57,820 bases of DNA from a virus, in IMG/VR virus record IMGVR_UViG_3300023500_000004, positions 1 through 57,820 of that record; one strand, given 5' to 3'. The notes beneath the pieces were generated by a model. That model did not search any database. It had not been told where the DNA came from and worked only from the letters and a program-made list of their open reading frames with translations. The position numbers were made by a program, and so were the translations under genes. Positions 1 through 57,820 of this stretch are shown here, piece by piece; the first letter of the stretch is position 1; each line of letters opens with the position of its first letter.

Positions 1-1
1 T

Positions 2-436
2 AATTCTGATGGAACTGGAACAGATGCTACAGCTCATATGATTACAGGTTATGAACTGTTCAAAGACTCTATGCGTAGAAAGAACATACCTTACCTTGTA
101 ATGCATTTTAAGAGAACAGAGGATGGTGTTATAGCTGTTGGCCCAGATCTAGACTTTAGTAATAAGAGTGGTTGTTTAATACAAACACAATGGGACTTCG
201 CAGATTCAACAGCTAGCGGCAAGTTTGGAACACCCTTTCAAGCCTATAGATTACCAAGATTGTTTACACCAACAATAGCAGCTTCTACATTAGACTTAGG
301 GTTTAGTGTTATTAGCACAAAGAATAAACTTAGAGGTAGTGGCAGGAGTTTTAGTATGAGATTGAATACAGAAGCTGGGAAGGATTGCCATGTATATGGC
401 TGGGGTATAAATGTAGGAGGTAATACAAATGTCTGA
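2..436 (+). CDS. Tail-tube (tail tubular B-like) protein, 3' end only
   Basis: The frame is open from base 2, so this is the C-terminal ~144 residues of a longer gene cut by the window edge; the ATG at 38 is internal. The closing segment (VISTKNKLRGSGRSFSMRL, then GKDCHVYGWG) resembles the C-termini of podovirus tail-tube and stabilisation proteins, which end in a 'lR..GR...f.i....gk...l.GW' strand pattern. It lies directly upstream of gp13/gp14-like ejection genes, as tail tubular B does in T7. It overlaps the next gene by 8 bases. The family assignment rests on that pattern and on position. Confidence 0.6.
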   Translation, partial: NSDGTGTDATAHMITGYELFKDSMRRKNIPYLVMHFKRTEDGVIAVGPDLDFSNKSGCLIQTQWDFADSTASGKFGTPFQAYRLPRLFTPTIAASTLDLGFSVISTKNKLRGSGRSFSMRLNTEAGKDCHVYGWGINVGGNTNV

Positions 437-746
437 TATTAAGCATCCTACTATATATAAAGATGAAGATATTGAATTATTCTTAGAAACTCATCCATAT
501 TGGAAATTACTAATACATTGTTATGTTGCTAAATGGAATAGAACAAATTACTTTAAGTTTATACATTTATGGCTGGAGTTATCAGAACAATTAAAAAATA
601 AGGGTTTTGAATATATATATGCTGCTGTGTTAAGAAGTGATGAAAAACTAAAGAAGTTTGCAGAGATGTTTGGTTTCAAGACTACAGGTACATTTCTTAA
701 AGATAATGAAAAGAATGAAAGAGAGGTTTTTAAATGTTCTCTATAA
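429..746 (+). CDS. GNAT-fold protein, T7 gp13-like
   Basis: 105 aa. The C-terminal half (FEYIYAAVLRSDEKLKKFAE, then MFGFKTTGTF) has the last strands of a GNAT acetyltransferase: a hydrophobic strand followed by a helix leading to 'fGFk..g'. T7-like phages carry such a GNAT-like protein (gp13) just before the internal virion genes, where it acts in virion morphogenesis. The position between the tail-tube gene and the gp14-like gene agrees. Whether it acetylates anything is unknown. It overlaps both neighbours, which suggests coupled translation. Confidence 0.6.
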   Translation: MSDIKHPTIYKDEDIELFLETHPYWKLLIHCYVAKWNRTNYFKFIHLWLELSEQLKNKGFEYIYAAVLRSDEKLKKFAEMFGFKTTGTFLKDNEKNEREVFKCSL

Positions 747-1246
747 AACATTTTTATGAAGATCCTGGAACTATAGCAGTTATAGCGTTAGGAATATCTG
801 CAGTAAGTACTGCTGTTAGTATAGATCAACAACGTTCTGCTGCTCGTAGCAGTAAGAAAGCTCGTAAAGCACAAGAGCGTATACAAGCTATTAAGACAGC
901 TAGAGAGAGAAGACAGCAAGTTAGACAGAGTATTGTAGCTAGAGCACAAGCAGAAGCACAAGGACAAGCTACTGGCACTAGTCGTAGCTCTAGTATTAGT
1001 CAAGCTAAAGACTCTGTACAAAGCCAGTTAGCTGGCAATATAAGCTTCTTAGATAATGTAACAGCTCTAAATAAACAGACATCTATATTCCAGCAACAAG
1101 CTGCTGATGCTACAAGTAGAGCTGGTGTAGCTAGTGCTATATCTGGTATAGCTTTATCAGGAGGTAGTTTATTTGGTTCTCCTACTCCTACAAAATCTAA
1201 TACACCAGCTCCTACAAAACCTAAGACACCAGCAGGACCAAAATAA
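734..1246 (+). CDS. Internal virion protein, T7 gp14-like
   Basis: 170 aa. A hydrophobic segment lies near residues 12-26. An Ala/Gln/Arg-rich, strongly helical region follows (about 30-90, with repeated RKAQ/RAQAEAQ). The tail is Ser/Thr/Pro-rich and ends in PxPTK-type repeats. Small internal core proteins of T7-like phages look like this and enter the host envelope during ejection. The start is supported by GAGG seven bases upstream. Its stop overlaps the next start (TAATG), so the ejection genes form one operon. Confidence 0.6.
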   Translation: MFSIKHFYEDPGTIAVIALGISAVSTAVSIDQQRSAARSSKKARKAQERIQAIKTARERRQQVRQSIVARAQAEAQGQATGTSRSSSISQAKDSVQSQLAGNISFLDNVTALNKQTSIFQQQAADATSRAGVASAISGIALSGGSLFGSPTPTKSNTPAPTKPKTPAGPK

Positions 1247-4200
1247 TGGCTGATCAAATAAATACAACAGCTAATAAAGCTATAGATCAAGGAGCCTCAT
1301 TACAAGATGTACAGGCTTTAGCTCCTAGTGCTGGTGTACAAGATGCTACTGTAGCTACGCTACAGCAGACAGCAGAAGTTAATAAACAGTTCTCCACAGA
1401 GACAACAAAACAAAACTCATTACAAGCTTTTGCAACACCAGATGTTATTGATTCAATAACTGGTGAAAGAGTTAATGTGTTTACACACCCTGAAGAATTT
1501 ATACAAGGTGCTAGAAAGAAAGAGAGTGAAGTTAGAAAGCTGTTTGCTTTAAGGAGGATTAACACTCCTGAAATAGACCCTAAAGAAATATTCATGCAAG
1601 CTAAAGTTGATGTTGATAAGGGTAATAGTAAACAACTTGTGCAAGATGAAATCTTGTCTTATTCAGCTAAACAAGAACAGGCTGCTTTAGCGGCAGCTAA
1701 TGAAGTTTCTATTAATGATCCTGAGTCTATAAATGCTAGTGCTTCTATTCTCTCCAACCTAGATGAGTTTAAAGCTAAGTTCAATGAACCTGATGCTTAT
1801 CAGCAAGTGTTAGTTGATAACAATGCACCTGAATCTTTACCAAGTATAAATGCTAGACGTTCTGCTGTTAAAGGCAGAGCCTATGAGATACTGGATGATT
1901 TGAATGATAGTAATGATCTATTAGACTCTACATTAAATGTTATAGGTTTGTTTGGGCCCGATTATATTAAAGATGTATCAGACGCTTTTAACGACGGCCC
2001 TTTAGGTAGTTTGTCAAGTTTTTCAGAGTTTGCTAGAAACTTTAACCTAAGAGATCCTGAAGAACAGGCAGTTCTTGTAGAAGAGGTTGTACCGTCTTTC
2101 TGGAAAGCTTTTGATGGTAATGGTTTAAAAGTTGCTGCAGCATTAACCACCTTGTTTGATGAAGGTAATACAGATGCAAATATAGGTATTGGTGTTCTAA
2201 CCGATGCTATGAGTGTGTTTGATGTAAAAGCTTTTATAACAACTGGGAGAAGTTGGTTAGCTGCTAGATCTTTAGCTAAACAGCAAGTTGATTCTGGTGC
2301 TATAGAAGAAGGTGCTAGACTACAAGCCGCTGCTGGTGCTGAGGATAAACAGATAGCAGAAGCTATTGGAACAACAAAACAAGATGTAGCACACTCTCTA
2401 AACCCTGCAGACACCTCTTTAGTTGATGATGGTACTAGCTTGCAAGGCGTTGCAGGAGAGATGGACTCAGTCATAAACCAACAGACTAAAGTCTTTACAG
2501 AAGAACTCTTACCTATAGCTGGTAATAAACTCCCTAGAGGGGAGATGAAAGTTGTATTTAGAGAGAAGAATCAATTACAACAAAAAATAGCTCAACTAAA
2601 TAAAGAAAAAGAGTTTGTAACTTCTAGCGGTGTTAAAAGTGGGCATAAGGTTGCACAGTCTAGAACTAGACAATTAAAAGATATAAACCAAGATATAGCT
2701 AGAAATGAAGAACAACTTAAAATAGTTAAAGAAAAGATTAATGCTAATAAAGCTCCTGTACAAGCAGAAGCAGACTTATCTAGGCTTGAGCAAGGTGTTA
2801 TACCACCACAATTTAAAGAAAGGTTTGATTCTGCTGTTGAGTCTGTTAAGACAGAAAATAGAGTAAAAGCGACTGCTGCCAAAGCAGAAGTAAAACCTAC
2901 ACCTTTAAAAGAAGATGAAGCAGCTATACAGAATATAGGTGTTGTAATACCAAAAGCGCAAACTGTAGTTGATGAAGTTAGTAAATTAATAGATGACATT
3001 ATACGACCACAAGCCTTTACACCAGAAGAACAAACTAGGGCTATAGCTAAAGCAGAAGAGAGCTTGCAGACAGAACTCACTGAAGCGGGACAGTCTATAA
3101 ACTCTATGTCAGTTATTAGTAAAGATGGTGAAGGTACAGTTATTAAATACACCACAACAAGTGGTGAGGGTGAGAGACTTGTTAAATTCACTAGGGAAGA
3201 TACCGGTACATTTATAGCAGAGGGCGCTAGTAAAGACATAAAACAGAGATGGATTGTACATTTTAATAAATTCTTAACTCCTGACCTATTAACAGAACAA
3301 ATAGCACCCAAGCTGGTAAAGGATGTTACATTTGCAGGGCAACAATCTGCTAAACTACAAAAGGGTTTGGTTAAGATATGGGTAGATGCTGAAGCAGGGT
3401 TAACTAAAAATCAAAAGTTTGAAGTTAATGCTATATTGCAAGCTGGTGATGAAGAAGGTGAAGTATTTTCTATAGCTAAACTTAGAGAGGGGTTAGTAGA
3501 GACAACACTTGGTAATCCTAAATTCACTGACAGACAGATAGAATCTTATTATCAGAAGAGAGCTTTCTATGATTCTTTACATGATGTGCGTAACGGTGTA
3601 TTAAGAGCTGAGTTATTACAACTTGGTTATAAAGATTTAGAATATGTATTTAATGGAGAAGTTAAACATCTACTAGGTAGACCTAAAAAGAACTTTGATT
3701 TGTCTGGTGTCAAAGATAATGATGCTATATTCTTACCTGAAGAAGCTAATCAATTTGTAGCAAAAGCCTCTGTAGCTAAAAGGTCAGAACAGTTAAAGCA
3801 AGAGGGCTATGAAGTAGTAGAGTTGTTTGAACCTATAACTTTAAAGTCTGGTGCAACTGTTGATACAGCTTTAGTTAGACGTTCTAGTAAATGGAGTGGT
3901 GTACCAGATAAAGTTTTAAATAAACCTGTTGGTTACACTCCAAGAATATATAGAAAGGGTATGACATATGTAAGAGATATGGATTCTGGTGAAACTCTAT
4001 ATGCCTTTATAAAGAAAGATGAGGCTAAAGCTTGGGCTGAGAACCTTGGTGGTAATGTTAGAGTCTTTGAGGACAGAGAGTTTAATGCTGTAGCTCGTAC
4101 AATAGAAGATTCTAAAGCTTTTGGTGGGTTGTATACAGGTAGCCGTAAACGCAGACCTCTTATGGTTAAACATGGCGATAAAGAATTTAGACCAGATAGG

Positions 4201-6147
4201 ATGTCTACAGGTAATGCTACAGAGAGATATATACAAAACATATCAACTATCGTGCCACTAAATGAATACCGTTTAGCAACTCTAGATAAATGGAAGAATA
4301 CAGTTAATCAATTAGCTAAAGCTGGTAGAGGTACTGGTTTAAAAGAACAGAGGTTTGACTCTGTAATAGATTTAGATGCTGACATTAAACTTGGTATGGA
4401 ACAACTAAGAGATTCTATACGTACAACCGTTGGTATGCAGTCTAAAGAAGAAAGGGTTAGTGAAAAGATTATGTTGGGAGCTGCTAATATAATGGAAGGT
4501 AAGCCCTTTCTAGCTCCTATAAAGAACTGGACTCTTAACCATTCTGCTGGAAAGCCTACTAGCTGGCTTAAAGCTAGAACACATGACTTGTTATTAGGCA
4601 TGTACAACCCAAGACAAGTCTGGGTACAGATGCAGAATGCTACATTAGCTATGTCTATTAGTCCTAAACATGCCCTACCAGCAATGGGTGAGACATTAGC
4701 TCTAAGAGCTATAGTACACTTACCAGAGAAAGAAGCAGCAGAAGCTGGTAAGATCATGGGTTTGGGTGATGACGTATTAGAGAGTTTAGCTCAGTATAAG
4801 AAGAGTGGCTTAACTGCCTCTATCACAAGACAAGGTGACTTTGGTTCTGTAGAACAGGGTGTTGCACATAGCAGTTTTGATGCTGTACACAAGTTAGCTA
4901 AAGGTGGTAAGATATTCTTTAATGCTGGTGAAAACTTCTCACGACAAGTCAGTTGGAATATAGCTAGAAGAAAATGGAAAGAACTTAATCCTGGAAAAGC
5001 TATAAAGGATGGAGATATAGTTGATATAAGCCAAGATGCTCTACGTATGCTATTAAACATGCAAAAAGAGAATTCAGCTTGGTGGCAAACAGCCCCAGTG
5101 TTAGGTAATATGACACAGTTCTTTCAAGTTGAAGCTAAGTTCTTAGAGAATGTTATGCCTAGAGTTATGGGTGGTAGTTCTAATTGGACTAGAGCAGAAA
5201 AGGTTAGGGCTGTAGCTGGTCAGGTGTTACTATATGGAACAGTTGGTGTACCTGTAGCAGAGGAGTCGGTTAAGTTTGTAGCTTCTCTACTCGATCAAAC
5301 TCCTGAAGAGTTTATAAAAGAGCATCCTAATTATACACAGAGTATTAATGAAGGGTTTATGGGTATGCTGGGAATTATGACAGGTACAGAAGACTTAGCT
5401 CCTGGTAAGAATCTTAGCTTGGTACAAGGATTGTTTAATGATAATGTTATATCTGATTTAGCTAAAGGCGTTAGTGCTATGGCTACTGGTCACTATAGTG
5501 ATCAAAGATTTGTAGAAACTTTAACAGGAGCTGGTGCTACAACTATAAAAAGAATAGGTGATGTAGCTTCTACATTGGTTAGCTCCTTACACACACTATA
5601 TGAAGTTCCTACATTAGATGTAGCTTATGGAGCTTTATTAAGCAATGCTGATAGTGTAGCAGCTTTAACAAGTACATGGACACAAGCTAGAAAAGTTGTG
5701 TGGTTGCATAGCACTGGTAACTTAATGTCTAGTAGAGGTAAGGTTATAGCCACAAAAGAAGAGTTGGGAGAGTTGAATCTACAGACACAACTTGGTATGG
5801 TTATGGGTATTACAACTGACATAGAGAGAGACTTCTATGCTAGTAAAATAGATAGTAAGAAAGCTATGCAATATAAGAAAGATGTTCAACAAGAGTTGCA
5901 GAGAGCACAGCTTAATTATTTAACTACAGGTAATCTAGAAGCTTTTAGAGCTAATAAAGCCTGGCTTATGGCTCCTTATTCTCCCATAGAGAGACAAGAA
6001 CTAAACAATTCATTAATAGATTCTATACGAGATGCTAAGTCCGGTGTAGGTAAGGAAGTTAGATTTATGCAAAAATCTTATTTAGATTCAGGTGGTAGAG
6101 TTGAACCAACTACAGCACAGATGCAATTAAAGGAGAGAGTTAAGTAA
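1246..6147 (+). CDS. Large internal virion/ejection protein (1633 aa)
   Basis: The largest gene in the window. Its composition (Ala, Gln, Glu, Lys; long helical stretches, coiled-coil-like around residues 440-520) and its place between gp14-like and another internal protein gene match the large ejection proteins (gp15/gp16 class) of T7-like podoviruses, which form the trans-envelope DNA channel. I see no clear lytic transglycosylase motif near the N-terminus and no polymerase motifs. Several hydrophobic stretches near residues 1310-1345 could contact membrane. Intact, no frameshift. Confidence 0.6.
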   Translation: MADQINTTANKAIDQGASLQDVQALAPSAGVQDATVATLQQTAEVNKQFSTETTKQNSLQAFATPDVIDSITGERVNVFTHPEEFIQGARKKESEVRKLFALRRINTPEIDPKEIFMQAKVDVDKGNSKQLVQDEILSYSAKQEQAALAAANEVSINDPESINASASILSNLDEFKAKFNEPDAYQQVLVDNNAPESLPSINARRSAVKGRAYEILDDLNDSNDLLDSTLNVIGLFGPDYIKDVSDAFNDGPLGSLSSFSEFARNFNLRDPEEQAVLVEEVVPSFWKAFDGNGLKVAAALTTLFDEGNTDANIGIGVLTDAMSVFDVKAFITTGRSWLAARSLAKQQVDSGAIEEGARLQAAAGAEDKQIAEAIGTTKQDVAHSLNPADTSLVDDGTSLQGVAGEMDSVINQQTKVFTEELLPIAGNKLPRGEMKVVFREKNQLQQKIAQLNKEKEFVTSSGVKSGHKVAQSRTRQLKDINQDIARNEEQLKIVKEKINANKAPVQAEADLSRLEQGVIPPQFKERFDSAVESVKTENRVKATAAKAEVKPTPLKEDEAAIQNIGVVIPKAQTVVDEVSKLIDDIIRPQAFTPEEQTRAIAKAEESLQTELTEAGQSINSMSVISKDGEGTVIKYTTTSGEGERLVKFTREDTGTFIAEGASKDIKQRWIVHFNKFLTPDLLTEQIAPKLVKDVTFAGQQSAKLQKGLVKIWVDAEAGLTKNQKFEVNAILQAGDEEGEVFSIAKLREGLVETTLGNPKFTDRQIESYYQKRAFYDSLHDVRNGVLRAELLQLGYKDLEYVFNGEVKHLLGRPKKNFDLSGVKDNDAIFLPEEANQFVAKASVAKRSEQLKQEGYEVVELFEPITLKSGATVDTALVRRSSKWSGVPDKVLNKPVGYTPRIYRKGMTYVRDMDSGETLYAFIKKDEAKAWAENLGGNVRVFEDREFNAVARTIEDSKAFGGLYTGSRKRRPLMVKHGDKEFRPDRMSTGNATERYIQNISTIVPLNEYRLATLDKWKNTVNQLAKAGRGTGLKEQRFDSVIDLDADIKLGMEQLRDSIRTTVGMQSKEERVSEKIMLGAANIMEGKPFLAPIKNWTLNHSAGKPTSWLKARTHDLLLGMYNPRQVWVQMQNATLAMSISPKHALPAMGETLALRAIVHLPEKEAAEAGKIMGLGDDVLESLAQYKKSGLTASITRQGDFGSVEQGVAHSSFDAVHKLAKGGKIFFNAGENFSRQVSWNIARRKWKELNPGKAIKDGDIVDISQDALRMLLNMQKENSAWWQTAPVLGNMTQFFQVEAKFLENVMPRVMGGSSNWTRAEKVRAVAGQVLLYGTVGVPVAEESVKFVASLLDQTPEEFIKEHPNYTQSINEGFMGMLGIMTGTEDLAPGKNLSLVQGLFNDNVISDLAKGVSAMATGHYSDQRFVETLTGAGATTIKRIGDVASTLVSSLHTLYEVPTLDVAYGALLSNADSVAALTSTWTQARKVVWLHSTGNLMSSRGKVIATKEELGELNLQTQLGMVMGITTDIERDFYASKIDSKKAMQYKKDVQQELQRAQLNYLTTGNLEAFRANKAWLMAPYSPIERQELNNSLIDSIRDAKSGVGKEVRFMQKSYLDSGGRVEPTTAQMQLKERVK

Positions 6148-7934
6148 TGGCTACATTTCAAAAGAATTTAAGTGATCCAAATATAACATCCTCTCCAACA
6201 GGAGGTGTGGTAGATAATTCAACTGCTGCAGGTATTGGTGGACTATCTAGTATATTAAATACATTAGGTAAGATAAATAATAAAAATAATGCAGCAGCAG
6301 CTAGACAAGCTAACATAGATAGACAACAAGCCAATAGAGCTGAAGATAAAGCTTTTAAACTTGCTCAAGGTAAGGGTGTTGGTGACGCTACATCTAACCT
6401 ATTAGATTTAAATGATGCTAAACTTAATGAGCAGCTTCAAAGAAGAGATTTAAATAATGAAGTTATTAGTTTATCTAAAGATGGAATAACTCCACAAGAA
6501 CAAAAAAGAATAGATGCTATAAGTAAACAAGTGGATAAGCTTAGCTTATTAGATCCTACAAGATTTGCATTAAGAAAGAATGCTTTGCAGAAGCAAGCTT
6601 TGAGTGATGTATCTAATTTAGCCATACAACCACAGATAAATGCTTTATTTAATTCTGGTGTCAGTTCTATTACAGAGCCTAAGAGCGATGCTAAGAAAGA
6701 GCTTACAGACTTTATGGATAAGCATTATGGCATTGGTAATTATAATGCCACAGACATTGCTAGAGAGCAGGGTAAGGCTATATATTTAAATAACCTAAAC
6801 CAGCAAGCAAAGCATAACTTCACAGCAATAGCTGATCAAGGCAGTTTAGCATTCTCTCATATATCAGATGCTTCAATTAGAGTGTTGAATAATAAGATAG
6901 CTTCACAAGGTTTCATTACAGAAGACGATAGAAATATATATATATCTAGTATATCATCTGCATTACGTTCTGCAAAGAACGAAGTGGAACAAACAGTTTT
7001 GGGTTATAGAAAACAAGGTAGGGATTTGAGTGTAACTGGAGATGTGTTTGGTGAGACAGGTAGTGGTGTTGATATTAGTGGACAAGCTAAGAAATTCATG
7101 GATGATTTAAATAGTTCAGCATCTAGTATGCTTTCATTAGTTAAGGGGGAAGGAGCTTTAGGAGATAGGATAGGAGCTAAACAAGTTTTAACAGATGCCT
7201 CTACTATAGTTAAGAAATTGAATGAGCTTAAGAATCCTAAACTTGCAGCTATATCAACGTCTATTATGGGGTCTGGTAATGGTGATATGATTAGTATGGC
7301 AGCTAATATGTTACAGAGTGATGATAGAGTGTTTCAAGCAGCTATAGACACCCTGCCACCAGAACTTCAAAAGAATACAAGTATATCTGATATTAAATCA
7401 TCTTATGCACAGATATTATTAGCAGCACATAATGCTGTAGACATTAAAGATGCTGCAGAGAAAGGATTGGTTAATCCTCATGTAGCTTTATTAGTTAGTT
7501 CAGATAGCCTAAATAAGGTTACAACAACTAAAGATGCTAACAGTTTTATTAAAAGCCTAGAACTTAGTAAATTTAATGATGTTGAAAGTGTTATGGATAG
7601 ATTGTTACAAGTCAGTGTAATTAATAATATACAGAATAATAAAGCAGATATATTACCAATAGTTAGGCATATAAAAGACGAAATTGACAACCAATTAACA
7701 GACTCTGAAAGAGCTGCTTTACAAGTAAATAAAGATACAGGTGCATTAGAAATAAAATCTTTAACTGCACAGGATAGACTTAAAACTAGTAAGTTCTTCT
7801 TGTATACAAATAAACTTCTATCTAAATTTAATACTTTATTAGATAACTATTCTGGTAATTTACCAGATAAGCAGAAGTTTTATGGTGAGTTGTTGGGTAA
7901 TAAGCAAGAAGGAGTAGTTAATAATGGACAATAA
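6147..7934 (+). CDS. Internal virion protein (595 aa)
   Basis: Mostly helical, polar and Asn/Gln/Lys-rich with a low-complexity N-terminus (residues 1-70). No recognisable catalytic motif. It starts at the TAATG overlap with the 1633-aa gene and ends just inside the next small gene, so it is co-translated with the ejection proteins. By position it is a third internal virion protein or a tail-associated protein. Function is inferred from context only. Confidence 0.5.
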   Translation: MATFQKNLSDPNITSSPTGGVVDNSTAAGIGGLSSILNTLGKINNKNNAAAARQANIDRQQANRAEDKAFKLAQGKGVGDATSNLLDLNDAKLNEQLQRRDLNNEVISLSKDGITPQEQKRIDAISKQVDKLSLLDPTRFALRKNALQKQALSDVSNLAIQPQINALFNSGVSSITEPKSDAKKELTDFMDKHYGIGNYNATDIAREQGKAIYLNNLNQQAKHNFTAIADQGSLAFSHISDASIRVLNNKIASQGFITEDDRNIYISSISSALRSAKNEVEQTVLGYRKQGRDLSVTGDVFGETGSGVDISGQAKKFMDDLNSSASSMLSLVKGEGALGDRIGAKQVLTDASTIVKKLNELKNPKLAAISTSIMGSGNGDMISMAANMLQSDDRVFQAAIDTLPPELQKNTSISDIKSSYAQILLAAHNAVDIKDAAEKGLVNPHVALLVSSDSLNKVTTTKDANSFIKSLELSKFNDVESVMDRLLQVSVINNIQNNKADILPIVRHIKDEIDNQLTDSERAALQVNKDTGALEIKSLTAQDRLKTSKFFLYTNKLLSKFNTLLDNYSGNLPDKQKFYGELLGNKQEGVVNNGQ

Positions 7935-8160
7935 GGGACAAGATGTAGGGTATATAATGGGTAAGCTTGAGAGTATGGAGAAACGAATTGAGAAACAAGA
8001 GAGAACCTTAGATGAAATCGAAGATAAACTTGACGAGATCAGCAAACAGCTTAGTGGTTATAGACATGCTATTACTTTTGTTCGTTCTTTATTATGGATT
8101 GGAGTTGCTGTGATTACTCTTAAACTTGGTGATATACCAGCTATTTGGAGTGGTAAATAA
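7924..8160 (+). CDS. Small membrane protein with coiled coil, holin-like
   Basis: 78 aa. Residues 10-45 form a charged heptad-like helix (MEKRIEKQERTLDEIEDKL) and residues ~54-70 form one hydrophobic membrane segment (SLLWIGVAVITL). Small phage proteins with this build are often annotated as holins or class II-type membrane lysis proteins, and T7-like phages place a holin next to the tail fibre gene. The lysozyme gene is more than 3.7 kb away on the other strand, so lysis function is inferred. It could instead anchor a tail component. Confidence 0.45.
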   Translation: MDNKGQDVGYIMGKLESMEKRIEKQERTLDEIEDKLDEISKQLSGYRHAITFVRSLLWIGVAVITLKLGDIPAIWSGK

Positions 8161-10187
8161 TGGCTAAAATAGTTTTAAATAATATAGCAAGTGGTTTTGC
8201 TTCCACTGGTTTAATCAATACAAATAATGATGCTATAGAAGCAGAACTTAATAACAACGTATTATATAGAAATAATCCAACTGGTGAACCTAATCAGATG
8301 GAAAATGAGTTGGATATGAACTCCAACAAAATTACAAATCTAAAAGCTGGTGTAGCTAATTCAGATGCTGTTACAATAGCACAGCTTAATGGGGCTGCTG
8401 TAAACACTGGTGTCATTGCTGTTCAAACAGAAACACAACTAGGTTCAGATGCTGTTGGGCAACGTTTTACGTTGTCTGGTATTAGCTTTGATTCTGCTAC
8501 AGTTAATCTTGTAGTGTACATAAACGGAGTCAATGCTACAGAGGGTAAGGATTATACACTAACGTCACCTAATATAGTTGATTGGATTGGAAGCTTTAAC
8601 ACTTCAGACTTCTTTAAGTTTCAAACAAATACACAGACTACTAACTCTACTACAACTACAGCAGCAGTTACGCACACGGTTGATGGAACAGCAACCAACC
8701 TTGCAACTTATTTGCAGAATCAGAGGGTTGTTAACGCCGAAGATTTTAGAGGTGCAGCATTAACCGATACGCAGACAGTTCAAGCAGCGGTGGACTATTG
8801 TATAACTAACGATACTGACTTAAACGTAGATAGGATTTATACATTAACATCATCTATTAATATAGATAGACAGGTTGATGGCCCTACTTTTGACCACTAT
8901 TTTACTATCAAACAAAGTAATGGCGGTGGATTTAGAGTTAGCACAGCAATACCAATGTTCTCAACAACTATTTCATTCACTACAGCGCCAGTAAGCCAGT
9001 TAATTAAGTTTAAAGATTTATTACTAGAATCAACAAACTCTGCTTTAGCTGCTTATGTATTAGATGATGCAAAGTTTTTACGTGTAGTATTTGATAACTG
9101 CTCTTTTAGAAAGATTAAATGTTTATCTGCACCTACTGTTCATACTCAGTCTATATATTTCTTGGGAGGCCAAGCTAGGCGACATGTAGGGACATTCTTT
9201 AGTAGCCAACTAACATCATTTGATATAATGGCTACAGGTTTATTGGTAGAAGCAGGTACTACCGCCTTTGATCTAAAGCAGGCGGTTGGATGCCGATTCT
9301 TTAATACCATAGAAGGGCAATCTGGTTTCGCTTATAAGATAAATGGATCACAAGCCCTATCTATACAAGGATATTTCGAAGGCAATGGAACAGACCTTGA
9401 TTTATCTTTAGGAGATCACTACGGAGTAAGCTTAAATGGTTGCTATTTCTCAACACCTGTAAACAGTTTCAGTGTTTTATGGGGCCACGCAGTTGGCTGT
9501 TCTTCTACTGGCTGCTATGGTACGGGGGGAGTAGGTTTACATAGCCTTTCTAGCAACAGTGAAGTTGATATAAATGACTTTAATGCTACAACTACCACAA
9601 CCAGCATAGCTGGGTATGCTAGACACGGTAAGCCTTATATGGCTATTGGGTTAAACGCCCCTATTAACCTAGTTGGTGGATCTTCTGCCACCTTTGCGAC
9701 AAGTGTAATGACTGTAACAATAGCTCCTACTGAGGGGGCGTTTGCTGTGGGACAGTATATAAACTCTGTAGGAGTACCTGCACACACTAAGATTGCTAGT
9801 TTAGGAACAGGTTCTGGGGGCACAGGTACTTATAATCTAGACGTGTCTATATCTACACCGATAACAGTAGCACAGGCAGTCACAGTATCTGACACACTAC
9901 ATTTACATAGCGGAGCAAATACTACTCTTGCACTAACAGACGATGTCTTAGGTTCTGGATATGGCGGTGCAGTTAGAGGGTACAGCGTAACAGGTAAAGG
10001 CGGTTTCGTTGAGGTAGGTACTTATAATAATGGAGTTTATTCTCCTGTGATTGTTGTAGATGAAAACAAAGCAACTGCTATAAATAATTTACCTGTTTTT
10101 GCTAATGAAGCGGCGGCTGTTACGGGAGGTATACTAACAAATTCTATATATAAAACTACTACAGGCGAGATAAGGATTAAATTATGA
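8160..10187 (+). CDS. Tail fibre/tailspike protein (675 aa)
   Basis: The N-terminus (MAKIVLNNIASGFASTGLIN, then a MENELDMNSNKITNL segment around residue 46) is the typical virion-attachment start of podovirus tail fibres. The middle is beta-rich with Asn/Ser/Gly repeats suggestive of a right-handed beta-helix. The last 30 residues (FANEAAAVTGG...YKTTTGEIRIKL) match a C-terminal tip sequence common in phage fibres. Base composition rises above the AT-rich flanks from about 8.6 kb onward, as expected for a swapped receptor-binding gene. It overlaps the next spike gene by 4 bases. Confidence 0.75.
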   Translation: MAKIVLNNIASGFASTGLINTNNDAIEAELNNNVLYRNNPTGEPNQMENELDMNSNKITNLKAGVANSDAVTIAQLNGAAVNTGVIAVQTETQLGSDAVGQRFTLSGISFDSATVNLVVYINGVNATEGKDYTLTSPNIVDWIGSFNTSDFFKFQTNTQTTNSTTTTAAVTHTVDGTATNLATYLQNQRVVNAEDFRGAALTDTQTVQAAVDYCITNDTDLNVDRIYTLTSSINIDRQVDGPTFDHYFTIKQSNGGGFRVSTAIPMFSTTISFTTAPVSQLIKFKDLLLESTNSALAAYVLDDAKFLRVVFDNCSFRKIKCLSAPTVHTQSIYFLGGQARRHVGTFFSSQLTSFDIMATGLLVEAGTTAFDLKQAVGCRFFNTIEGQSGFAYKINGSQALSIQGYFEGNGTDLDLSLGDHYGVSLNGCYFSTPVNSFSVLWGHAVGCSSTGCYGTGGVGLHSLSSNSEVDINDFNATTTTTSIAGYARHGKPYMAIGLNAPINLVGGSSATFATSVMTVTIAPTEGAFAVGQYINSVGVPAHTKIASLGTGSGGTGTYNLDVSISTPITVAQAVTVSDTLHLHSGANTTLALTDDVLGSGYGGAVRGYSVTGKGGFVEVGTYNNGVYSPVIVVDENKATAINNLPVFANEAAAVTGGILTNSIYKTTTGEIRIKL

Positions 10188-11728
10188 CACAAACAAAATT
10201 AGCTTTTAATCAGATCAATGGTAATGTAGTAAATGTTAAGGATTTTGGAGCTGTAGGTGATTGGGACGGCACTACAGGGACAGATGATACGGCTGCTATA
10301 CAATCAGCTGCATTAGCACTGACAGATAATATGGAATTGTTATTTCCTGACGGAGACTATCTAGTAACTGCTTTAATAGATTTTACTTTGAAATCAGGGA
10401 TAACTATTAGAGGCGTGAAGAGAGGTAGTCGTATAAGATTCAATCATTCAGATGCAGCGGGGTTTGATATGGATAACGGGCCTTTTGCGACTCATACAGA
10501 GAGGGCAATTAGCTTAATAGATATGACATTCTACGCAGCATCAACTACAGCAGCTTTACCTGCTATAGCGGTGAATATGAGGAGCTGTCCTGAGTCTACC
10601 GTACAAGGTTGTACCTTTATTAACTGCTCAACAAGCAAGCAGCTGTACCTGTATGAAAGCTGGAGTAGTTCAATTAATAATCACAATTTCTTTGCAGCAG
10701 CAGAAAGTGGATTAACAACTCTTTATGGTGCGCCGGATAATTCTAATGCTGCTGGAGTCGGCTTGCATATTGGTACGGATACACATGCTACTAATATAGA
10801 AAATAATCGTATTAGAGCGGGTTCACCGAGCCTCCAGTTTTCGGGTGGTGACTCATGCTCAATAAGAGGTAACTCCATAGAGAGTGGGACGACTGTGGGG
10901 ATACTAGTAGATAACTCTAGTGCATCTTTAGAGATAGAGAATAACTATTTTGAAGGTGGACAATCTTGGGACGTTGACTACACATCATCAGGGACTAACT
11001 TTTCGCACCAAATAAAAAATAACTTTCACCACGCAATAGGTGGGGTAAGGGTGCAGGCTGGGTGCAGTACAAACGGGATGGTTATTAGTAACAATAATCA
11101 TTTTAGCTCAACTAATGGCGTTAAGATTGAGGCTATAACTGGCTTTAATGGTGTTAAAATATTTGACAATACTTTTAGAAATGTAACAACGCCACTAGAT
11201 ATACCTGCTGCATCTTTGCTAAATATAGGTCTATCTTACCCAGCCAATACATTGCTATTAAATAATTCCTTCTTAGGAACATCACCTAAATCTGGGCAGT
11301 TTAATAGTTCTTCAATAGACTCTATAGGAAATTGGGCGACTTTTGCAGGAACAGGTAGTACGTCTGCATCATCTATAAATCATTCGGGTAAAGTTATGGA
11401 TAACCTTATAGGAACCTCTTCATGGACTGCCTTCTTAGACTATGTATTTGATAATTCTATGAGGGATGAATATGTAACAGTTTCAATACCTTTTATTACT
11501 CCAGCAGGGACTAATGTAGTTGTAACGATTGATGATGGTGTAACTACACGAGGGTATACATGCAACGCCAATGCAACTGGAAGCATAGCAGTTAATTCAT
11601 TGTTTTATTATAAAATGTCGGCTACTGCTACAAAGTTAAGAGTCAGAGTCAATGTTGGTACGCTGACAATACAAACAATAAAGCCTGCCATTAGAATGGG
11701 TGCCCACGATGACTTGGTGTTTATCTAG
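10184..11728 (+). CDS. Tailspike with pectate-lyase-type beta-helix (514 aa)
   Basis: After a short N-terminal segment, residues 17-40 (VVNVKDFGAVGDWDG, then TDDTAAIQSA) are the hallmark opening of the pectate-lyase superfamily right-handed beta-helix seen in phage spikes that bind or cut surface polysaccharide. Repeating short turns with Asn ladders run through about residue 370. The C-terminal ~120 residues look like a separate beta-sandwich. The enzymatic substrate cannot be read from the sequence. Its first 32 bases recur 1.5 kb downstream at a truncated copy. Confidence 0.75.
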   Translation: MTQTKLAFNQINGNVVNVKDFGAVGDWDGTTGTDDTAAIQSAALALTDNMELLFPDGDYLVTALIDFTLKSGITIRGVKRGSRIRFNHSDAAGFDMDNGPFATHTERAISLIDMTFYAASTTAALPAIAVNMRSCPESTVQGCTFINCSTSKQLYLYESWSSSINNHNFFAAAESGLTTLYGAPDNSNAAGVGLHIGTDTHATNIENNRIRAGSPSLQFSGGDSCSIRGNSIESGTTVGILVDNSSASLEIENNYFEGGQSWDVDYTSSGTNFSHQIKNNFHHAIGGVRVQAGCSTNGMVISNNNHFSSTNGVKIEAITGFNGVKIFDNTFRNVTTPLDIPAASLLNIGLSYPANTLLLNNSFLGTSPKSGQFNSSSIDSIGNWATFAGTGSTSASSINHSGKVMDNLIGTSSWTAFLDYVFDNSMRDEYVTVSIPFITPAGTNVVVTIDDGVTTRGYTCNANATGSIAVNSLFYYKMSATATKLRVRVNVGTLTIQTIKPAIRMGAHDDLVFI

Positions 11729-11739
11729 GAGAATAAATT

Positions 11740-11823
11740 ATGACACAAACAAAATTAGCTTTTAATCAGATTGAAGGTGCAGCGGTTAACATATTTGATT
11801 ATTTTGGTGTTCAGCATATATAA
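11740..11823 (+). pseudogene. Truncated tailspike 5' end (27 codons)
   Basis: This ATG opens a 27-codon frame (MTQTKLAFNQIEGAAVNIFD, then YFGVQHI and stop). The first 32 bases are identical to the start of the spike gene at 10184, and an A-rich leader (taaatt before the ATG) is shared. The 'VNIFDYFGV' part corresponds to the 'VNVKDFGAV' entry of the beta-helix, after which the frame stops. It is the stub of a third spike gene, or the residue of a spike-swapping recombination. AGGAG just upstream would allow translation. Confidence 0.65.
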
Positions 11824-11850
11824 GTTAAGGGTTAATAAAATGTATCTAAT

Positions 11851-11877
11851 AAAAGAAAGAGGACTATAGCTAGTCTC
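11851..11877 (-). terminator. Rho-independent terminator of the leftward operon
   Basis: Read leftward, a stem GACTA/TAGTC with a GCTA loop, extended by three GAG/CTC pairs across a one-base bulge, is followed by TTTCTTTT. It lies 34 bases past the lysozyme stop, at the convergent point with the rightward tail genes. Confidence 0.6.
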
Positions 11878-11910
11878 ACAAGTTAGAATAAGATTAGTGT
11901 GGAACACTCC

Positions 11911-12327
11911 TCACGGGGTGTATCCATTATCTCTCCATATATCAGCTAACTCCCAAGCTCTTAATTTAACTTGGTGAGCCCATTTAGAGTCTAACATTTC
12001 ATTGACAACAAGGACGTTGTCCTTATCTTCTATTGCTTTTATCATTTTCTTAAACTGACCAAACCCAACTTCACCTAAATTAAAAACCATATTAATAATA
12101 ACATCTCTCCTAGCACTTGATAAATGCTTAAACCATTTGTATTTATCTCTCAACCTATTTTCTATATTACATACTTGTATAACAAGTATTTTCTCTGCAA
12201 ACTCTTGGTTTATACCAGCATCTAAATTAAAACCATAACCAATGGTTGAATAACCATTGATGTCTAAATATGGTTTACTTCTAAACCCTTCATGTTTCTT
12301 TAGTTGTTCAATTAAATTCTTAAGCAT
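11911..12327 (-). CDS. T4-type lysozyme (GH24 endolysin)
   Basis: 138 aa, close to the usual size of phage GH24 muramidases, which cleave the glycan strands of peptidoglycan at lysis. The triad is visible: Glu13 (KHEGF), Asp22 and Thr28 (GYSTIGYGF), with the same spacing as T4 lysozyme Glu11-Asp20-Thr26. The FNLGEVGFGQFKKM region is the conserved C-terminal helix. No signal peptide, so it needs a holin to reach the wall. It is the last gene of the leftward block, with GGAG upstream inside a 23-codon mini-ORF. Confidence 0.9.
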   Translation of the reverse strand: MLKNLIEQLKKHEGFRSKPYLDINGYSTIGYGFNLDAGINQEFAEKILVIQVCNIENRLRDKYKWFKHLSSARRDVIINMVFNLGEVGFGQFKKMIKAIEDKDNVLVVNEMLDSKWAHQVKLRAWELADIWRDNGYTP

Positions 12328-12391
12328 TTTTTAACACTCCTTTTTGTTCTGAATATCTCATCCATTTCTCTAATTTTTTATGTTTATTCAT
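12320..12391 (-). CDS. 23-codon coupling mini-ORF between reductase and lysozyme
   Basis: The ATG sits in an ATGA overlap with the ribonucleotide reductase stop and has GGGGGA eight bases upstream (within the last reductase codons). The frame (MNKHKKLEKWMRYSEQKGVL, then KNA) ends 8 bases inside the lysozyme gene and contains the lysozyme ribosome-binding site. It may keep ribosomes moving from the reductase to the lysozyme. It is very short, so it could be chance. Confidence 0.35.
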   Translation of the reverse strand: MNKHKKLEKWMRYSEQKGVLKNA

Positions 12392-14301
12392 ATAGAACAT
12401 CCCCCAGCTGTACAGGCAAGCATTTGCTGCCCTTCTGTTCTATCTTCTGTTTCATAACTACCAAGCAAACTCCAATCAATATTAGGCATGATGGCTAGTT
12501 TCTCTTCATACTCTCCTTCTGTGCATTCTTCATATGGAGCTTGTCTATAACTATGCTCAGAACGAGGTAGAAAACTAACACCGCTAACTGTATCGAAATT
12601 CTTATACAGCCACGCACCGACCTCCAAAAACTCTTCGTCACTATAATAAACCGTAATAGAAGGTTTGTGTTCACACCACTCATCCTGATAAATACTCCAT
12701 AAGTTTAATTGTTCTATTGCTGTTAAGTCTTTAGTTTGTACACTAGCTTCTGGTGACTTCTGTGGAAAACTAAATACAAGAGTTGAAGGGTTCATTAAGT
12801 CGTCTTCACATTCAACACCCTGATCAACCATAAGTTGTGACAAAGGATCTTTCTTATCTCCTCTCACTCGTCTGATGTAGTAAGGAGAAAAACGAGGATG
12901 AATACCACTGCTGCTATTGACAAGCTGAGATACAGTTCCACTAGGCTTAACGCAAGTAGTGGCAGTAGAAGGATTAATACCAAGCCTCTCAGACCATTCT
13001 TTATTTGTTTCAATCACCACCTCTCTTATATTATATAATATATCCTCAAGATTATCATCTGTATTATTAGATAAAATAGCATTATCCATAATCCCTGTAA
13101 GAGATACACCAAGCAAACACTCTTCTTCTGTATTACGTTTCCATATATTCCTTAAGTATCTGAAGTTTGTTTGGGTGGCTTGTAATGTTCCGAGGATAGC
13201 TGCAATTCTAGCCTTTCGTTTGAGAGTAGTAAAGGTGTCATCATGTCTAACAATAATTTCTGATAGGTTACAAAATTGATTTGGTCGGAGTATGATTTCT
13301 GAACAAGGGTTTGTACCAAATTCCTGGTTGCTATCTCGTCTACCGTTTCTTTCTGCAATTCTCTTAGAAGCCACTCTAGAGAATACACCCCTCTCTCCTG
13401 ATTTTGATTCATATAAGTTCTTCCATTCTTTTAAGAATGATTCTAAATCTGGCCGTTCTGTATAACATGCGGAGTTATTGGCCAAAGCTCTTTGTGGGTT
13501 TGTCTCCCACCATTGACCATTCTTAGCTCTACGCATTCTATCATCAGTTAAATTAGACAGGCTAATCAAAGCACTACGTCTAACACCACCAACAACTACA
13601 ATGTCAGCAACTTTGCAAACTAAATCATGGCATTCTATAGAAGTTAAGCTTCTACCTGCCGCCCCTTTAAATAGAGATACAGCAAACTCAAACAAGTCTA
13701 CTAAAGGCTGTGGCCCACTAGCTCTACCACCAAATGTTTTTAATACAGCCCCGGCAGGGCGTACATTAGACACATCCCAGGTTGGAATGGTTCCCGCATA
13801 TAACATACTTAACAGCTCTTTAAAAGCTGAAGCCCAACCAATCTTACTATCTCTCACTTTGATTACAGTGTCTGTTGTGTACATCTCTTCAGCTACTTCA
13901 GGTAGCTTACTAATACTCTGCCTCTCTACGCTAAACCCAACACCAGTGCCACACATTAATATATACATCACCTCATCAAAGCAACGTACATTATCAATAG
14001 CTACATAAGCACAATTAAAACCAGCTACATTATCTCTCTCTAAAGCTATACCTGATGTCATTAGCGCCCTCATACTCGGCATAACTTCTAAATTTATAAT
14101 AGCTTGTTCTAATTCCTCCCATTCTGGTTGTTCATCGAAAGCTGTTATTCTATCTTGCACTACAGCTTTAAAATGCTCTATATACCTGTGTACAGTTTCT
14201 TCCCACTGTTCTCTTCTACCCTTATCTGGAAGCCATTTAGCATAGCGTGATAGGGCGATATAGGATTCATAATTACCCATTTGTGTTTTTGTTTGCTCCA
14301 T
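12388..14301 (-). CDS. nrdJ: Class II (adenosylcobalamin) ribonucleotide reductase
   Basis: 637 aa monomeric class II type. It makes deoxyribonucleotides using B12 from the host. Visible landmarks: Cys97 (FNCAYV) and Cys344 (NQFCNLSEI) as the active-site redox pair, thiyl Cys333 with Asn331 and Glu335 in GTNPCSEI, and the C-terminal shuttle pair Cys630/Cys635 (ACTAGGCSI). No class I radical Tyr subunit gene is near. AGGA seven bases upstream supports the ATG. It is common in aquatic phages to boost dNTP supply. A copy of the oriented 12-bp motif lies near its 3' end. Confidence 0.92.
   Translation of the reverse strand: MEQTKTQMGNYESYIALSRYAKWLPDKGRREQWEETVHRYIEHFKAVVQDRITAFDEQPEWEELEQAIINLEVMPSMRALMTSGIALERDNVAGFNCAYVAIDNVRCFDEVMYILMCGTGVGFSVERQSISKLPEVAEEMYTTDTVIKVRDSKIGWASAFKELLSMLYAGTIPTWDVSNVRPAGAVLKTFGGRASGPQPLVDLFEFAVSLFKGAAGRSLTSIECHDLVCKVADIVVVGGVRRSALISLSNLTDDRMRRAKNGQWWETNPQRALANNSACYTERPDLESFLKEWKNLYESKSGERGVFSRVASKRIAERNGRRDSNQEFGTNPCSEIILRPNQFCNLSEIIVRHDDTFTTLKRKARIAAILGTLQATQTNFRYLRNIWKRNTEEECLLGVSLTGIMDNAILSNNTDDNLEDILYNIREVVIETNKEWSERLGINPSTATTCVKPSGTVSQLVNSSSGIHPRFSPYYIRRVRGDKKDPLSQLMVDQGVECEDDLMNPSTLVFSFPQKSPEASVQTKDLTAIEQLNLWSIYQDEWCEHKPSITVYYSDEEFLEVGAWLYKNFDTVSGVSFLPRSEHSYRQAPYEECTEGEYEEKLAIMPNIDWSLLGSYETEDRTEGQQMLACTAGGCSI
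12488..12499 (-). repeat. Oriented 12-bp motif, copy 1
   Basis: ATGATGGCTAGT on the plus strand (ACTAGCCATCAT in the direction of transcription). Inside the reductase gene, encoding Leu-Ala-Ile-Met. Confidence 0.6.
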
Positions 14302-14553
14302 TTAAATTTCCTGTATTCTTTTTAGTTCTCTGTTTAAATAAAATATAGCTTTCTTTAAATCTTCCTCTGCATTATCTTTCAACCCAACTCTCCATATATA
14401 TTTTATAGCATTGCCTAGACAGAAATTCATATGCTCTGTTATCTCTATACATTCCACCCCTGAGGGGTGTTCAGTGTAATGCTCTGGGTGATTTACATTA
14501 TCATTCATAAGCTCACTTGGTCTCTTATCTATTCTGTGTAAAGTCTCAGACAT
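14302..14553 (-). CDS. DUF3310 family protein
   Basis: 83 aa. The motif set NHPEHY, then GVECIE, then GNAIKYIWR and DLKKAIFYLNRE defines the DUF3310 family of small phage proteins, sometimes annotated as nucleotide kinase without firm proof. I choose the internal ATG at 14553 because GGAG stands six bases before it. Upstream in-frame ATGs lie inside the preceding gene. It sits between small genes and the ribonucleotide reductase, so a nucleotide-metabolism role is plausible but unproven. Confidence 0.8.
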   Translation of the reverse strand: MSETLHRIDKRPSELMNDNVNHPEHYTEHPSGVECIEITEHMNFCLGNAIKYIWRVGLKDNAEEDLKKAIFYLNRELKRIQEI

Positions 14554-14731
14554 AGCATTCTCCATCATTACCGTTACGTCCAATAAGCTCCATTCTATCC
14601 TCCCCTAATATAGCTTCAAGCATATCTATCAACTCTTCAGCATCATCTTTTAAATCATCTGTCTCTGATCCATCTCTAACCTCATGCAGGATATTTAACA
14701 AACTCCAGATTTCACATTTAGTTATTAGCAT
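14546..14731 (-). CDS. Small acidic protein of unknown function
   Basis: 61 aa, helical, rich in Asp/Glu (ETDDLKDDAEELIDMLEAI). GAGG seven bases upstream of ATG is a good ribosome-binding site. It overlaps the DUF3310 gene by 8 bases. No family recognised. Confidence 0.6.
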   Translation of the reverse strand: MLITKCEIWSLLNILHEVRDGSETDDLKDDAEELIDMLEAILGEDRMELIGRNGNDGECYV

Positions 14732-14740
14732 ATTTCATCC

Positions 14741-14926
14741 TCAAATAACTCCACATAGCTTTGCAGACAAACTAAAAAATAAAATAGATACAGTTGTAAG
14801 AAATATAACAGGAGCTAAGTCTTCTATACTTGCCATAACTACACATAGCCTTAAAGCAAAACTAAAAAATAAAATAGATACAGTTGTAAGAAATGTAGCA
14901 AAAGCTAAGTCTATTAGATCAGGCAT
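14741..14926 (-). CDS. Two-span membrane protein made of a duplicated unit
   Basis: 61 aa, almost all membrane. The segment FLTTVSILFFS occurs twice, 30 residues apart, each followed by a (R/K)LC turn. The DNA shows why: a 36-base identical block at 14769-14804 and 14859-14894 within a ~70-base diverged tandem duplication of 90-base period. GGAG eight bases before ATG. Function unknown; a lysis or superinfection-exclusion role would be guesswork. Confidence 0.65.
   Translation of the reverse strand: MPDLIDLAFATFLTTVSILFFSFALRLCVVMASIEDLAPVIFLTTVSILFFSLSAKLCGVI
14769..14894. repeat. Tandem duplication, 90-base period
   Basis: Two 36-base identical blocks (14769-14804 and 14859-14894) flanked by similar but diverged sequence. 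The period is a multiple of three, so the frame is kept. Confidence 0.85.
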
Positions 14927-15680
14927 ATTTATTCTCCAAATAGTTTAAACTAACTGGCATCTCGTCAAAGCTACCCTCTTTAACATCATGTAACATCCAA
15001 ACTCCTCTCCAGCTTGTATTAGTTTGTGCATTTAAATACTCTTCATCATGCTGATAGAATATACCAGCAAATATACCAGTCATGCTAGTACCATCAGCTC
15101 TCTTGGCGAAAGCTATATCTCGATCCTGAACATGGCCCATAACACAAGACATATGTTTTTTATTAAGCATTAGTCTTGCAGAAGATACAGGTCTACCCAT
15201 AACACCAGAAGTGAAATAGTGACAATAAGCTATGTCATCTATTATAATTGGTTCTAAATATGGCACTACATTCCAGCCATAATCAGCTAAGTTGAAGTCG
15301 TTGTAGCTTAGCAACCCCTCTAGCTTTCTATCACTATCTATAGCACGTTCTATTCTATTTTCATGGTTACCCAGTGTAAACACTAAACGTGGCTTATAGC
15401 GAGGTTTGTGCTGTCTAGACGCTTTTGCATTATACTCTTCTATAGGAGCCATAAGCTCATTCATAGCTCTATTACCAGCCTCTATGTCGTCTATATACTT
15501 CCTCCCTTCAAAACCTTTCTTACCAATGTCATACACAGATAGAGAGGGCATATCCCAATGATCTCCTATATGTATAATAACATCAGGTTTCTTTTCTACA
15601 ATATATTTACCAAGCCATCTAAGATGATCAAAAGATTCATTTGGTTTACATTGTGTATCAGATATTACAAGATGCTTCAT
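14919..15680 (-). CDS. Calcineurin-like metallophosphoesterase
   Basis: 253 aa from the chosen start (MKHLVISDTQCKP). Metal-binding motifs in order: D-T-Q (in place of D-x-H), IGDHWD (GDxxD), LGNHENR (GNH), a single His in YCHYF, and MGHVQD. Such phage enzymes hydrolyse phosphomono- or diesters; the substrate is unknown. A longer frame begins at 15725, but that part lies inside the preceding gene, and AAGGA near 15690 favours a start at 15680 or 15689. It directly follows a small Zn-ribbon gene, an arrangement repeated at 22.4-23.3 kb. Confidence 0.82.
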   Translation of the reverse strand: MKHLVISDTQCKPNESFDHLRWLGKYIVEKKPDVIIHIGDHWDMPSLSVYDIGKKGFEGRKYIDDIEAGNRAMNELMAPIEEYNAKASRQHKPRYKPRLVFTLGNHENRIERAIDSDRKLEGLLSYNDFNLADYGWNVVPYLEPIIIDDIAYCHYFTSGVMGRPVSSARLMLNKKHMSCVMGHVQDRDIAFAKRADGTSMTGIFAGIFYQHDEEYLNAQTNTSWRGVWMLHDVKEGSFDEMPVSLNYLENKYA

Positions 15681-15870
15681 AAGCTTCATATTCCTTAACA
15701 CATGGTAGGCAGAATGCCTTTTCATTAACAGTTATTACATCTTTATCTTTTACATTGTATATATACTTTCTTCTGCTCTTATCTTCTAATCCTCCGATAC
15801 CCGACCATAATAAAATATGACATTGATCACATGTATACCCACCATAGCCACTATTAAATTTCTCAGACAT
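15658..15870 (-). CDS. Small Zn-ribbon protein (CxxCH...WSG)
   Basis: 70 aa from ATG 15870, which overlaps the ligase stop by 8 bases. Residues CDQCHILLWSG near the N-terminus and CLPCVKEYE near the C-terminus make a four-Cys zinc site. The opening motif CxxCHxxxWSG is shared with the protein at 22964-23290, which also precedes a metallophosphoesterase. Function unknown; possibly a partner of the esterase. An upstream ATG at 15894 is possible. Confidence 0.6.
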   Translation of the reverse strand: MSEKFNSGYGGYTCDQCHILLWSGIGGLEDKSRRKYIYNVKDKDVITVNEKAFCLPCVKEYEAYEASCNI

Positions 15871-16432
15871 CCCATTTACCATCTTTACATTCATAAGTTA
15901 GTTTATAATAAGCTTTAGCTAAGTGATTGAATACAATTATACCCTCTGGTGTATACTCTTCCATAGCTCCTATATTTAGTAAATTCTCCATAGCTTGTGT
16001 AACTGCTTCTTTTGTATTATCTCCATTATACAACTCTCTAACTGTTGTACAACAAGAGGGACACCTCTCACCATAAGTTCCCCACCTATGGGTATTAAAT
16101 AGATAAAACCTTTTTATTGGTAAGTTGTGTGGATTTTTTTGAATACTTGGCCCAACCCATTCTCCAAAATGATGACCTTCACCAAGTTCTAATAGCTCTT
16201 TTTCATTATCTCTAACCCATCCTGCAAATCCAGCATTATCACAATTATTTAAATTATTATATCCTTCTGGATATATAAATCTTTTTCTTGATTGTATACC
16301 TACTATTTCTCCCTCTTTAATTATAATACTAGAATTAGTTCCATCCATTTTTTCTGTTATTGTTATTTTCTCTTTATTTAAACGAGGTATTTTAGGCCAA
16401 GCCTTAAATTCTAATTTGTTATCTAAATTCAT
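15863..16432 (-). CDS. RNA ligase (nucleotidyltransferase superfamily)
   Basis: 189 aa. Motif I is KMDGTN with the AMP-accepting Lys28. Later motifs are HHFGEWVG (Glu91), PEGIIVF (Glu163) and YYKLTYE (Lys177, motif V). This is the catalytic core of the Rnl2/DRB0094-like ligases, without an added C-terminal domain. Phages use such enzymes to mend RNAs, for example tRNA cut by host defence. A CPSCC cluster at 124-128 in the middle is unusual and may bind metal. It sits among nucleic-acid enzymes in the leftward operon. Confidence 0.85.
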   Translation of the reverse strand: MNLDNKLEFKAWPKIPRLNKEKITITEKMDGTNSSIIIKEGEIVGIQSRKRFIYPEGYNNLNNCDNAGFAGWVRDNEKELLELGEGHHFGEWVGPSIQKNPHNLPIKRFYLFNTHRWGTYGERCPSCCTTVRELYNGDNTKEAVTQAMENLLNIGAMEEYTPEGIIVFNHLAKAYYKLTYECKDGKWDV

Positions 16433-16909
16433 CTATAAACTCTCCTCAAAAATCTTTACACGTTTCACGGCATTGCTTCCTACTTCTAAGCCTAGCTTTA
16501 TTAGCTCTGTCTTCTGGCCTTTTGCATCTAACTTCTTAAACTGAGCTACTACAGGGTTTATGCCACGTTCTTTCATAGTTTTTAGATAGTGACAAGGCCT
16601 ACATAGCACTTGCAACCCGCCAGCACCACAGAATAGGTTTGATACAAACTCTGGTAAATCTTCATAATCTTTTAGTTTACCTAAAGGCTTTATATGATCT
16701 ACTATAACAACTTTGTTTGGGAAATGCTTGTTACATTCAGCACATTTATATTCCCACTTCTGTTTGCTATTCTTGCCATGTGTTTTCTTACGCTTAGCTG
16801 CTTGCACTACTTTAAACTTGGGCGGGTAACGCCTAGAGGCTTCTCTTAAAGCACTACGAATAAAACTCCAATACCTACTATCTGTCCAGTTAGTTACAGG
16901 ATTTGTCAT
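16433..16909 (-). CDS. HNH endonuclease
   Basis: 158 aa. The basic N-terminus (residues 27-52) precedes a zinc-supported HNH core: Cys56-x2-Cys59, Asp71-His72 (VDHIKPL) and Cys103-x2-Cys106-His107 (LCRPCH). It starts in an ATGA overlap with the exonuclease gene, so it is a fixed part of the operon. T7-like phages often carry such a nuclease beside the exonuclease. It could be a homing nuclease or act in recombination or host DNA breakdown. Confidence 0.85.
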   Translation of the reverse strand: MTNPVTNWTDSRYWSFIRSALREASRRYPPKFKVVQAAKRKKTHGKNSKQKWEYKCAECNKHFPNKVVIVDHIKPLGKLKDYEDLPEFVSNLFCGAGGLQVLCRPCHYLKTMKERGINPVVAQFKKLDAKGQKTELIKLGLEVGSNAVKRVKIFEESL

Positions 16910-17709
16910 ACAAACTCCTTATAATCATAATCTAAACTCCATATCTCATTAGGCTTTCTACGCATGTGCAAAGCTACACCCATCTGTGTTAGATATTCTG
17001 TAGAACAACCGTGATTATTATATTCAGATATAACAATGTCCATCCAACTCTTGATGTAAAATGGCAATCTTTTAATTGCTGTTCTCTTACCAATACCCTT
17101 GAGACCAGGTATTGAGTCGGTAGTGTCTCCAGATAAGAGCTGTCGCGCAAAGTTGAGTTGAGCTTCTTCTTCCGTAACATATTTAATCTCCTTAGTTACA
17201 TAATTATAGTGATAACCTTTACTATTGTCTAAATCTTTATCTATAGTTACAATGCAAGACTCTTTATCTTTATATGCATATTGCTCCCAACTAACTCTAT
17301 CATCAACCTCTTCTCCATCTACAACTATAGCTCCTTCATGCTTAATGAGATAGTCTTTCATTTCTTTAATGTGTATGGGTTTAGCTGATGCTTTCCTGTC
17401 TTTTTTATATTCAGGGAACACATCAAATCTAAAGTTACCCTTTCCACCTATATAAATCTGAGATGATACATTAGCTACATCCCTCATTTGCTTAACTACA
17501 TGCTTTAGATTAGAAATAGTATGTGATAAGGGGCCAGCCTCTTTTGTCAATTCCACTTCCCCACCCACCTCATCTTGCATAATGTTAGCATCAACTTTAA
17601 ACTTATGTTCTCCTATTATTTGTCCGTCTATTAAGTTTAAATAGGTTCTTGTTTCATTAGAACACCCCGCCCTATACAGGACAGAGTCAGCATCAATTAA
17701 TAAATGCAT
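16906..17709 (-). CDS. 5'-3' exonuclease (FEN/T7 gp6-like)
   Basis: 267 aa. Acidic metal ligands lie in the expected order: LLIDADSVLYRAG (Asp6, Asp8), EEVDDRVSW (Asp136, Asp137), TIDKDLDN (Asp157, Asp159) and GDTTDSIPGLKGIGKRTA (Asp195, Asp198 and the helix-three-turn-helix). It removes RNA primers and degrades DNA ends in phage replication and recombination. It lies beside the polymerase and ssDNA-binding genes, like T7 gp6. Confidence 0.9.
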   Translation of the reverse strand: MHLLIDADSVLYRAGCSNETRTYLNLIDGQIIGEHKFKVDANIMQDEVGGEVELTKEAGPLSHTISNLKHVVKQMRDVANVSSQIYIGGKGNFRFDVFPEYKKDRKASAKPIHIKEMKDYLIKHEGAIVVDGEEVDDRVSWEQYAYKDKESCIVTIDKDLDNSKGYHYNYVTKEIKYVTEEEAQLNFARQLLSGDTTDSIPGLKGIGKRTAIKRLPFYIKSWMDIVISEYNNHGCSTEYLTQMGVALHMRRKPNEIWSLDYDYKEFV

Positions 17710-17711
17710 AA

Positions 17712-17930
17712 TTACTTGACCACTTTTAAAGGATTTGTAGGCTTAGACTTCTCTAGATTAGTTTCTAGTTCGTTTAATAATTCATAAGCCATAAACAAGG
17801 CAGAACACATACTCTCTATGGTTTGATATTTCCTATGTACAATCCCATAATTGCATTCCTTTTCTGCACTTGTCTCTTCATCCAAGATTATAATATCGTA
17901 TACACTTCCTTCATGTATTATATCATTCAT
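17712..17930 (-). CDS. Small protein of unknown function
   Basis: 72 aa, starting in an ATGA overlap with the ssDNA-binding protein gene. The N-terminus (DIIHEGSVYDIIILD) is beta-like, and residues 38-62 form a helix. No motif recognised. Tight placement between ssDNA-binding protein and exonuclease suggests a replication accessory. Confidence 0.55.
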   Translation of the reverse strand: MNDIIHEGSVYDIIILDEETSAEKECNYGIVHRKYQTIESMCSALFMAYELLNELETNLEKSKPTNPLKVVK

Positions 17931-18420
17931 TTTCTGGTGTGGGTATTAAGTCCTCAACACTAATCCCACCCTCATCCATAACGCCTTGTAAAGCTACATA
18001 GTATTGATTAGTTATGTCTTCAATGAAAGCTAAAGCTGCATCAACTTTATCAGCCTGTTTAGCTGGAAGCTTTAGAGCATCATTTGCTAACAATACATTT
18101 GTAACAGCTATAGCGTCTTTACGACAACTCTGATATCTAATACTAATATCTCTAGTATCAATACGTACAGCTGGTGGCGCTGTAGCTACACCAGTATTTT
18201 GTGCTTGAGCTGAGCCACCTGTTGCTAATTTAATGTTAGCTATGTTTTTATATTGACCTTTCATAGCTATCTCATAATCAATACAATCTCCTTGGTTACA
18301 TTCTGGTTTCTTAAACCCAGCACCAAGCCATTCACCTCCCACTTTAACACTGAATAAAGTGTATGGGCCATTTCTACCCATACCTGGTTTTTCACCAATC
18401 TGTTCAACAAAACCTTGCAT
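17923..18420 (-). CDS. Single-stranded DNA-binding protein, OB-fold
   Basis: 165 aa. Residues 1-68 (GMGRNGPYTLFSVKVGGEWL, then YEIAMKGQYKNI) form a beta-rich OB-like domain. A Gly/Ala/Gln linker, a helical region (107-150) and an acidic, Pro-containing end (EDLIPTPENE) follow. The order OB-fold, linker, acidic tail is that of phage ssDNA-binding proteins, whose tails recruit the polymerase and helicase. It sits directly downstream of the polymerase gene in the transcript. Sequence match is by pattern only. Confidence 0.65.
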   Translation of the reverse strand: MQGFVEQIGEKPGMGRNGPYTLFSVKVGGEWLGAGFKKPECNQGDCIDYEIAMKGQYKNIANIKLATGGSAQAQNTGVATAPPAVRIDTRDISIRYQSCRKDAIAVTNVLLANDALKLPAKQADKVDAALAFIEDITNQYYVALQGVMDEGGISVEDLIPTPENE

Positions 18421-18440
18421 ATATCATCTCTCTTGCTATT

Positions 18441-20225
18441 CTATTTAAAGGGAGTTGGTAGGTCATATTTAACCTCTTCACCCACGCCCCAGTTATCACC
18501 AATCTTAATTCCACAACCTAAAGGTACGTTAAACTCTACGTTATAAACTACCTTAAGGTAATTATAACATGAATTTCCGAAAGCTGCACACATTATTTCA
18601 CTTATTTCATCTAATTCCTCTGGTTTTGATTCAGTTATAACACTATCATGCACTGTGTTAACCATAAAACTCTCCAATTCTCTGTGCTTCATCTCATGCC
18701 AAGCATAAGTTATTGCTATTGGTATTATGTCAGCTGTAGCGAAGCTTTGTATTGGATAGTTGTATATTCCACTCTCCTCTGGTATATAGCCATCTCTGCT
18801 ACGAGATGCTTTAATGTTAGGGAAAAAGAATTCTAATCCCGATGGTATTCTAAACTTCTTATTACGTATAGCCTGAGCTTTCCACCCCTCTTGTGTAGCT
18901 GTTAGTTGATTGTATTTATCTTTGAATGCTTGATAATAGTTCTTCTCTGCTTTAGTTCCACTCCTCCCTCCAAATAAGGGTTTAAATGTGCTGGCTTTCG
19001 CCTCTTGTCTCTCCATGTCTTGTCCAGCAGCTGTTATTGTATCAGCTGTAAACTGGTGTATATCAACACCATTCTCTATGTCATATAACGCTTGCTCGTC
19101 ATTGCCGAGGAATGCCGCGACACGAAATTCCAGTTGCGCACCATCAGCTTCACATATCTTCCAGCCCTTGTTGCGCGCCGTGATAAGAGGTTTGAATATT
19201 CTGGGCATGTTTTGGAATTGAACCCCATATTTCGTGCCCGATGAAGATAGCCTGTGCGTCTTAGTAACTGCTTGGTTGAAGTTAGCATATAATAAATCTC
19301 CTTCGTCTATACAAGCTTTAAACTTGTTTAATGTTTTAGTTAATTGTGCTTCAATAATACTATGTCTATCTAATAAATGTTGTACATTCTTTTGTGCTTT
19401 TGTCTTAGCTTTAAGCTTACGTATTGTAGCTATATCAGCTTTAGCTCTACCTCCATCTGTTCGTATTGGCTGCTTACTTCTGTCCTCCAACTCTTTAAAC
19501 TGCAGTTCATCATATATTAACTCACCAACTTGCTTTGAGCTACGCCAGTTAATATCTTTTATGATGGCTAGTTGCTTCTTTATACTACCATGTTCTGCTA
19601 CAGCTCTATAGTATTCTTCGTTAACCTTGTCTTCATCTAGCTTCAACCCTTGCATTTCAATATCAGCTAGCACTGGTGTCAATAGAAATCTAGTTAGCAT
19701 TGTCTTTAGCTTATCTTCTTTTATAGCACGCTTAAGCTGCTTCCTAAAGATAAGTTCTGTAACACTAACATCATACTCACACCTACGCTGTAACATGCTG
19801 TGGGGCAGCTCTGATGGACATACACCCCCTTTAATGCAAGTATCTATGTAGGGTTCTTTACCGCTAAATCCATACCTAACAGCCACTGGCCCCAAACCTA
19901 TTGGTAAATTGTTTGGCCTATTACCGTAGAATACATGCTCAGCAATCATTGTATCCCATACAATTATTTTACTTAAGTCTGCACCCATGTTAGCAAGCCA
20001 ACGTAAATCAAATTTAATATTATGACCAACTACAAAGCAATTCCCCTCAATCTTTTCTATTAAGGAATCAAGATACCCAATTCCACCCCATATAGACTCC
20101 AACCTATTGTTGTCAGAACAATAGCTGCTAGTAAGAAGAAGCCTGTTGTCGCGGTTGCAACTATCTCCATAGTTAATATTAGTTGTCTCACAATCCACAG
20201 TGATGTGAGGTAATGTTGTATACAC
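18441..20225 (-). CDS. Family A DNA polymerase with 3'-5' exonuclease
   Basis: 594 aa from the GTG at 20225. Exonuclease: Asp11/Glu13 (ITVDCET), GHNIKFDL (68-74) and Tyr151-Asp152. Polymerase: motif A CEADGAQLEFR (Asp361, Gln364, Glu366, Arg368), motif B around RQEAKASTFKPLFGG (407-420), motif C VHD (His526-Asp527). Size and layout are T7 gp5-like. The GTG lacks a well-spaced ribosome-binding site. An in-frame ATT at 20264 has AGGAG with an ideal seven-base gap and would add 13 residues, so the true start may be non-canonical. It is followed closely by the ssDNA-binding gene. Confidence 0.93.
   Translation of the reverse strand: MYTTLPHITVDCETTNINYGDSCNRDNRLLLTSSYCSDNNRLESIWGGIGYLDSLIEKIEGNCFVVGHNIKFDLRWLANMGADLSKIIVWDTMIAEHVFYGNRPNNLPIGLGPVAVRYGFSGKEPYIDTCIKGGVCPSELPHSMLQRRCEYDVSVTELIFRKQLKRAIKEDKLKTMLTRFLLTPVLADIEMQGLKLDEDKVNEEYYRAVAEHGSIKKQLAIIKDINWRSSKQVGELIYDELQFKELEDRSKQPIRTDGGRAKADIATIRKLKAKTKAQKNVQHLLDRHSIIEAQLTKTLNKFKACIDEGDLLYANFNQAVTKTHRLSSSGTKYGVQFQNMPRIFKPLITARNKGWKICEADGAQLEFRVAAFLGNDEQALYDIENGVDIHQFTADTITAAGQDMERQEAKASTFKPLFGGRSGTKAEKNYYQAFKDKYNQLTATQEGWKAQAIRNKKFRIPSGLEFFFPNIKASRSRDGYIPEESGIYNYPIQSFATADIIPIAITYAWHEMKHRELESFMVNTVHDSVITESKPEELDEISEIMCAAFGNSCYNYLKVVYNVEFNVPLGCGIKIGDNWGVGEEVKYDLPTPFK
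19561..19572 (-). repeat. Oriented 12-bp motif, copy 2
   Basis: Inside the polymerase gene; encodes Leu-Ala-Ile-Ile in the same frame as four other coding copies. Confidence 0.6.
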
Positions 20226-20302
20226 CTCTGGTGTAGGTGCTTTAAGAAATTTATAAATGTCAATTTTATTTCTCCTAATTAAATCGTTTAACGACCCTTC
20301 AT

Positions 20303-20509
20303 TTACTCTTTATAATTCCAAAATCCATACAAATAATCATCTACATTATCATATATAAGCTGATCTAATGCTTGTTCATATGGATAAGGGGTTTCAAACA
20401 ATTCTAGTATATCTTGTGTAGCTAGCTTTTTCATAGCTTGGTGATAGGTGCGTCTAACACTCTCCCTACTAACACCCATTTCTTCTGCAATATCATCAAA
20501 TGATTTCAT
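20303..20509 (-). CDS. Sigma-70 region-4-like helix-turn-helix protein
   Basis: 68 aa. Residues 3-30 (FDDIAEEMGVSRESVRRTY, then AMKKL) match the helix-turn-helix of sigma region 4, the part that reads the -35 box and contacts the RNA polymerase flap. No region 2 (-10 reading) is present, so it is not a complete sigma factor. It could be an anti-sigma-like or co-regulator protein, or one half of a split sigma. The start is in an overlap with the Cys-rich gene, with GAGGAAC before ATG. Regulation of phage promoters is inference. Confidence 0.7.
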   Translation of the reverse strand: MKSFDDIAEEMGVSRESVRRTYHQAMKKLATQDILELFETPYPYEQALDQLIYDNVDDYLYGFWNYKE

Positions 20510-20696
20510 TTAGTTCCTCTTTATATTTGTCTAGAAAGAAGCGTCTATTACTATTATCTAGCAATTCTATAGCTTCATCTAATTGTCTTCGTAATTTATA
20601 AATTATAGGATCAGTCCAATCTACTTCAACACAAGCGCACTCTTCTTGGCACCTAGCACAACAAGTACAATTCATACCCGGTATATACTCAGACAT
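20496..20696 (-). CDS. Small Cys-rich protein
   Basis: 66 aa. Six Cys lie within residues 9-22 (MNCTCCARCQEECACVEVDW), enough for one or two zinc sites. The C-terminal half is a charged helix (QLDEAIELLDNSNRRFFLDK). It sits between the helicase and the region-4-like gene with overlaps on one side. Function unknown; a zinc-mediated protein or nucleic acid contact is likely. Confidence 0.6.
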   Translation of the reverse strand: MSEYIPGMNCTCCARCQEECACVEVDWTDPIIYKLRRQLDEAIELLDNSNRRFFLDKYKEELNEII

Positions 20697-20698
20697 AT

Positions 20699-21862
20699 CT
20701 AATCCTCCATAACTTTACTCAACAATGGGTTTATAGATACTGGTATATTATCATGTCTACCACTACGTTTATTCTTAGTTAGGCATAGCATACGTAAGTT
20801 TTGTTGTTCATAACTTGCATCCATACCCATTCCAATCATTACATCCATCATTCCTTGCACTCCAACGTTACTAAAATATAAGTCATTCTTCTCAAGTATA
20901 TTCTTACCATAAGCTGAATCACTTGCTTGGTGTATAATAATACTAATAAATTCAAACCTCTTAGCTAAAGCTCTAAGGCTAGCTGCTAAGATTTCATTCT
21001 TCTCCACTTTGTTTGCGCTACGACATTCCATGTTAGCCATTTGATCTACGAATACAACTTCTGGACTATGCTTTTCCACTAGCATCCTAATCTCTCTTAA
21101 ACTACCTGGCTGCATGTCTTTAAAGACTAGATTGTTATACCCCTCAGCTTCAGCTATCTTCCTAGCAACTCTTGGGTCTGCTCTTATCTCCTCCTCTGAC
21201 ATGCCAGTTAAAGATGTATATATACGTAACAGCATACTCTTAGCTGGATCTTCATTACCACAATACAACACTCTCCTGCCTTCTCTAAGGAAGCCACAGA
21301 GCATATGTATGGCTAACAAACTCTTACCAACTTCTGTTGGGGCATATATAGCCACTTGATTTCCTGGAATCAACCCACCATTTAACCTATCGTTAAGACA
21401 AGCTGGTGACACTGCTACTAGATTATCTGGTGATAAGTCTTCTAATAATTCATCCAAGTCATAATTAATAAAAACTGTATTCTCTTGCTCTTCTTCAACT
21501 ACAGCTAAACTTATTAGTTTTTCTATCAAATCATCATAGTCTTCACCAGCAAGCATAGCATCAGCTATTCTATGTTCTAAAGCCTCCTTCTTTAAGTCTA
21601 TATATTCAGCTACAGTGTTTTCTACAGAACATTCTTCTAGATTATCTATAACAGAATTAATAATCCTACTACTCTTAGGATAATTACGAGCTATAATATC
21701 TTTTACAATGTTTTTATCTATACATGTAGCAGCATTATCTTTGTCATAGAAGCCACAAATCTCTTGTACGAGCATCCACCCTTGTTCACTGAAATCACCT
21801 TCTTCTCTAACAGATGCAATACTATTATAAGCCTCCCTGCTTGCAAGCATGGCACTTAGCAC
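20699..21862 (-). CDS. Replicative DNA helicase, DnaB/T7 gp4-like
   Basis: 387 aa from the GTG at 21862. Residues 1-120 are a helical DnaB-type N-domain; the RecA-like core follows with Walker A APTEVGKS (174-181), CGNEDPAKSM (201-210) and Walker B VVFVDQM (Asp273). It unwinds DNA at the fork; the primase is a separate gene at 23280-23996. In-frame codons upstream of the GTG continue the DnaB-like N-terminus (NREQRVLSAML). GGAGGAG stands exactly seven bases before an in-frame ATC at 21880, so the true start may be ATC. The N-domain is shorter than in cellular DnaB. Confidence 0.88.
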   Translation of the reverse strand: MLSAMLASREAYNSIASVREEGDFSEQGWMLVQEICGFYDKDNAATCIDKNIVKDIIARNYPKSSRIINSVIDNLEECSVENTVAEYIDLKKEALEHRIADAMLAGEDYDDLIEKLISLAVVEEEQENTVFINYDLDELLEDLSPDNLVAVSPACLNDRLNGGLIPGNQVAIYAPTEVGKSLLAIHMLCGFLREGRRVLYCGNEDPAKSMLLRIYTSLTGMSEEEIRADPRVARKIAEAEGYNNLVFKDMQPGSLREIRMLVEKHSPEVVFVDQMANMECRSANKVEKNEILAASLRALAKRFEFISIIIHQASDSAYGKNILEKNDLYFSNVGVQGMMDVMIGMGMDASYEQQNLRMLCLTKNKRSGRHDNIPVSINPLLSKVMED

Positions 21863-21872
21863 TCTCTGTTCT

Positions 21873-22043
21873 CTATTGATAAGTCATCTCCTCCATTTTC
21901 CTTAACCAAAGCTCTTTTATAATACTATACTCAGGTTTTGATAAATAACGTTTAGCTAGATGTACATATCGTAAAGATATATAACCCTGTCTAAAAGTAG
22001 TACAACTCTGTATAACAGTTAAGGACTTATGATATATATTCAT
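21873..22043 (-). CDS. 56-aa protein of unknown function
   Basis: The frame opens in an ATGA overlap with the YopX-like gene, with AAGGAG six bases before ATG, a very good site. The product (MNIYHKSLTVIQSC at the start, ending ELWLRKMEEMTYQ) is basic and helical. Its last codons contain the helicase ribosome-binding site, so translation of the two is probably coupled. No family recognised. Confidence 0.6.
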   Translation of the reverse strand: MNIYHKSLTVIQSCTTFRQGYISLRYVHLAKRYLSKPEYSIIKELWLRKMEEMTYQ

Positions 22044-22411
22044 TTTAACTCCTTATTAATTAATAATTCTGGATTCTGATAAATGTTGCCTATAACAGTC
22101 TTTAGATGGAACTTATGTCCCCATAGAACATGGCAATCATCACCGTTTGCAAACCACCGTCCTTGGTATTTGTGAAACTTGACAAGCAGTTTAAATGCTT
22201 CAGACCCTATAATATCTCCTTCATAAATAGCCACACCATTCTTATCTTTAAAGCCAGTATATTGCATAGGTTTTGAGAACAAACCTCTATTGTATTCAAA
22301 TACACTCCTACTAAAACAATCATAAAAACCAACGCCATTGGGTGTTAGCAAGACTTCAACCATTTTATTAATATCTTTCCTGAAAGCTCTAAATTTAATT
22401 TCTCTACTCAC
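22040..22411 (-). CDS. YopX-family protein
   Basis: 123 aa. The opening MSREIKFRAFRKDINKMV and the middle MQYTGFKDKNGVAIYEGDII are diagnostic of the YopX family, a beta-rich fold common in phages and prophages. Its biochemical function is not known. It lies in the replication operon between a metallophosphoesterase and a 56-aa gene. Confidence 0.88.
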   Translation of the reverse strand: MSREIKFRAFRKDINKMVEVLLTPNGVGFYDCFSRSVFEYNRGLFSKPMQYTGFKDKNGVAIYEGDIIGSEAFKLLVKFHKYQGRWFANGDDCHVLWGHKFHLKTVIGNIYQNPELLINKELK

Positions 22412-22446
22412 ACTTTAACTCCTCAAAAACTATCATTATATCTCCT

Positions 22447-22962
22447 TTATGATGGCTTGTATTTATCTCTAATCTTTATTAAATCTAATGGATACCCATC
22501 AGTCATTTCAACACAAGCATTTATATACCTCTTATCTAACGCTTGTGTATAATTATTTCTTATGCTATTAAAATGTACATGTCCATGTATATTTATATGA
22601 CCCCTCAATTCATTGGGGTGTATTGGTGCATGGCTAAGCCACATACCTTTATACTTTATCACACCTTGTATAGATTCAAAATACTTATGATACACACCAT
22701 CCTGAAACCTATCGTGATTACCTCGCACCAAAATCTTTCTACAAGGTAGTTCTGATAACAAATCTAAATCTTCAATAGAAAAGGCTACATCACCCAGTAT
22801 ATATAATAAGTCCCTCTTATCTCTACATACAGAATTAATCCTTGCTAATAGAATATGATTATGCTCAACAACAGTGTCAGCCCAAGCTCTATATCTACCA
22901 GCAAACTTTAATATATTCTTATGTCCTAAATGTAAATCACTTATTACGTACACACCAGACAT
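22447..22962 (-). CDS. Calcineurin-like metallophosphoesterase (second copy type)
   Basis: 171 aa with a complete motif set: SDLHLGHKN (DxH), LGDVAFS (GD), RGNHDR (GNHD), LSHAP (His) and HGHVH (GHxH). It is shorter than, and only distantly similar to, the enzyme at 14919-15680, and keeps the canonical DxH that the other has as DTQ. It probably hydrolyses a phosphoester; the substrate is unknown. It directly follows a Zn-ribbon gene. Its stop overlaps a copy of the oriented 12-bp motif. Confidence 0.88.
   Translation of the reverse strand: MSGVYVISDLHLGHKNILKFAGRYRAWADTVVEHNHILLARINSVCRDKRDLLYILGDVAFSIEDLDLLSELPCRKILVRGNHDRFQDGVYHKYFESIQGVIKYKGMWLSHAPIHPNELRGHINIHGHVHFNSIRNNYTQALDKRYINACVEMTDGYPLDLIKIRDKYKPS
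22449..22460 (-). repeat. Oriented 12-bp motif, copy 3
   Basis: Spans the end of the metallophosphoesterase gene, including its TAA stop; read in a different frame from the other coding copies. Confidence 0.6.
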
Positions 22963-22963
22963 A

Positions 22964-23290
22964 CTAATCTCCTGTATTCTTTGTTATAATATAATCATTA
23001 TCCCTAAACCATCTAAACATAGCATAAGCTACACCTAAAGAGTTACGAGTCTTTTTAAATAACTCAATATCTTTAACTAACGATTCTAAATCATCTTTAT
23101 CAAATTCTATTGACTGCTCTGTGTATGATTCTCCTGTCTTCCACCCTCTACTCATGTAACAATTACCACCATCTACATTTACGTTACCACAGTCACAAGT
23201 AACAAAGTCATGCACATGTCCACTCCATATCTTATCATGACATGAATTACATTCTATTTGATTTGATATAATAACTTTATTATCTTTCAT
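22964..23290 (-). CDS. Zn-ribbon protein (CxxCH...WSG)
   Basis: 108 aa from ATG 23290, which overlaps the primase stop. Cys pairs CNSCH and CDCGNVNVDGGNC build a zinc ribbon in residues 13-46. The opening CxxCHxxxWSG is the same as in the 70-aa protein at 15658-15870. Residues 60-95 are helical and charged. It stands two bases upstream of the metallophosphoesterase gene. Function unknown. Confidence 0.7.
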   Translation of the reverse strand: MKDNKVIISNQIECNSCHDKIWSGHVHDFVTCDCGNVNVDGGNCYMSRGWKTGESYTEQSIEFDKDDLESLVKDIELFKKTRNSLGVAYAMFRWFRDNDYIITKNTGD

Positions 23291-23996
23291 CACTTATCCC
23301 TTCTGCTATTTCTTTTAAGCGTTCATCTGTCTCATCTTTTAAATCCCTCTCAAGAGGGAGGATGGATAATTTAACTATCCATTTCCTTGCAATCCTAATG
23401 GCTTGTCTTGTAGCATCATTATCTAATGCTATTATAACATGATTAATCCCTTGTTGCAACAAATATTCCATTTTGACTTCATTTAGATTAACTCCTAGTA
23501 AAGCTACACAAGGATAATAAGGGAACATCTTCTCAGCACTGGCTATATCTTCAACTAATATAACACTCCTACCTTGTACAGTTGCAGGAAAATGTAGCAT
23601 ACACCAATCTTGCTGAACATCATTTATATTCTTTGGTGTTATTCGTGATTTATACTCAGGCTTAACTCTCCATGTCACTCCTCTCTTATCTCCTAGGTTA
23701 TCCAGGATGAGCATCGGGTTGTATGTCGGCTCCAATCCTTGTAAGGGCTTGCAAGGCGAGGGCAGGTGATGATTGTGTTGTGGTGTGTTGTAAATACTCC
23801 CGCCACACATTACTTGTACTAACCCTCGGTTCTGGCATGAAGCTCTGTGACATATCCACTTCACTTCCCTCTGATCTCTGCATATCACCAGACTCCTCTC
23901 CTTGGTTGACCCGCCTCCGCATACGGGACATATTGTACGAACTTCCCCAACTTCTGATGTTAAAGAGAGGAGCAAATCTTTCATTTTGTTGTTCAC
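23280..23996 (-). CDS. DNA primase, zinc-ribbon plus TOPRIM
   Basis: 238 aa. Zinc ribbon: Cys23-x2-Cys26 (CPVCGGGS) and Cys49-x4-Cys54. TOPRIM: VILVEDIASAEKMF (Glu149) and HVIIALDNDATRQ (Asp192, Asp194). This corresponds to the primase half of T7 gp4, here split from the helicase gene. It makes RNA primers for the lagging strand. Start: GTG at 23996 with GGAGGA six bases upstream. The first ~300 bases are unusually GC-rich for this region and overlap, out of frame, the 3' half of the preceding gene. Confidence 0.85.
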   Translation of the reverse strand: MNNKMKDLLLSLTSEVGEVRTICPVCGGGSTKERSLVICRDQREVKWICHRASCQNRGLVQVMCGGSIYNTPQHNHHLPSPCKPLQGLEPTYNPMLILDNLGDKRGVTWRVKPEYKSRITPKNINDVQQDWCMLHFPATVQGRSVILVEDIASAEKMFPYYPCVALLGVNLNEVKMEYLLQQGINHVIIALDNDATRQAIRIARKWIVKLSILPLERDLKDETDERLKEIAEGISDER

Positions 23997-24261
23997 GCTC
24001 TTTCCTCCATTGCTGTGTGTCTATTAAAGTATTTGATACTTTTACTTTAGTATACTCTTCAGTATCAAACGTACTGATTAGAAGTATACCACCATCACCA
24101 CGTGTACGCAGGTTTATATACTCTGTTATAAACTTAGATTCTATAGTGTCATATAGTATTTTAATATCATACTTGACACTGCTATTTAAACCTCCTACAT
24201 TTAGTTGCAATGCTTTTATTACATAATAATGTAAAGCTTCTATCTCTACACAAACTAACAT
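23698..24261 (-). CDS. Unknown protein overlapping primase out of frame
   Basis: 187 aa from ATG 24261 (AGGTG six bases before it; a GTG at 24270 is the longer alternative). Residues 1-88 (IEALHYYVIKALQLNVGG, then RTRGDGGILLISTFDTEEY) look like ordinary protein and lie clear of other genes. The remaining ~99 codons run through the first 299 bases of the primase gene in another frame and read as Ser/Gln/Arg/Pro-rich sequence. The N-terminal part is probably real; whether the overlapped part is functional is open. No family recognised. Confidence 0.5.
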   Translation of the reverse strand: MLVCVEIEALHYYVIKALQLNVGGLNSSVKYDIKILYDTIESKFITEYINLRTRGDGGILLISTFDTEEYTKVKVSNTLIDTQQWRKEREQQNERFAPLFNIRSWGSSYNMSRMRRRVNQGEESGDMQRSEGSEVDMSQSFMPEPRVSTSNVWREYLQHTTTQSSPALALQALTRIGADIQPDAHPG

Positions 24262-24326
24262 TTGTTTCACCTATTTTAAATTAAATGTGCGGTACTGCAA
24301 TTTCAATGTTATAATAGTATTAAGAA

Positions 24327-24680
24327 CTAGAAAACACCACTAGTGTTTTCAATACCAACTATGCTTGGATACTCATATATCCAAGCTATTGTTTCTTTAT
24401 TATCTTTAAGTTCTATAGGTAATTCCTTCCTGCAATAACAGGAAGGATGTCCTTCTAGACAATCTAAATGACGTAGCGTTTCAGCATCTACGTCATATAA
24501 TTCTACTAAAACTTTGTACTCAGATGTTTCATCTGCAATTAAGAAAGGTATTCCAGACTCATACAGTCTGTGTCCATCTATCCAACCCTCTGCCTTTCGT
24601 TTAATATGTTGTAATAAATCATGGTTACTTCTACCTTGTTTTAAAGTTCCATATACACCAACTGTTGTAATATTATTCAT
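24327..24680 (-). CDS. Gamma-glutamylcyclotransferase-like protein
   Basis: 117 aa. The substrate-binding loop VYGTLKQG (9-16) with Asn19, and DCLEGHPSCYCRKELP with the likely catalytic Glu76, identify the GGCT/AIG2-like fold. These enzymes release or cyclise gamma-glutamyl amines as 5-oxoproline. It is the most downstream member of the amide-ligation cluster (24.3-30.2 kb) and could trim or reverse the bonds the ligases make; that is inference. Overlaps the next gene by 8 bases. Confidence 0.85.
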   Translation of the reverse strand: MNNITTVGVYGTLKQGRSNHDLLQHIKRKAEGWIDGHRLYESGIPFLIADETSEYKVLVELYDVDAETLRHLDCLEGHPSCYCRKELPIELKDNKETIAWIYEYPSIVGIENTSGVF

Positions 24681-25080
24681 TGTCCATACTCTCTTTTAAT
24701 TGTTTAATATTATCTGCTAACTCTTGCGCTTGTTCTTCCAGTTTAGCAAGTTCTGTTTGTTGTTTTGTAGGGAATATTCTGTTTAGAATTCTAAACTTAT
24801 TCATTGTATTATAACCTTTGTGGGCATATTTAGTATAACCGCCACGCCCATCCCCACTGTATCTAAATATAGATAATGCTTCAAACACATTCATGGCCTC
24901 TTCTAAATCTTCGCGAGTGTAAGCATATTCAACACTATCGCAGTTGTTACAATAGGCGACTCTATTAGACTGTGATTTTGCATATACTTTATCTCCATCA
25001 ACTTTAGTTACAGTAACAGTAGCACCAAACCGACCATCTATTGTATATCTAACCTTATCACCAACTTTAAATTTATTCAT
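24673..25080 (-). CDS. SH3-like/coiled-coil protein of unknown function
   Basis: 135 aa. Residues 3-35 (FKVGDKVRYTIDGRFGATV) resemble a small beta-barrel (KOW/SH3-like). A Cys pair (YCNNCDS) follows, and residues 100-132 are a predicted coiled coil (AKLEEQAQELADNIKQLKE). It lies between GGCT and the ATP-grasp gene with one-base and 8-base overlaps, so it is translated with them. It may be a scaffold or a substrate of the ligases; no direct evidence. Confidence 0.55.
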   Translation of the reverse strand: MNKFKVGDKVRYTIDGRFGATVTVTKVDGDKVYAKSQSNRVAYCNNCDSVEYAYTREDLEEAMNVFEALSIFRYSGDGRGGYTKYAHKGYNTMNKFRILNRIFPTKQQTELAKLEEQAQELADNIKQLKESMDNE

Positions 25081-25841
25081 TATGAATTCTCCATATATTT
25101 TATAATTGCATTTGTATAACTATCTAATGTAATACCTTCAAGGCCAGGTGCTGTGTTAACTTCTAATACATACCACTTGTTATAGTGTTCATTGTATATT
25201 AAATCAACTGCACCAAAGGTTAAACCTAAAGCTATGATGGCCTGTTTACACATATCACTAACACTGTCTAATATGTTTACACCTTCCCGTACAAATACAA
25301 AGCCATTGCTATGATTACGTATCTGCCAGTTAACATCATCATCTGGTACAGATCTATCTCTAGCCTTTCGTTGTGCATCTATGATCTCACCATCAAACAC
25401 ATGCACTCTATACTCTTGTGTTTTCTTTACATACTTGGTGTATAAGGGTGCATCAACAACCTCCTCTTTAGTTGTAGCTAATACAATACCCACACCCCCT
25501 GAACCTCTTAATGTAGTGCGACATACAACTGTATGCCCTTTCTCAGCCCATTCCCACGCCTTCTCTATGTTAGTTGTAAAGGGGGGCAATGGTATGTCCT
25601 TCAAGGACATTAAACATAAAGCCCTGAGCTTATTACAAGCTAGGTGTGCATTCTTATTAATACCTCTATCTTTATTAGTTACACCCCAATTAATAACTAG
25701 ATCACTAGCCTGTTGTCTATATACACTGTTTTGCATATGTAACAATCTACTGTTAACACCTCTGTGCCTAAGCTCTTCACTCAAAGCTCTAGACCCTCTA
25801 CTAGCTGAACTCCTATCTATTCTAACTCTATTATAATACAT
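25080..25841 (-). CDS. ATP-grasp ligase (RimK-like)
   Basis: 253 aa from ATG 25841 (AAGGAG nine bases upstream); an upstream ATG at 25874 lies inside the preceding gene. ATP-grasp features: a CRTTLRGSGGVGIVLAT phosphate-binding loop, QEYRVHVFDGEIIDAQRKAR and the metal site VLEVNTAPGLEG (ExN). Such enzymes activate a carboxylate as acyl-phosphate and join it to an amine. The N-terminal part (NWGVTNKDRG) replaces the usual pre-ATP-grasp domain and is reduced. It sits between GATase II and GGCT, so it is the probable peptide-bond-forming member of the cluster. Confidence 0.88.
   Translation of the reverse strand: MYYNRVRIDRSSASRGSRALSEELRHRGVNSRLLHMQNSVYRQQASDLVINWGVTNKDRGINKNAHLACNKLRALCLMSLKDIPLPPFTTNIEKAWEWAEKGHTVVCRTTLRGSGGVGIVLATTKEEVVDAPLYTKYVKKTQEYRVHVFDGEIIDAQRKARDRSVPDDDVNWQIRNHSNGFVFVREGVNILDSVSDMCKQAIIALGLTFGAVDLIYNEHYNKWYVLEVNTAPGLEGITLDSYTNAIIKYMENS
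25234..25245 (-). repeat. Oriented 12-bp motif, copy 4
   Basis: Inside the ATP-grasp gene; encodes Gln-Ala-Ile-Ile. The only exact-core copy with C at position 9. Confidence 0.55.
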
Positions 25842-27000
25842 TACCTTCCACTCCTTTACATGATGTATATACATCTAAACATCTTTCGTGAAAATATTCA
25901 GAGCCATGCTGTTCACACACCTCTGATGCCTCTATAGGTTGTTTGCATATACCACAAGCTTCAAGGCCATCTCCGTATGTAACACACTCCAAGTCTATCA
26001 ACTCCAACCCCTTGCCACTTAAAGAGAAGTTGTTAATTGGTTGGCCTCTAGAAAAATAGTGGCTTGCTGATGTCACCTTACCTCTCACCATGCCACCAAT
26101 ATCTGCAGCGGCTCGCCACTTTTTTACAAGATCCTTGCTTATGCAAAACTTTATCTCATCTCCAGTATCTGAAGAAGCTTTACAATATCCTGTATCTTTA
26201 ACAGCATATATCCAACCACTCATATACTCTCCTATATAATTTTCTAAAGAGCTATTATTAGTAGGAGCCATACCACTCATGCTCCCACCAATAATCCTTA
26301 TATGTGGCTTTTTTACATCAAACTCCTCGTATAAACCTCCTTCAGATAAATTATCGGCTTTATAGTATAAATGTTTACCAACCTCTAACAGCTCTAAATC
26401 TTTAACTACAGCTTTATTATGTTCTGCTGCTAATGTAATCATATTCTTTTCACTAGCCCATACTAAGTCTGCTCCTACCCATCCCATCCATAAAGTACGC
26501 TCAGAGTTACGAGCAAAGTGTATAGTATTATCTTCACTATCATGCCACACTAAGGCATAAGCCCCCTCTAAACTCTCTAATACAGTGTTAGCATCCTTAG
26601 TTTGAGATAAGGCATAGCATATACTTTCACTGTCTGTATCAAACGCTATGTCACCATCATGCACTGTTGTTTTAGTTAAAGTTCCGTTGTGCATCATCGT
26701 GATTGTGCCGTGTTTAAAGGGATGAGCGTTGTCATCATCCTTAGCTCCCTTAGTAGCAAACCTGTTGTGCCCCATCAGCGCTGTGTTTGGAGCTAGTAAT
26801 ATATTTTTATATGCTTTTAATTGTATAAAATCACACGACATTAGAGCACGTTTATACACTGTACAGTCTCCTGAACGATTCACAACTGCAACACCTGTTG
26901 AGTGCGGGCCTCTTATCATATCAAAATATAACAAGTTGGTAAAAAAATCATCACCAGCTTGTGTCATACTAGAACTTGCAATACCCACCAATCCACACAT
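25831..27000 (-). CDS. Class II glutamine amidotransferase with C-terminal Zn finger
   Basis: 389 aa. N-terminal nucleophile Cys2 (MCGLVGI) with RGPHSTG (30-36), GHNRFATKG (77-85), HNG (104-106) and DTDSE (121-125): a complete Ntn-type glutaminase that frees ammonia from glutamine. There is no synthetase domain fused; instead residues 349-374 form a Cys/His cluster (C349, C352, C362, H365, H371, C374) like a treble-clef zinc finger. AGGAG nine bases before ATG. It would supply ammonia to the neighbouring ligases or make an amidated product. Confidence 0.92.
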   Translation of the reverse strand: MCGLVGIASSSMTQAGDDFFTNLLYFDMIRGPHSTGVAVVNRSGDCTVYKRALMSCDFIQLKAYKNILLAPNTALMGHNRFATKGAKDDDNAHPFKHGTITMMHNGTLTKTTVHDGDIAFDTDSESICYALSQTKDANTVLESLEGAYALVWHDSEDNTIHFARNSERTLWMGWVGADLVWASEKNMITLAAEHNKAVVKDLELLEVGKHLYYKADNLSEGGLYEEFDVKKPHIRIIGGSMSGMAPTNNSSLENYIGEYMSGWIYAVKDTGYCKASSDTGDEIKFCISKDLVKKWRAAADIGGMVRGKVTSASHYFSRGQPINNFSLSGKGLELIDLECVTYGDGLEACGICKQPIEASEVCEQHGSEYFHERCLDVYTSCKGVEGNVL

Positions 27001-27001
27001 A

Positions 27002-27871
27002 TTAAACTCTCCTATTTATTTCATTAATTAATTCTTCATTATCAAGAATACTTTTATTATCTATTGGTTCTGTAGTCAATAACATCTCGTCTATTAAACT
27101 CATATACAATACATTGTATTTAGCATTATCCCAGTACCTGCATAAATCGCTTTTATATACTATAGGTAGCTGTAACTTATCTTTAAATACAGCGTATATA
27201 CACTCTCTACTACTACCAGATTGTAATAACATAATCTCTTCAAGAGTGTGTGATGTAGCCCAGGCAATGATGGCTAGTAGTATGTCCACCCAATTTAATA
27301 TGTCATGGGCATTTAAAGAGCCGCAGTGTGTTCTAATTTCTATAGAACCAAACTCACATAAAGCAGCAAGATTAAGTCCAGTGTATTTACAGCTAGTGTT
27401 AACCAGACTGCCAACATCTTTAACACTAAAAGCTAAGGCAGCTTGCTTCACTTGTTCAGTTGCAAAGGTAAATCCTGGACAATATATATTACTAGCTCTA
27501 TGTTTACCACTAATGGTGTATAAAGCTGGTTCAAATAAAGCATACAGTTTATAAATTTTCTCAATGTCTAGTATAGTGTAGTTACGCATATCTATATGTA
27601 CATGCAACGATGTTCTGTGAGACAACACACATCTTGTTGTGGACAGGTACTTGGATAAGTTAACTACAGCCCTATCTAATGCCAGTCTACGCATTGGAGT
27701 GGATAAAACAAACTCCCTACCATCTCGCAAAGAGCCATCTCTAACAATATTCCAGCCTTTAAGATCTACTGCATTAATACAATCTCCTTCAACTTCCAAT
27801 TCCAATCCAACTAAAGGTACTTCACTAACCTTTGGTGGTTTTAGCCCAAATATTTCAGCTATTGTTTTCAT
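27002..27871 (-). CDS. Amidoligase (glutamine-synthetase-fold carboxylate-amine ligase)
   Basis: 289 aa. GLELEVEG (Glu24, Glu26), HVHIDMRN (His90, His92) and FGSIEIRTHCGSLNAHDI are the metal- and substrate-binding strands of the amidoligase_2 group, which forms amide bonds with ATP. It starts 17 bases inside the preceding gene, with GGAGAC before ATG. It is one of three amide-forming enzymes in this cluster. The acceptor and donor are unknown. Confidence 0.85.
   Translation of the reverse strand: MKTIAEIFGLKPPKVSEVPLVGLELEVEGDCINAVDLKGWNIVRDGSLRDGREFVLSTPMRRLALDRAVVNLSKYLSTTRCVLSHRTSLHVHIDMRNYTILDIEKIYKLYALFEPALYTISGKHRASNIYCPGFTFATEQVKQAALAFSVKDVGSLVNTSCKYTGLNLAALCEFGSIEIRTHCGSLNAHDILNWVDILLAIIAWATSHTLEEIMLLQSGSSRECIYAVFKDKLQLPIVYKSDLCRYWDNAKYNVLYMSLIDEMLLTTEPIDNKSILDNEELINEINRRV
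27267..27278 (-). repeat. Oriented 12-bp motif, copy 5
   Basis: Inside the amidoligase gene; encodes Leu-Ala-Ile-Ile. Confidence 0.6.
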
Positions 27872-28412
27872 ACACCCAGTCTCCTATTCTTGGAATAAAT
27901 TGTTTTGTGTGTAATTGTATTACACCATCTTTTATAACTTTACCTATAGGCAAGTTTCTGAAGAACAGATAACCTTTTGTTACACACATATCTCTAGTTA
28001 TATTTTTAGTTGAATAACCTTGTTTCTCTAAGAAAAACTTAGCCACCCTAGCTCCCCTTCTTACACCAATGTCAGCTATGGTCACTTCACCACCTTCTTT
28101 AAAACTGTAAGCCAGTAAGTTATGTGTTCTTAACCCCCGTTTCCATTGACGCTCTGCTTTACGTGCTATATACAGCACAGACCCATCTTCATCTTCAAAC
28201 ATACCTAAATCTGTTTGACACAAGGTTATATCATTAATGTGGGTTGATTGACTATCGCTCTCATCAAGGTGTTTATAAAACACATAAGGTTCATTATAAT
28301 CCTCATCGCAAAAAAAATCAGATAGATGGACACACCTATTATTTATTAAAGCATAAGTGCTAGCATAACTAGCGTTCATATCATCTATTGACATTTCATG
28401 CAGCACGTTCAT
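27855..28412 (-). CDS. Unknown protein of the amide-ligation cluster
   Basis: 185 aa from ATG 28412, chosen for AAGGAG seven bases upstream; the longer frame to 28487 lies inside the ligase gene. Mixed alpha/beta composition: an acidic N-terminal part (HLSDFFCDEDYNEPYVFYKH), then a basic region (ARKAERQWKRGLRTHNLL). No family recognised with certainty. Its overlaps on both sides (17 bases each) and position between two ligases suggest it works with them, as substrate, carrier or partner. Confidence 0.6.
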   Translation of the reverse strand: MNVLHEMSIDDMNASYASTYALINNRCVHLSDFFCDEDYNEPYVFYKHLDESDSQSTHINDITLCQTDLGMFEDEDGSVLYIARKAERQWKRGLRTHNLLAYSFKEGGEVTIADIGVRRGARVAKFFLEKQGYSTKNITRDMCVTKGYLFFRNLPIGKVIKDGVIQLHTKQFIPRIGDWVYENNS

Positions 28413-29211
28413 CACACATCTCCTTGTTAGACAGGACTTTAAGTATTTGTGGATATAATAGTGCAGCACTTTCAGCATCACACTCATTTATGATGGCTTG
28501 TATTTTCTTTTCATCAGCTATTAAACTAAAGACTGGAAGTAAAGAGGCGTGTCTCTCGACACACAGCTTAGTCATGTTGTAGACATATCTCTGCCTTGCT
28601 GTATTAGTCATCCAGAAATTACCAAGTGTACGGTATTCACCACCATATGGCTTAATGCGAATACAACCAGCCTTACCATACATTGTTCTTCTGAATACAT
28701 CTGTGTCATGCAACACGCTCCACACCCCTAATATGTAGTCCATACACATAGCTATGCGCTTCGTTGTTTCAACATGTGGTGACACATAACTATAATGTAT
28801 ATGTCCCGCTGCTGTCCTTAGACGCTGCTTCGGGTTAGGTTTAGGATTGTATGAGTCAGTGTATACATTGAAGTCGCGGCTACACCCCATAGCCATCTCT
28901 TTACCAGTGAAGCCAAGTAGTTTATCCTTTGTATATCTATGGCTACTCTTACACACCAGTTCATAATTGTTAACTCCAACCTGGTCAGACAATTGCATAT
29001 GAACACTAGCTAATTTACTAAGCCAATCAGATAATGTTATGCAAGGATCTATTGCCATCTCAGCACATACCCCATCTTCTTGTAAGTTTCCATCTTTCAC
29101 TAGCTTTGGGCATTCTTTGCTACCCTTTATAAGTTCATTAACACTCTCGATCTCACCGTCGCGTGAGACAAAGAACTCTACATCACTTCCAATCTGTTTA
29201 AATATTGACAT
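28396..29211 (-). CDS. phiEco32-like COOH-NH2 ligase, type 2
   Basis: 271 aa. The opening GSDVEFFVS (8-16) with conserved Asp and Glu, DGVCAEMAI, AAGHIHYSYV and IRIKPYGGEYRTLGNFW are the strands that identify the phage phiEco32-like COOH-NH2 ligase group, a glutamine-synthetase-fold family. Start at ATG 29211 after AGGAAGG. Its first 42 bases region (with ribosome-binding site) is duplicated at the start of the next gene upstream. Reaction partners are unknown. Confidence 0.88.
   Translation of the reverse strand: MSIFKQIGSDVEFFVSRDGEIESVNELIKGSKECPKLVKDGNLQEDGVCAEMAIDPCITLSDWLSKLASVHMQLSDQVGVNNYELVCKSSHRYTKDKLLGFTGKEMAMGCSRDFNVYTDSYNPKPNPKQRLRTAAGHIHYSYVSPHVETTKRIAMCMDYILGVWSVLHDTDVFRRTMYGKAGCIRIKPYGGEYRTLGNFWMTNTARQRYVYNMTKLCVERHASLLPVFSLIADEKKIQAIINECDAESAALLYPQILKVLSNKEMCDERAA
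28490..28501 (-). repeat. Oriented 12-bp motif, copy 6
   Basis: Near the 3' end of the type 2 ligase gene; encodes Gln-Ala-Ile-Ile. Confidence 0.6.
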
Positions 29212-29215
29212 CAAT
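29174..29215. repeat. 42-base direct repeat, copy A
   Basis: Covers the start codon and first 12 codons of the COOH-NH2 ligase gene. Identical to 29544-29585; similarity continues imperfectly upstream through the ribosome-binding site. Confidence 0.9.
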
Positions 29216-29581
29216 TCCTTCCTCTTTCATAACTTCTATCAATTGATTTATATTATCTGGCTTTAAAAGTTCTTTTAAGTTTACTTCATAATAATCTAGC
29301 CCATTTGCTATACTTCTTTGCGCTGGAGTTGGTGTGTAGCCCAATCGGCGGAACACTTCTCTAAATACCTGAGGCCTTTGAGTTAAAAGACTATAGCGGA
29401 TTCCTTGTGGAGAAGTCCGCGCTGCTTCTTCGGGTACCTCAACTACTTGAGTGGGTGCTACATTAACCTTTGTTGCCTGATTAAGAACGGGGGGGATATC
29501 TGCTTGTGTTTCCTGAAGAGATTCGGCGGCCTCAGGTGGGATTAACTCTACATCACTTCCAATCTGTTTAAATATTGACAT
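29198..29581 (-). CDS. Unknown protein with ligase-derived N-terminus
   Basis: 127 aa from ATG 29581. The first 12 residues (MSIFKQIGSDVE) are the same as those of the COOH-NH2 ligase directly downstream, owing to a 42-base duplication. After that come a Pro/Glu/Ala-rich stretch (IPPEAAESLQETQADIPP) and a helical C-terminal half (RPQVFREVFRRLGYTPTPAQ, then NINQLIEVMKEEG). Base composition of the middle is higher in GC than its neighbours. It may be a new gene made by 5'-end capture. Function unknown. Confidence 0.6.
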   Translation of the reverse strand: MSIFKQIGSDVELIPPEAAESLQETQADIPPVLNQATKVNVAPTQVVEVPEEAARTSPQGIRYSLLTQRPQVFREVFRRLGYTPTPAQRSIANGLDYYEVNLKELLKPDNINQLIEVMKEEGIDVNI

Positions 29582-29585
29582 CAAT
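29544..29585. repeat. 42-base direct repeat, copy B
   Basis: Second copy of 29174-29215, at the start of the 127-aa gene. Confidence 0.9.
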
Positions 29586-30201
29586 CCCATTCCTCTTCAT
29601 CTTCATAAACTTCTGGCCTCTCATCCTCATCCCAATCTTCCAACGTTTCATAGTACTCTTCTAAATCTTTTTCCTCAACCTTGGCTATGCGAACACTTCC
29701 AAAGGTAGTAGTAGGCATTGTTGGTGAAAGGGTTTCTTCTACATAAAAATCTTTATAATTATCTGGTAGATTAAAATCTGGCACAGAATTATAATTCTTA
29801 CTAACTTCATACACTGTTATTTTAAAATCCTCATAACCCTTCCAACTCTTCACTTCATTTATATGAACATTATTACTAGCGTTGCTTAACAGTTTATAAA
29901 ACCCCTTATATACACCCATTTCCATGTCATATTCAGCACACGTAGTTATGAGTTTCCATGTATATTTTTCTGGACTATGCAAAGCGGCTCTTTGTTTACA
30001 CAAGTAATGAAGCAAGCAATTGAACATAGCCTCTCTGGACTCATTAGAATTGGCGTTGCAGGAGATATTACCTAAGCTAACAGTAGAACAATCTGCTATT
30101 AGATTTACACAGTCTATACTCAGTCTAGGCCTATCCCCCCATGCATCTACAGCAGGACTGTACAAGGTTAGTCGTGTGCCATAATTATTGTAATCAAACA
30201 T
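29581..30201 (-). CDS. Unknown acidic-tailed protein
   Basis: 206 aa. Four Cys in residues 30-62 and a mixed alpha/beta body end in a strongly acidic tail (EEYYETLEDWDEDERPEVYE, then DEEEWD). Start ATG 30201 follows CGAGG. First gene of the chain of overlapping genes that contains the amide-forming enzymes. Acidic tails are possible acceptor or docking sites, but nothing shows this directly. Confidence 0.6.
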   Translation of the reverse strand: MFDYNNYGTRLTLYSPAVDAWGDRPRLSIDCVNLIADCSTVSLGNISCNANSNESREAMFNCLLHYLCKQRAALHSPEKYTWKLITTCAEYDMEMGVYKGFYKLLSNASNNVHINEVKSWKGYEDFKITVYEVSKNYNSVPDFNLPDNYKDFYVEETLSPTMPTTTFGSVRIAKVEEKDLEEYYETLEDWDEDERPEVYEDEEEWD

Positions 30202-30221
30202 GTTATTACCTCGTTGTGGCT

Positions 30222-30233
30222 ATGACGGCCAGT
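30222..30233 (-). repeat. Oriented 12-bp motif, variant copy 7
   Basis: ATGACGGCCAGT, one G/A difference in the core, same orientation. Lies between a 43-codon ORF and the acidic-tailed gene, that is in non-coding sequence. Confidence 0.45.
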
Positions 30234-30364
30234 TAATTTTGTTGTGCCCATTGTGCGGCACAACCTGTTATTACCCACAACATACCAGCATTATCCATAC
30301 TGATATGACAAGCGTGTGCATACCTCTTAATACACCTAATTTGTTTATAAGCTCTTGATTGCAT
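30233..30364 (-). CDS. 43-aa small protein
   Basis: The frame (MQSRAYKQIRCIKRYAHACH, then ISMDNAGMLWVITGCAAQWA) has CGAGGA nine bases before ATG, and the AGGA lies at the end of the membrane-protein gene upstream. Basic N-terminus with three Cys and a hydrophobic middle. Too short for a firm call; no family recognised. Confidence 0.4.
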   Translation of the reverse strand: MQSRAYKQIRCIKRYAHACHISMDNAGMLWVITGCAAQWAQQN

Positions 30365-30369
30365 GTTAT

Positions 30370-30516
30370 TTATTCCTCGTGAGTTGCAATTAAATATATT
30401 AATATAAACTCAACCGATATAGTTAGTGCGATTAAGTTTAAAGGTATGCTCAATACCACAAGAACAAGGCTAATGATAAGAATACTTATCATAATATTAT
30501 CTCTTATTGATTGCAT
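30370..30516 (-). CDS. 48-aa small membrane protein
   Basis: After a short polar start (MQSIRDN) nearly the whole chain is hydrophobic (IMISILIISLVLVVLSIPLN, then LIALTISVEFILIYLI), giving one or two membrane spans. AAGGG stands about nine bases before ATG. It is among the first genes of the leftward operon, where phages often encode small membrane takeover proteins. Function unknown. Confidence 0.45.
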   Translation of the reverse strand: MQSIRDNIMISILIISLVLVVLSIPLNLIALTISVEFILIYLIATHEE

Positions 30517-30578
30517 GACACTATCCCTTTTAGTTAATGGTGGCCAATAGAATTGTATTTAAGACAAAGGCGTGAGTG

Positions 30579-31046
30579 TTAAGCCATAGCTTTTAATACG
30601 GTTTTACCTTCATCACTCAATTCATGTTCTTCACTGAAAGCTTGGAGCTTCTTAACTAAGCTTAATACGGCCGCCTTCTCATTCCACACACTAGCTTCCG
30701 TATCTTTCTTCTCATAGAATGGTTCAGCATTAGCCGCCATTACAATAGCAATCTTAGCAAAGCTATTGATTTGTGGCATCTTACCAACATAACCACCTAA
30801 GCCAGCATATGCTTTCTTATTCCACCTAACTTTAACATGCTTAGTAATCCAGAGCTTCAAGGCATTACCCCGACTACTCTTAGGCATAGCCTTAACAAGA
30901 TTTGTTAATACATCCTTATCACCATGCTGTAAGAAGTGCGCAATACCAGCAACACCAACGGCATGTATATGTTCATCAAGCTTCGTGCCAGCTTGTAAGA
31001 TTAGTTCGGTTGTTTCCTTTGATTGCTTAATAGTTAGAATGTTCAT
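30579..31046 (-). CDS. First leftward (early) protein, unknown function
   Basis: 155 aa, alpha/beta. Basic segment SSRGNALKLWITKHVKVRWN near residues 57-76, helical ends. AGGTG seven bases before ATG 31046. A 10-bp hairpin (31071-31093) lies in its leader. As the gene nearest the control region it is probably the earliest expressed. No family recognised with confidence. Confidence 0.65.
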   Translation of the reverse strand: MNILTIKQSKETTELILQAGTKLDEHIHAVGVAGIAHFLQHGDKDVLTNLVKAMPKSSRGNALKLWITKHVKVRWNKKAYAGLGGYVGKMPQINSFAKIAIVMAANAEPFYEKKDTEASVWNEKAAVLSLVKKLQAFSEEHELSDEGKTVLKAMA

Positions 31047-31070
31047 GTTGTTTCACCTTTTGTTTAATGT

Positions 31071-31093
31071 ATAGGTACTAGGATAGTGCCTAT
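31071..31093. promoter_or_regulatory. Leader hairpin of first leftward gene
   Basis: Ten-pair stem (one G-T pair) with a GGA loop, 25 bases before the leftward ATG. A second, longer stem pairs 31096-31104 with 31172-31180 (nine pairs) around an inner hairpin (31118-31140). Confidence 0.5.
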
Positions 31094-31312
31094 ATCTAAA
31101 CAATCTATCAATGCAAGAATGTCATACAATGCACGACATTAAAACAAGGATAAAAATTGAATAGAGTTTGTATTGTTTAGGCAGGTTGAGGCGCTAGCCC
31201 TATTGCTGCTCGTTAATCACACGAGAATGAGTGCCCAAACGTACCAGCTACCCACTTCAAACGACATGAACATAATGCTCCAACACTCACAAAGCTAATG
31301 CTATCACAATTA

Positions 31313-31399
31313 TGTAGATATCATTCTACAAACCATTATTAAACGAATGGAATACGTTACAACTAAACCATAGTTGTTATGTGCCTAACCTAAGTTAGG
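31313..31399. repeat. Run of four short hairpins
   Basis: Stems at 31313-31330 (6 bp), 31333-31350 (5 bp), 31359-31377 (7 bp) and 31384-31399 (6 bp), all perfect, with 4-8-base loops. The stem sequences differ from each other, so the shared property is structure, not sequence. Confidence 0.5.
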
Positions 31400-31570
31400 A
31401 TGCTTGTTATAAAGCTTAAACTAATATAAACATAAGTCAAGCTTTATTTTTAATCTATTCTAATCCCTTATTACACATTCGGTTCAATCCGTGAACACTG
31501 TTAATAGTACATGAATATAATAATAATGCAAGACTAAATAGTTATAATAAACTTGATTGTTATGTAGATT

Positions 31571-31582
31571 ATGATGGCTTGT
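31571..31582 (-). repeat. Oriented 12-bp motif, copy 8
   Basis: Exact copy inside the non-coding control region, upstream (in the leftward sense) of all the others. Confidence 0.6.
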
Positions 31583-31785
31583 TTATATGTATATATAGAG
31601 TCTGATCTTGACTAACATAATAATGTACATAATACAAGGGTCATTTCACCTAGCATAATGTATGCCAAACTAATATCTATTTTTAGGGAGGGCAACGTAT
31701 AGCATATCCATAGAACGCCCAGCACAGAGCAATATAGACATCTTCTCAAACATCATGCCAACTGTGTTTAAAGTGTAGAACTAAT

Positions 31786-31794
31786 TGGTATAAT
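31786..31794 (+). promoter_or_regulatory. Extended -10 promoter-like site, rightward
   Basis: TGGTATAAT, a perfect extended -10. No good -35 box is visible, which such promoters tolerate. It would drive transcription toward the terminase genes. Confidence 0.4.
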
Positions 31795-32045
31795 AACCTA
31801 GATAATATCTGTTCTTTATAACTATATGTTATATGTATTAATGCTTATTAAAACAATGGTTTATATTCTTTATGGTTATAGTGAGGGGGAGTTATAGTAA
31901 TTACTCTAATTTCTTTAAGCTGGCCATTATTTTATACTTAGGATTATTAAGCCATTATGTATTAGAAGATACTGATATACATATAAGGAATGCTAGTGAG
32001 TGCTAACATTTATTTAATGCATGAGCATGAGTATAAAAGCTTTAA

Positions 32046-32070
32046 GGGGGGTAAGGGGGTAAGGGGTAGG
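32046..32070 (+). other. G-run element with TAA spacers
   Basis: Runs of 6, 5, 4 and 2 G separated by TAA, TAA and TA, followed by five T. Could fold as a two-layer G-quadruplex; the complementary strand is a C-rich tract. Confidence 0.5.
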
Positions 32071-32169
32071 TTTTTATAGTGCATTGAACCTTAAATAATT
32101 CTCAGAGAAATTATGTATATGAGCAGAAATATATATGCGGGGGTATATTGTATATTCCCACCCTCCCTA

Positions 32170-32222
32170 AATACCTGAGTGTATTTCCTCTTGAGGAGGA
32201 AGAAAAGAAGTGCTCAGGTATT
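32170..32222. promoter_or_regulatory. Nested palindrome
   Basis: A perfect 10-bp outer stem (32170-32179 with 32213-32222) encloses an inner 6-bp hairpin (TTCCTC/GAGGAA). It is the longest perfect stem in the control region and could be a protein-binding, origin or terminator-like structure; no U-tract follows. Confidence 0.5.
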
Positions 32223-32313
32223 AAACCCTATCGTGTTATTACAAGGACTAGTGTAACTCTATATATTAATTTTGTAAAGAATTGTTAATATCTGTGCGGT
32301 TTAGAGAAAAGTA

Positions 32314-32322
32314 TGTTATAAT
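32314..32322 (+). promoter_or_regulatory. Extended -10 promoter of the late operon
   Basis: TGTTATAAT, a perfect extended -10, about 300 bases upstream of the small terminase ATG. The spacer upstream has no good -35 match. It would start transcripts whose leader carries the hairpin array at 32350-32612. Confidence 0.55.
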
Positions 32323-32349
32323 ACTTATATAAAGTAATTAAACATATAA

Positions 32350-32612
32350 GCATTCTTCTTAAAAGAATGCGTAATTATATAATTATTCATTACATTCATA
32401 ATCATTAATTACATACAAACCTTTAAGGGTTTGTATAAGTATAAGTATTAATATTAAACATTGTCTACTTCCTTGTAGACAAGATCTTTTATAACTTCAT
32501 CCCTGAAGTTATGTAACAATAGCTTTGCAGACAAACTACGTTTTCTGCTAGCTTTAATCTTTTAATCCATGCAGACCAAATAGTCTGCTCATTTGCATAG
32601 CAGCATTGCTGC
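32350..32612 (+). promoter_or_regulatory. Hairpin array in the late leader
   Basis: Perfect stems follow each other: 32350-32370 (8 bp), 32413-32436 (9 bp), 32461-32482 (8 bp), 32491-32512 (9 bp), 32571-32588 (6 bp), with 4-6-base loops. A weaker two-part stem lies at 32521-32553, a 14-base palindrome at 32372-32385, and a small GCAG/CTGC stem at 32600-32612 just before the terminase ribosome-binding site. Stems are unrelated in sequence. Confidence 0.6.
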
Positions 32613-32622
32613 CAAGGTTTGT

Positions 32623-33111
32623 ATGAAAAAGTATAAAGGTAATGGTAACAAATGGATTACTCAAGGATTATTCCTTGAAGTTAGCCAAACACCTGCATCT
32701 ATCTTATACACTCTGCAAACTTGGGATAAAGCTTACAAAGGTAAGCCAGTGTTAAGTTTGCATAAGCTATATGTAGAGATGGAAGATATAGCTGAGTTTG
32801 ACTTTGCTAACAAGTATTTTGGTAACTATGAGCATTGGCTTAGGATTAAATGTAAAGTATTCTTTAAACCTTATTACACAGCTATGGTTAAAGAGTTGAA
32901 TGCTAAGTTACGTAGTAGAAGTATGAAGACAATGTTACAGCAAGTTGCTGATGGCACTGCTACACAAGCTACATTGAAGTTCTTAGCTAATTATGAATAT
33001 GATGTTATTAAAGGTGCTGGTAGACCAAGCAAGCAGCATGTAGAGAATGAAGTTAAGAAGGAAGCAAAGCTTCATACAATCTATTCAAATGATCTAGAAC
33101 GGATTAAATGA
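32623..33111 (+). CDS. Small terminase subunit-like protein
   Basis: 162 aa from ATG 32623 (AAGG five bases upstream); the longer frame from TTG 32593 runs through the leader hairpins. The helical N-terminal part and the end (KFLANYEYDVIKGAGRPSKQ, then a charged helix) resemble DNA-recognition subunits of T7-like marine phage terminases. It overlaps the large subunit gene by 4 bases. It would select the phage DNA for packaging. Confidence 0.7.
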   Translation: MKKYKGNGNKWITQGLFLEVSQTPASILYTLQTWDKAYKGKPVLSLHKLYVEMEDIAEFDFANKYFGNYEHWLRIKCKVFFKPYYTAMVKELNAKLRSRSMKTMLQQVADGTATQATLKFLANYEYDVIKGAGRPSKQHVENEVKKEAKLHTIYSNDLERIK

Positions 33112-34640
33112 CTAACACTGTAGATGAGATAAGACAACTAGCGTTAGCTGATCTATATACATTTGCTAAGCTTGTACACCCTGAGAGGGAGTATGGTGAG
33201 TTGCATAAGGAAGTGTTTAGATGGCTTCAAGCAGTAAAGACACCAAACCAACTACTCTTATTGCCGCGTGCTCACATGAAGAGCCATTGTTTAGAAGTGT
33301 GGTGTTGTTGGTGGATTACTAAACATCCAGATACATCTATTATGTATGTGTCAGCAACTACAACACTAGCAGAAGCACAGCTATATGCAATTAAGAACAC
33401 TCTAACTTCTAAAGTATATAAAAGATATTGGCCTGAGATGGTTAATGCTGAAGAAGGTAAGAGAGAGAAGTGGACTACTGGAGCTATCTCTGTAGACCAC
33501 CCAAAGCGTCTAGAAGAGGGTGTTCGTGATTTCACCATCTATGCTGCAGGTTTAACTACAAACACCACAGGGCTACACTCAGACGTTATAGTGGCAGATG
33601 ATGTAGTTGTCCCAGACAACGCTTACACAGAAGATGGTAGAGCTAAGTGTTCTGCAGCTATGTCACAAATGGCTTCAATCTTAAACACTGGTGGTATGGT
33701 TAAGGCTTGTGGTACACGTTATCACACAGCAGATCAATACAGCATTTGGAAAGAACAGAGGATTGATGTATATGGTGATGACGGTGAAACAGTTGGTACA
33801 GAAGATTTGTGGGATCTTAAAGAAGAGGTTGTTGAAACTGATGGAGTATTTATCTGGCCGCGTACAGCCAGAGCTGATGGAAAACTCTTTGGTTTTAATA
33901 AGCAAGAGCTTAACCGCATTAGTGCCATGTATTCAGACCGTATCCAGTTCTATGCACAATATTACAATGACCCCAACGATCCAGAAAGCCAGAGATTCGA
34001 TATATCAAGATTTCAATACTATGACAAAAAGCATCTTAGCAATACCAACGGTAAATGGTATTTTAAAGGAGATAAGCTTAACGTGTATGCAGGTATTGAC
34101 TTCGCCTTCTCATTAAATAAGAAGGCAGATTATTCTGCAATAGTTGTAGTAGGTGTTAATAGTTCACATGAAATATTTGTATTAGATATAGATAGATTTA
34201 AAACAGATAAGATTATTGACTATTATAAGAAGATTGAAGAGATGCACATAAAGTGGTCTTTCAGACGTTTAAGAGCTGAAGTAACTGTAGCTCAAGTTGT
34301 TATAGTAAGAGATTTAAAAGATAGGTTTAGAAGTAATGGTAGCTTAATAAGTATTGATGAGCATAGACCTACTAGACAGCAAGGTAGTAAGGAAGAGAGG
34401 ATAGCAGCAGCACTTGAACCTAGATATGAAAATCAACAGATGTGGCATTACAAAGGTGGATATATACCAGTGTTAGAAGAAGAGTTGATCAGAGCACGAC
34501 CACCACATGATGATATTAAAGATTGTCTTGCATCTGTTGTTGAGACAGCTAAGGCTCCAAGAGATTACAACTCTTCTATACAAGAGAATGATAATGTGGT
34601 TTTATTCAATAATAGATTTGGAGGAGTGGCTTACCGATGA
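33108..34640 (+). CDS. Large terminase subunit (left phage)
   Basis: 510 aa. ATPase: a deviant Walker A LPRAHMKS (Lys58, Ser59) and Walker B VIVADDVV (Asp164, Asp165). Nuclease: AGIDFAFS (Asp331), Asp341, then the acidic HDDIKDCL near the C-terminus. It pumps DNA into the procapsid and cuts it. It is clearly different from the second large terminase at 44202-45485 in length, Walker A and order of motifs. It overlaps the portal gene by 4 bases. Confidence 0.9.
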   Translation: MTNTVDEIRQLALADLYTFAKLVHPEREYGELHKEVFRWLQAVKTPNQLLLLPRAHMKSHCLEVWCCWWITKHPDTSIMYVSATTTLAEAQLYAIKNTLTSKVYKRYWPEMVNAEEGKREKWTTGAISVDHPKRLEEGVRDFTIYAAGLTTNTTGLHSDVIVADDVVVPDNAYTEDGRAKCSAAMSQMASILNTGGMVKACGTRYHTADQYSIWKEQRIDVYGDDGETVGTEDLWDLKEEVVETDGVFIWPRTARADGKLFGFNKQELNRISAMYSDRIQFYAQYYNDPNDPESQRFDISRFQYYDKKHLSNTNGKWYFKGDKLNVYAGIDFAFSLNKKADYSAIVVVGVNSSHEIFVLDIDRFKTDKIIDYYKKIEEMHIKWSFRRLRAEVTVAQVVIVRDLKDRFRSNGSLISIDEHRPTRQQGSKEERIAAALEPRYENQQMWHYKGGYIPVLEEELIRARPPHDDIKDCLASVVETAKAPRDYNSSIQENDNVVLFNNRFGGVAYR

Positions 34641-36418
34641 CAGTGACAGATAGTGTATTAGAAGCCACAAGAATATTAGATAGGAAAGGCTTGGCTGACT
34701 TTATATCTGAAGAGTGGGATAAGCTCAGAGGGCAGAGATCTGGTAGAGATGCTGCATGGGCAGAAGCTAGAAACTATATATTTGCTACAGATACACGCAC
34801 CACAACAAACCAAAAACTACCTTGGAAGAACTCTACAACAATACCAAAGCTTTGTCAGATTAGAGATAATTTACATTCTAATTACATAGCAGCTGAATTC
34901 CCTAATGATAACTTCTTCAAGTGGGAAGCTTATACACAAGATGCTAATGACATCTCTAAGAAAGAAGCTGTACAAGCTTACATGAGTAATAAGCTTAGAG
35001 AGAGTGGATTTAGATCTACAGTGTCACAGCTATTAGTAGACTATATAGATTATGGAATAGCTATAGCTGATGTAGTTTGGATTAATGAAAGTAAAGAAGA
35101 CAAAGAAACTGGAGAAAAGATTCCAGGATATGTAGGCCCAAAGGCTGTACGAGTGTCACCATTAGATTGTGTATTTGATGCTACAGCTGTAGACTTTAGC
35201 CATAGCTATAAGATAACTAGAAGCATTAAACGCTTTGGTGAGTTTGAATTAGAGATGCTTCAGAATCCCACAGAGTGGATAGAGAATAGCTTACAGCTTA
35301 TTAAAGATACACGTAGTGTATTGACAGGGTTGACAGCAGAAGATTTTAGAAAGGCTGAAGCCTATTCAATAGATGGCTTTGGTTCTTTGTTTGAATACTA
35401 TGGTTCTGGTTATGTAGAGTTGTTAGAATTTGAGGGCACTTTACACGACCCTGTAACTGGTGAGCTGTTAGATGACTACATCATAACTATCGTAGATAGA
35501 AAGCATGTGGTTAGAAAAGAACCCATCCCAGCATGGAAGCGCGGTGGGTTTAAAGAGATGGCTGGGTGGCGTAAGCGTCCAGATAACCTATATGCAATGT
35601 CACCACTAGAGAATCTAGTTGGTATGCAATATCGCTTAGATCATCTACAGAACTTAGCAGCAGACATTAAAGATCTTACAGCAGCTCCACCATTAGTATT
35701 TAAAGGTGAACTACAAGAAGCTGTTAAGTGGGGGCCTTTTGCAGAGTTCCATATGGAACACGATGGTGATGTACGACCGCTGTTCACTGGTGCAGATCTA
35801 AATAGAGTTGAGAGTGAAATGGCAGCTCTTCTAAACTTAATGGAAGAACTAGCTGGTGCTCCTAAGCAAGCCGCTGGTATACGCACTCCGGGGGAGAAGA
35901 CAGCCTTTGAAGTGCAGAGTTTAGATAACGCTGCAGGTAGAATATTCCAAGAGAAAGTTACACAGTTTGAAGTAGAGATTGTAGAACCCATATTAAATAA
36001 TATGCTAGAGACTGCTGTTAGAAATATGCAAGGTAGTGACATTATTCGAGTAATGGATGATGACTTAGGTGTTACACAGTTTATAGAGATAACCAAAGAA
36101 GACATTACAGCTAAGGGTAAAATACGACCCATAGGATCTAGACACTTTGCAGCACAAGCACAGCTTGTACAAAACTTAACAGGTTTAGCTAACTCTCCTA
36201 TATGGGCTAAGATACAGAATCATATATCAGATAAGAAACTAGCTAAACTATTTGAAGACATGCTACAACTTGATAGGTTTGATTTAGTTAGTGACAATGC
36301 TGGTATTATGGATCAGATTGAAAGTCAAAGACTTGTAAACCAAGGCCAAGAAGATTTAGCAACAGAACAAGCCACACCCATAGATGGAGGGCAACCAGAT
36401 GCATCCACGCTGGGCTAA
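34637..36418 (+). CDS. Portal protein (left phage)
   Basis: 593 aa. The stretch WKNSTTIPKLCQIRDNLHSN near residue 62, SPLDCVFD and the PLENLVGMQYRLDHLQN helix, followed by APKQAAGIRTPGEKTAFEV, are typical of podovirus portal (head-tail connector) proteins. It forms the dodecameric DNA gate between capsid and tail. It stands directly after the terminase and before the scaffold. Confidence 0.85.
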   Translation: MTVTDSVLEATRILDRKGLADFISEEWDKLRGQRSGRDAAWAEARNYIFATDTRTTTNQKLPWKNSTTIPKLCQIRDNLHSNYIAAEFPNDNFFKWEAYTQDANDISKKEAVQAYMSNKLRESGFRSTVSQLLVDYIDYGIAIADVVWINESKEDKETGEKIPGYVGPKAVRVSPLDCVFDATAVDFSHSYKITRSIKRFGEFELEMLQNPTEWIENSLQLIKDTRSVLTGLTAEDFRKAEAYSIDGFGSLFEYYGSGYVELLEFEGTLHDPVTGELLDDYIITIVDRKHVVRKEPIPAWKRGGFKEMAGWRKRPDNLYAMSPLENLVGMQYRLDHLQNLAADIKDLTAAPPLVFKGELQEAVKWGPFAEFHMEHDGDVRPLFTGADLNRVESEMAALLNLMEELAGAPKQAAGIRTPGEKTAFEVQSLDNAAGRIFQEKVTQFEVEIVEPILNNMLETAVRNMQGSDIIRVMDDDLGVTQFIEITKEDITAKGKIRPIGSRHFAAQAQLVQNLTGLANSPIWAKIQNHISDKKLAKLFEDMLQLDRFDLVSDNAGIMDQIESQRLVNQGQEDLATEQATPIDGGQPDASTLG

Positions 36419-36638
36419 AGGTAAAACAGAACAAGAAGCTAACGATATACTAGACAGCTACACTCACTCTGTTATAATTAGAGAGAGGCTTGAAGAGATT
36501 CTATCTTACAGGATAGACCAAAGTTTACGACAAATGAAAGATGCCGTAAAAGGTAATATTCAGAATCTATCTGAGTATTATGCAGAGGAACTTGCTCGAC
36601 AACAAGCTTTTGAAGAAGTAATTAAATTAATTAAATGA
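36399..36638 (+). CDS. Small helical protein between portal and scaffold
   Basis: 79 aa from ATG 36399 (GGAGGG eight bases upstream, inside the portal gene). Charged and helical (QEANDILDSYTHSVIIRERL, then IQNLSEYYAEELARQQAFEE). By position an assembly factor; no family recognised. Confidence 0.6.
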   Translation: MHPRWAKGKTEQEANDILDSYTHSVIIRERLEEILSYRIDQSLRQMKDAVKGNIQNLSEYYAEELARQQAFEEVIKLIK

Positions 36639-36658
36639 ATGACTAAGAGAATATAAAT

Positions 36659-37384
36659 ATGAGTGATAACCTCACTACATCAGAACAAATAATCGAGCCA
36701 GTGGCACCAGCCACAACTCCTGCTGTAGCACCAGCAGAACAAACAGTGCAGCCCACTGATCCTAATTCTTTGTTTGCTGACCAGCTACAAGCTATTAAAT
36801 CAGACGATGGACGACAAAAGTATGCTGATGTTCCAACAGCCTTAGCATCTGTTTCACATGCTCAAACTCACATAGCGGAGCAAGCTCAAAAGATTAAAGA
36901 GCTTGAAGAGACAGTGGCACAGCAGCAAGGTATGGAAGAAGTATTAGCACAACTAAAGTCACAGCAAACCCAAGCAGAATTACCCTCTACTACAGGTATT
37001 GATGAGACTACATTAGCTTCTCTACTCGATCAACGATTAGACCAGCGTGATAACGAAGCTAGGCAAAACGCTAATGCTTCCACCGTGTTAACAAAACTTA
37101 AAACTGTCTTTGGAGATAAAGCAGAACAACAGTTCACTAGTAAAGCTAATGAACTTGGTATTAGTGTACCCTATCTAAGTGATATGGCTAGACAAGCACC
37201 ACAAGCTGTCTTAGCATATTTCAATGAAACTGCTACACCACATACAGCTAATCCAACTACAACAACTGTTAATACAAACGTCTTACAAACTAAACAGCCC
37301 AATCCAGATATGTCCCATATGGATGTATTTACAGGAGGAACAAGTTCTTCTGTAACTAGTTGGAGAGAGGCAGCCAAAACTTAG
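36659..37384 (+). CDS. Scaffolding protein (left phage)
   Basis: 241 aa. Pro/Ala/Thr-rich start, a coiled-coil helix (AEQAQKIKELEETVAQQQGM), Gln-rich middle, and a helical C-terminal third. Scaffold proteins preceding the capsid gene look like this, and are removed from the procapsid on packaging. It sits directly before the capsid gene. Confidence 0.75.
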   Translation: MSDNLTTSEQIIEPVAPATTPAVAPAEQTVQPTDPNSLFADQLQAIKSDDGRQKYADVPTALASVSHAQTHIAEQAQKIKELEETVAQQQGMEEVLAQLKSQQTQAELPSTTGIDETTLASLLDQRLDQRDNEARQNANASTVLTKLKTVFGDKAEQQFTSKANELGISVPYLSDMARQAPQAVLAYFNETATPHTANPTTTTVNTNVLQTKQPNPDMSHMDVFTGGTSSSVTSWREAAKT

Positions 37385-37396
37385 AGGAAATAACTC

Positions 37397-38401
37397 ATGG
37401 CTCAAATTGCAGGTACACCTGGCTCAGGCCGCACCGATGGGAATTCAGATGCGTTTATTGAAGCGCAACAATATGATTCTCATATTCTAACCAACTTACA
37501 CGATGGTTTGTTACCAACTAACTTCTATCGTAATGTAGCAAGCTTTGGTTCTGGTACCACTCTTAATATTAAAACGATTGGTACAGTGACTCTACAAGAT
37601 ATTACAGAGAATGAGGATTTAACTTACAATCCTATTGACTCTGGTGTTGTTCAACTAAAGATCTCTGATTATGTAGGTGGAGCATGGTATATAACTGACG
37701 TAATACGTCAAGATGGTTCTCAAGTAGAAGCATTACATGCAGCACAAGCTACAGAGAACTCTCGCGCATTACAAGAAGTGTTTGAAACACGCTATCTAAA
37801 AACATTGAATGATGCACAAACACAAGGTGCTACAAATGATATTAATGGCTTTGCTCACCGTCTAGTTGCCTCTGGCACTAATATGACTTTATCTGAAGCA
37901 GACTTGATTGATATGTCTCTAGCTTTTGATAAAGCTAATGTACCTATGGGTGGACGCATTGCCATTGTTGATCCTGTGTCAGCAGCAGCCTTTAGTAAGC
38001 GAGCACAACTTACCACTGGTGCCGGTAATATGGATGCAGCATCTACATTAACACAAACTCTTGTTAAGGATGGCTTTGCTAAAGAGCATAAGTTTATCAC
38101 ATCTTTATATGGTTGGGATATTTGGACTTCAAATCGCCTACCAACATTAGCGGCTGGTGTTAGTATTGATGGATCAACCAATGCTCCAACAGAAGGTGGT
38201 AGCGTAAATATCTTTATGTGTATTCTAGATGATAACACTACACCAGGAATGGTAGCATGGAGACAGCCACCTAAAACAGAAACCGGTCGAGATCGTTCTA
38301 AGAAACGTGATGAGTTTGACCAAACAGCTCGTTGGGGACAAGGTGTACAGCGTTTAGATACGCTTGGTACTATCATTACCTCAGCAACAGCTACAGCGTA
38401 G
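37397..38401 (+). CDS. Major capsid protein (left phage)
   Basis: 334 aa. Codons are more regular and GC-richer than the neighbours, as in highly expressed genes. Landmarks: FIEAQQYDSHILTNLHDGLL, YNPIDSGVVQLKISDYVGG and a middle FDKANVPMGGRIAIVDPVSA, typical of podovirus capsid subunits in which the mid-segment is the axial domain. AGAGGAA stands upstream of ATG. Position between scaffold and small head genes supports the call. Unrelated in visible sequence to the P22-like coat at 48476. Confidence 0.85.
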   Translation: MAQIAGTPGSGRTDGNSDAFIEAQQYDSHILTNLHDGLLPTNFYRNVASFGSGTTLNIKTIGTVTLQDITENEDLTYNPIDSGVVQLKISDYVGGAWYITDVIRQDGSQVEALHAAQATENSRALQEVFETRYLKTLNDAQTQGATNDINGFAHRLVASGTNMTLSEADLIDMSLAFDKANVPMGGRIAIVDPVSAAAFSKRAQLTTGAGNMDAASTLTQTLVKDGFAKEHKFITSLYGWDIWTSNRLPTLAAGVSIDGSTNAPTEGGSVNIFMCILDDNTTPGMVAWRQPPKTETGRDRSKKRDEFDQTARWGQGVQRLDTLGTIITSATATA

Positions 38402-38411
38402 GAGAAGACTT

Positions 38412-38900
38412 ATGAGTTATGAAAACCTAACTATGAACTTAACTTCTGGGTCTGCTTATAATCAGTATGGCCCTCGTGATACACAAGATGGAGTTATTTC
38501 TGGAGGCCATGTAGAGGCTGATGGTGTTGTACAAGAAGCTATTGTATACATTACTGGTAATGACTTTGGAAGTGGAACAGCTTTTAATACACGACTAACT
38601 ATCCCTGCGGGAAGTAAGTTTGTTGAAAGTTATGTAGAGATTACAGAAGCTTTTGCATTAGGAGGAACATCCCCTACTATTGGTGTAGGTACAGATACTT
38701 CTGAAAACACTAACTTTGCAGTTAAACTTACTCAAGCACAAGCGCAGGCTACCAATCCTGTCTATACAGGAACTGGTGGAGGGTCTTTTGCTAACCCTTT
38801 AGCGGCTGACACTGTTATTGGTGTAGCTCTTGGTGGAACCTCACCAACTGTTACAACTGTAGGTAAAGCTAAAGTAGTTATTCGTTATATTAAAATGTAG
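38412..38900 (+). CDS. Head decoration-like protein
   Basis: 162 aa from ATG 38412, with GGAGAAG before it. Beta-rich (EAIVYITGNDFGSGTAFNTR, then KFVESYVEITEAFALGGTSP), no Cys. It lies directly after the capsid gene and is followed by a strong terminator, so it is expressed with the capsid. Probably a decoration or head-completion protein; no family assigned. Confidence 0.6.
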   Translation: MSYENLTMNLTSGSAYNQYGPRDTQDGVISGGHVEADGVVQEAIVYITGNDFGSGTAFNTRLTIPAGSKFVESYVEITEAFALGGTSPTIGVGTDTSENTNFAVKLTQAQAQATNPVYTGTGGGSFANPLAADTVIGVALGGTSPTVTTVGKAKVVIRYIKM

Positions 38901-38906
38901 AATTAT

Positions 38907-38931
38907 TAGCCCCTGCGGGGGCTATTTTCTT
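38907..38931 (+). terminator. Rho-independent terminator after capsid genes
   Basis: Seven-pair stem TAGCCCC/GGGGCTA with a TGCG loop followed by TTTTCTT. Confidence 0.88.
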
Positions 38932-38940
38932 GAGGTATAA

Positions 38941-39231
38941 ATGTTACTAACCGTTGAAGACAATATAAGTGAAGAGTTTGCTTTTGAAGGGATTATCAAC
39001 TTATTAATAACTGGTGGCATAGGTAGTGTTACATTAGAACGTAAACTTATAGATTCTGACTTCTATCCCCTATCAACAGATATAAGTGGTAATATAGCTA
39101 TATTTGAATGTAATGGTGGATGTGCTTACAATGGCACTTTAGAAGAAAGAGGGCAAGGTGCTGTATATAGATTTAAAGCTGAATTAGAAAGTGGTGAAGT
39201 TTCTATAATTAAAACACGGAGTGTACGCTAA
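38941..39231 (+). CDS. Small beta-rich protein, head-tail region
   Basis: 96 aa (EEFAFEGIINLLITGGIGSV, then YRFKAELESGEVSIIKTRSV). TTGAGG before ATG, one-base overlap with the next gene. The build suits a small head-completion or connector-associated protein. Unknown family. Confidence 0.55.
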   Translation: MLLTVEDNISEEFAFEGIINLLITGGIGSVTLERKLIDSDFYPLSTDISGNIAIFECNGGCAYNGTLEERGQGAVYRFKAELESGEVSIIKTRSVR

Positions 39232-39734
39232 TGTTTATATCTGGATTACCAAGTGTTAAAGAAAAAGAAGTTAATTCTTTATTAGCAGTTTTATCTGATC
39301 CAAGTAAAGCTAAGGATATGTTAAAGCAGCTTCAGAAAGAGAACGTAAAATTATTAAAACTATCTAAAGATTTAATGAAAGCTAAAAGCTTAGTTAAGTT
39401 TTGTAAAGATTATGAAGACAGAGCACAAGAAGCAAAAGAACAAGCAGAATTAGCAAACAATTCTATTATTAAAAACAAAGAAGAATCAATAGAGTTGCTT
39501 GAAAAAGAAAAAAAGTCTATGCAAAGTGTTTTAAAAAAACTAACAAAAAAAGAAAAAGAAATGCTAAAAGCAGAAAAAGAATTAGACAAAAGAAATAAAG
39601 AATTAGAAATAAAAGATAAAGCTGTACATCTTAGAGAAGTTGAAGTTAGAGAAGCTAGAGTGTCAGCATTAGAAATAAAAGATTTATATGAATATAAACT
39701 TAGTGATCTTAAACAGAGAATGAAAGGATTATGA
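39231..39734 (+). CDS. Coiled-coil protein
   Basis: 167 aa, the most Lys/Glu-rich gene of the window. Residues 30-165 are almost one continuous coiled coil. It is the last gene with the AT-rich codon usage of the left phage. Its final ATGA overlaps the start of a gene with different composition. Function unknown; a structural rod or assembly factor is possible. Confidence 0.6.
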   Translation: MFISGLPSVKEKEVNSLLAVLSDPSKAKDMLKQLQKENVKLLKLSKDLMKAKSLVKFCKDYEDRAQEAKEQAELANNSIIKNKEESIELLEKEKKSMQSVLKKLTKKEKEMLKAEKELDKRNKELEIKDKAVHLREVEVREARVSALEIKDLYEYKLSDLKQRMKGL

Positions 39735-40081
39735 AAAGACTAATAGCTTTTATTATATTTGCTTTCTCAATGGGCGCTTATGCCGCTGATATACAGCTAA
39801 TGTGGGAGAAGCCAACCCTCAGAGAAGATGGCACAACTATTCAGGCTATTGATGAGTACCGGCTATATGAGACGATAAACAATACTGTCATTCCTGTTTT
39901 ATCAATTCCAGCTAGTGCCGCGGATTATTCATTCGCAAACGTTATTAATGGTGTTCACACGTTTCAGATTTCAACAGTCGAGGCAGGCCAAGAGGGCACT
40001 CTTAGTGATCCGGTTAGCGTGAATGTTGAACTATCAGCGCCTGCTAAAATGAGTATAACTGTCACGGTGAATGTGCAATGA
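39731..40081 (+). CDS. Secreted fibronectin-III-like protein
   Basis: 116 aa. A clear signal peptide (MKRLIAFIIFAFSMGAYA, cleavage near residue 18) precedes a beta-sandwich domain: IQLMWEKPTLREDGTTI, IDEYRLYETINN, VHTFQISTVEAGQEG, the strand order of a fibronectin type III domain. Codon use changes here to CGN, GCC and GGC. AAAGGATT before ATG lies within the previous gene. A periplasmic phage protein beside tail genes could act at adsorption or release; the role is unknown. Confidence 0.65.
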   Translation: MKRLIAFIIFAFSMGAYAADIQLMWEKPTLREDGTTIQAIDEYRLYETINNTVIPVLSIPASAADYSFANVINGVHTFQISTVEAGQEGTLSDPVSVNVELSAPAKMSITVTVNVQ

Positions 40082-40296
40082 AAAGTTACCCTTTACGCGT
40101 AGTCATAGCAGTTGATCAGTTTTTTAATGTGCTGTTATTAAACGGAAATGAAGATCAAACTATTAGCGGACATGTAGGCTACAAGGCGCAGATGTCTAAT
40201 GCCTACACGTGGCGCATAGCTGAAAAAATTATCAACACATTGATTTGGTTTGACCCTAATCACTGTTTTAATTCAATAGAATGGGATGAGGTATGA
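40078..40296 (+). CDS. Small conserved phage protein (DQ...NEDQTIS type)
   Basis: 72 aa. The pattern YPLRVVIAVDQFFNVLLLNG, EDQTIS and WFDPNHC is familiar from a widespread group of small prophage proteins found near lysis and late genes, sometimes mislabelled. Function unknown. It starts in an ATGA overlap. Confidence 0.6.
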   Translation: MKSYPLRVVIAVDQFFNVLLLNGNEDQTISGHVGYKAQMSNAYTWRIAEKIINTLIWFDPNHCFNSIEWDEV

Positions 40297-40781
40297 TTAC
40301 ATCGAGCAGAACAACAAGCTTAACTCCCGTTAAGTCTGGAGGCTTTAGAGCAAACTATGAATATACATTAAGCGATGGCAGAAAGATAAGCAGAGGCCCA
40401 TTGAATGTAGTATCTGAGCTAGATGCCACCTCTAAACGCACATCTATGGAGCCAGCTATACTCTCATCTATACAGGTAAGCGATGCTGAAGACGCAGTGT
40501 CAAATAATATAAAAACTTCGAATAAGTTTGCATCTTTGCAGCAAGTACAACTAGCATGGCTGAGAGCAGGGTTTAACGAGGACGAGCCGTATAAGGCTTT
40601 TTCAATGATGAAAGCTATAGGAAGGTCTTTACTGTCTCTGGGGTTAACTGATGCTAAGAATGCTGAATTACTCAACTCATCTCTAGAAGATGCTGTAGCA
40701 GCTAGAATTTACTTTGAAAGTTTGGACGCTAATAGCTCGGTGTTAGAGGCTTACGAAGCGGTATCGGGAGGTCTTAAGTAA
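40293..40781 (+). CDS. Hypothetical structural protein
   Basis: 162 aa. N-terminal beta-like region (GGFRANYEYTLSDGRKISRG) and helical C-terminal two thirds. Translation is coupled on both sides. No family recognised; placed by context among tail-type genes of the right phage. Confidence 0.5.
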   Translation: MITSSRTTSLTPVKSGGFRANYEYTLSDGRKISRGPLNVVSELDATSKRTSMEPAILSSIQVSDAEDAVSNNIKTSNKFASLQQVQLAWLRAGFNEDEPYKAFSMMKAIGRSLLSLGLTDAKNAELLNSSLEDAVAARIYFESLDANSSVLEAYEAVSGGLK

Positions 40782-42148
40782 TGGCATTTTACTATGTTAA
40801 ATCTGGCGGCACAGCCGCAGGCGATAATGGGAGAACAACGACAAAACGTACAGGTGCATTCGGTGCTGTAACTACTTATTACACTAGCGTTCGGGACGCA
40901 TTAACTACTCCGACTACACCCCCTGTTGCTGGCGATATAATATTGGTTTCACACCTACACAATTTTGATAATGCAGCAAGTGCTTATACGCCAGTGTTTC
41001 CTATTTCTGGTACCCCCGTTCAGGTTATATCTGTAGATGATGCAGCGCAAGATTCGTCAAAAAGTGGAGCCCTAGAACAGGCTAATAGCCTAATTAGATT
41101 TGATGGTAAAAGTTCACATTATGGCATAACTTATGACACAAGCACTAGCGTCGGCTCTAATGCTTCAAATTCATCTAGTTCTTATTTGGGTTGTACTTTT
41201 AACTTAACAACAAGTAGTGATAATCTAAACGTATCCGGAGATGGTTGTTATATGAATCTCACTGATTGCACTGTCCACAGCCTCAGCACATCGACTGGCC
41301 TTGCGTTCTCTGGTGGCGCGGTAATGGAAATTTTTGGGGGTGCGTTTACATCAAGCAGCACTGTCGCAAGTTTAATACAAAGTTCTTCAGGAAGCGGAGG
41401 AGGGGCGTTAGATATATGCGGGACAGACTTATCAGTTATAACAGGGTTTCTATTATCAAAGCATGGGTCATCACACACTACAGATGATAATTTAAATATA
41501 GTTATCAACGGATGTAAGCTTAACGCCTCGGTTGGGTTTGTAGAAGAGACCCTTGCAAACTTAGGAACAAGTATTTTAGTGACGAATTCGTCCAGTACGT
41601 CTGTTGGCGCTGAATATCAATATTATTATGAAGACTATTTCGGCTCTGCTCAAGATCAAGATGACTCAGGAATACATAGGTTTGAGTCAACTTCCTTTTC
41701 TTCAGGAACGAAAGTCAGTATCAATGCAACAACAAAATCTACTACTAGTATAGGTAGTTCTTTTACCTTAGACTTCCCTAGCATTTTTGCCAACTTAAGC
41801 AATGCGTCAACCGATACAATAAGAATATATTTTGCATCCACGACAGCCCTAACAGATAACGATGTATGGGCAGAGTTAGTTTATCCCGACGGCACAAATA
41901 AACATCTATACAATTATTTATCTAATCAGAGTGCTAACGTACTATCTGCGGGCACGATTCACACAGATGATAGTGCTAGTTCAACATGGAAGAATGGTGG
42001 GGTAGATCTAACAGGATATAATGAGTATAGAATGGACTTAGTAACTAGCGGTAATGTAGGCGCTGATAGCGTTCCTATTATTAGAATTCATGTAGCTAAA
42101 ACAAGCACTACTGTTTATTTTGATACAACTGTTGATGTAGTAGCATAA
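40781..42148 (+). CDS. Beta-helix-like tail or surface protein (455 aa)
   Basis: The opening MAFYYVKSGGTAAGDNGRTT occurs at the start of many phage structural proteins of beta-helix type. Residues ~70-270 are Ser/Thr/Gly-rich with repeated short strands (GCTFNLTT..., ISITAP-like turns); the C-terminal ~150 residues look like a beta-sandwich. Probably a virion surface or fibre protein. No catalytic motif recognised. Confidence 0.55.
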   Translation: MAFYYVKSGGTAAGDNGRTTTKRTGAFGAVTTYYTSVRDALTTPTTPPVAGDIILVSHLHNFDNAASAYTPVFPISGTPVQVISVDDAAQDSSKSGALEQANSLIRFDGKSSHYGITYDTSTSVGSNASNSSSSYLGCTFNLTTSSDNLNVSGDGCYMNLTDCTVHSLSTSTGLAFSGGAVMEIFGGAFTSSSTVASLIQSSSGSGGGALDICGTDLSVITGFLLSKHGSSHTTDDNLNIVINGCKLNASVGFVEETLANLGTSILVTNSSSTSVGAEYQYYYEDYFGSAQDQDDSGIHRFESTSFSSGTKVSINATTKSTTSIGSSFTLDFPSIFANLSNASTDTIRIYFASTTALTDNDVWAELVYPDGTNKHLYNYLSNQSANVLSAGTIHTDDSASSTWKNGGVDLTGYNEYRMDLVTSGNVGADSVPIIRIHVAKTSTTVYFDTTVDVVA

Positions 42149-43170
42149 TGTCTAAGTATATTGTCGGTGGCAAAATATATGAGGACAGCAGTTCCAGTGC
42201 TGTAATTGTTGGCAGTAGAGTATTAATACAGACCGGCGGTGTCACCGCTGTATCAGCAACCCTAACCGGCACAGCAACAGCAAGCATTACAGAAACAGAC
42301 ATAGTAACGGGCGGTAAGACTGTAGTTCTTACCCTGACAGGAGACACATTCGTAACAGGTACAACTAGCGAAGATGCTATAGCAGGGGGTTCAGACTCAG
42401 ATAAAACCGGCGCTAATAAATGGGATGCACTGATAAAGACAGCGCTAGATAATACTAACGTAGTACTATCAGCAGGTAATACCGTTGCAACAATTACACT
42501 ACCAGCATTCGCAACATATGACACAGCAGAGCAAGAAGTAATAACTTGGACAATACCAGCCGCTTCGCTTACAACTAGCACAAGTGATATAGTAGCAATA
42601 CCAACTTTTACGGTTGATGTATCTGGGTTTTCATTAGTAGCTAATAGCGGGTCGTATACCTACACAGGCACATCAAATCAGCTTGAACGCGGATTAGTTA
42701 TTCTCGCGAACGTCGGCTCTTATTCTTATACCGGCACTAATAATGCCTTGTTGTTAGGCCGTGTTTTAGTTGGGCAAAGTGGGGCTTATTCATATACCGG
42801 TGACAATTCAGCTTTAGATCGAGGTTTAATATTAACAGCGGCTAGCGGTACATATACCTATAGCGGCACGACCATTAACTTTGCTCAGGGTTTTGGTTTA
42901 GTTGCTGATTCTGGTATATTTAACTTAAATGGTACGAATGCCAACTTTATAACAGATAGGATACTAACAGTATCTAGTGGTATATATTCTTATAACGGGG
43001 TCGATGTTTCGCTTGTTTTTAGTGGCACGCCTTCGCCCGTACCAGATGCTAGAGGAATATCAGTTAATTCATTATTTGGCGATGGTGTTGTGTTTAGTGC
43101 TAAGTTTGGAAGCGGTAAATCAATTAATTCATCTTTCGGGGGTGGATTTAATAGCGATGGTGATATATGA
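42148..43170 (+). CDS. Repeat-containing fibre-like protein (340 aa)
   Basis: Residues 1-150 form a beta-rich domain. From about residue 162 to 305 there are six tandem units of ~24 residues with the pattern SGxYxYTGxxxxLxRGxxLxA; the last two are more diverged. The C-terminus is Gly/Ser-rich (ARGISVNSLFGDGVVFSAKF). Repeats of this kind form extended fibres or surface spikes. Translation is coupled to the neighbours by TAATG and ATGA overlaps. Confidence 0.6.
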   Translation: MSKYIVGGKIYEDSSSSAVIVGSRVLIQTGGVTAVSATLTGTATASITETDIVTGGKTVVLTLTGDTFVTGTTSEDAIAGGSDSDKTGANKWDALIKTALDNTNVVLSAGNTVATITLPAFATYDTAEQEVITWTIPAASLTTSTSDIVAIPTFTVDVSGFSLVANSGSYTYTGTSNQLERGLVILANVGSYSYTGTNNALLLGRVLVGQSGAYSYTGDNSALDRGLILTAASGTYTYSGTTINFAQGFGLVADSGIFNLNGTNANFITDRILTVSSGIYSYNGVDVSLVFSGTPSPVPDARGISVNSLFGDGVVFSAKFGSGKSINSSFGGGFNSDGDI

Positions 43171-43484
43171 CAGATATTAATAAGGGCGAGATAGGTCAGC
43201 CTTTGCGGGTTAATTTAGGTGTTGATATTAGCACAGCAACCGAGGCGTTAATTATTTTAGAGCCTGAAATCGGTGTAGCTAAAGAGTTCACGGCAACTAT
43301 ACCAAGCTCAAGTGTTACGCTACCAGATGGTACAGTATTAAATGCTAATGAGTACGCAGAATATACGACATTGACGAGCGATGATTTAGATTATGTGGGG
43401 CGCTGGAGAATGAAGCTAAAAGCTACGTTTTCAAGTACTGATGTTAGACAAACAAATTATGTTAAATTTAGGGTATTAAATTAA
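43167..43484 (+). CDS. Small beta-rich structural protein
   Basis: 105 aa. The start KGEIGQPLRVNLGVDIS with later DDLDYVGRWRMKLKATF resembles small beta-sandwich proteins found next to phage baseplate or fibre genes, where they aid attachment. Assignment by pattern only. Confidence 0.5.
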   Translation: MTDINKGEIGQPLRVNLGVDISTATEALIILEPEIGVAKEFTATIPSSSVTLPDGTVLNANEYAEYTTLTSDDLDYVGRWRMKLKATFSSTDVRQTNYVKFRVLN

Positions 43485-43496
43485 AGGTAAAAGATT

Positions 43497-43907
43497 ATGG
43501 CAACATATAACAAGTTCGACCAATTTGTAGAAGATTTGGCGCATAAAGTCCATGACATGAGCGCAGATGCTTTTACAGTTGCGTTAACAAATACTGCACC
43601 TGCGTCTACAAATACGGTTTTATCGAATATAACTGAAATATCTTATACGAATCTATCGAGCAGAGTGCTAGCATCTCCAACCACAAGCGCACAAACAAGC
43701 GGCACATTTACGCAATTATGGCCTGATTTGGTGTTGACGGCTTCGGGGGCGGTTGCTACGTTTCGCTATATTGTAATTTATAATGACACGCCAGCATCGC
43801 CATTGGATCCACTGATTGCGTGGTATGATTTTGGCTCAGCGTTGACGTTAGCCAGTGGCGAAACGCTAACAATAGATTGGACAACTTCAAGCTTCACGGT
43901 GGCATAA
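43497..43907 (+). CDS. Conserved phage structural protein
   Basis: 136 aa. The start MATYNKFDQFVEDLAHKVHD with a following VALTNTAPAS is a familiar opening of small virion-associated proteins in several tailed phages. The remainder is beta-rich. It directly precedes the terminase genes of the right phage (TAATG overlap). Confidence 0.6.
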   Translation: MATYNKFDQFVEDLAHKVHDMSADAFTVALTNTAPASTNTVLSNITEISYTNLSSRVLASPTTSAQTSGTFTQLWPDLVLTASGAVATFRYIVIYNDTPASPLDPLIAWYDFGSALTLASGETLTIDWTTSSFTVA

Positions 43908-44230
43908 TGATAGAAAAACGTAAAAAAGGCGGTCAACCAGGGAATAATAATTCCGGCAAAAACAATATGGCGCGGCAAGCTTTACAGATGGCAATTGCCA
44001 GTAAGGGCGCTAAGAAAGACGTAGTTAGCAAAATGAAAGTGCTATATGAGATTTGGCGCGTTCAGGTTGAGAAAGCTATGGACGGAGATCAAGCCGCTAC
44101 CGATGCAATCATGAACAGATTAGATGGAAAACCTTTTCAATCCATACAATTAACTGGCGATGAAGATAATCCTATCGCAATAAGCAAAGTAGAGCGAGTC
44201 ATTGTCAGTCCTACAAATACCGACCGCTGA
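43907..44230 (+). CDS. Small terminase subunit-like protein (right phage, P22 gene 3 position)
   Basis: 107 aa from ATG 43907 (TAATG with the previous stop). The start IEKRKKGGQPGNNNSGKNN is typical of short phage DNA-binding and packaging proteins; a helical middle follows (KMKVLYEIWRVQVEKAMDGD). Shorter than P22 gp3 (162 aa) and not clearly homologous, but it lies directly before the large subunit with a 29-base overlap. Confidence 0.65.
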   Translation: MIEKRKKGGQPGNNNSGKNNMARQALQMAIASKGAKKDVVSKMKVLYEIWRVQVEKAMDGDQAATDAIMNRLDGKPFQSIQLTGDEDNPIAISKVERVIVSPTNTDR

Positions 44231-45485
44231 GGTTTTTGAGCCGTTATTACACCCTAGTCGATACAAGGGCGCATGGGGTGGGCGCGGTAGCGGTAAATCA
44301 AACTTTTTCGCTGAAAAGCTTATTGATGATTCGTTGTATGAAAAGGGACTTCGTTCCGTTTGCATTCGTGAAGTTCAAAAAACTCTAAAACAATCATCCA
44401 AAAAACTTATTGAAGATAAACTCATTGACTTAAGATTAGGCGAGGCTGATGGCTTTAAGGTGTTTAAGGAGGTCATAGAAACACCAAATGATGGGATGAT
44501 AATCTTTCAAGGGATGCAAGACCATACAGCCGAGTCAATAAAATCATTAGAAGGTTTTGGTCGCGCATGGGTTGAAGAGGCACAAACATTATCTGCGACA
44601 TCGTTAAGATTATTAAGGCCGACAATAAGAAGTGAAGGGTCAGAACTGTGGTTTAGCTGGAACCCGCGAAGAAAGACTGATCCTGTAGACGTATTGTTGA
44701 GGCAAGGCCAACCACCCACAAATTCAACTATTGTTAAAGCCAATTGGTCAGACAATCCTTGGTTTCCTTCTGTGCTAGAACAGGAGCGCATTGATTGCTT
44801 AAACAATAATCCTGATGAGTACGATCACGTTTGGGATGGTGGTTATGCAACGGTAACGGAAGGCGCTTATTTTGCTAAACATTTAGCCAAGGCCAAACAA
44901 GAGGGCAGAATAGGGCGTGTCGCACCTGATCCATTGATGACTATTAGGTTATTTGCAGATATCGGTGGGACGGGCGCAAAGGCCGATGCTTTTACGTTAT
45001 GGGCCGCTCAGTTTATCGGTAAAGAAATTCGAGTTATAAATTACTATGAAGTACAGGGTCAATCACTCGAAGCTCATTTAGCATGGATGCGTGAAAATGA
45101 TTATTCGCCTAGTAAAGCTCAAATATGGCTTCCTCACGATGGGAAAACCAATGACCGTGTTTATGATGTATCATATGAGAGCGCATTTAAGAGTGCGGGT
45201 TATAATGTTACGGTTATCCCAAACCAAGGTAAAGGCGCGGCCAAAGCTAGGGTTGAGGAAGTTAGGCGGTTATTCCCTAATATGTGGTTTGATGCTGAAA
45301 AGTGTGCCGGTGGCATAGATGCGTTAGGCTGGTATCATGAGAAGAAAGATGAAGTGAGAAATATTGGTTTAGGGCCGGAACATGACTGGGCTTCGCATGG
45401 TGCGGACGCTTTTGGCCTAATGGCTGTGTCGAACTCGCTACAAGAACCTATAAGCGAAACAATAACTTTTGAATCGGAGTGGTGA
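44202..45485 (+). CDS. Large terminase subunit (right phage)
   Basis: 427 aa, starting with TTG. Walker A GGRGSGKS (26-33), Walker B AWVEEAQ (Glu125, Glu126), nuclease Asp253 (LFADIGG) and a final GADAFG. This is the terminase_3 type, with a short spacing from Walker A to B, unlike the 510-aa enzyme at 33108. P22 gp2 is 499 aa, so this one is smaller. It overlaps the gene before and the portal gene after. Confidence 0.92.
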   Translation: MSVLQIPTAEVFEPLLHPSRYKGAWGGRGSGKSNFFAEKLIDDSLYEKGLRSVCIREVQKTLKQSSKKLIEDKLIDLRLGEADGFKVFKEVIETPNDGMIIFQGMQDHTAESIKSLEGFGRAWVEEAQTLSATSLRLLRPTIRSEGSELWFSWNPRRKTDPVDVLLRQGQPPTNSTIVKANWSDNPWFPSVLEQERIDCLNNNPDEYDHVWDGGYATVTEGAYFAKHLAKAKQEGRIGRVAPDPLMTIRLFADIGGTGAKADAFTLWAAQFIGKEIRVINYYEVQGQSLEAHLAWMRENDYSPSKAQIWLPHDGKTNDRVYDVSYESAFKSAGYNVTVIPNQGKGAAKARVEEVRRLFPNMWFDAEKCAGGIDALGWYHEKKDEVRNIGLGPEHDWASHGADAFGLMAVSNSLQEPISETITFESEW

Positions 45486-47635
45486 TGGCTACTAATGAAG
45501 AAATACATAAAAGGGCGCTAGAGCGATTTCAGCTAGTAGAAGGCAAAGAGCGCAATCAAAGGCGTTTAGCGGTTGAAGATATTAAGTTCGCTCAAACTGA
45601 GGATGGCCAGTGGGACGAGGGGGCTATCACTAAAAGAGCGGGGCGGCCACGTTATACTATTAATAGAGTTGCAGGTGCTATTGACCAGTTAATTGGCGAC
45701 CAGCGGCAAAATCGTACAGATATTAAGATACGCCCTGTTTCTGGCGGATCGACTGAGGATGTTGCTAAGACTATGACCGGCCTTATTCGCAATATTGAAA
45801 GCCAAAGTAAGGCCAGCAATGCTTATGATAATGCTTTTGATGAAACGACTAACGGAGGTTACGGTGGTTGGCGTGTTATCACAGAGTTTAATGATGACGA
45901 TGTTTTCGAGCAAGACGCTAAGATTAAGCCAATACTTGGAGCAACAACTTCTTTATGGTTTGATCCAAGTGCCAAAGAATATGATAAACGTGATGCTAAC
46001 TGGGCTTTTTTAACTATTGATATGAGTGTTGAAGAGCATAAAGATAGGTTCCCTGATTCAGCGGTAAGCGATTTCAGTCAAGAGCAATTCAATCAAAATT
46101 TATGCAGAGACTGGTTTACACAAAGCACAGTGAAAGTGGCTGAATATTGGGTTAAAACGCCCGTTAATAAAAACATAGGGTTGTTATCTGACGGACGTGT
46201 CATTGATCTTGACGAAGAAAAAGAAGTACTAGACGAATTAGAAGCGCAAGGGATTACAGTCGTTAAGCAGCGCACAGCTAAAAGCCACATTGTAGAAATG
46301 TATTTAATAGATGGCTCAGGAATTTTAGTTGATGCTAAAAGATGGGCGGGTAAATTTATCCCACTTATTCCTGTGTTTGGGCGTCAATCATTTATAGAAG
46401 GGCGCGAATATACAAGGGGAATTGTTAGATTTGCTAAAGATGCAAACAGAATTTATAACTATACGACCAGCGCAGCAATTGAAACAGCGGCTTTAACGCC
46501 TAAAGATCCTTACTGGTATACGCCAGCAATGATAAAAGGGCATGAGTCAAAGTATAGAAACTTTAATACCTCTAATAGTCCATTTATGCCGTATAACCCT
46601 GACCCACAAGTCGGCGGCCCACCTCAAAGAAGTGGAGCGCCCGCTGTTCAAGGTGCATTTATACAGCAGATACAACAAGCCAGCATGGATTTGTATCATG
46701 TCACTGGTATGCAGCCACCAAGTTTAGGCGCTAATCCTGAATTAAAGAGCGGTAAAGCAATCCAAGCTCAAGAGCGTTTGGGTGATCGAGGCTCTTATAT
46801 ATTCAGTGATAACCTATCAAAATCTATTGAATATACAGCGGAAATATTAGTAGATTTGTTGCCCAAGATTTACGACACAAGACGACAAATTAGAATCATG
46901 TCCCAAGATGGCGAAACTGAGCAAGTATTTATTAATGATGAAGTGATCGACAATCAAACAGGTGATAAAGTTTTGGTTAATGATTTATCGTTAGGTAAGT
47001 ATGACGTAGTAGCAGAAACCGGCCCAGCGTTTGCAACACAGCGCCAAGAGTCGGCACAACAGATTATAGAGTTGATTGGAACATCACCAACATTTGAAAA
47101 TCTAGCAATGGATCTAGTCGCCAAAGACTTACCTATTCTTGAGTCTAAAGAGCTAACCAAGCGTGTTAGAAAGATCATGATTAAGCAGGGCGTAGTTGAG
47201 CCAACCGAAGAAGAGGTTAAAGATTTAGGTTTAGATCAGCCGCAACAGCCGGACCCACAGCAGTCGGCTATCACAGAAAATATTCAAATACAGACCGAGA
47301 AGTTAATAAGTGATATTGAAAATCAGGATGCTAAGACGCTTAAAACAACGATTGATACGCAGAATTCAACAATTAAAGCTTATCAAGATTTGATGAATGC
47401 TTATAAGATACAGGCAGAAACGGGAATCCCTTTCACAGAGGATGACCACCATATCAGGGTTAAGCAGCAAGATATTATAGAAGAGGCGCAGCAACAAATT
47501 GAAGAAGGCCCAAACAAAGAACAGCTAGAAAGCATTGTCCAAGACCAGGGCGAAAGCGGAGAGATTGAAGGAAAGCGAAGATTAACTGTTGAGCAGCCAA
47601 GTGCTAGCGTTGGCCAAGATAGTTTAAATCAATGA
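45485..47635 (+). CDS. P22-like portal protein
   Basis: 716 aa from ATG 45485 (GGAG five bases upstream), close to P22 gp1 (725 aa). Early region KFAQTEDGQWDEGAITKRAG, RPRYTINRVAGAIDQLIGDQ and RQNRTDIKIRP are characteristic of P22-type portals. The C-terminal ~130 residues are Gln/Glu-rich coiled coil, corresponding to the P22 barrel. It forms the DNA gate of the capsid. Confidence 0.92.
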   Translation: MATNEEIHKRALERFQLVEGKERNQRRLAVEDIKFAQTEDGQWDEGAITKRAGRPRYTINRVAGAIDQLIGDQRQNRTDIKIRPVSGGSTEDVAKTMTGLIRNIESQSKASNAYDNAFDETTNGGYGGWRVITEFNDDDVFEQDAKIKPILGATTSLWFDPSAKEYDKRDANWAFLTIDMSVEEHKDRFPDSAVSDFSQEQFNQNLCRDWFTQSTVKVAEYWVKTPVNKNIGLLSDGRVIDLDEEKEVLDELEAQGITVVKQRTAKSHIVEMYLIDGSGILVDAKRWAGKFIPLIPVFGRQSFIEGREYTRGIVRFAKDANRIYNYTTSAAIETAALTPKDPYWYTPAMIKGHESKYRNFNTSNSPFMPYNPDPQVGGPPQRSGAPAVQGAFIQQIQQASMDLYHVTGMQPPSLGANPELKSGKAIQAQERLGDRGSYIFSDNLSKSIEYTAEILVDLLPKIYDTRRQIRIMSQDGETEQVFINDEVIDNQTGDKVLVNDLSLGKYDVVAETGPAFATQRQESAQQIIELIGTSPTFENLAMDLVAKDLPILESKELTKRVRKIMIKQGVVEPTEEEVKDLGLDQPQQPDPQQSAITENIQIQTEKLISDIENQDAKTLKTTIDTQNSTIKAYQDLMNAYKIQAETGIPFTEDDHHIRVKQQDIIEEAQQQIEEGPNKEQLESIVQDQGESGEIEGKRRLTVEQPSASVGQDSLNQ

Positions 47636-47708
47636 AAATATGATATACAATAGTAAAAACGCATACGTCAAGCGATATTGACGGCTAAAATCAACCGAAA
47701 GGTGTGTT

Positions 47709-48449
47709 ATGCCAGAAGAGCAAGAGCAAGCTGCACTTACTGAGGATGAAGTTTTAGATAACTCAATCTCAGAGGAAATAGCGGAGTCAGCGCCCGTTGA
47801 AGAAAAGGAAGTTGAAGAAGTTAAGCCCGTTGAAGAAGATGGTTTTCAGAAGCGGATTAACAAAGTTACAGCAGATAAATATGCTGAGAAACGTCGAGCG
47901 GACGAACTGCAAAAAAAGCTAGATGAAGTTAGTCAGAGACCTAAAGAAGAGGCTAAAGACGAACCAAGTTTAGAGAACTTTGATTATGATGATTCGGCCT
48001 ATCAAGCCGCATTGATTGATTACAAAGTAAATAAAGCAGTTCAAGACCAAGAGACTAGAGCTAGAGAAGCGGCTCATGCAATTAGCGCACAAGAAAGCCA
48101 AAAGGTTTTTAATGATCGCATTGCAGAGTTAAACAAACCTGATTTTGCTGAGGTTGCTAATAACGTTCCAGAACTACCACAAGGTGTTGCTGACGCATTA
48201 GTACAGAGCGAAAACGGGGCTGAACTAATCTACCACTTGGGGACGCATCTTGATTTAGCGGATAAGCTTTCGGGCATGTCGTCAAATCAGGCAATGATGG
48301 AACTTGGTAAAATATCTGCAAATATGAATACTAAATCAGAAATTAAACAAAGTGCAGCACCCGAACCGATAGAGCCGATTACCTCCGGTGGCGGATCGCT
48401 TAAGAAAGACTTAGGCGAGATGTCAATGGAAGAGATCTATAACTCTTGA
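47709..48449 (+). CDS. Scaffolding protein (right phage, gene 8 position)
   Basis: 246 aa, strongly acidic N-terminus (EEQEQAALTEDEVLDN, EEKEVEEVKPVEEDG) followed by a charged coiled coil and a Lys-containing C-terminal region. Such build and the place between portal and coat identify the scaffold; P22 gp8 is 303 aa. A 73-base gap with a CGTCAA/TTGACG hairpin precedes it, and GAAAGG lies before ATG. Confidence 0.8.
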   Translation: MPEEQEQAALTEDEVLDNSISEEIAESAPVEEKEVEEVKPVEEDGFQKRINKVTADKYAEKRRADELQKKLDEVSQRPKEEAKDEPSLENFDYDDSAYQAALIDYKVNKAVQDQETRAREAAHAISAQESQKVFNDRIAELNKPDFAEVANNVPELPQGVADALVQSENGAELIYHLGTHLDLADKLSGMSSNQAMMELGKISANMNTKSEIKQSAAPEPIEPITSGGGSLKKDLGEMSMEEIYNS

Positions 48450-48475
48450 CGCGAAGGTCTCAGGAGAATTAGCAA

Positions 48476-49699
48476 ATGGCTAACAATTTTAAGAATACCA
48501 GTCTTGTCACCAAGATTGCAGTAAAAGAGTTTCTAAACTCCCTAGTAATGGGGCAAAAGGTTGACCGTCAACTAGACAGTCAATTCCAAAAAGTAGGCGC
48601 TTCAATTCAAGTTCGTCGCCCTGTTATGTTTACCGCTTCAAGTGGTGCAACATTGGGGACGGCTACAGATATTGAAGAACGTGCCGCAACCGTCACACTA
48701 GATCAACGTCAAAAAGTACATTTTGAGGTAACTTCTCAGGATATGACTTTAAGCGTTGAAGATATGACCTCTCGATTTATTCGTCCAGCTATGGAAGAAC
48801 TAGCGCAAAAAGTCGAGACTGATATTGGTGGTATTTATACCGATATCGGTAACTTTTCAGGTACAGCCGGAACCACTCCAACAACTTTCTTATCTGTCGC
48901 AACCGCTGGGGCGGTATTAAGCAAGTTAGGCGTCCCAATGGAAAGCCGCTCATTATTTGTTAATGCCGATGCATCAGTTGCGCTCTCAGACGGATTGAAA
49001 ACAGTATTCCCGTCTGATATTGCTAAAAAAGCAATTGAAGAAGCAATGGTCGGGCGATATGGTAGATTTGATATCTTTGAGTCTAACTCAGGGTCGACGC
49101 ATATTGTCGGGGTTGCGACTGGTACGCCATTGATTAATGGTGCGTCTCAAAACACTACTTATGCAGCTAGTGGTGATGCTTGGAATCAAGCACTTGCAAC
49201 AGATGGATGGACTAACTCAACTACAGGCATTTTGTTAGCAGGTGATGTTATCACTATTGCTGGTGTAAATTCTGTTAATCGACGAACACGGGTTGATACT
49301 GGCGCCCTTCAAACGTTTACAGTAACAGCAGACGCGAATAGTGGTGCTACTACCGGCCCAGCTAGTTTAACGGTAAGCCCCCCACTTATTACAAGTGGCC
49401 CTTATCAAACTGTTACAGCAGCACCAGCAGACGGTGCGGTTATCACAGTTAAGACCGGCGCAGGTGGTTCTAGTCATCCTCAAAACTTGGGATTCCATAA
49501 GAATGCTATCACTTTAGCTATGGCCCCCCTTGATTTGCCAACAGATGGTGCAAGTGCAGCCCGTGAGAGCTTTAAAGGAATCTCTATTCGTTCAGTGCGT
49601 CAATATGACATTACGAATGATAAGACGGTTTTCCGTTTTGATATCCTTTACGGAATTAAGGCTCAAAACCCTGATTATGCAGTACGCTTAACAGGCTAG
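48476..49699 (+). CDS. P22-like coat protein
   Basis: 407 aa. The start (MANNFKNTSLVTKIAVKEFL), the E-loop region TVTLDQRQKVHFEVTSQD and the FDIFESNSGSTHIVG followed by an inserted domain (about 225-320, rich in Thr/Gly, like the P22 I-domain) fit the P22 gp5 family (430 aa). Codons are more GC-rich, as for a highly made protein. AGGAGAA before ATG. A strong terminator follows. Confidence 0.88.
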   Translation: MANNFKNTSLVTKIAVKEFLNSLVMGQKVDRQLDSQFQKVGASIQVRRPVMFTASSGATLGTATDIEERAATVTLDQRQKVHFEVTSQDMTLSVEDMTSRFIRPAMEELAQKVETDIGGIYTDIGNFSGTAGTTPTTFLSVATAGAVLSKLGVPMESRSLFVNADASVALSDGLKTVFPSDIAKKAIEEAMVGRYGRFDIFESNSGSTHIVGVATGTPLINGASQNTTYAASGDAWNQALATDGWTNSTTGILLAGDVITIAGVNSVNRRTRVDTGALQTFTVTADANSGATTGPASLTVSPPLITSGPYQTVTAAPADGAVITVKTGAGGSSHPQNLGFHKNAITLAMAPLDLPTDGASAARESFKGISIRSVRQYDITNDKTVFRFDILYGIKAQNPDYAVRLTG

Positions 49700-49712
49700 A
49701 TTTTCCCCTTTT

Positions 49713-49738
49713 AGCGCCCTTAATTGGGCGCTTTTTTT
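49713..49738 (+). terminator. Rho-independent terminator after coat gene
   Basis: Seven-pair stem AGCGCCC/GGGCGCT with a six-base loop, followed by seven T. Confidence 0.9.
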
Positions 49739-49760
49739 ACCCTCCCTCATGGTGTGACCA

Positions 49761-50126
49761 ATGAAAGATTTTAAGATGTGGGTTTACCACAAAACAGAAA
49801 CACCAAAAATAATCAACAGAAGTGAACTTGAAGAAAGCATAAAAGACGGCTGGCAAGAATCGCCCGCATGTTTTTTAGACCTTAAAGATATTGGCATAGA
49901 TAAAAATAAGATAAAAAAAGGGAACAAGAACGAAACACAAAAAGCACAGCAGGCTATTGAGGCTGTCGAAGGCATTGCACAAAGCATAAATAACGCGCTT
50001 AATATTGATGTGATGAATAAGAACGAACTAGAAACCTATATAAGCGAACATTACAGTATAGATTTAGATAAGAGAAAGACGTTAAAGAGTTTAAGGAAAC
50101 AAGCCAAAAAAATAGCAGGTGCATAG
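49761..50126 (+). CDS. Small protein between coat and gp4-like gene
   Basis: 121 aa. Residues 1-35 (MWVYHKTETPKIINRSELEE, then GWQESPACF) resemble small head-region proteins of other phages with an 'HK.E' start and 'GW..SP' pattern. A Lys/Gln-rich middle leads to a helical end (NELETYISEHYSIDLDKRKT, then LRKQAKK), like a small SAP/Rho-N type helix pair. P22 has no counterpart here. Function unknown. Confidence 0.55.
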   Translation: MKDFKMWVYHKTETPKIINRSELEESIKDGWQESPACFLDLKDIGIDKNKIKKGNKNETQKAQQAIEAVEGIAQSINNALNIDVMNKNELETYISEHYSIDLDKRKTLKSLRKQAKKIAGA

Positions 50127-50564
50127 ATGACCACAGCATTACAGATAATTAACGGCGCTACTGAAAAGCTAGGTGTAAAGACGGCTGAATCACCATTAGA
50201 AGCAGCAGACTTTCAGGTAACGCTTGATGAGATGAACGACATGCTTTCTGAATGGGCGGATGCTGGCTTAACTCCGAGCTTTATCGAAGTTAGCAATGGC
50301 TCAGATGTTGTTAATGTTGATCGTAATGCGGTGGGGGCGGTTAAAGATGCGCTCGCGCTTAGAATAGCGCCTAGTTTTCAGCGTTTAGTTACGCCAATGT
50401 TAGCGGCCATGGCAAGGCTATCAATGACTAGACTGGAGGCTTCAACTGATTTTATTGGCGAAGTGGAATACCCTGATACTATGCCAACCGGCTCAGGTAA
50501 TGATTGTTCAAATACTGCTATCAATAGACGCTTCTTTAAACAGAATAAAAAGGAAACGTTTTAA
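50127..50564 (+). CDS. P22 gp4-like tail accessory factor
   Basis: 145 aa (P22 gp4: 166). Helical: ALQIINGATEKLGVKTAE, LDEMNDMLSEWADAGLTP, LALRIAPSFQRLVTPML. In P22, gp4 binds below the portal to build the tail and stabilise packaged DNA. It is followed by the gp10-like gene with a TAATG overlap, exactly as in P22. Confidence 0.82.
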   Translation: MTTALQIINGATEKLGVKTAESPLEAADFQVTLDEMNDMLSEWADAGLTPSFIEVSNGSDVVNVDRNAVGAVKDALALRIAPSFQRLVTPMLAAMARLSMTRLEASTDFIGEVEYPDTMPTGSGNDCSNTAINRRFFKQNKKETF

Positions 50565-52021
50565 TGCCTCGTGTCCAATTACCGATACCTTTTAGCTTTT
50601 ATCAATCTGATAGCTTACCGTTATCGGCACAGCGTTGTATTAACTGGATACCAACCGTTGCCGAAACGAATGCTTTGAACGCTAGGTCATTGATGCAACC
50701 ATCCGGACTTAAAACATTTAAAGACACTCTATTGCATAAGAATAGAGGCGCTTTAGTAATGAAAGAAGTGCCTTATTTTGTTAATAGGAATACGCTTTTA
50801 TCGCTTGCTAGCGATGGCACAATTACAACTCACGGGACAATAGAAGGGACTGGCCGCGTATCTATGGCAAATAATGGTCAGTTTTTAGTGGTTGTTGTGC
50901 CAGCCGGTAAATCATACGTTTATGACAATGTAGCATTATCGTTAACGCAGATAACTGATGTTGATTTTAGAGTGTCGGATGCTGTTGTATTTAAAGATGG
51001 CTACTTTGTATTTTCTGAAACAGTTGGTGATGTTTTCTTTAATTCAGCTTTAAATAATCCGCTTGCTTTTAGTGCTTTAGATTTTGGGACGGCTGAAATT
51101 AATCCAGACAGCATAGTAGGCTTACATGTTAACCATAATGAATTATTTGTTTGTGGTTTAGAGACTATTGAGTTATTTCAGAACGTGGGCGGATCAGGGT
51201 TCCCATTCCAGCGGATTAATGGCGCTAATATTCAAAAAGGCGTACATGCTAAATTTTCATTGTTAGAATTCGATAATACATTTTGTTTTGTTGGTGGCGG
51301 CTTGAATGAAAAGTCAGCAATATGGAAGGTATCAGGTAGTTCAAGCGTTCAGAAAATAAGTACTGATGCTATTGATCATGAAATTCAGAAATTCACACGA
51401 GATGAAATATCAAATTCATTTGCAATGACCTATCAGGATTCAGGGCAATTTTTAGCCTTATTTACTTTCGAGTCAGAGCTCATACCTTCGCGGACATTTG
51501 TTTATAACGCTACAGCATCAGCACTACTTCAGCAGAGGGTTTGGTTTGAGGTTCAAACAGGCGTTTCAGATAATAGGTTTAGAGTTCAATCAATCGTAGC
51601 AGCGTATGGCAAATTACTGTGTGGAGATCAATCAACCGGCATTATCGGTGAGTTTGATTCTAATACTTTGGATTATTACGGTGATGAGATATATAGGCAG
51701 ATGACAACAGCGCCTTTTAGTGAAAATGGGTTGCCTATATTCGCTGGTGAATTAGAAGCTACGTTTGAAAGCGGTGTCGGTTTAACTACGGGCCAAGGAT
51801 CAGACCCAGTTGTTAGAATGAGGCTATCAGATGACGGAGGGCGCACTTTTGGCAATGCGATAAGCCGAAGTATCGGTAAAATAGGTAAATACGGTCAGAG
51901 ATCAATCTGGAGGCGTCAGGGCCGCTTTCCGGTATCTAGAATGATAAGGCTAACCATAACCGACAAGGTACGCGCCAACCTCATTAAACTAGCTGCTACT
52001 CCAGACTTAGGGGCTCAATAA
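50564..52021 (+). CDS. P22 gp10-like packaged-DNA stabilisation protein
   Basis: 485 aa (P22 gp10: 472). Start FSFYQSDSLPLSAQRCINWI and mid FPFQRINGANIQKGVHAKFS are family landmarks; the C-terminal part VRMRLSDDGGRTFGNAISRS with RFPVSRMIRLTITD ends the beta-propeller-like body. It forms the tail hub that holds the needle and spikes. Confidence 0.88.
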   Translation: MPRVQLPIPFSFYQSDSLPLSAQRCINWIPTVAETNALNARSLMQPSGLKTFKDTLLHKNRGALVMKEVPYFVNRNTLLSLASDGTITTHGTIEGTGRVSMANNGQFLVVVVPAGKSYVYDNVALSLTQITDVDFRVSDAVVFKDGYFVFSETVGDVFFNSALNNPLAFSALDFGTAEINPDSIVGLHVNHNELFVCGLETIELFQNVGGSGFPFQRINGANIQKGVHAKFSLLEFDNTFCFVGGGLNEKSAIWKVSGSSSVQKISTDAIDHEIQKFTRDEISNSFAMTYQDSGQFLALFTFESELIPSRTFVYNATASALLQQRVWFEVQTGVSDNRFRVQSIVAAYGKLLCGDQSTGIIGEFDSNTLDYYGDEIYRQMTTAPFSENGLPIFAGELEATFESGVGLTTGQGSDPVVRMRLSDDGGRTFGNAISRSIGKIGKYGQRSIWRRQGRFPVSRMIRLTITDKVRANLIKLAATPDLGAQ

Positions 52022-52530
52022 TGGCTGAAATAATAGCACCAAGGCGGGGCCAGTTTTTAACAGAGAATGGATTACCGACACAACGTTTTGTTGAATATTT
52101 AGAGGCCCTGGCTACACAGACAAACGACACTACAACACAAAGTGATGTTTTTTCTGCATTAAGTAATTCGAGTTATGCAATTGCGGCATTAACTAAAAAG
52201 ATTAACGACATTGAATTACAATTTAGTTTTGCTAATGAAGCTAAGTTCTCAAATCTAGAAACAAAGCGCAAAATCGTTACGGTAACATCGAACTACACGA
52301 CTAAAGGCAATGAATTAGTAGTGGTTAATAGTCCGTCTTTAGTGACAATTGCACTAAACCCTAACGCTAATCGGAAAGAATCAGTGCAGATCATCCGGTT
52401 CGGCGCGGGTGGCGTTAATGTCACGGCTACTAAATTAATAAACGGGGCAGTATTGAAAACTATATTTAGAAGGTATACATCGCCGAATCATGTTTTTATT
52501 CCTGATGTAGATTCATGGGTGGTCATATGA
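52021..52530 (+). CDS. Tail needle-position protein (gp26 position)
   Basis: 169 aa. Start APRRGQFLTENGLPTQRFVE is common in podovirus tail proteins. Residues 40-85 are helical with heptad-like spacing, and the rest is beta-rich. P22 gp26, the tail needle, stands at this place (233 aa), but homology is not clear from sequence. Coupled by TAATG and ATGA overlaps. Confidence 0.55.
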   Translation: MAEIIAPRRGQFLTENGLPTQRFVEYLEALATQTNDTTTQSDVFSALSNSSYAIAALTKKINDIELQFSFANEAKFSNLETKRKIVTVTSNYTTKGNELVVVNSPSLVTIALNPNANRKESVQIIRFGAGGVNVTATKLINGAVLKTIFRRYTSPNHVFIPDVDSWVVI

Positions 52531-53729
52531 GCGGTTATGAATTTGAGCCATTACCGTTAAGCGCGTTTGGTGATTTAAGAGTCATTAATTTATCGCCTAT
52601 ATTTCAATATTCATTTGAATATACTGTTAGCAATACAGATTTAATATTAAACACCCTTACTAATGGCGGTACGGTTACGCAAGCGAGCGCGATGGCTGTT
52701 GTTAGCTCATCTGCCACAACAGCAAGCACAGCGTTATTGCAATCTGTTAGGCATGCCAAATATATGGCTGGATTAGGTGCTTTGCTTAGATTCTCTTTAT
52801 TGTTAACAACGGGAGCAACTGGAACCGAGCAGTATGCCGGAATAACCGACGAGGTAGGAAGTTCAGCGGCATTTAAAAATGGCTTAGCAGTCGGTTTTGA
52901 TGGCGCTACGTTTGGTTTTCATAGGTTCGTTAATGATACGAAAGTCACTGTTAATCAGTCAGCATTCAATGGGGATACATTAGACGGTAATGGCTCAAGT
53001 GGTATGACTATAGATCATACTAAGCTAAACGTATGGCAGATAAGATACCAATATTTAGGGGCTGGTGAAATAGAATTATGCGTTGAAAACCCAGCTACTG
53101 GCAATTTTATAACTGTACACACTATACAATTTGCTAATAGCTCAATAACACCCTCATCTTTTAACCCTAATTATCGGTTTATGATGTTTGTTAATAATAA
53201 AGCTACGACGACAGATATTTTCGCCAAGTGTGCGTCATGTGCGTATTTCATAGAGGGTGATGTAGAATTCAAAGAGTTACAGCGGCCACAGTTTGGATCT
53301 GGCGAAAGACAGAAAACAGCAGTTACAGCAGAAGTGGCAATATGCACCATTAAGAATAAAACTACATACGCCAGTAAAACAAATTTCATTGATGCCTTGG
53401 TTGAGAATATTGGGCTAAGCATTGAAGCATCAAGTGCTAATAACTTAGGCAAGATTAGACTTGTTAGGAATGCCACTTTAGGCGGTACGCCTGTATTTAA
53501 TGATATTAATACTACTGACAGCATCATGAGTATTGATACAGCAGGAACAACAGTAACAGGTGGGAAAGAGCTTTTTACAGTTCCTCTAGCAGGTAAAAAT
53601 GATAGAGAAAGCTTAAACCTGATTGAGTATAAAATAATGCTCTTAGCGGGTGATACGATAACGGTGGCGGGTTCTAGTTCGAATAGTGCTACAATAAACA
53701 CCAGCCTACTTTGGAAGGAGTTGTTTTAA
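52527..53729 (+). CDS. Tail/virion structural protein (400 aa)
   Basis: 400 aa from ATG 52527 (ATGA with the previous stop); an upstream ATG at 52515 is in the preceding gene. Beta-rich, lectin- or jelly-roll-like composition (LLRFSLLLTTGATGTEQYAG, FDGATFGFHRFVNDTKV). It has no P22 counterpart at this place and interrupts the gp26-gp14 order. Probably surface-exposed virion protein; unknown. Confidence 0.55.
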   Translation: MSGYEFEPLPLSAFGDLRVINLSPIFQYSFEYTVSNTDLILNTLTNGGTVTQASAMAVVSSSATTASTALLQSVRHAKYMAGLGALLRFSLLLTTGATGTEQYAGITDEVGSSAAFKNGLAVGFDGATFGFHRFVNDTKVTVNQSAFNGDTLDGNGSSGMTIDHTKLNVWQIRYQYLGAGEIELCVENPATGNFITVHTIQFANSSITPSSFNPNYRFMMFVNNKATTTDIFAKCASCAYFIEGDVEFKELQRPQFGSGERQKTAVTAEVAICTIKNKTTYASKTNFIDALVENIGLSIEASSANNLGKIRLVRNATLGGTPVFNDINTTDSIMSIDTAGTTVTGGKELFTVPLAGKNDRESLNLIEYKIMLLAGDTITVAGSSSNSATINTSLLWKELF

Positions 53730-54061
53730 TGGCAACAACAGTCACGTTAATTGATGCAGATCAGCCAACAGTTACCACAGCGGTTGATTCGTATACTTCC
53801 CCTTCAACGGGCGGAGGCACTAGAATCATTGCTTTTACTGCTAGCTCAACGGCTGGCAATGCAACTGCTAGTTATAGGGTATTTATTGGACTAACTGCGA
53901 CAGATGCTACAGAGATTATACCTGCCATTAATATGGTTGCCCCTAGTCAAGATACACCATTTGAATTAATCGGGCATTTAATACCTGCTGGTGCTAAGTT
54001 GTTTGTTCAAGTTTCAGCCGCCAATACTATAACGTTTAGGGTTACAGGCATTGAGCTTTGA
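53729..54061 (+). CDS. Small beta-rich virion protein
   Basis: 110 aa from ATG 53729 (TAATG). Thr/Ser-rich strands (STAGNATASYRVFIGLTATD, then AGAKLFVQVSAANTITFRVT). A small jelly-roll or decoration-like fold is likely. Unknown family. Confidence 0.5.
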   Translation: MATTVTLIDADQPTVTTAVDSYTSPSTGGGTRIIAFTASSTAGNATASYRVFIGLTATDATEIIPAINMVAPSQDTPFELIGHLIPAGAKLFVQVSAANTITFRVTGIEL

Positions 54062-54516
54062 TCTATTTAATTGAAGATATGGAAGCGGTTAAGAGTTTTA
54101 TGATGCGTCCAGAAATCTATCGTTATGCTGTTGAATTTGGTTGCAGAGTACAAGACCATTCCTTTATTAGTACTGATAGCGATTTTTGGTTATCATATAG
54201 ACAAGATAATGAATTAATAGGATTGATTAACGTGCATGTTATTACGGGGGCTATGTGTCAGTTTCACCCTTACATATTGCATAAACATAAAGATGGGTAC
54301 AATAGAATGGTGCTTGAATTCTTTAAAACATTTAAGGAAATTATGCCTGAAAACATGGCTAAACTTAATGCCTATATACCAGTTGTTTTTAATGGCGCAA
54401 TTAAGGCGGCTAAACAGGCTGGAATGGTTGAAGAAGGCATAGACAGACAAAGTTATCTAACATCCAAGGGCGCTATAGATCGTATAATGTTTGGAAAGCT
54501 TAGAGAGGATATGTAA
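54058..54516 (+). CDS. GNAT-like protein, P22 gp14/DUF2824 position
   Basis: 152 aa from TTG 54058 (overlapping the previous stop); ATG 54079 is an alternative. The pattern NELIGLINVHVITGAMCQFH, then KLNAYIPVVFNGAIKAAKQA and GMVEEGIDRQSYL is a GNAT-type fold, matching P22 gp14 (172 aa). It lies just before the gp7-like gene as in P22. It is parallel to the gp13-like GNAT protein of the left phage, which also precedes ejection proteins. Confidence 0.7.
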   Translation: MIYLIEDMEAVKSFMMRPEIYRYAVEFGCRVQDHSFISTDSDFWLSYRQDNELIGLINVHVITGAMCQFHPYILHKHKDGYNRMVLEFFKTFKEIMPENMAKLNAYIPVVFNGAIKAAKQAGMVEEGIDRQSYLTSKGAIDRIMFGKLREDM

Positions 54517-55176
54517 ATGGGTAAGTTAGTTAGCAACATTGTAAAAGTAGGAACTCTCGGCCTAGTTCCTGATGTTTTGGGCATTAAGGAAGGCGAAAAG
54601 GCCGCCAGGCAAGCTGGAGATATCCAAGCACAAGGCGCACAGGCTGGCATAGATGAACAACGCAGGCAGTTCGATGTCACCCAAGGGAATTTAAAGCCTT
54701 TTCAACAAGCGGGTGTTAGCGCATTAGACCAGCAGCAAGCTTTGCTAGGGTTAAGCGGTCAAGATGCTCAACAAACAGCATTTTCAGGGTTGCAAGAGTC
54801 AGCGGGTCAGCAGTTTTTAAGGCGTAGACAAGAGAAAGCTTTATTGCGTAATGCTTCGGCTATTGGTGGATTAGGTGGCGGAAATGTTAGAACGGCTTTG
54901 CAAGAGCAGGCAACAGGCTTCGCACAACAGGATATACAAAACCAGTTTGGTAGATTAGGGCAAGTAGCAGGGCAAGGTCAGGCTGCAACAACTAGCTTAG
55001 GCCAGTTCGGTTCACAGACGGCTGGTAATATTGCAAACCTTGGTCAAAGAGCGTCAGAAGCAAGAGCAAGCGGAATATTGGGCGCTCAGCAGCAAGGCGC
55101 TCAGGCTACTAGTGGTATACTTGGGCTAGGTGGGGCAGTCTTAGGCGGTCTAGCTGGTGGCGGATTTTTTAATTAG
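54517..55176 (+). CDS. P22 gp7-like DNA injection protein
   Basis: 219 aa (P22 gp7: 229). Gln/Ala/Gly-rich: QAQGAQAGIDEQRRQFDVTQ, then repeated FGxLGQVAGQGQ-like units and a Gly-rich hydrophobic end (GILGLGGAVLGGLAGGGFF). This is typical of ejected podovirus proteins that enter the host with the DNA. Confidence 0.78.
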   Translation: MGKLVSNIVKVGTLGLVPDVLGIKEGEKAARQAGDIQAQGAQAGIDEQRRQFDVTQGNLKPFQQAGVSALDQQQALLGLSGQDAQQTAFSGLQESAGQQFLRRRQEKALLRNASAIGGLGGGNVRTALQEQATGFAQQDIQNQFGRLGQVAGQGQAATTSLGQFGSQTAGNIANLGQRASEARASGILGAQQQGAQATSGILGLGGAVLGGLAGGGFFN

Positions 55177-55184
55177 GTGAAAAT

Positions 55185-56447
55185 ATGGCTTTAGTAACAG
55201 CAAATCAATTTCAATTGACCCCTGATTTATCACAGGCGGTTACGGGTTTTCAACAAGGACAACAAATTGCTAGCCAGTTCCATCAGGCTCAACAGCAAAG
55301 AGATGCAGCTAAGATTAAAACCCAATTAGGTCAATTCTCAGGGCAAGCATTAGGTGGGGATAAAGCTGCACTAAATCAAGTTGGTAAAATAGACCCAAAT
55401 CAAGCAATTCAAATTCAAAAGTTTTTAGCTAACCAGTCAGAAGCGGATAGAGCTGAAGGATTGCGAGAAAACGAGGCTCTAACACGCACATCATTTAGTG
55501 CATTGTCATTAATTGACCCTATCGAGCGCAGACAATTTTTAGAACAGAAAAGTAAAGAATTTAAAGCTAGTGGCAGAGATACCACTAACATTGATACGGC
55601 TTTACAGGGCAATGATGCGCAGCTTGAACAATCGCTAAACCTTCAAGCGCAGCAAGGTTTAACTATACAGCAGTTGGCTGAAAGGCAGTTTCCTGATTCT
55701 AAATCAACAGCAGATCAGAGAGAGTTTATAGCTTTATCTAAAAAAGCTGGCTTGTCTGATAAAGAAATAACAAAGGCCATTAAAGTTAAATTTGGACTTG
55801 AGCCTAGAGCCGGTTCATCTGCTGCTGAAAGAATAGCGTTTGATAATAATTTAGCTGAATCAGTAGCTAAAACGCAAGCTAGTATAGAGGGAAGCAAGGC
55901 ATCAGCAAAAGAAGAGGGAAAGCTTAACGTACAAGGTAGGTTATTGCCAAAAATAAGAGGCGCAATTAAACAGGCTGAAAAAGAGGCAACTGCTAGAGGC
56001 GAGAAATTAACAGCATTAAATAAAGCTAAGGCAGCATTGCCATCGCTTAAAGAAGTTTCTAGCAAGCTTAAGTCATTAGCTGATGTTGCAACCTTTACAA
56101 CGTCCGGCAAGGCTATAAACTTATTATCTAAAGAGCTTGGATTTGGCGCTACAAAAGGCGCTACAGCAAGGGCTTCAATGACTGCTATTGTAGACAACCA
56201 AGTCCTGCCACTTTTACGTGATACTTTCGGCGCTGCTTTTACTGAAAATGAGGGTAAAAGCTTAAAAGCAACCATACTAGATAAGGATGCTACGCCAGAA
56301 GAAAAGAAAGCCACACTTGATGCTTTTATAGATCAAAAAATAAGAGATATAGAGGTAGGAAAAAGAGAGTTAGGACTAAACGACCTATCAAAACTATCAG
56401 ACGCAGAGCTACAGCAGCAAATTGAAGAAGCAAAGGCGGCCCAATAA
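55185..56447 (+). CDS. P22 gp20-like DNA injection protein
   Basis: 420 aa (P22 gp20: 471). Helical, Gln/Ala/Lys-rich with a start ATPDLSQAV-like segment (QLTPDLSQAVTGFQQGQQ) and long coiled regions (220-275). Second of the three ejection proteins in P22 order. It ends by a TAATG overlap with the gp16-like gene. Confidence 0.72.
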   Translation: MALVTANQFQLTPDLSQAVTGFQQGQQIASQFHQAQQQRDAAKIKTQLGQFSGQALGGDKAALNQVGKIDPNQAIQIQKFLANQSEADRAEGLRENEALTRTSFSALSLIDPIERRQFLEQKSKEFKASGRDTTNIDTALQGNDAQLEQSLNLQAQQGLTIQQLAERQFPDSKSTADQREFIALSKKAGLSDKEITKAIKVKFGLEPRAGSSAAERIAFDNNLAESVAKTQASIEGSKASAKEEGKLNVQGRLLPKIRGAIKQAEKEATARGEKLTALNKAKAALPSLKEVSSKLKSLADVATFTTSGKAINLLSKELGFGATKGATARASMTAIVDNQVLPLLRDTFGAAFTENEGKSLKATILDKDATPEEKKATLDAFIDQKIRDIEVGKRELGLNDLSKLSDAELQQQIEEAKAAQ

Positions 56448-57820
56448 TGGCTACTTTAGAAGAGTTGCAAGCCGAATTTAATAGACGACAAACGCCAAAA
56501 TCTAGTTTAAGTGATTTAGAATCTGAACTTGCAAGGCGTCAAGGTGTTAAGCCAGTTCAAATTAGATCAACAGGCGGGCGAAGCGGGAAAGCTAAAGAAT
56601 TGACAAAACAAAGACAAACAGAAGAGGAAGCATTTTTGTCTAGTTTATCACCTGAAAGACGCGCTTTATTAGAATCAGTTTCGCCAGCAGAAGCCGCGCT
56701 AATTGGCGTAGGCAGAGGTTTGAAAACTGTAGCCCGTGGTGTTGGTTTAGCTGATAAACAGATGGTAGGCGAAGCGCAAGCGTTCAAGCAGCTAGAACAA
56801 GTTCAACCAATCTCAACCGCTGGTGATATTATCGGCCAAGCAGCCCCATTTATACCCTTGGGAGTTGGAGCGGCTGGTATTGCATCAACACCTGCTAGGG
56901 TTGCAACCACAGCATTACTAGGAGGGTCAGAGGGTGCAATTATATCAAAAGGCGAAAATCAAGATATTGGCAAACAAATACTTTCAGCGGGGATTGGTGC
57001 TACTCTGGCAGGTGCTCTTGAGTTGGGCCTCCCTGTCATTGGTCGCTTGGGCGGTAAGATCATAAGAAAGGTTTTAGGAAGATCACCAAAAGGCGCTGTC
57101 GTTGATAGTCGCGGGGTTCCGTCTCAAGAGTTTTTAGACGCTTTAGATAAAGAAGGGTTAAAGTTTAGCGATGTTTTAGATGATACCGTTGCTGAACTAA
57201 AAGGTAAGGCGCTAAAGCCTCAAGAGGCTTCAAGAAAAGCCTTTCTAGAGTCACAAGGCATTACGCCAACTAAAGCACAAGTAACAAGAGACGCTACAGA
57301 CTTCCAAGCGCAGCAAGAAGTTGCCAAAACATCAAATAAGATTAGTGACGCACTAGAAAAGCAAGAGTCTATTTTGTCCACGCGGTTTAACAATGCTGTC
57401 ATTGATACAGGTGGAGAAGCTGCTAGGCCAACGAATACAGTTATTGATTCAGTTTTAGAAAAAGCTAATACTTTAGATAAAGAAATATCAGGTTTATATG
57501 AACAAGCTAAAAAAATATCATCTAATGCTAAAAATGTTAGACCTGATAACTTGGTTAGATCCATTAGAAAACTTGCGCCACAGAATAGGAAAGGCGGATT
57601 CAATGTTGAGTCGGTGGTAGGAGATTTAAAAGATAAGGGATTAATTGACGGCAAATTAAACATAGTAGGCAAGGTTGATGTAAAAAAAGCAGAAGAGATA
57701 AGACAGTTTATTAATACTTTATTCGACAAAAAAAATGGCTTCGGTAATATTCAATTAAGAACACTAAAAGACGCTTTAGATGACGATGTTTTTAAAGCGG
57801 CTGGTAATGATGTTTTCAAG
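56447..57820 (+). CDS. P22 gp16-like DNA injection protein, cut by window end
   Basis: 458 codons remain open at the window end, so the gene is partial (P22 gp16: 609 aa). N-terminal repeats LEELQAEFNRRQTPKSSLSD and DLESELARRQG, a Gly/Ala-rich hydrophobic region near 140-205 (FIPLGVGAAGIASTPARVAT, ILSAGIGATLAGALELGLP), then a long charged helical part. Membrane-active ejection proteins show this order. It closes the P22-type set. Confidence 0.72.
   Translation, partial: MATLEELQAEFNRRQTPKSSLSDLESELARRQGVKPVQIRSTGGRSGKAKELTKQRQTEEEAFLSSLSPERRALLESVSPAEAALIGVGRGLKTVARGVGLADKQMVGEAQAFKQLEQVQPISTAGDIIGQAAPFIPLGVGAAGIASTPARVATTALLGGSEGAIISKGENQDIGKQILSAGIGATLAGALELGLPVIGRLGGKIIRKVLGRSPKGAVVDSRGVPSQEFLDALDKEGLKFSDVLDDTVAELKGKALKPQEASRKAFLESQGITPTKAQVTRDATDFQAQQEVAKTSNKISDALEKQESILSTRFNNAVIDTGGEAARPTNTVIDSVLEKANTLDKEISGLYEQAKKISSNAKNVRPDNLVRSIRKLAPQNRKGGFNVESVVGDLKDKGLIDGKLNIVGKVDVKKAEEIRQFINTLFDKKNGFGNIQLRTLKDALDDDVFKAAGNDVFK

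Follow-up and report, generated by a model that had tools for sequence, protein, structure and literature searches.

The closest described system to the locus studied here is the so-called 'peptidoglycan modification cassette', a set of seven genes that encode, among others, a pair of amidoligases, an ATP-grasp protein, a gamma-glutamyl cyclotransferase (GGCT) and a glutamine amidotransferase (GATase). It was reported in RIO-1, PSA-HP1, phiEco32, 7-11 (Salmonella), PA11, tf, MR299-2, LUZ24, PaP3 and CW02 (PMC5498523). The same cassette order is found in UFV-P2 (PMC3890496). A preliminary description of our locus had stated that clusters of this kind were predicted by earlier comparative work, which is correct. 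It had also called the product unknown, in agreement with the published cassette descriptions, and we found neither a product nor a substrate reported in the publications consulted. In experimentally evolved Bruynoghevirus, missense changes were observed in the amidoligase and GATase genes of both lineages (PMC11450229), and these recurrent changes suggest that the two proteins act together.

The window analysed here is the whole stretch of 57,820 nucleotides of the IMG/VR virus record IMGVR_UViG_3300023500_000004. The list of its open reading frames contains nine closely packed leftward ORFs between positions 30201 and 24327, confirming the nine overlapping or adjoining genes noticed before. 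We designated them, in order of transcription, I, H, G, F, E, D, C, B and A; all features of this array given below are on the minus strand. If translation begins at the likely ATG codons, neighbouring genes share 1-17 nt or are separated by 1 nt, and most of them have a Shine-Dalgarno-like sequence before the ATG. The array adjoins primase and helicase genes, and a terminator-like hairpin detected by a consensus scan at the end of gene A (24330-24350) may mark its end. A promoter scan gave fewer matches than shuffled sequences did, and PADLOC matched no known defence gene. The enzyme set, the G-F-E order and the neighbouring replication genes are those of the RIO-1/phiEco32-type cassette, for which the order in PaP3 and UFV-P2 is G-F-E-D-C-A, whereas genes H, B and I are private to this virus and the sequences of G and F are divergent. 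Judged by sequence, the region belongs to the phage amidoligase ('peptidoglycan modification') cassettes already described, as a new and somewhat divergent representative, and the enzyme set itself is not new.

The record also carries two head and packaging modules. The first (33108-38401) has a Zobellviridae-type TerL, a portal-like protein with the PHROG label head-tail adaptor and a capsid protein, and the second (44202-55176) has a P22-like TerL, portal, scaffold, coat and head-closure proteins and an ejection set. An independent contig (IMGVR_UViG_3300009408_000050) is identical to the record up to 40292 and then diverges, and a near-complete relative (G003) has no match to the record beyond 39734. 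This record probably joins two different phages into a chimera, with the junction between about 40.3 and 44.2 kb. A block of 365 bp at 42254-42618 is 91% identical to a block past the point of divergence in IMGVR_UViG_3300009408_000050, and the sequence surrounding it is unrelated.

Five of the nine genes could be assigned to enzyme families. Gene A (24327-24680) encodes a gamma-glutamyl cyclotransferase of the GGACT/AIG2-like type with 117 aa (PF06094, E 5.8e-23, 82.2 bits against a Pfam cut-off of 22.8; phrog_2520, E 1.2e-21), which keeps the YG-L motif, P45 and the catalytic-type Glu76 in LEGxP, the last being present in 100% of 47 aligned rows. Gene C (25080-25841 from its likely ATG, the ORF beginning at 25874) encodes an ATP-grasp ligase of the RimK / alpha-L-glutamate ligase type (PF08443, 25.4 bits against 21; phrog_2599, E 7.8e-74), and its profile matches cyanophycin synthetase and RimK chains in the PDB. 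C departs from the family in none of the 36 columns with at least 85% conservation, and the expected K, ExR and ExN residues are in place (K71, E143, R145, K159, D213, E227 and N229). Membership of C in the R2K ATP-grasp clade was rejected, as both R2K_2 (21.7 against 26.2) and R2K_3 (18.2 against 26.3) fell below their cut-offs. Gene D (25831-27000) encodes a class-II glutamine amidotransferase (GATase_6, PF13522, E 9.8e-16, 58.4 bits against 27; phrog_4736, E 3.2e-68), of the GlmS/PurF type by PDB comparison, in which the amidotransferase domain spans residues 1 to about 214 and is followed by a variable C-terminal part with CxxC pairs. It retains every column conserved at 85% or more, and keeps the nucleophile Cys2 (after Met1), the glutamine-binding R80, HNG104-106 (N105-G106) and D123. 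Gene E (27002-27871) encodes an Amidoligase_2 protein of 289 aa (PF12224, E 1.3e-9, 38.7 bits against 22; phrog_7469, E 8e-49) with ExE (E24/E26), HxH (H90/H92), R125, Y163, E178 and R180 in place; one of 30 columns conserved at 80% or more is changed (F179I), and a glutamine-synthetase-like fold is predicted from the Pfam assignment.

The fifth enzyme, G (28396-29211 from its likely ATG, the ORF beginning at a TTG at 29214), is a COOH-NH2 ligase of the phiEco32 type (PF14395, E 1.4e-9, 38.0 bits against 25; phrog_3815, E 7e-67). A glutamine-synthetase-like fold is predicted for G by its AlphaFold model (pLDDT 94.7), whose best PDB matches are YbdK, a plant glutamate-cysteine ligase and glutamine synthetases (E 6e-7 to 1e-3), with TM-scores of about 0.5 that indicate a match at the fold level only. 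These three kinds of enzyme act on glutamate. The model of G, which matches them, gave no indication of a missing active site. G shares 59% identity with its nearest relative and about 24-40% with other members of the family, and it agrees with the family in 43 of the 50 columns that are at least 85% conserved. Because seven highly conserved positions are changed (P9V, F50M, N51A, F61W, A103E, G139S and S195G), including N51A and S195G, its specificity may differ. Across the five families, for which 47-91 aligned rows each were used in the active-site comparison, all matches lie above the Pfam cut-offs and the PHROG matches are strong, far beyond chance, and the active-site residues are conserved in A, C, D and E. 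The five earlier assignments are supported. The roles that had been proposed, with the glutaminase supplying ammonia, the ligases building amide bonds and the cyclotransferase trimming gamma-glutamyl ends, are plausible.

A tblastn search found the COOH-NH2 ligase in at least 317 phage records, and a non-exhaustive pattern scan across species genomes of bacteria and archaea, 84,980 in number, gave only 11 matches, all in contigs of metagenome-assembled genomes (MAGs) and several with the whole cassette. These 11 contigs are most simply phage contigs binned with the MAGs. Since the scan is not exhaustive, and since integration of PaP3 and a related P. tolaasii prophage have been reported (PMC11780129), we describe G as rare outside viruses. 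In the E. coli phage Bas89 (L006 / L189, record positions 58636-59947) the ligase is annotated as two pieces around an HNH endonuclease gene, which is probably an intron with a homing endonuclease.

Four proteins of the array had been described as lacking a characterised family, and this was borne out, as F matches an uncharacterised PHROG weakly (phrog_11055, E 1.2e-7) and B, H and I have no significant family. Gene F (27855-28412 from its likely ATG, the ORF beginning at 28487) lies between the two amidoligases and is the only constant uncharacterised partner in the cassette. Its model is confident (pLDDT 90.5), and no PDB entry resembles it at an E-value of 0.001 or better; a tudor/eIF5A-like barrel was considered and rejected, since the TM-scores, under 0.3, are noise. 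Ten significant matches to F in BFVD are all phage proteins, including proteins of the cassette phages CW02 and Bjorn, the best being the CW02 ortholog, and partial matches to DUF1653 were not significant. Among solved structures, none matching E, F or G by sequence was found.

From IMG/VR we took 80 loci of G and 80 loci of C and retained 43 that are non-redundant at 85% G identity and have at least 6 kb on both sides. Every one of the 43 loci has G, D, E and C; A is present in 26, a C26 peptidase (PF07722) in 29, and A or C26, both predicted to cleave gamma-glutamyl bonds, in 42. Because G and C served to collect the loci, the presence of these two is partly the result of selection, which does not apply to D, E, F, A and C26. 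Gene F is found in 35 of the loci and is absent from 8, including all five with the crAss-like order. The reciprocal search from C26 gave the same association, with G or D in reach at 80 of 80 loci (the best 80 of 365) and with G, D, E, C and F at each of the 35 long-flank loci among them. The gene order is conserved beside primase, helicase and polymerase genes, and the isolates PaP3, CW02, PA11, Slicky01, cr108_1, Bas89 and Rhizobium N3_13 carry the cassette in agreement with these data. The set of neighbours noted in the window is thus clearly conserved in related phages.

The Zobellviridae and crAss-like versions have the same four core enzymes as this virus and carry the C26 hydrolase, of the class-I GATase fold, alone or beside the GGCT, whereas this virus and its nearest relative have the GGCT only. 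Fisher's test for mutual replacement of A and C26 gave p 0.003 over the 43 loci, a value that ignores relatedness, and the replacement was not significant on the tree, where only 2-6 independent pairs are available. As the pattern mostly follows lineage and the independent pairs are too few, we limit the claim to the co-occurrence of A or C26 with the core enzymes. A reduced cassette was seen in MEP402 (Zobellviridae; L009, 1610-4128), with a 550-aa amidoligase fusion and a GATase and without G, C, A and C26. In L052, L077 and L088 a second, truncated class-II amidotransferase directly follows the amidoligase (order D-E-D).

The remaining genes of the array are not part of this conserved set. 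The lengths given before for H (127 aa from the ATG at 29581) and I (206 aa) are correct. Gene H (29198-29581), without a Pfam or PHROG family, is absent from both closest relatives (L011 and L012), in which I directly abuts G, and its first 12 residues are copied from G. The start of H (29544-29585) is an exact 42-bp direct repeat of the start of G (29174-29215), so H is best read as a lineage-specific insertion flanked by a direct repeat; it looks like the birth of a gene by insertion with a duplicated start. No source was found for H among the other genes of the window. It is also present in IMGVR_UViG_3300009408_000050, which is 99.99% identical over 12.6 kb, so it is not a one-off assembly error, although this contig may share its source with the window. 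Gene I (29581-30201), which encodes an acidic-tailed protein, was found only in L011 and L012, with 33% identity to one of them. Gene B (24673-25080), of 135 aa, has no family above cut-off (weak PF24203, 19.1 bits against 27) and is absent from G003, the nearest near-complete relative.

The preliminary description had proposed H and I as candidate acceptors of the ligated groups. This proposal was not supported, because H is missing in the closest relatives and I was found only in L011 and L012, yet the enzymes are present in 43 of 43 loci. H, I and B all fail conservation, and no conserved acceptor gene linked to the enzymes was found. Pup-like tagging was likewise rejected, since it requires a conserved small acceptor encoded with the ligase and none of the three is conserved with the enzymes.

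Glutamine synthetase, glutamate-cysteine ligase, YbdK and PuuA all work by activating glutamate at its gamma-carboxyl, and gamma-glutamyl bonds are broken by GGCT as well as by C26 enzymes, PuuD being an example. Taken together with the RimK-type ligase and the glutaminase of the cassette, such enzymes are most simply read as a pathway in which a gamma-glutamyl amide is made and afterwards trimmed. Two host pathways of gamma-glutamyl protection show this logic: in butirosin synthesis (BtrJ/BtrG) and in the PuuA/PuuD pair the gamma-glutamyl group is attached by a ligase and taken off again by an enzyme of the GGCT or C26 type. Both are metabolic pathways with known substrates, and the likeness to the phage cassette is at the family level only. 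We therefore propose, with a probability of about 0.55, that the cassette carries out gamma-glutamyl ligation and trimming on a small host molecule, for example a cell-wall precursor or an amine. Early in infection, G and E would activate glutamate-type carboxylates with ATP and would join them to an amine, which could be an amino acid or the ammonia that D sets free; C would add an amino acid, and A would remove gamma-glutamyl groups as 5-oxoproline in the manner of BtrG or PuuD. Because no acceptor gene travels with the enzymes, we infer that a small host molecule or cell-wall precursor is a likelier substrate than a phage protein. Against the gamma-glutamyl reading, glutamine-synthetase-like and ATP-grasp folds also make other bonds.

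A more specific version of the gamma-glutamyl reading, in which the cassette alters peptidoglycan or its precursors in their peptide side chains and thereby protects the infected cell from superinfection, was published for RIO-1-like phages and phiEco32 (PMC5498523) and repeated elsewhere (PMC10580990). Peptidoglycan has gamma-linked glutamate and is common to hosts as different as E. coli, Pseudomonas, Rhizobium and the Bacteroidetes of crAss-like phage; however, the publications that state the hypothesis cite no experiment, and the lysis and entry enzymes of the cassette phages must still work on the altered wall. We regard this version as possible, with rather low confidence.

RimK adds glutamate to ribosomal protein S6. 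That C is nearest to RimK-type ligases would agree with protein tagging, glutamate or another amine being attached by the ligases to a protein of the host or the virion, and the part of the work of Iyer and co-workers that is discussed in PMC4431377 tied such ligase pairs to peptide tagging. The locus survey speaks against it, since no conserved acceptor accompanies the enzymes, and 8 of the 43 loci, those with the crAss-like order among them, lack F, the one additional protein that is otherwise constant. The obligate gamma-glutamyl cleaving enzyme also fits a small-molecule step better, and we consider protein tagging unlikely.

The position among replication genes, together with the name host material recycling genes used for the cassette in PMC5498523, could indicate nitrogen or amino-acid recycling, with the cassette mainly transferring amide nitrogen and degrading glutathione and similar gamma-glutamyl compounds in order to supply phage replication. 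This is improbable, since a glutaminase and a GGCT alone would suffice for such recycling and three ATP-consuming ligases are hard to explain. A hypermodified DNA base, which the location in the replication module and the amide-linked bases generally known from some phages might bring to mind, is very improbable, as nanopore data showed no modification motif in Rembedalsseter (PMC11780129), a Vicosavirus genus-mate of UFV-P2, the latter being the one in which the cassette is described, and the DNA of the cassette-bearing phage tf is cut by RsaI, HpaI, EcoRV, SmaI and HaeIII (PMC3517423).

What is new here is the set of co-occurrence counts over the 43 loci, the near-constant enzyme predicted to cleave gamma-glutamyl bonds, the rarity of G in the 84,980 cellular species genomes and the modelled fold of G. 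Returning to gamma-glutamyl ligation and trimming, a bolder form of it, which we offer with considerable doubt, is that the cassette may be a nearly virus-only, self-contained gamma-glutamyl pathway, in which the four ligase and amidotransferase genes are always paired with a cleaving enzyme of either of two unrelated folds, and that lytic phages of many hosts may make the same small molecule or altered precursor by protect-and-release. No fewer than 317 phages with sequenced genomes, among them BASEL phages of E. coli and therapeutic phages of Pseudomonas, carry the COOH-NH2 ligase that marks the cassette, and the range of products to be looked for is narrowed by the obligate gamma-glutamyl cleaving enzyme.
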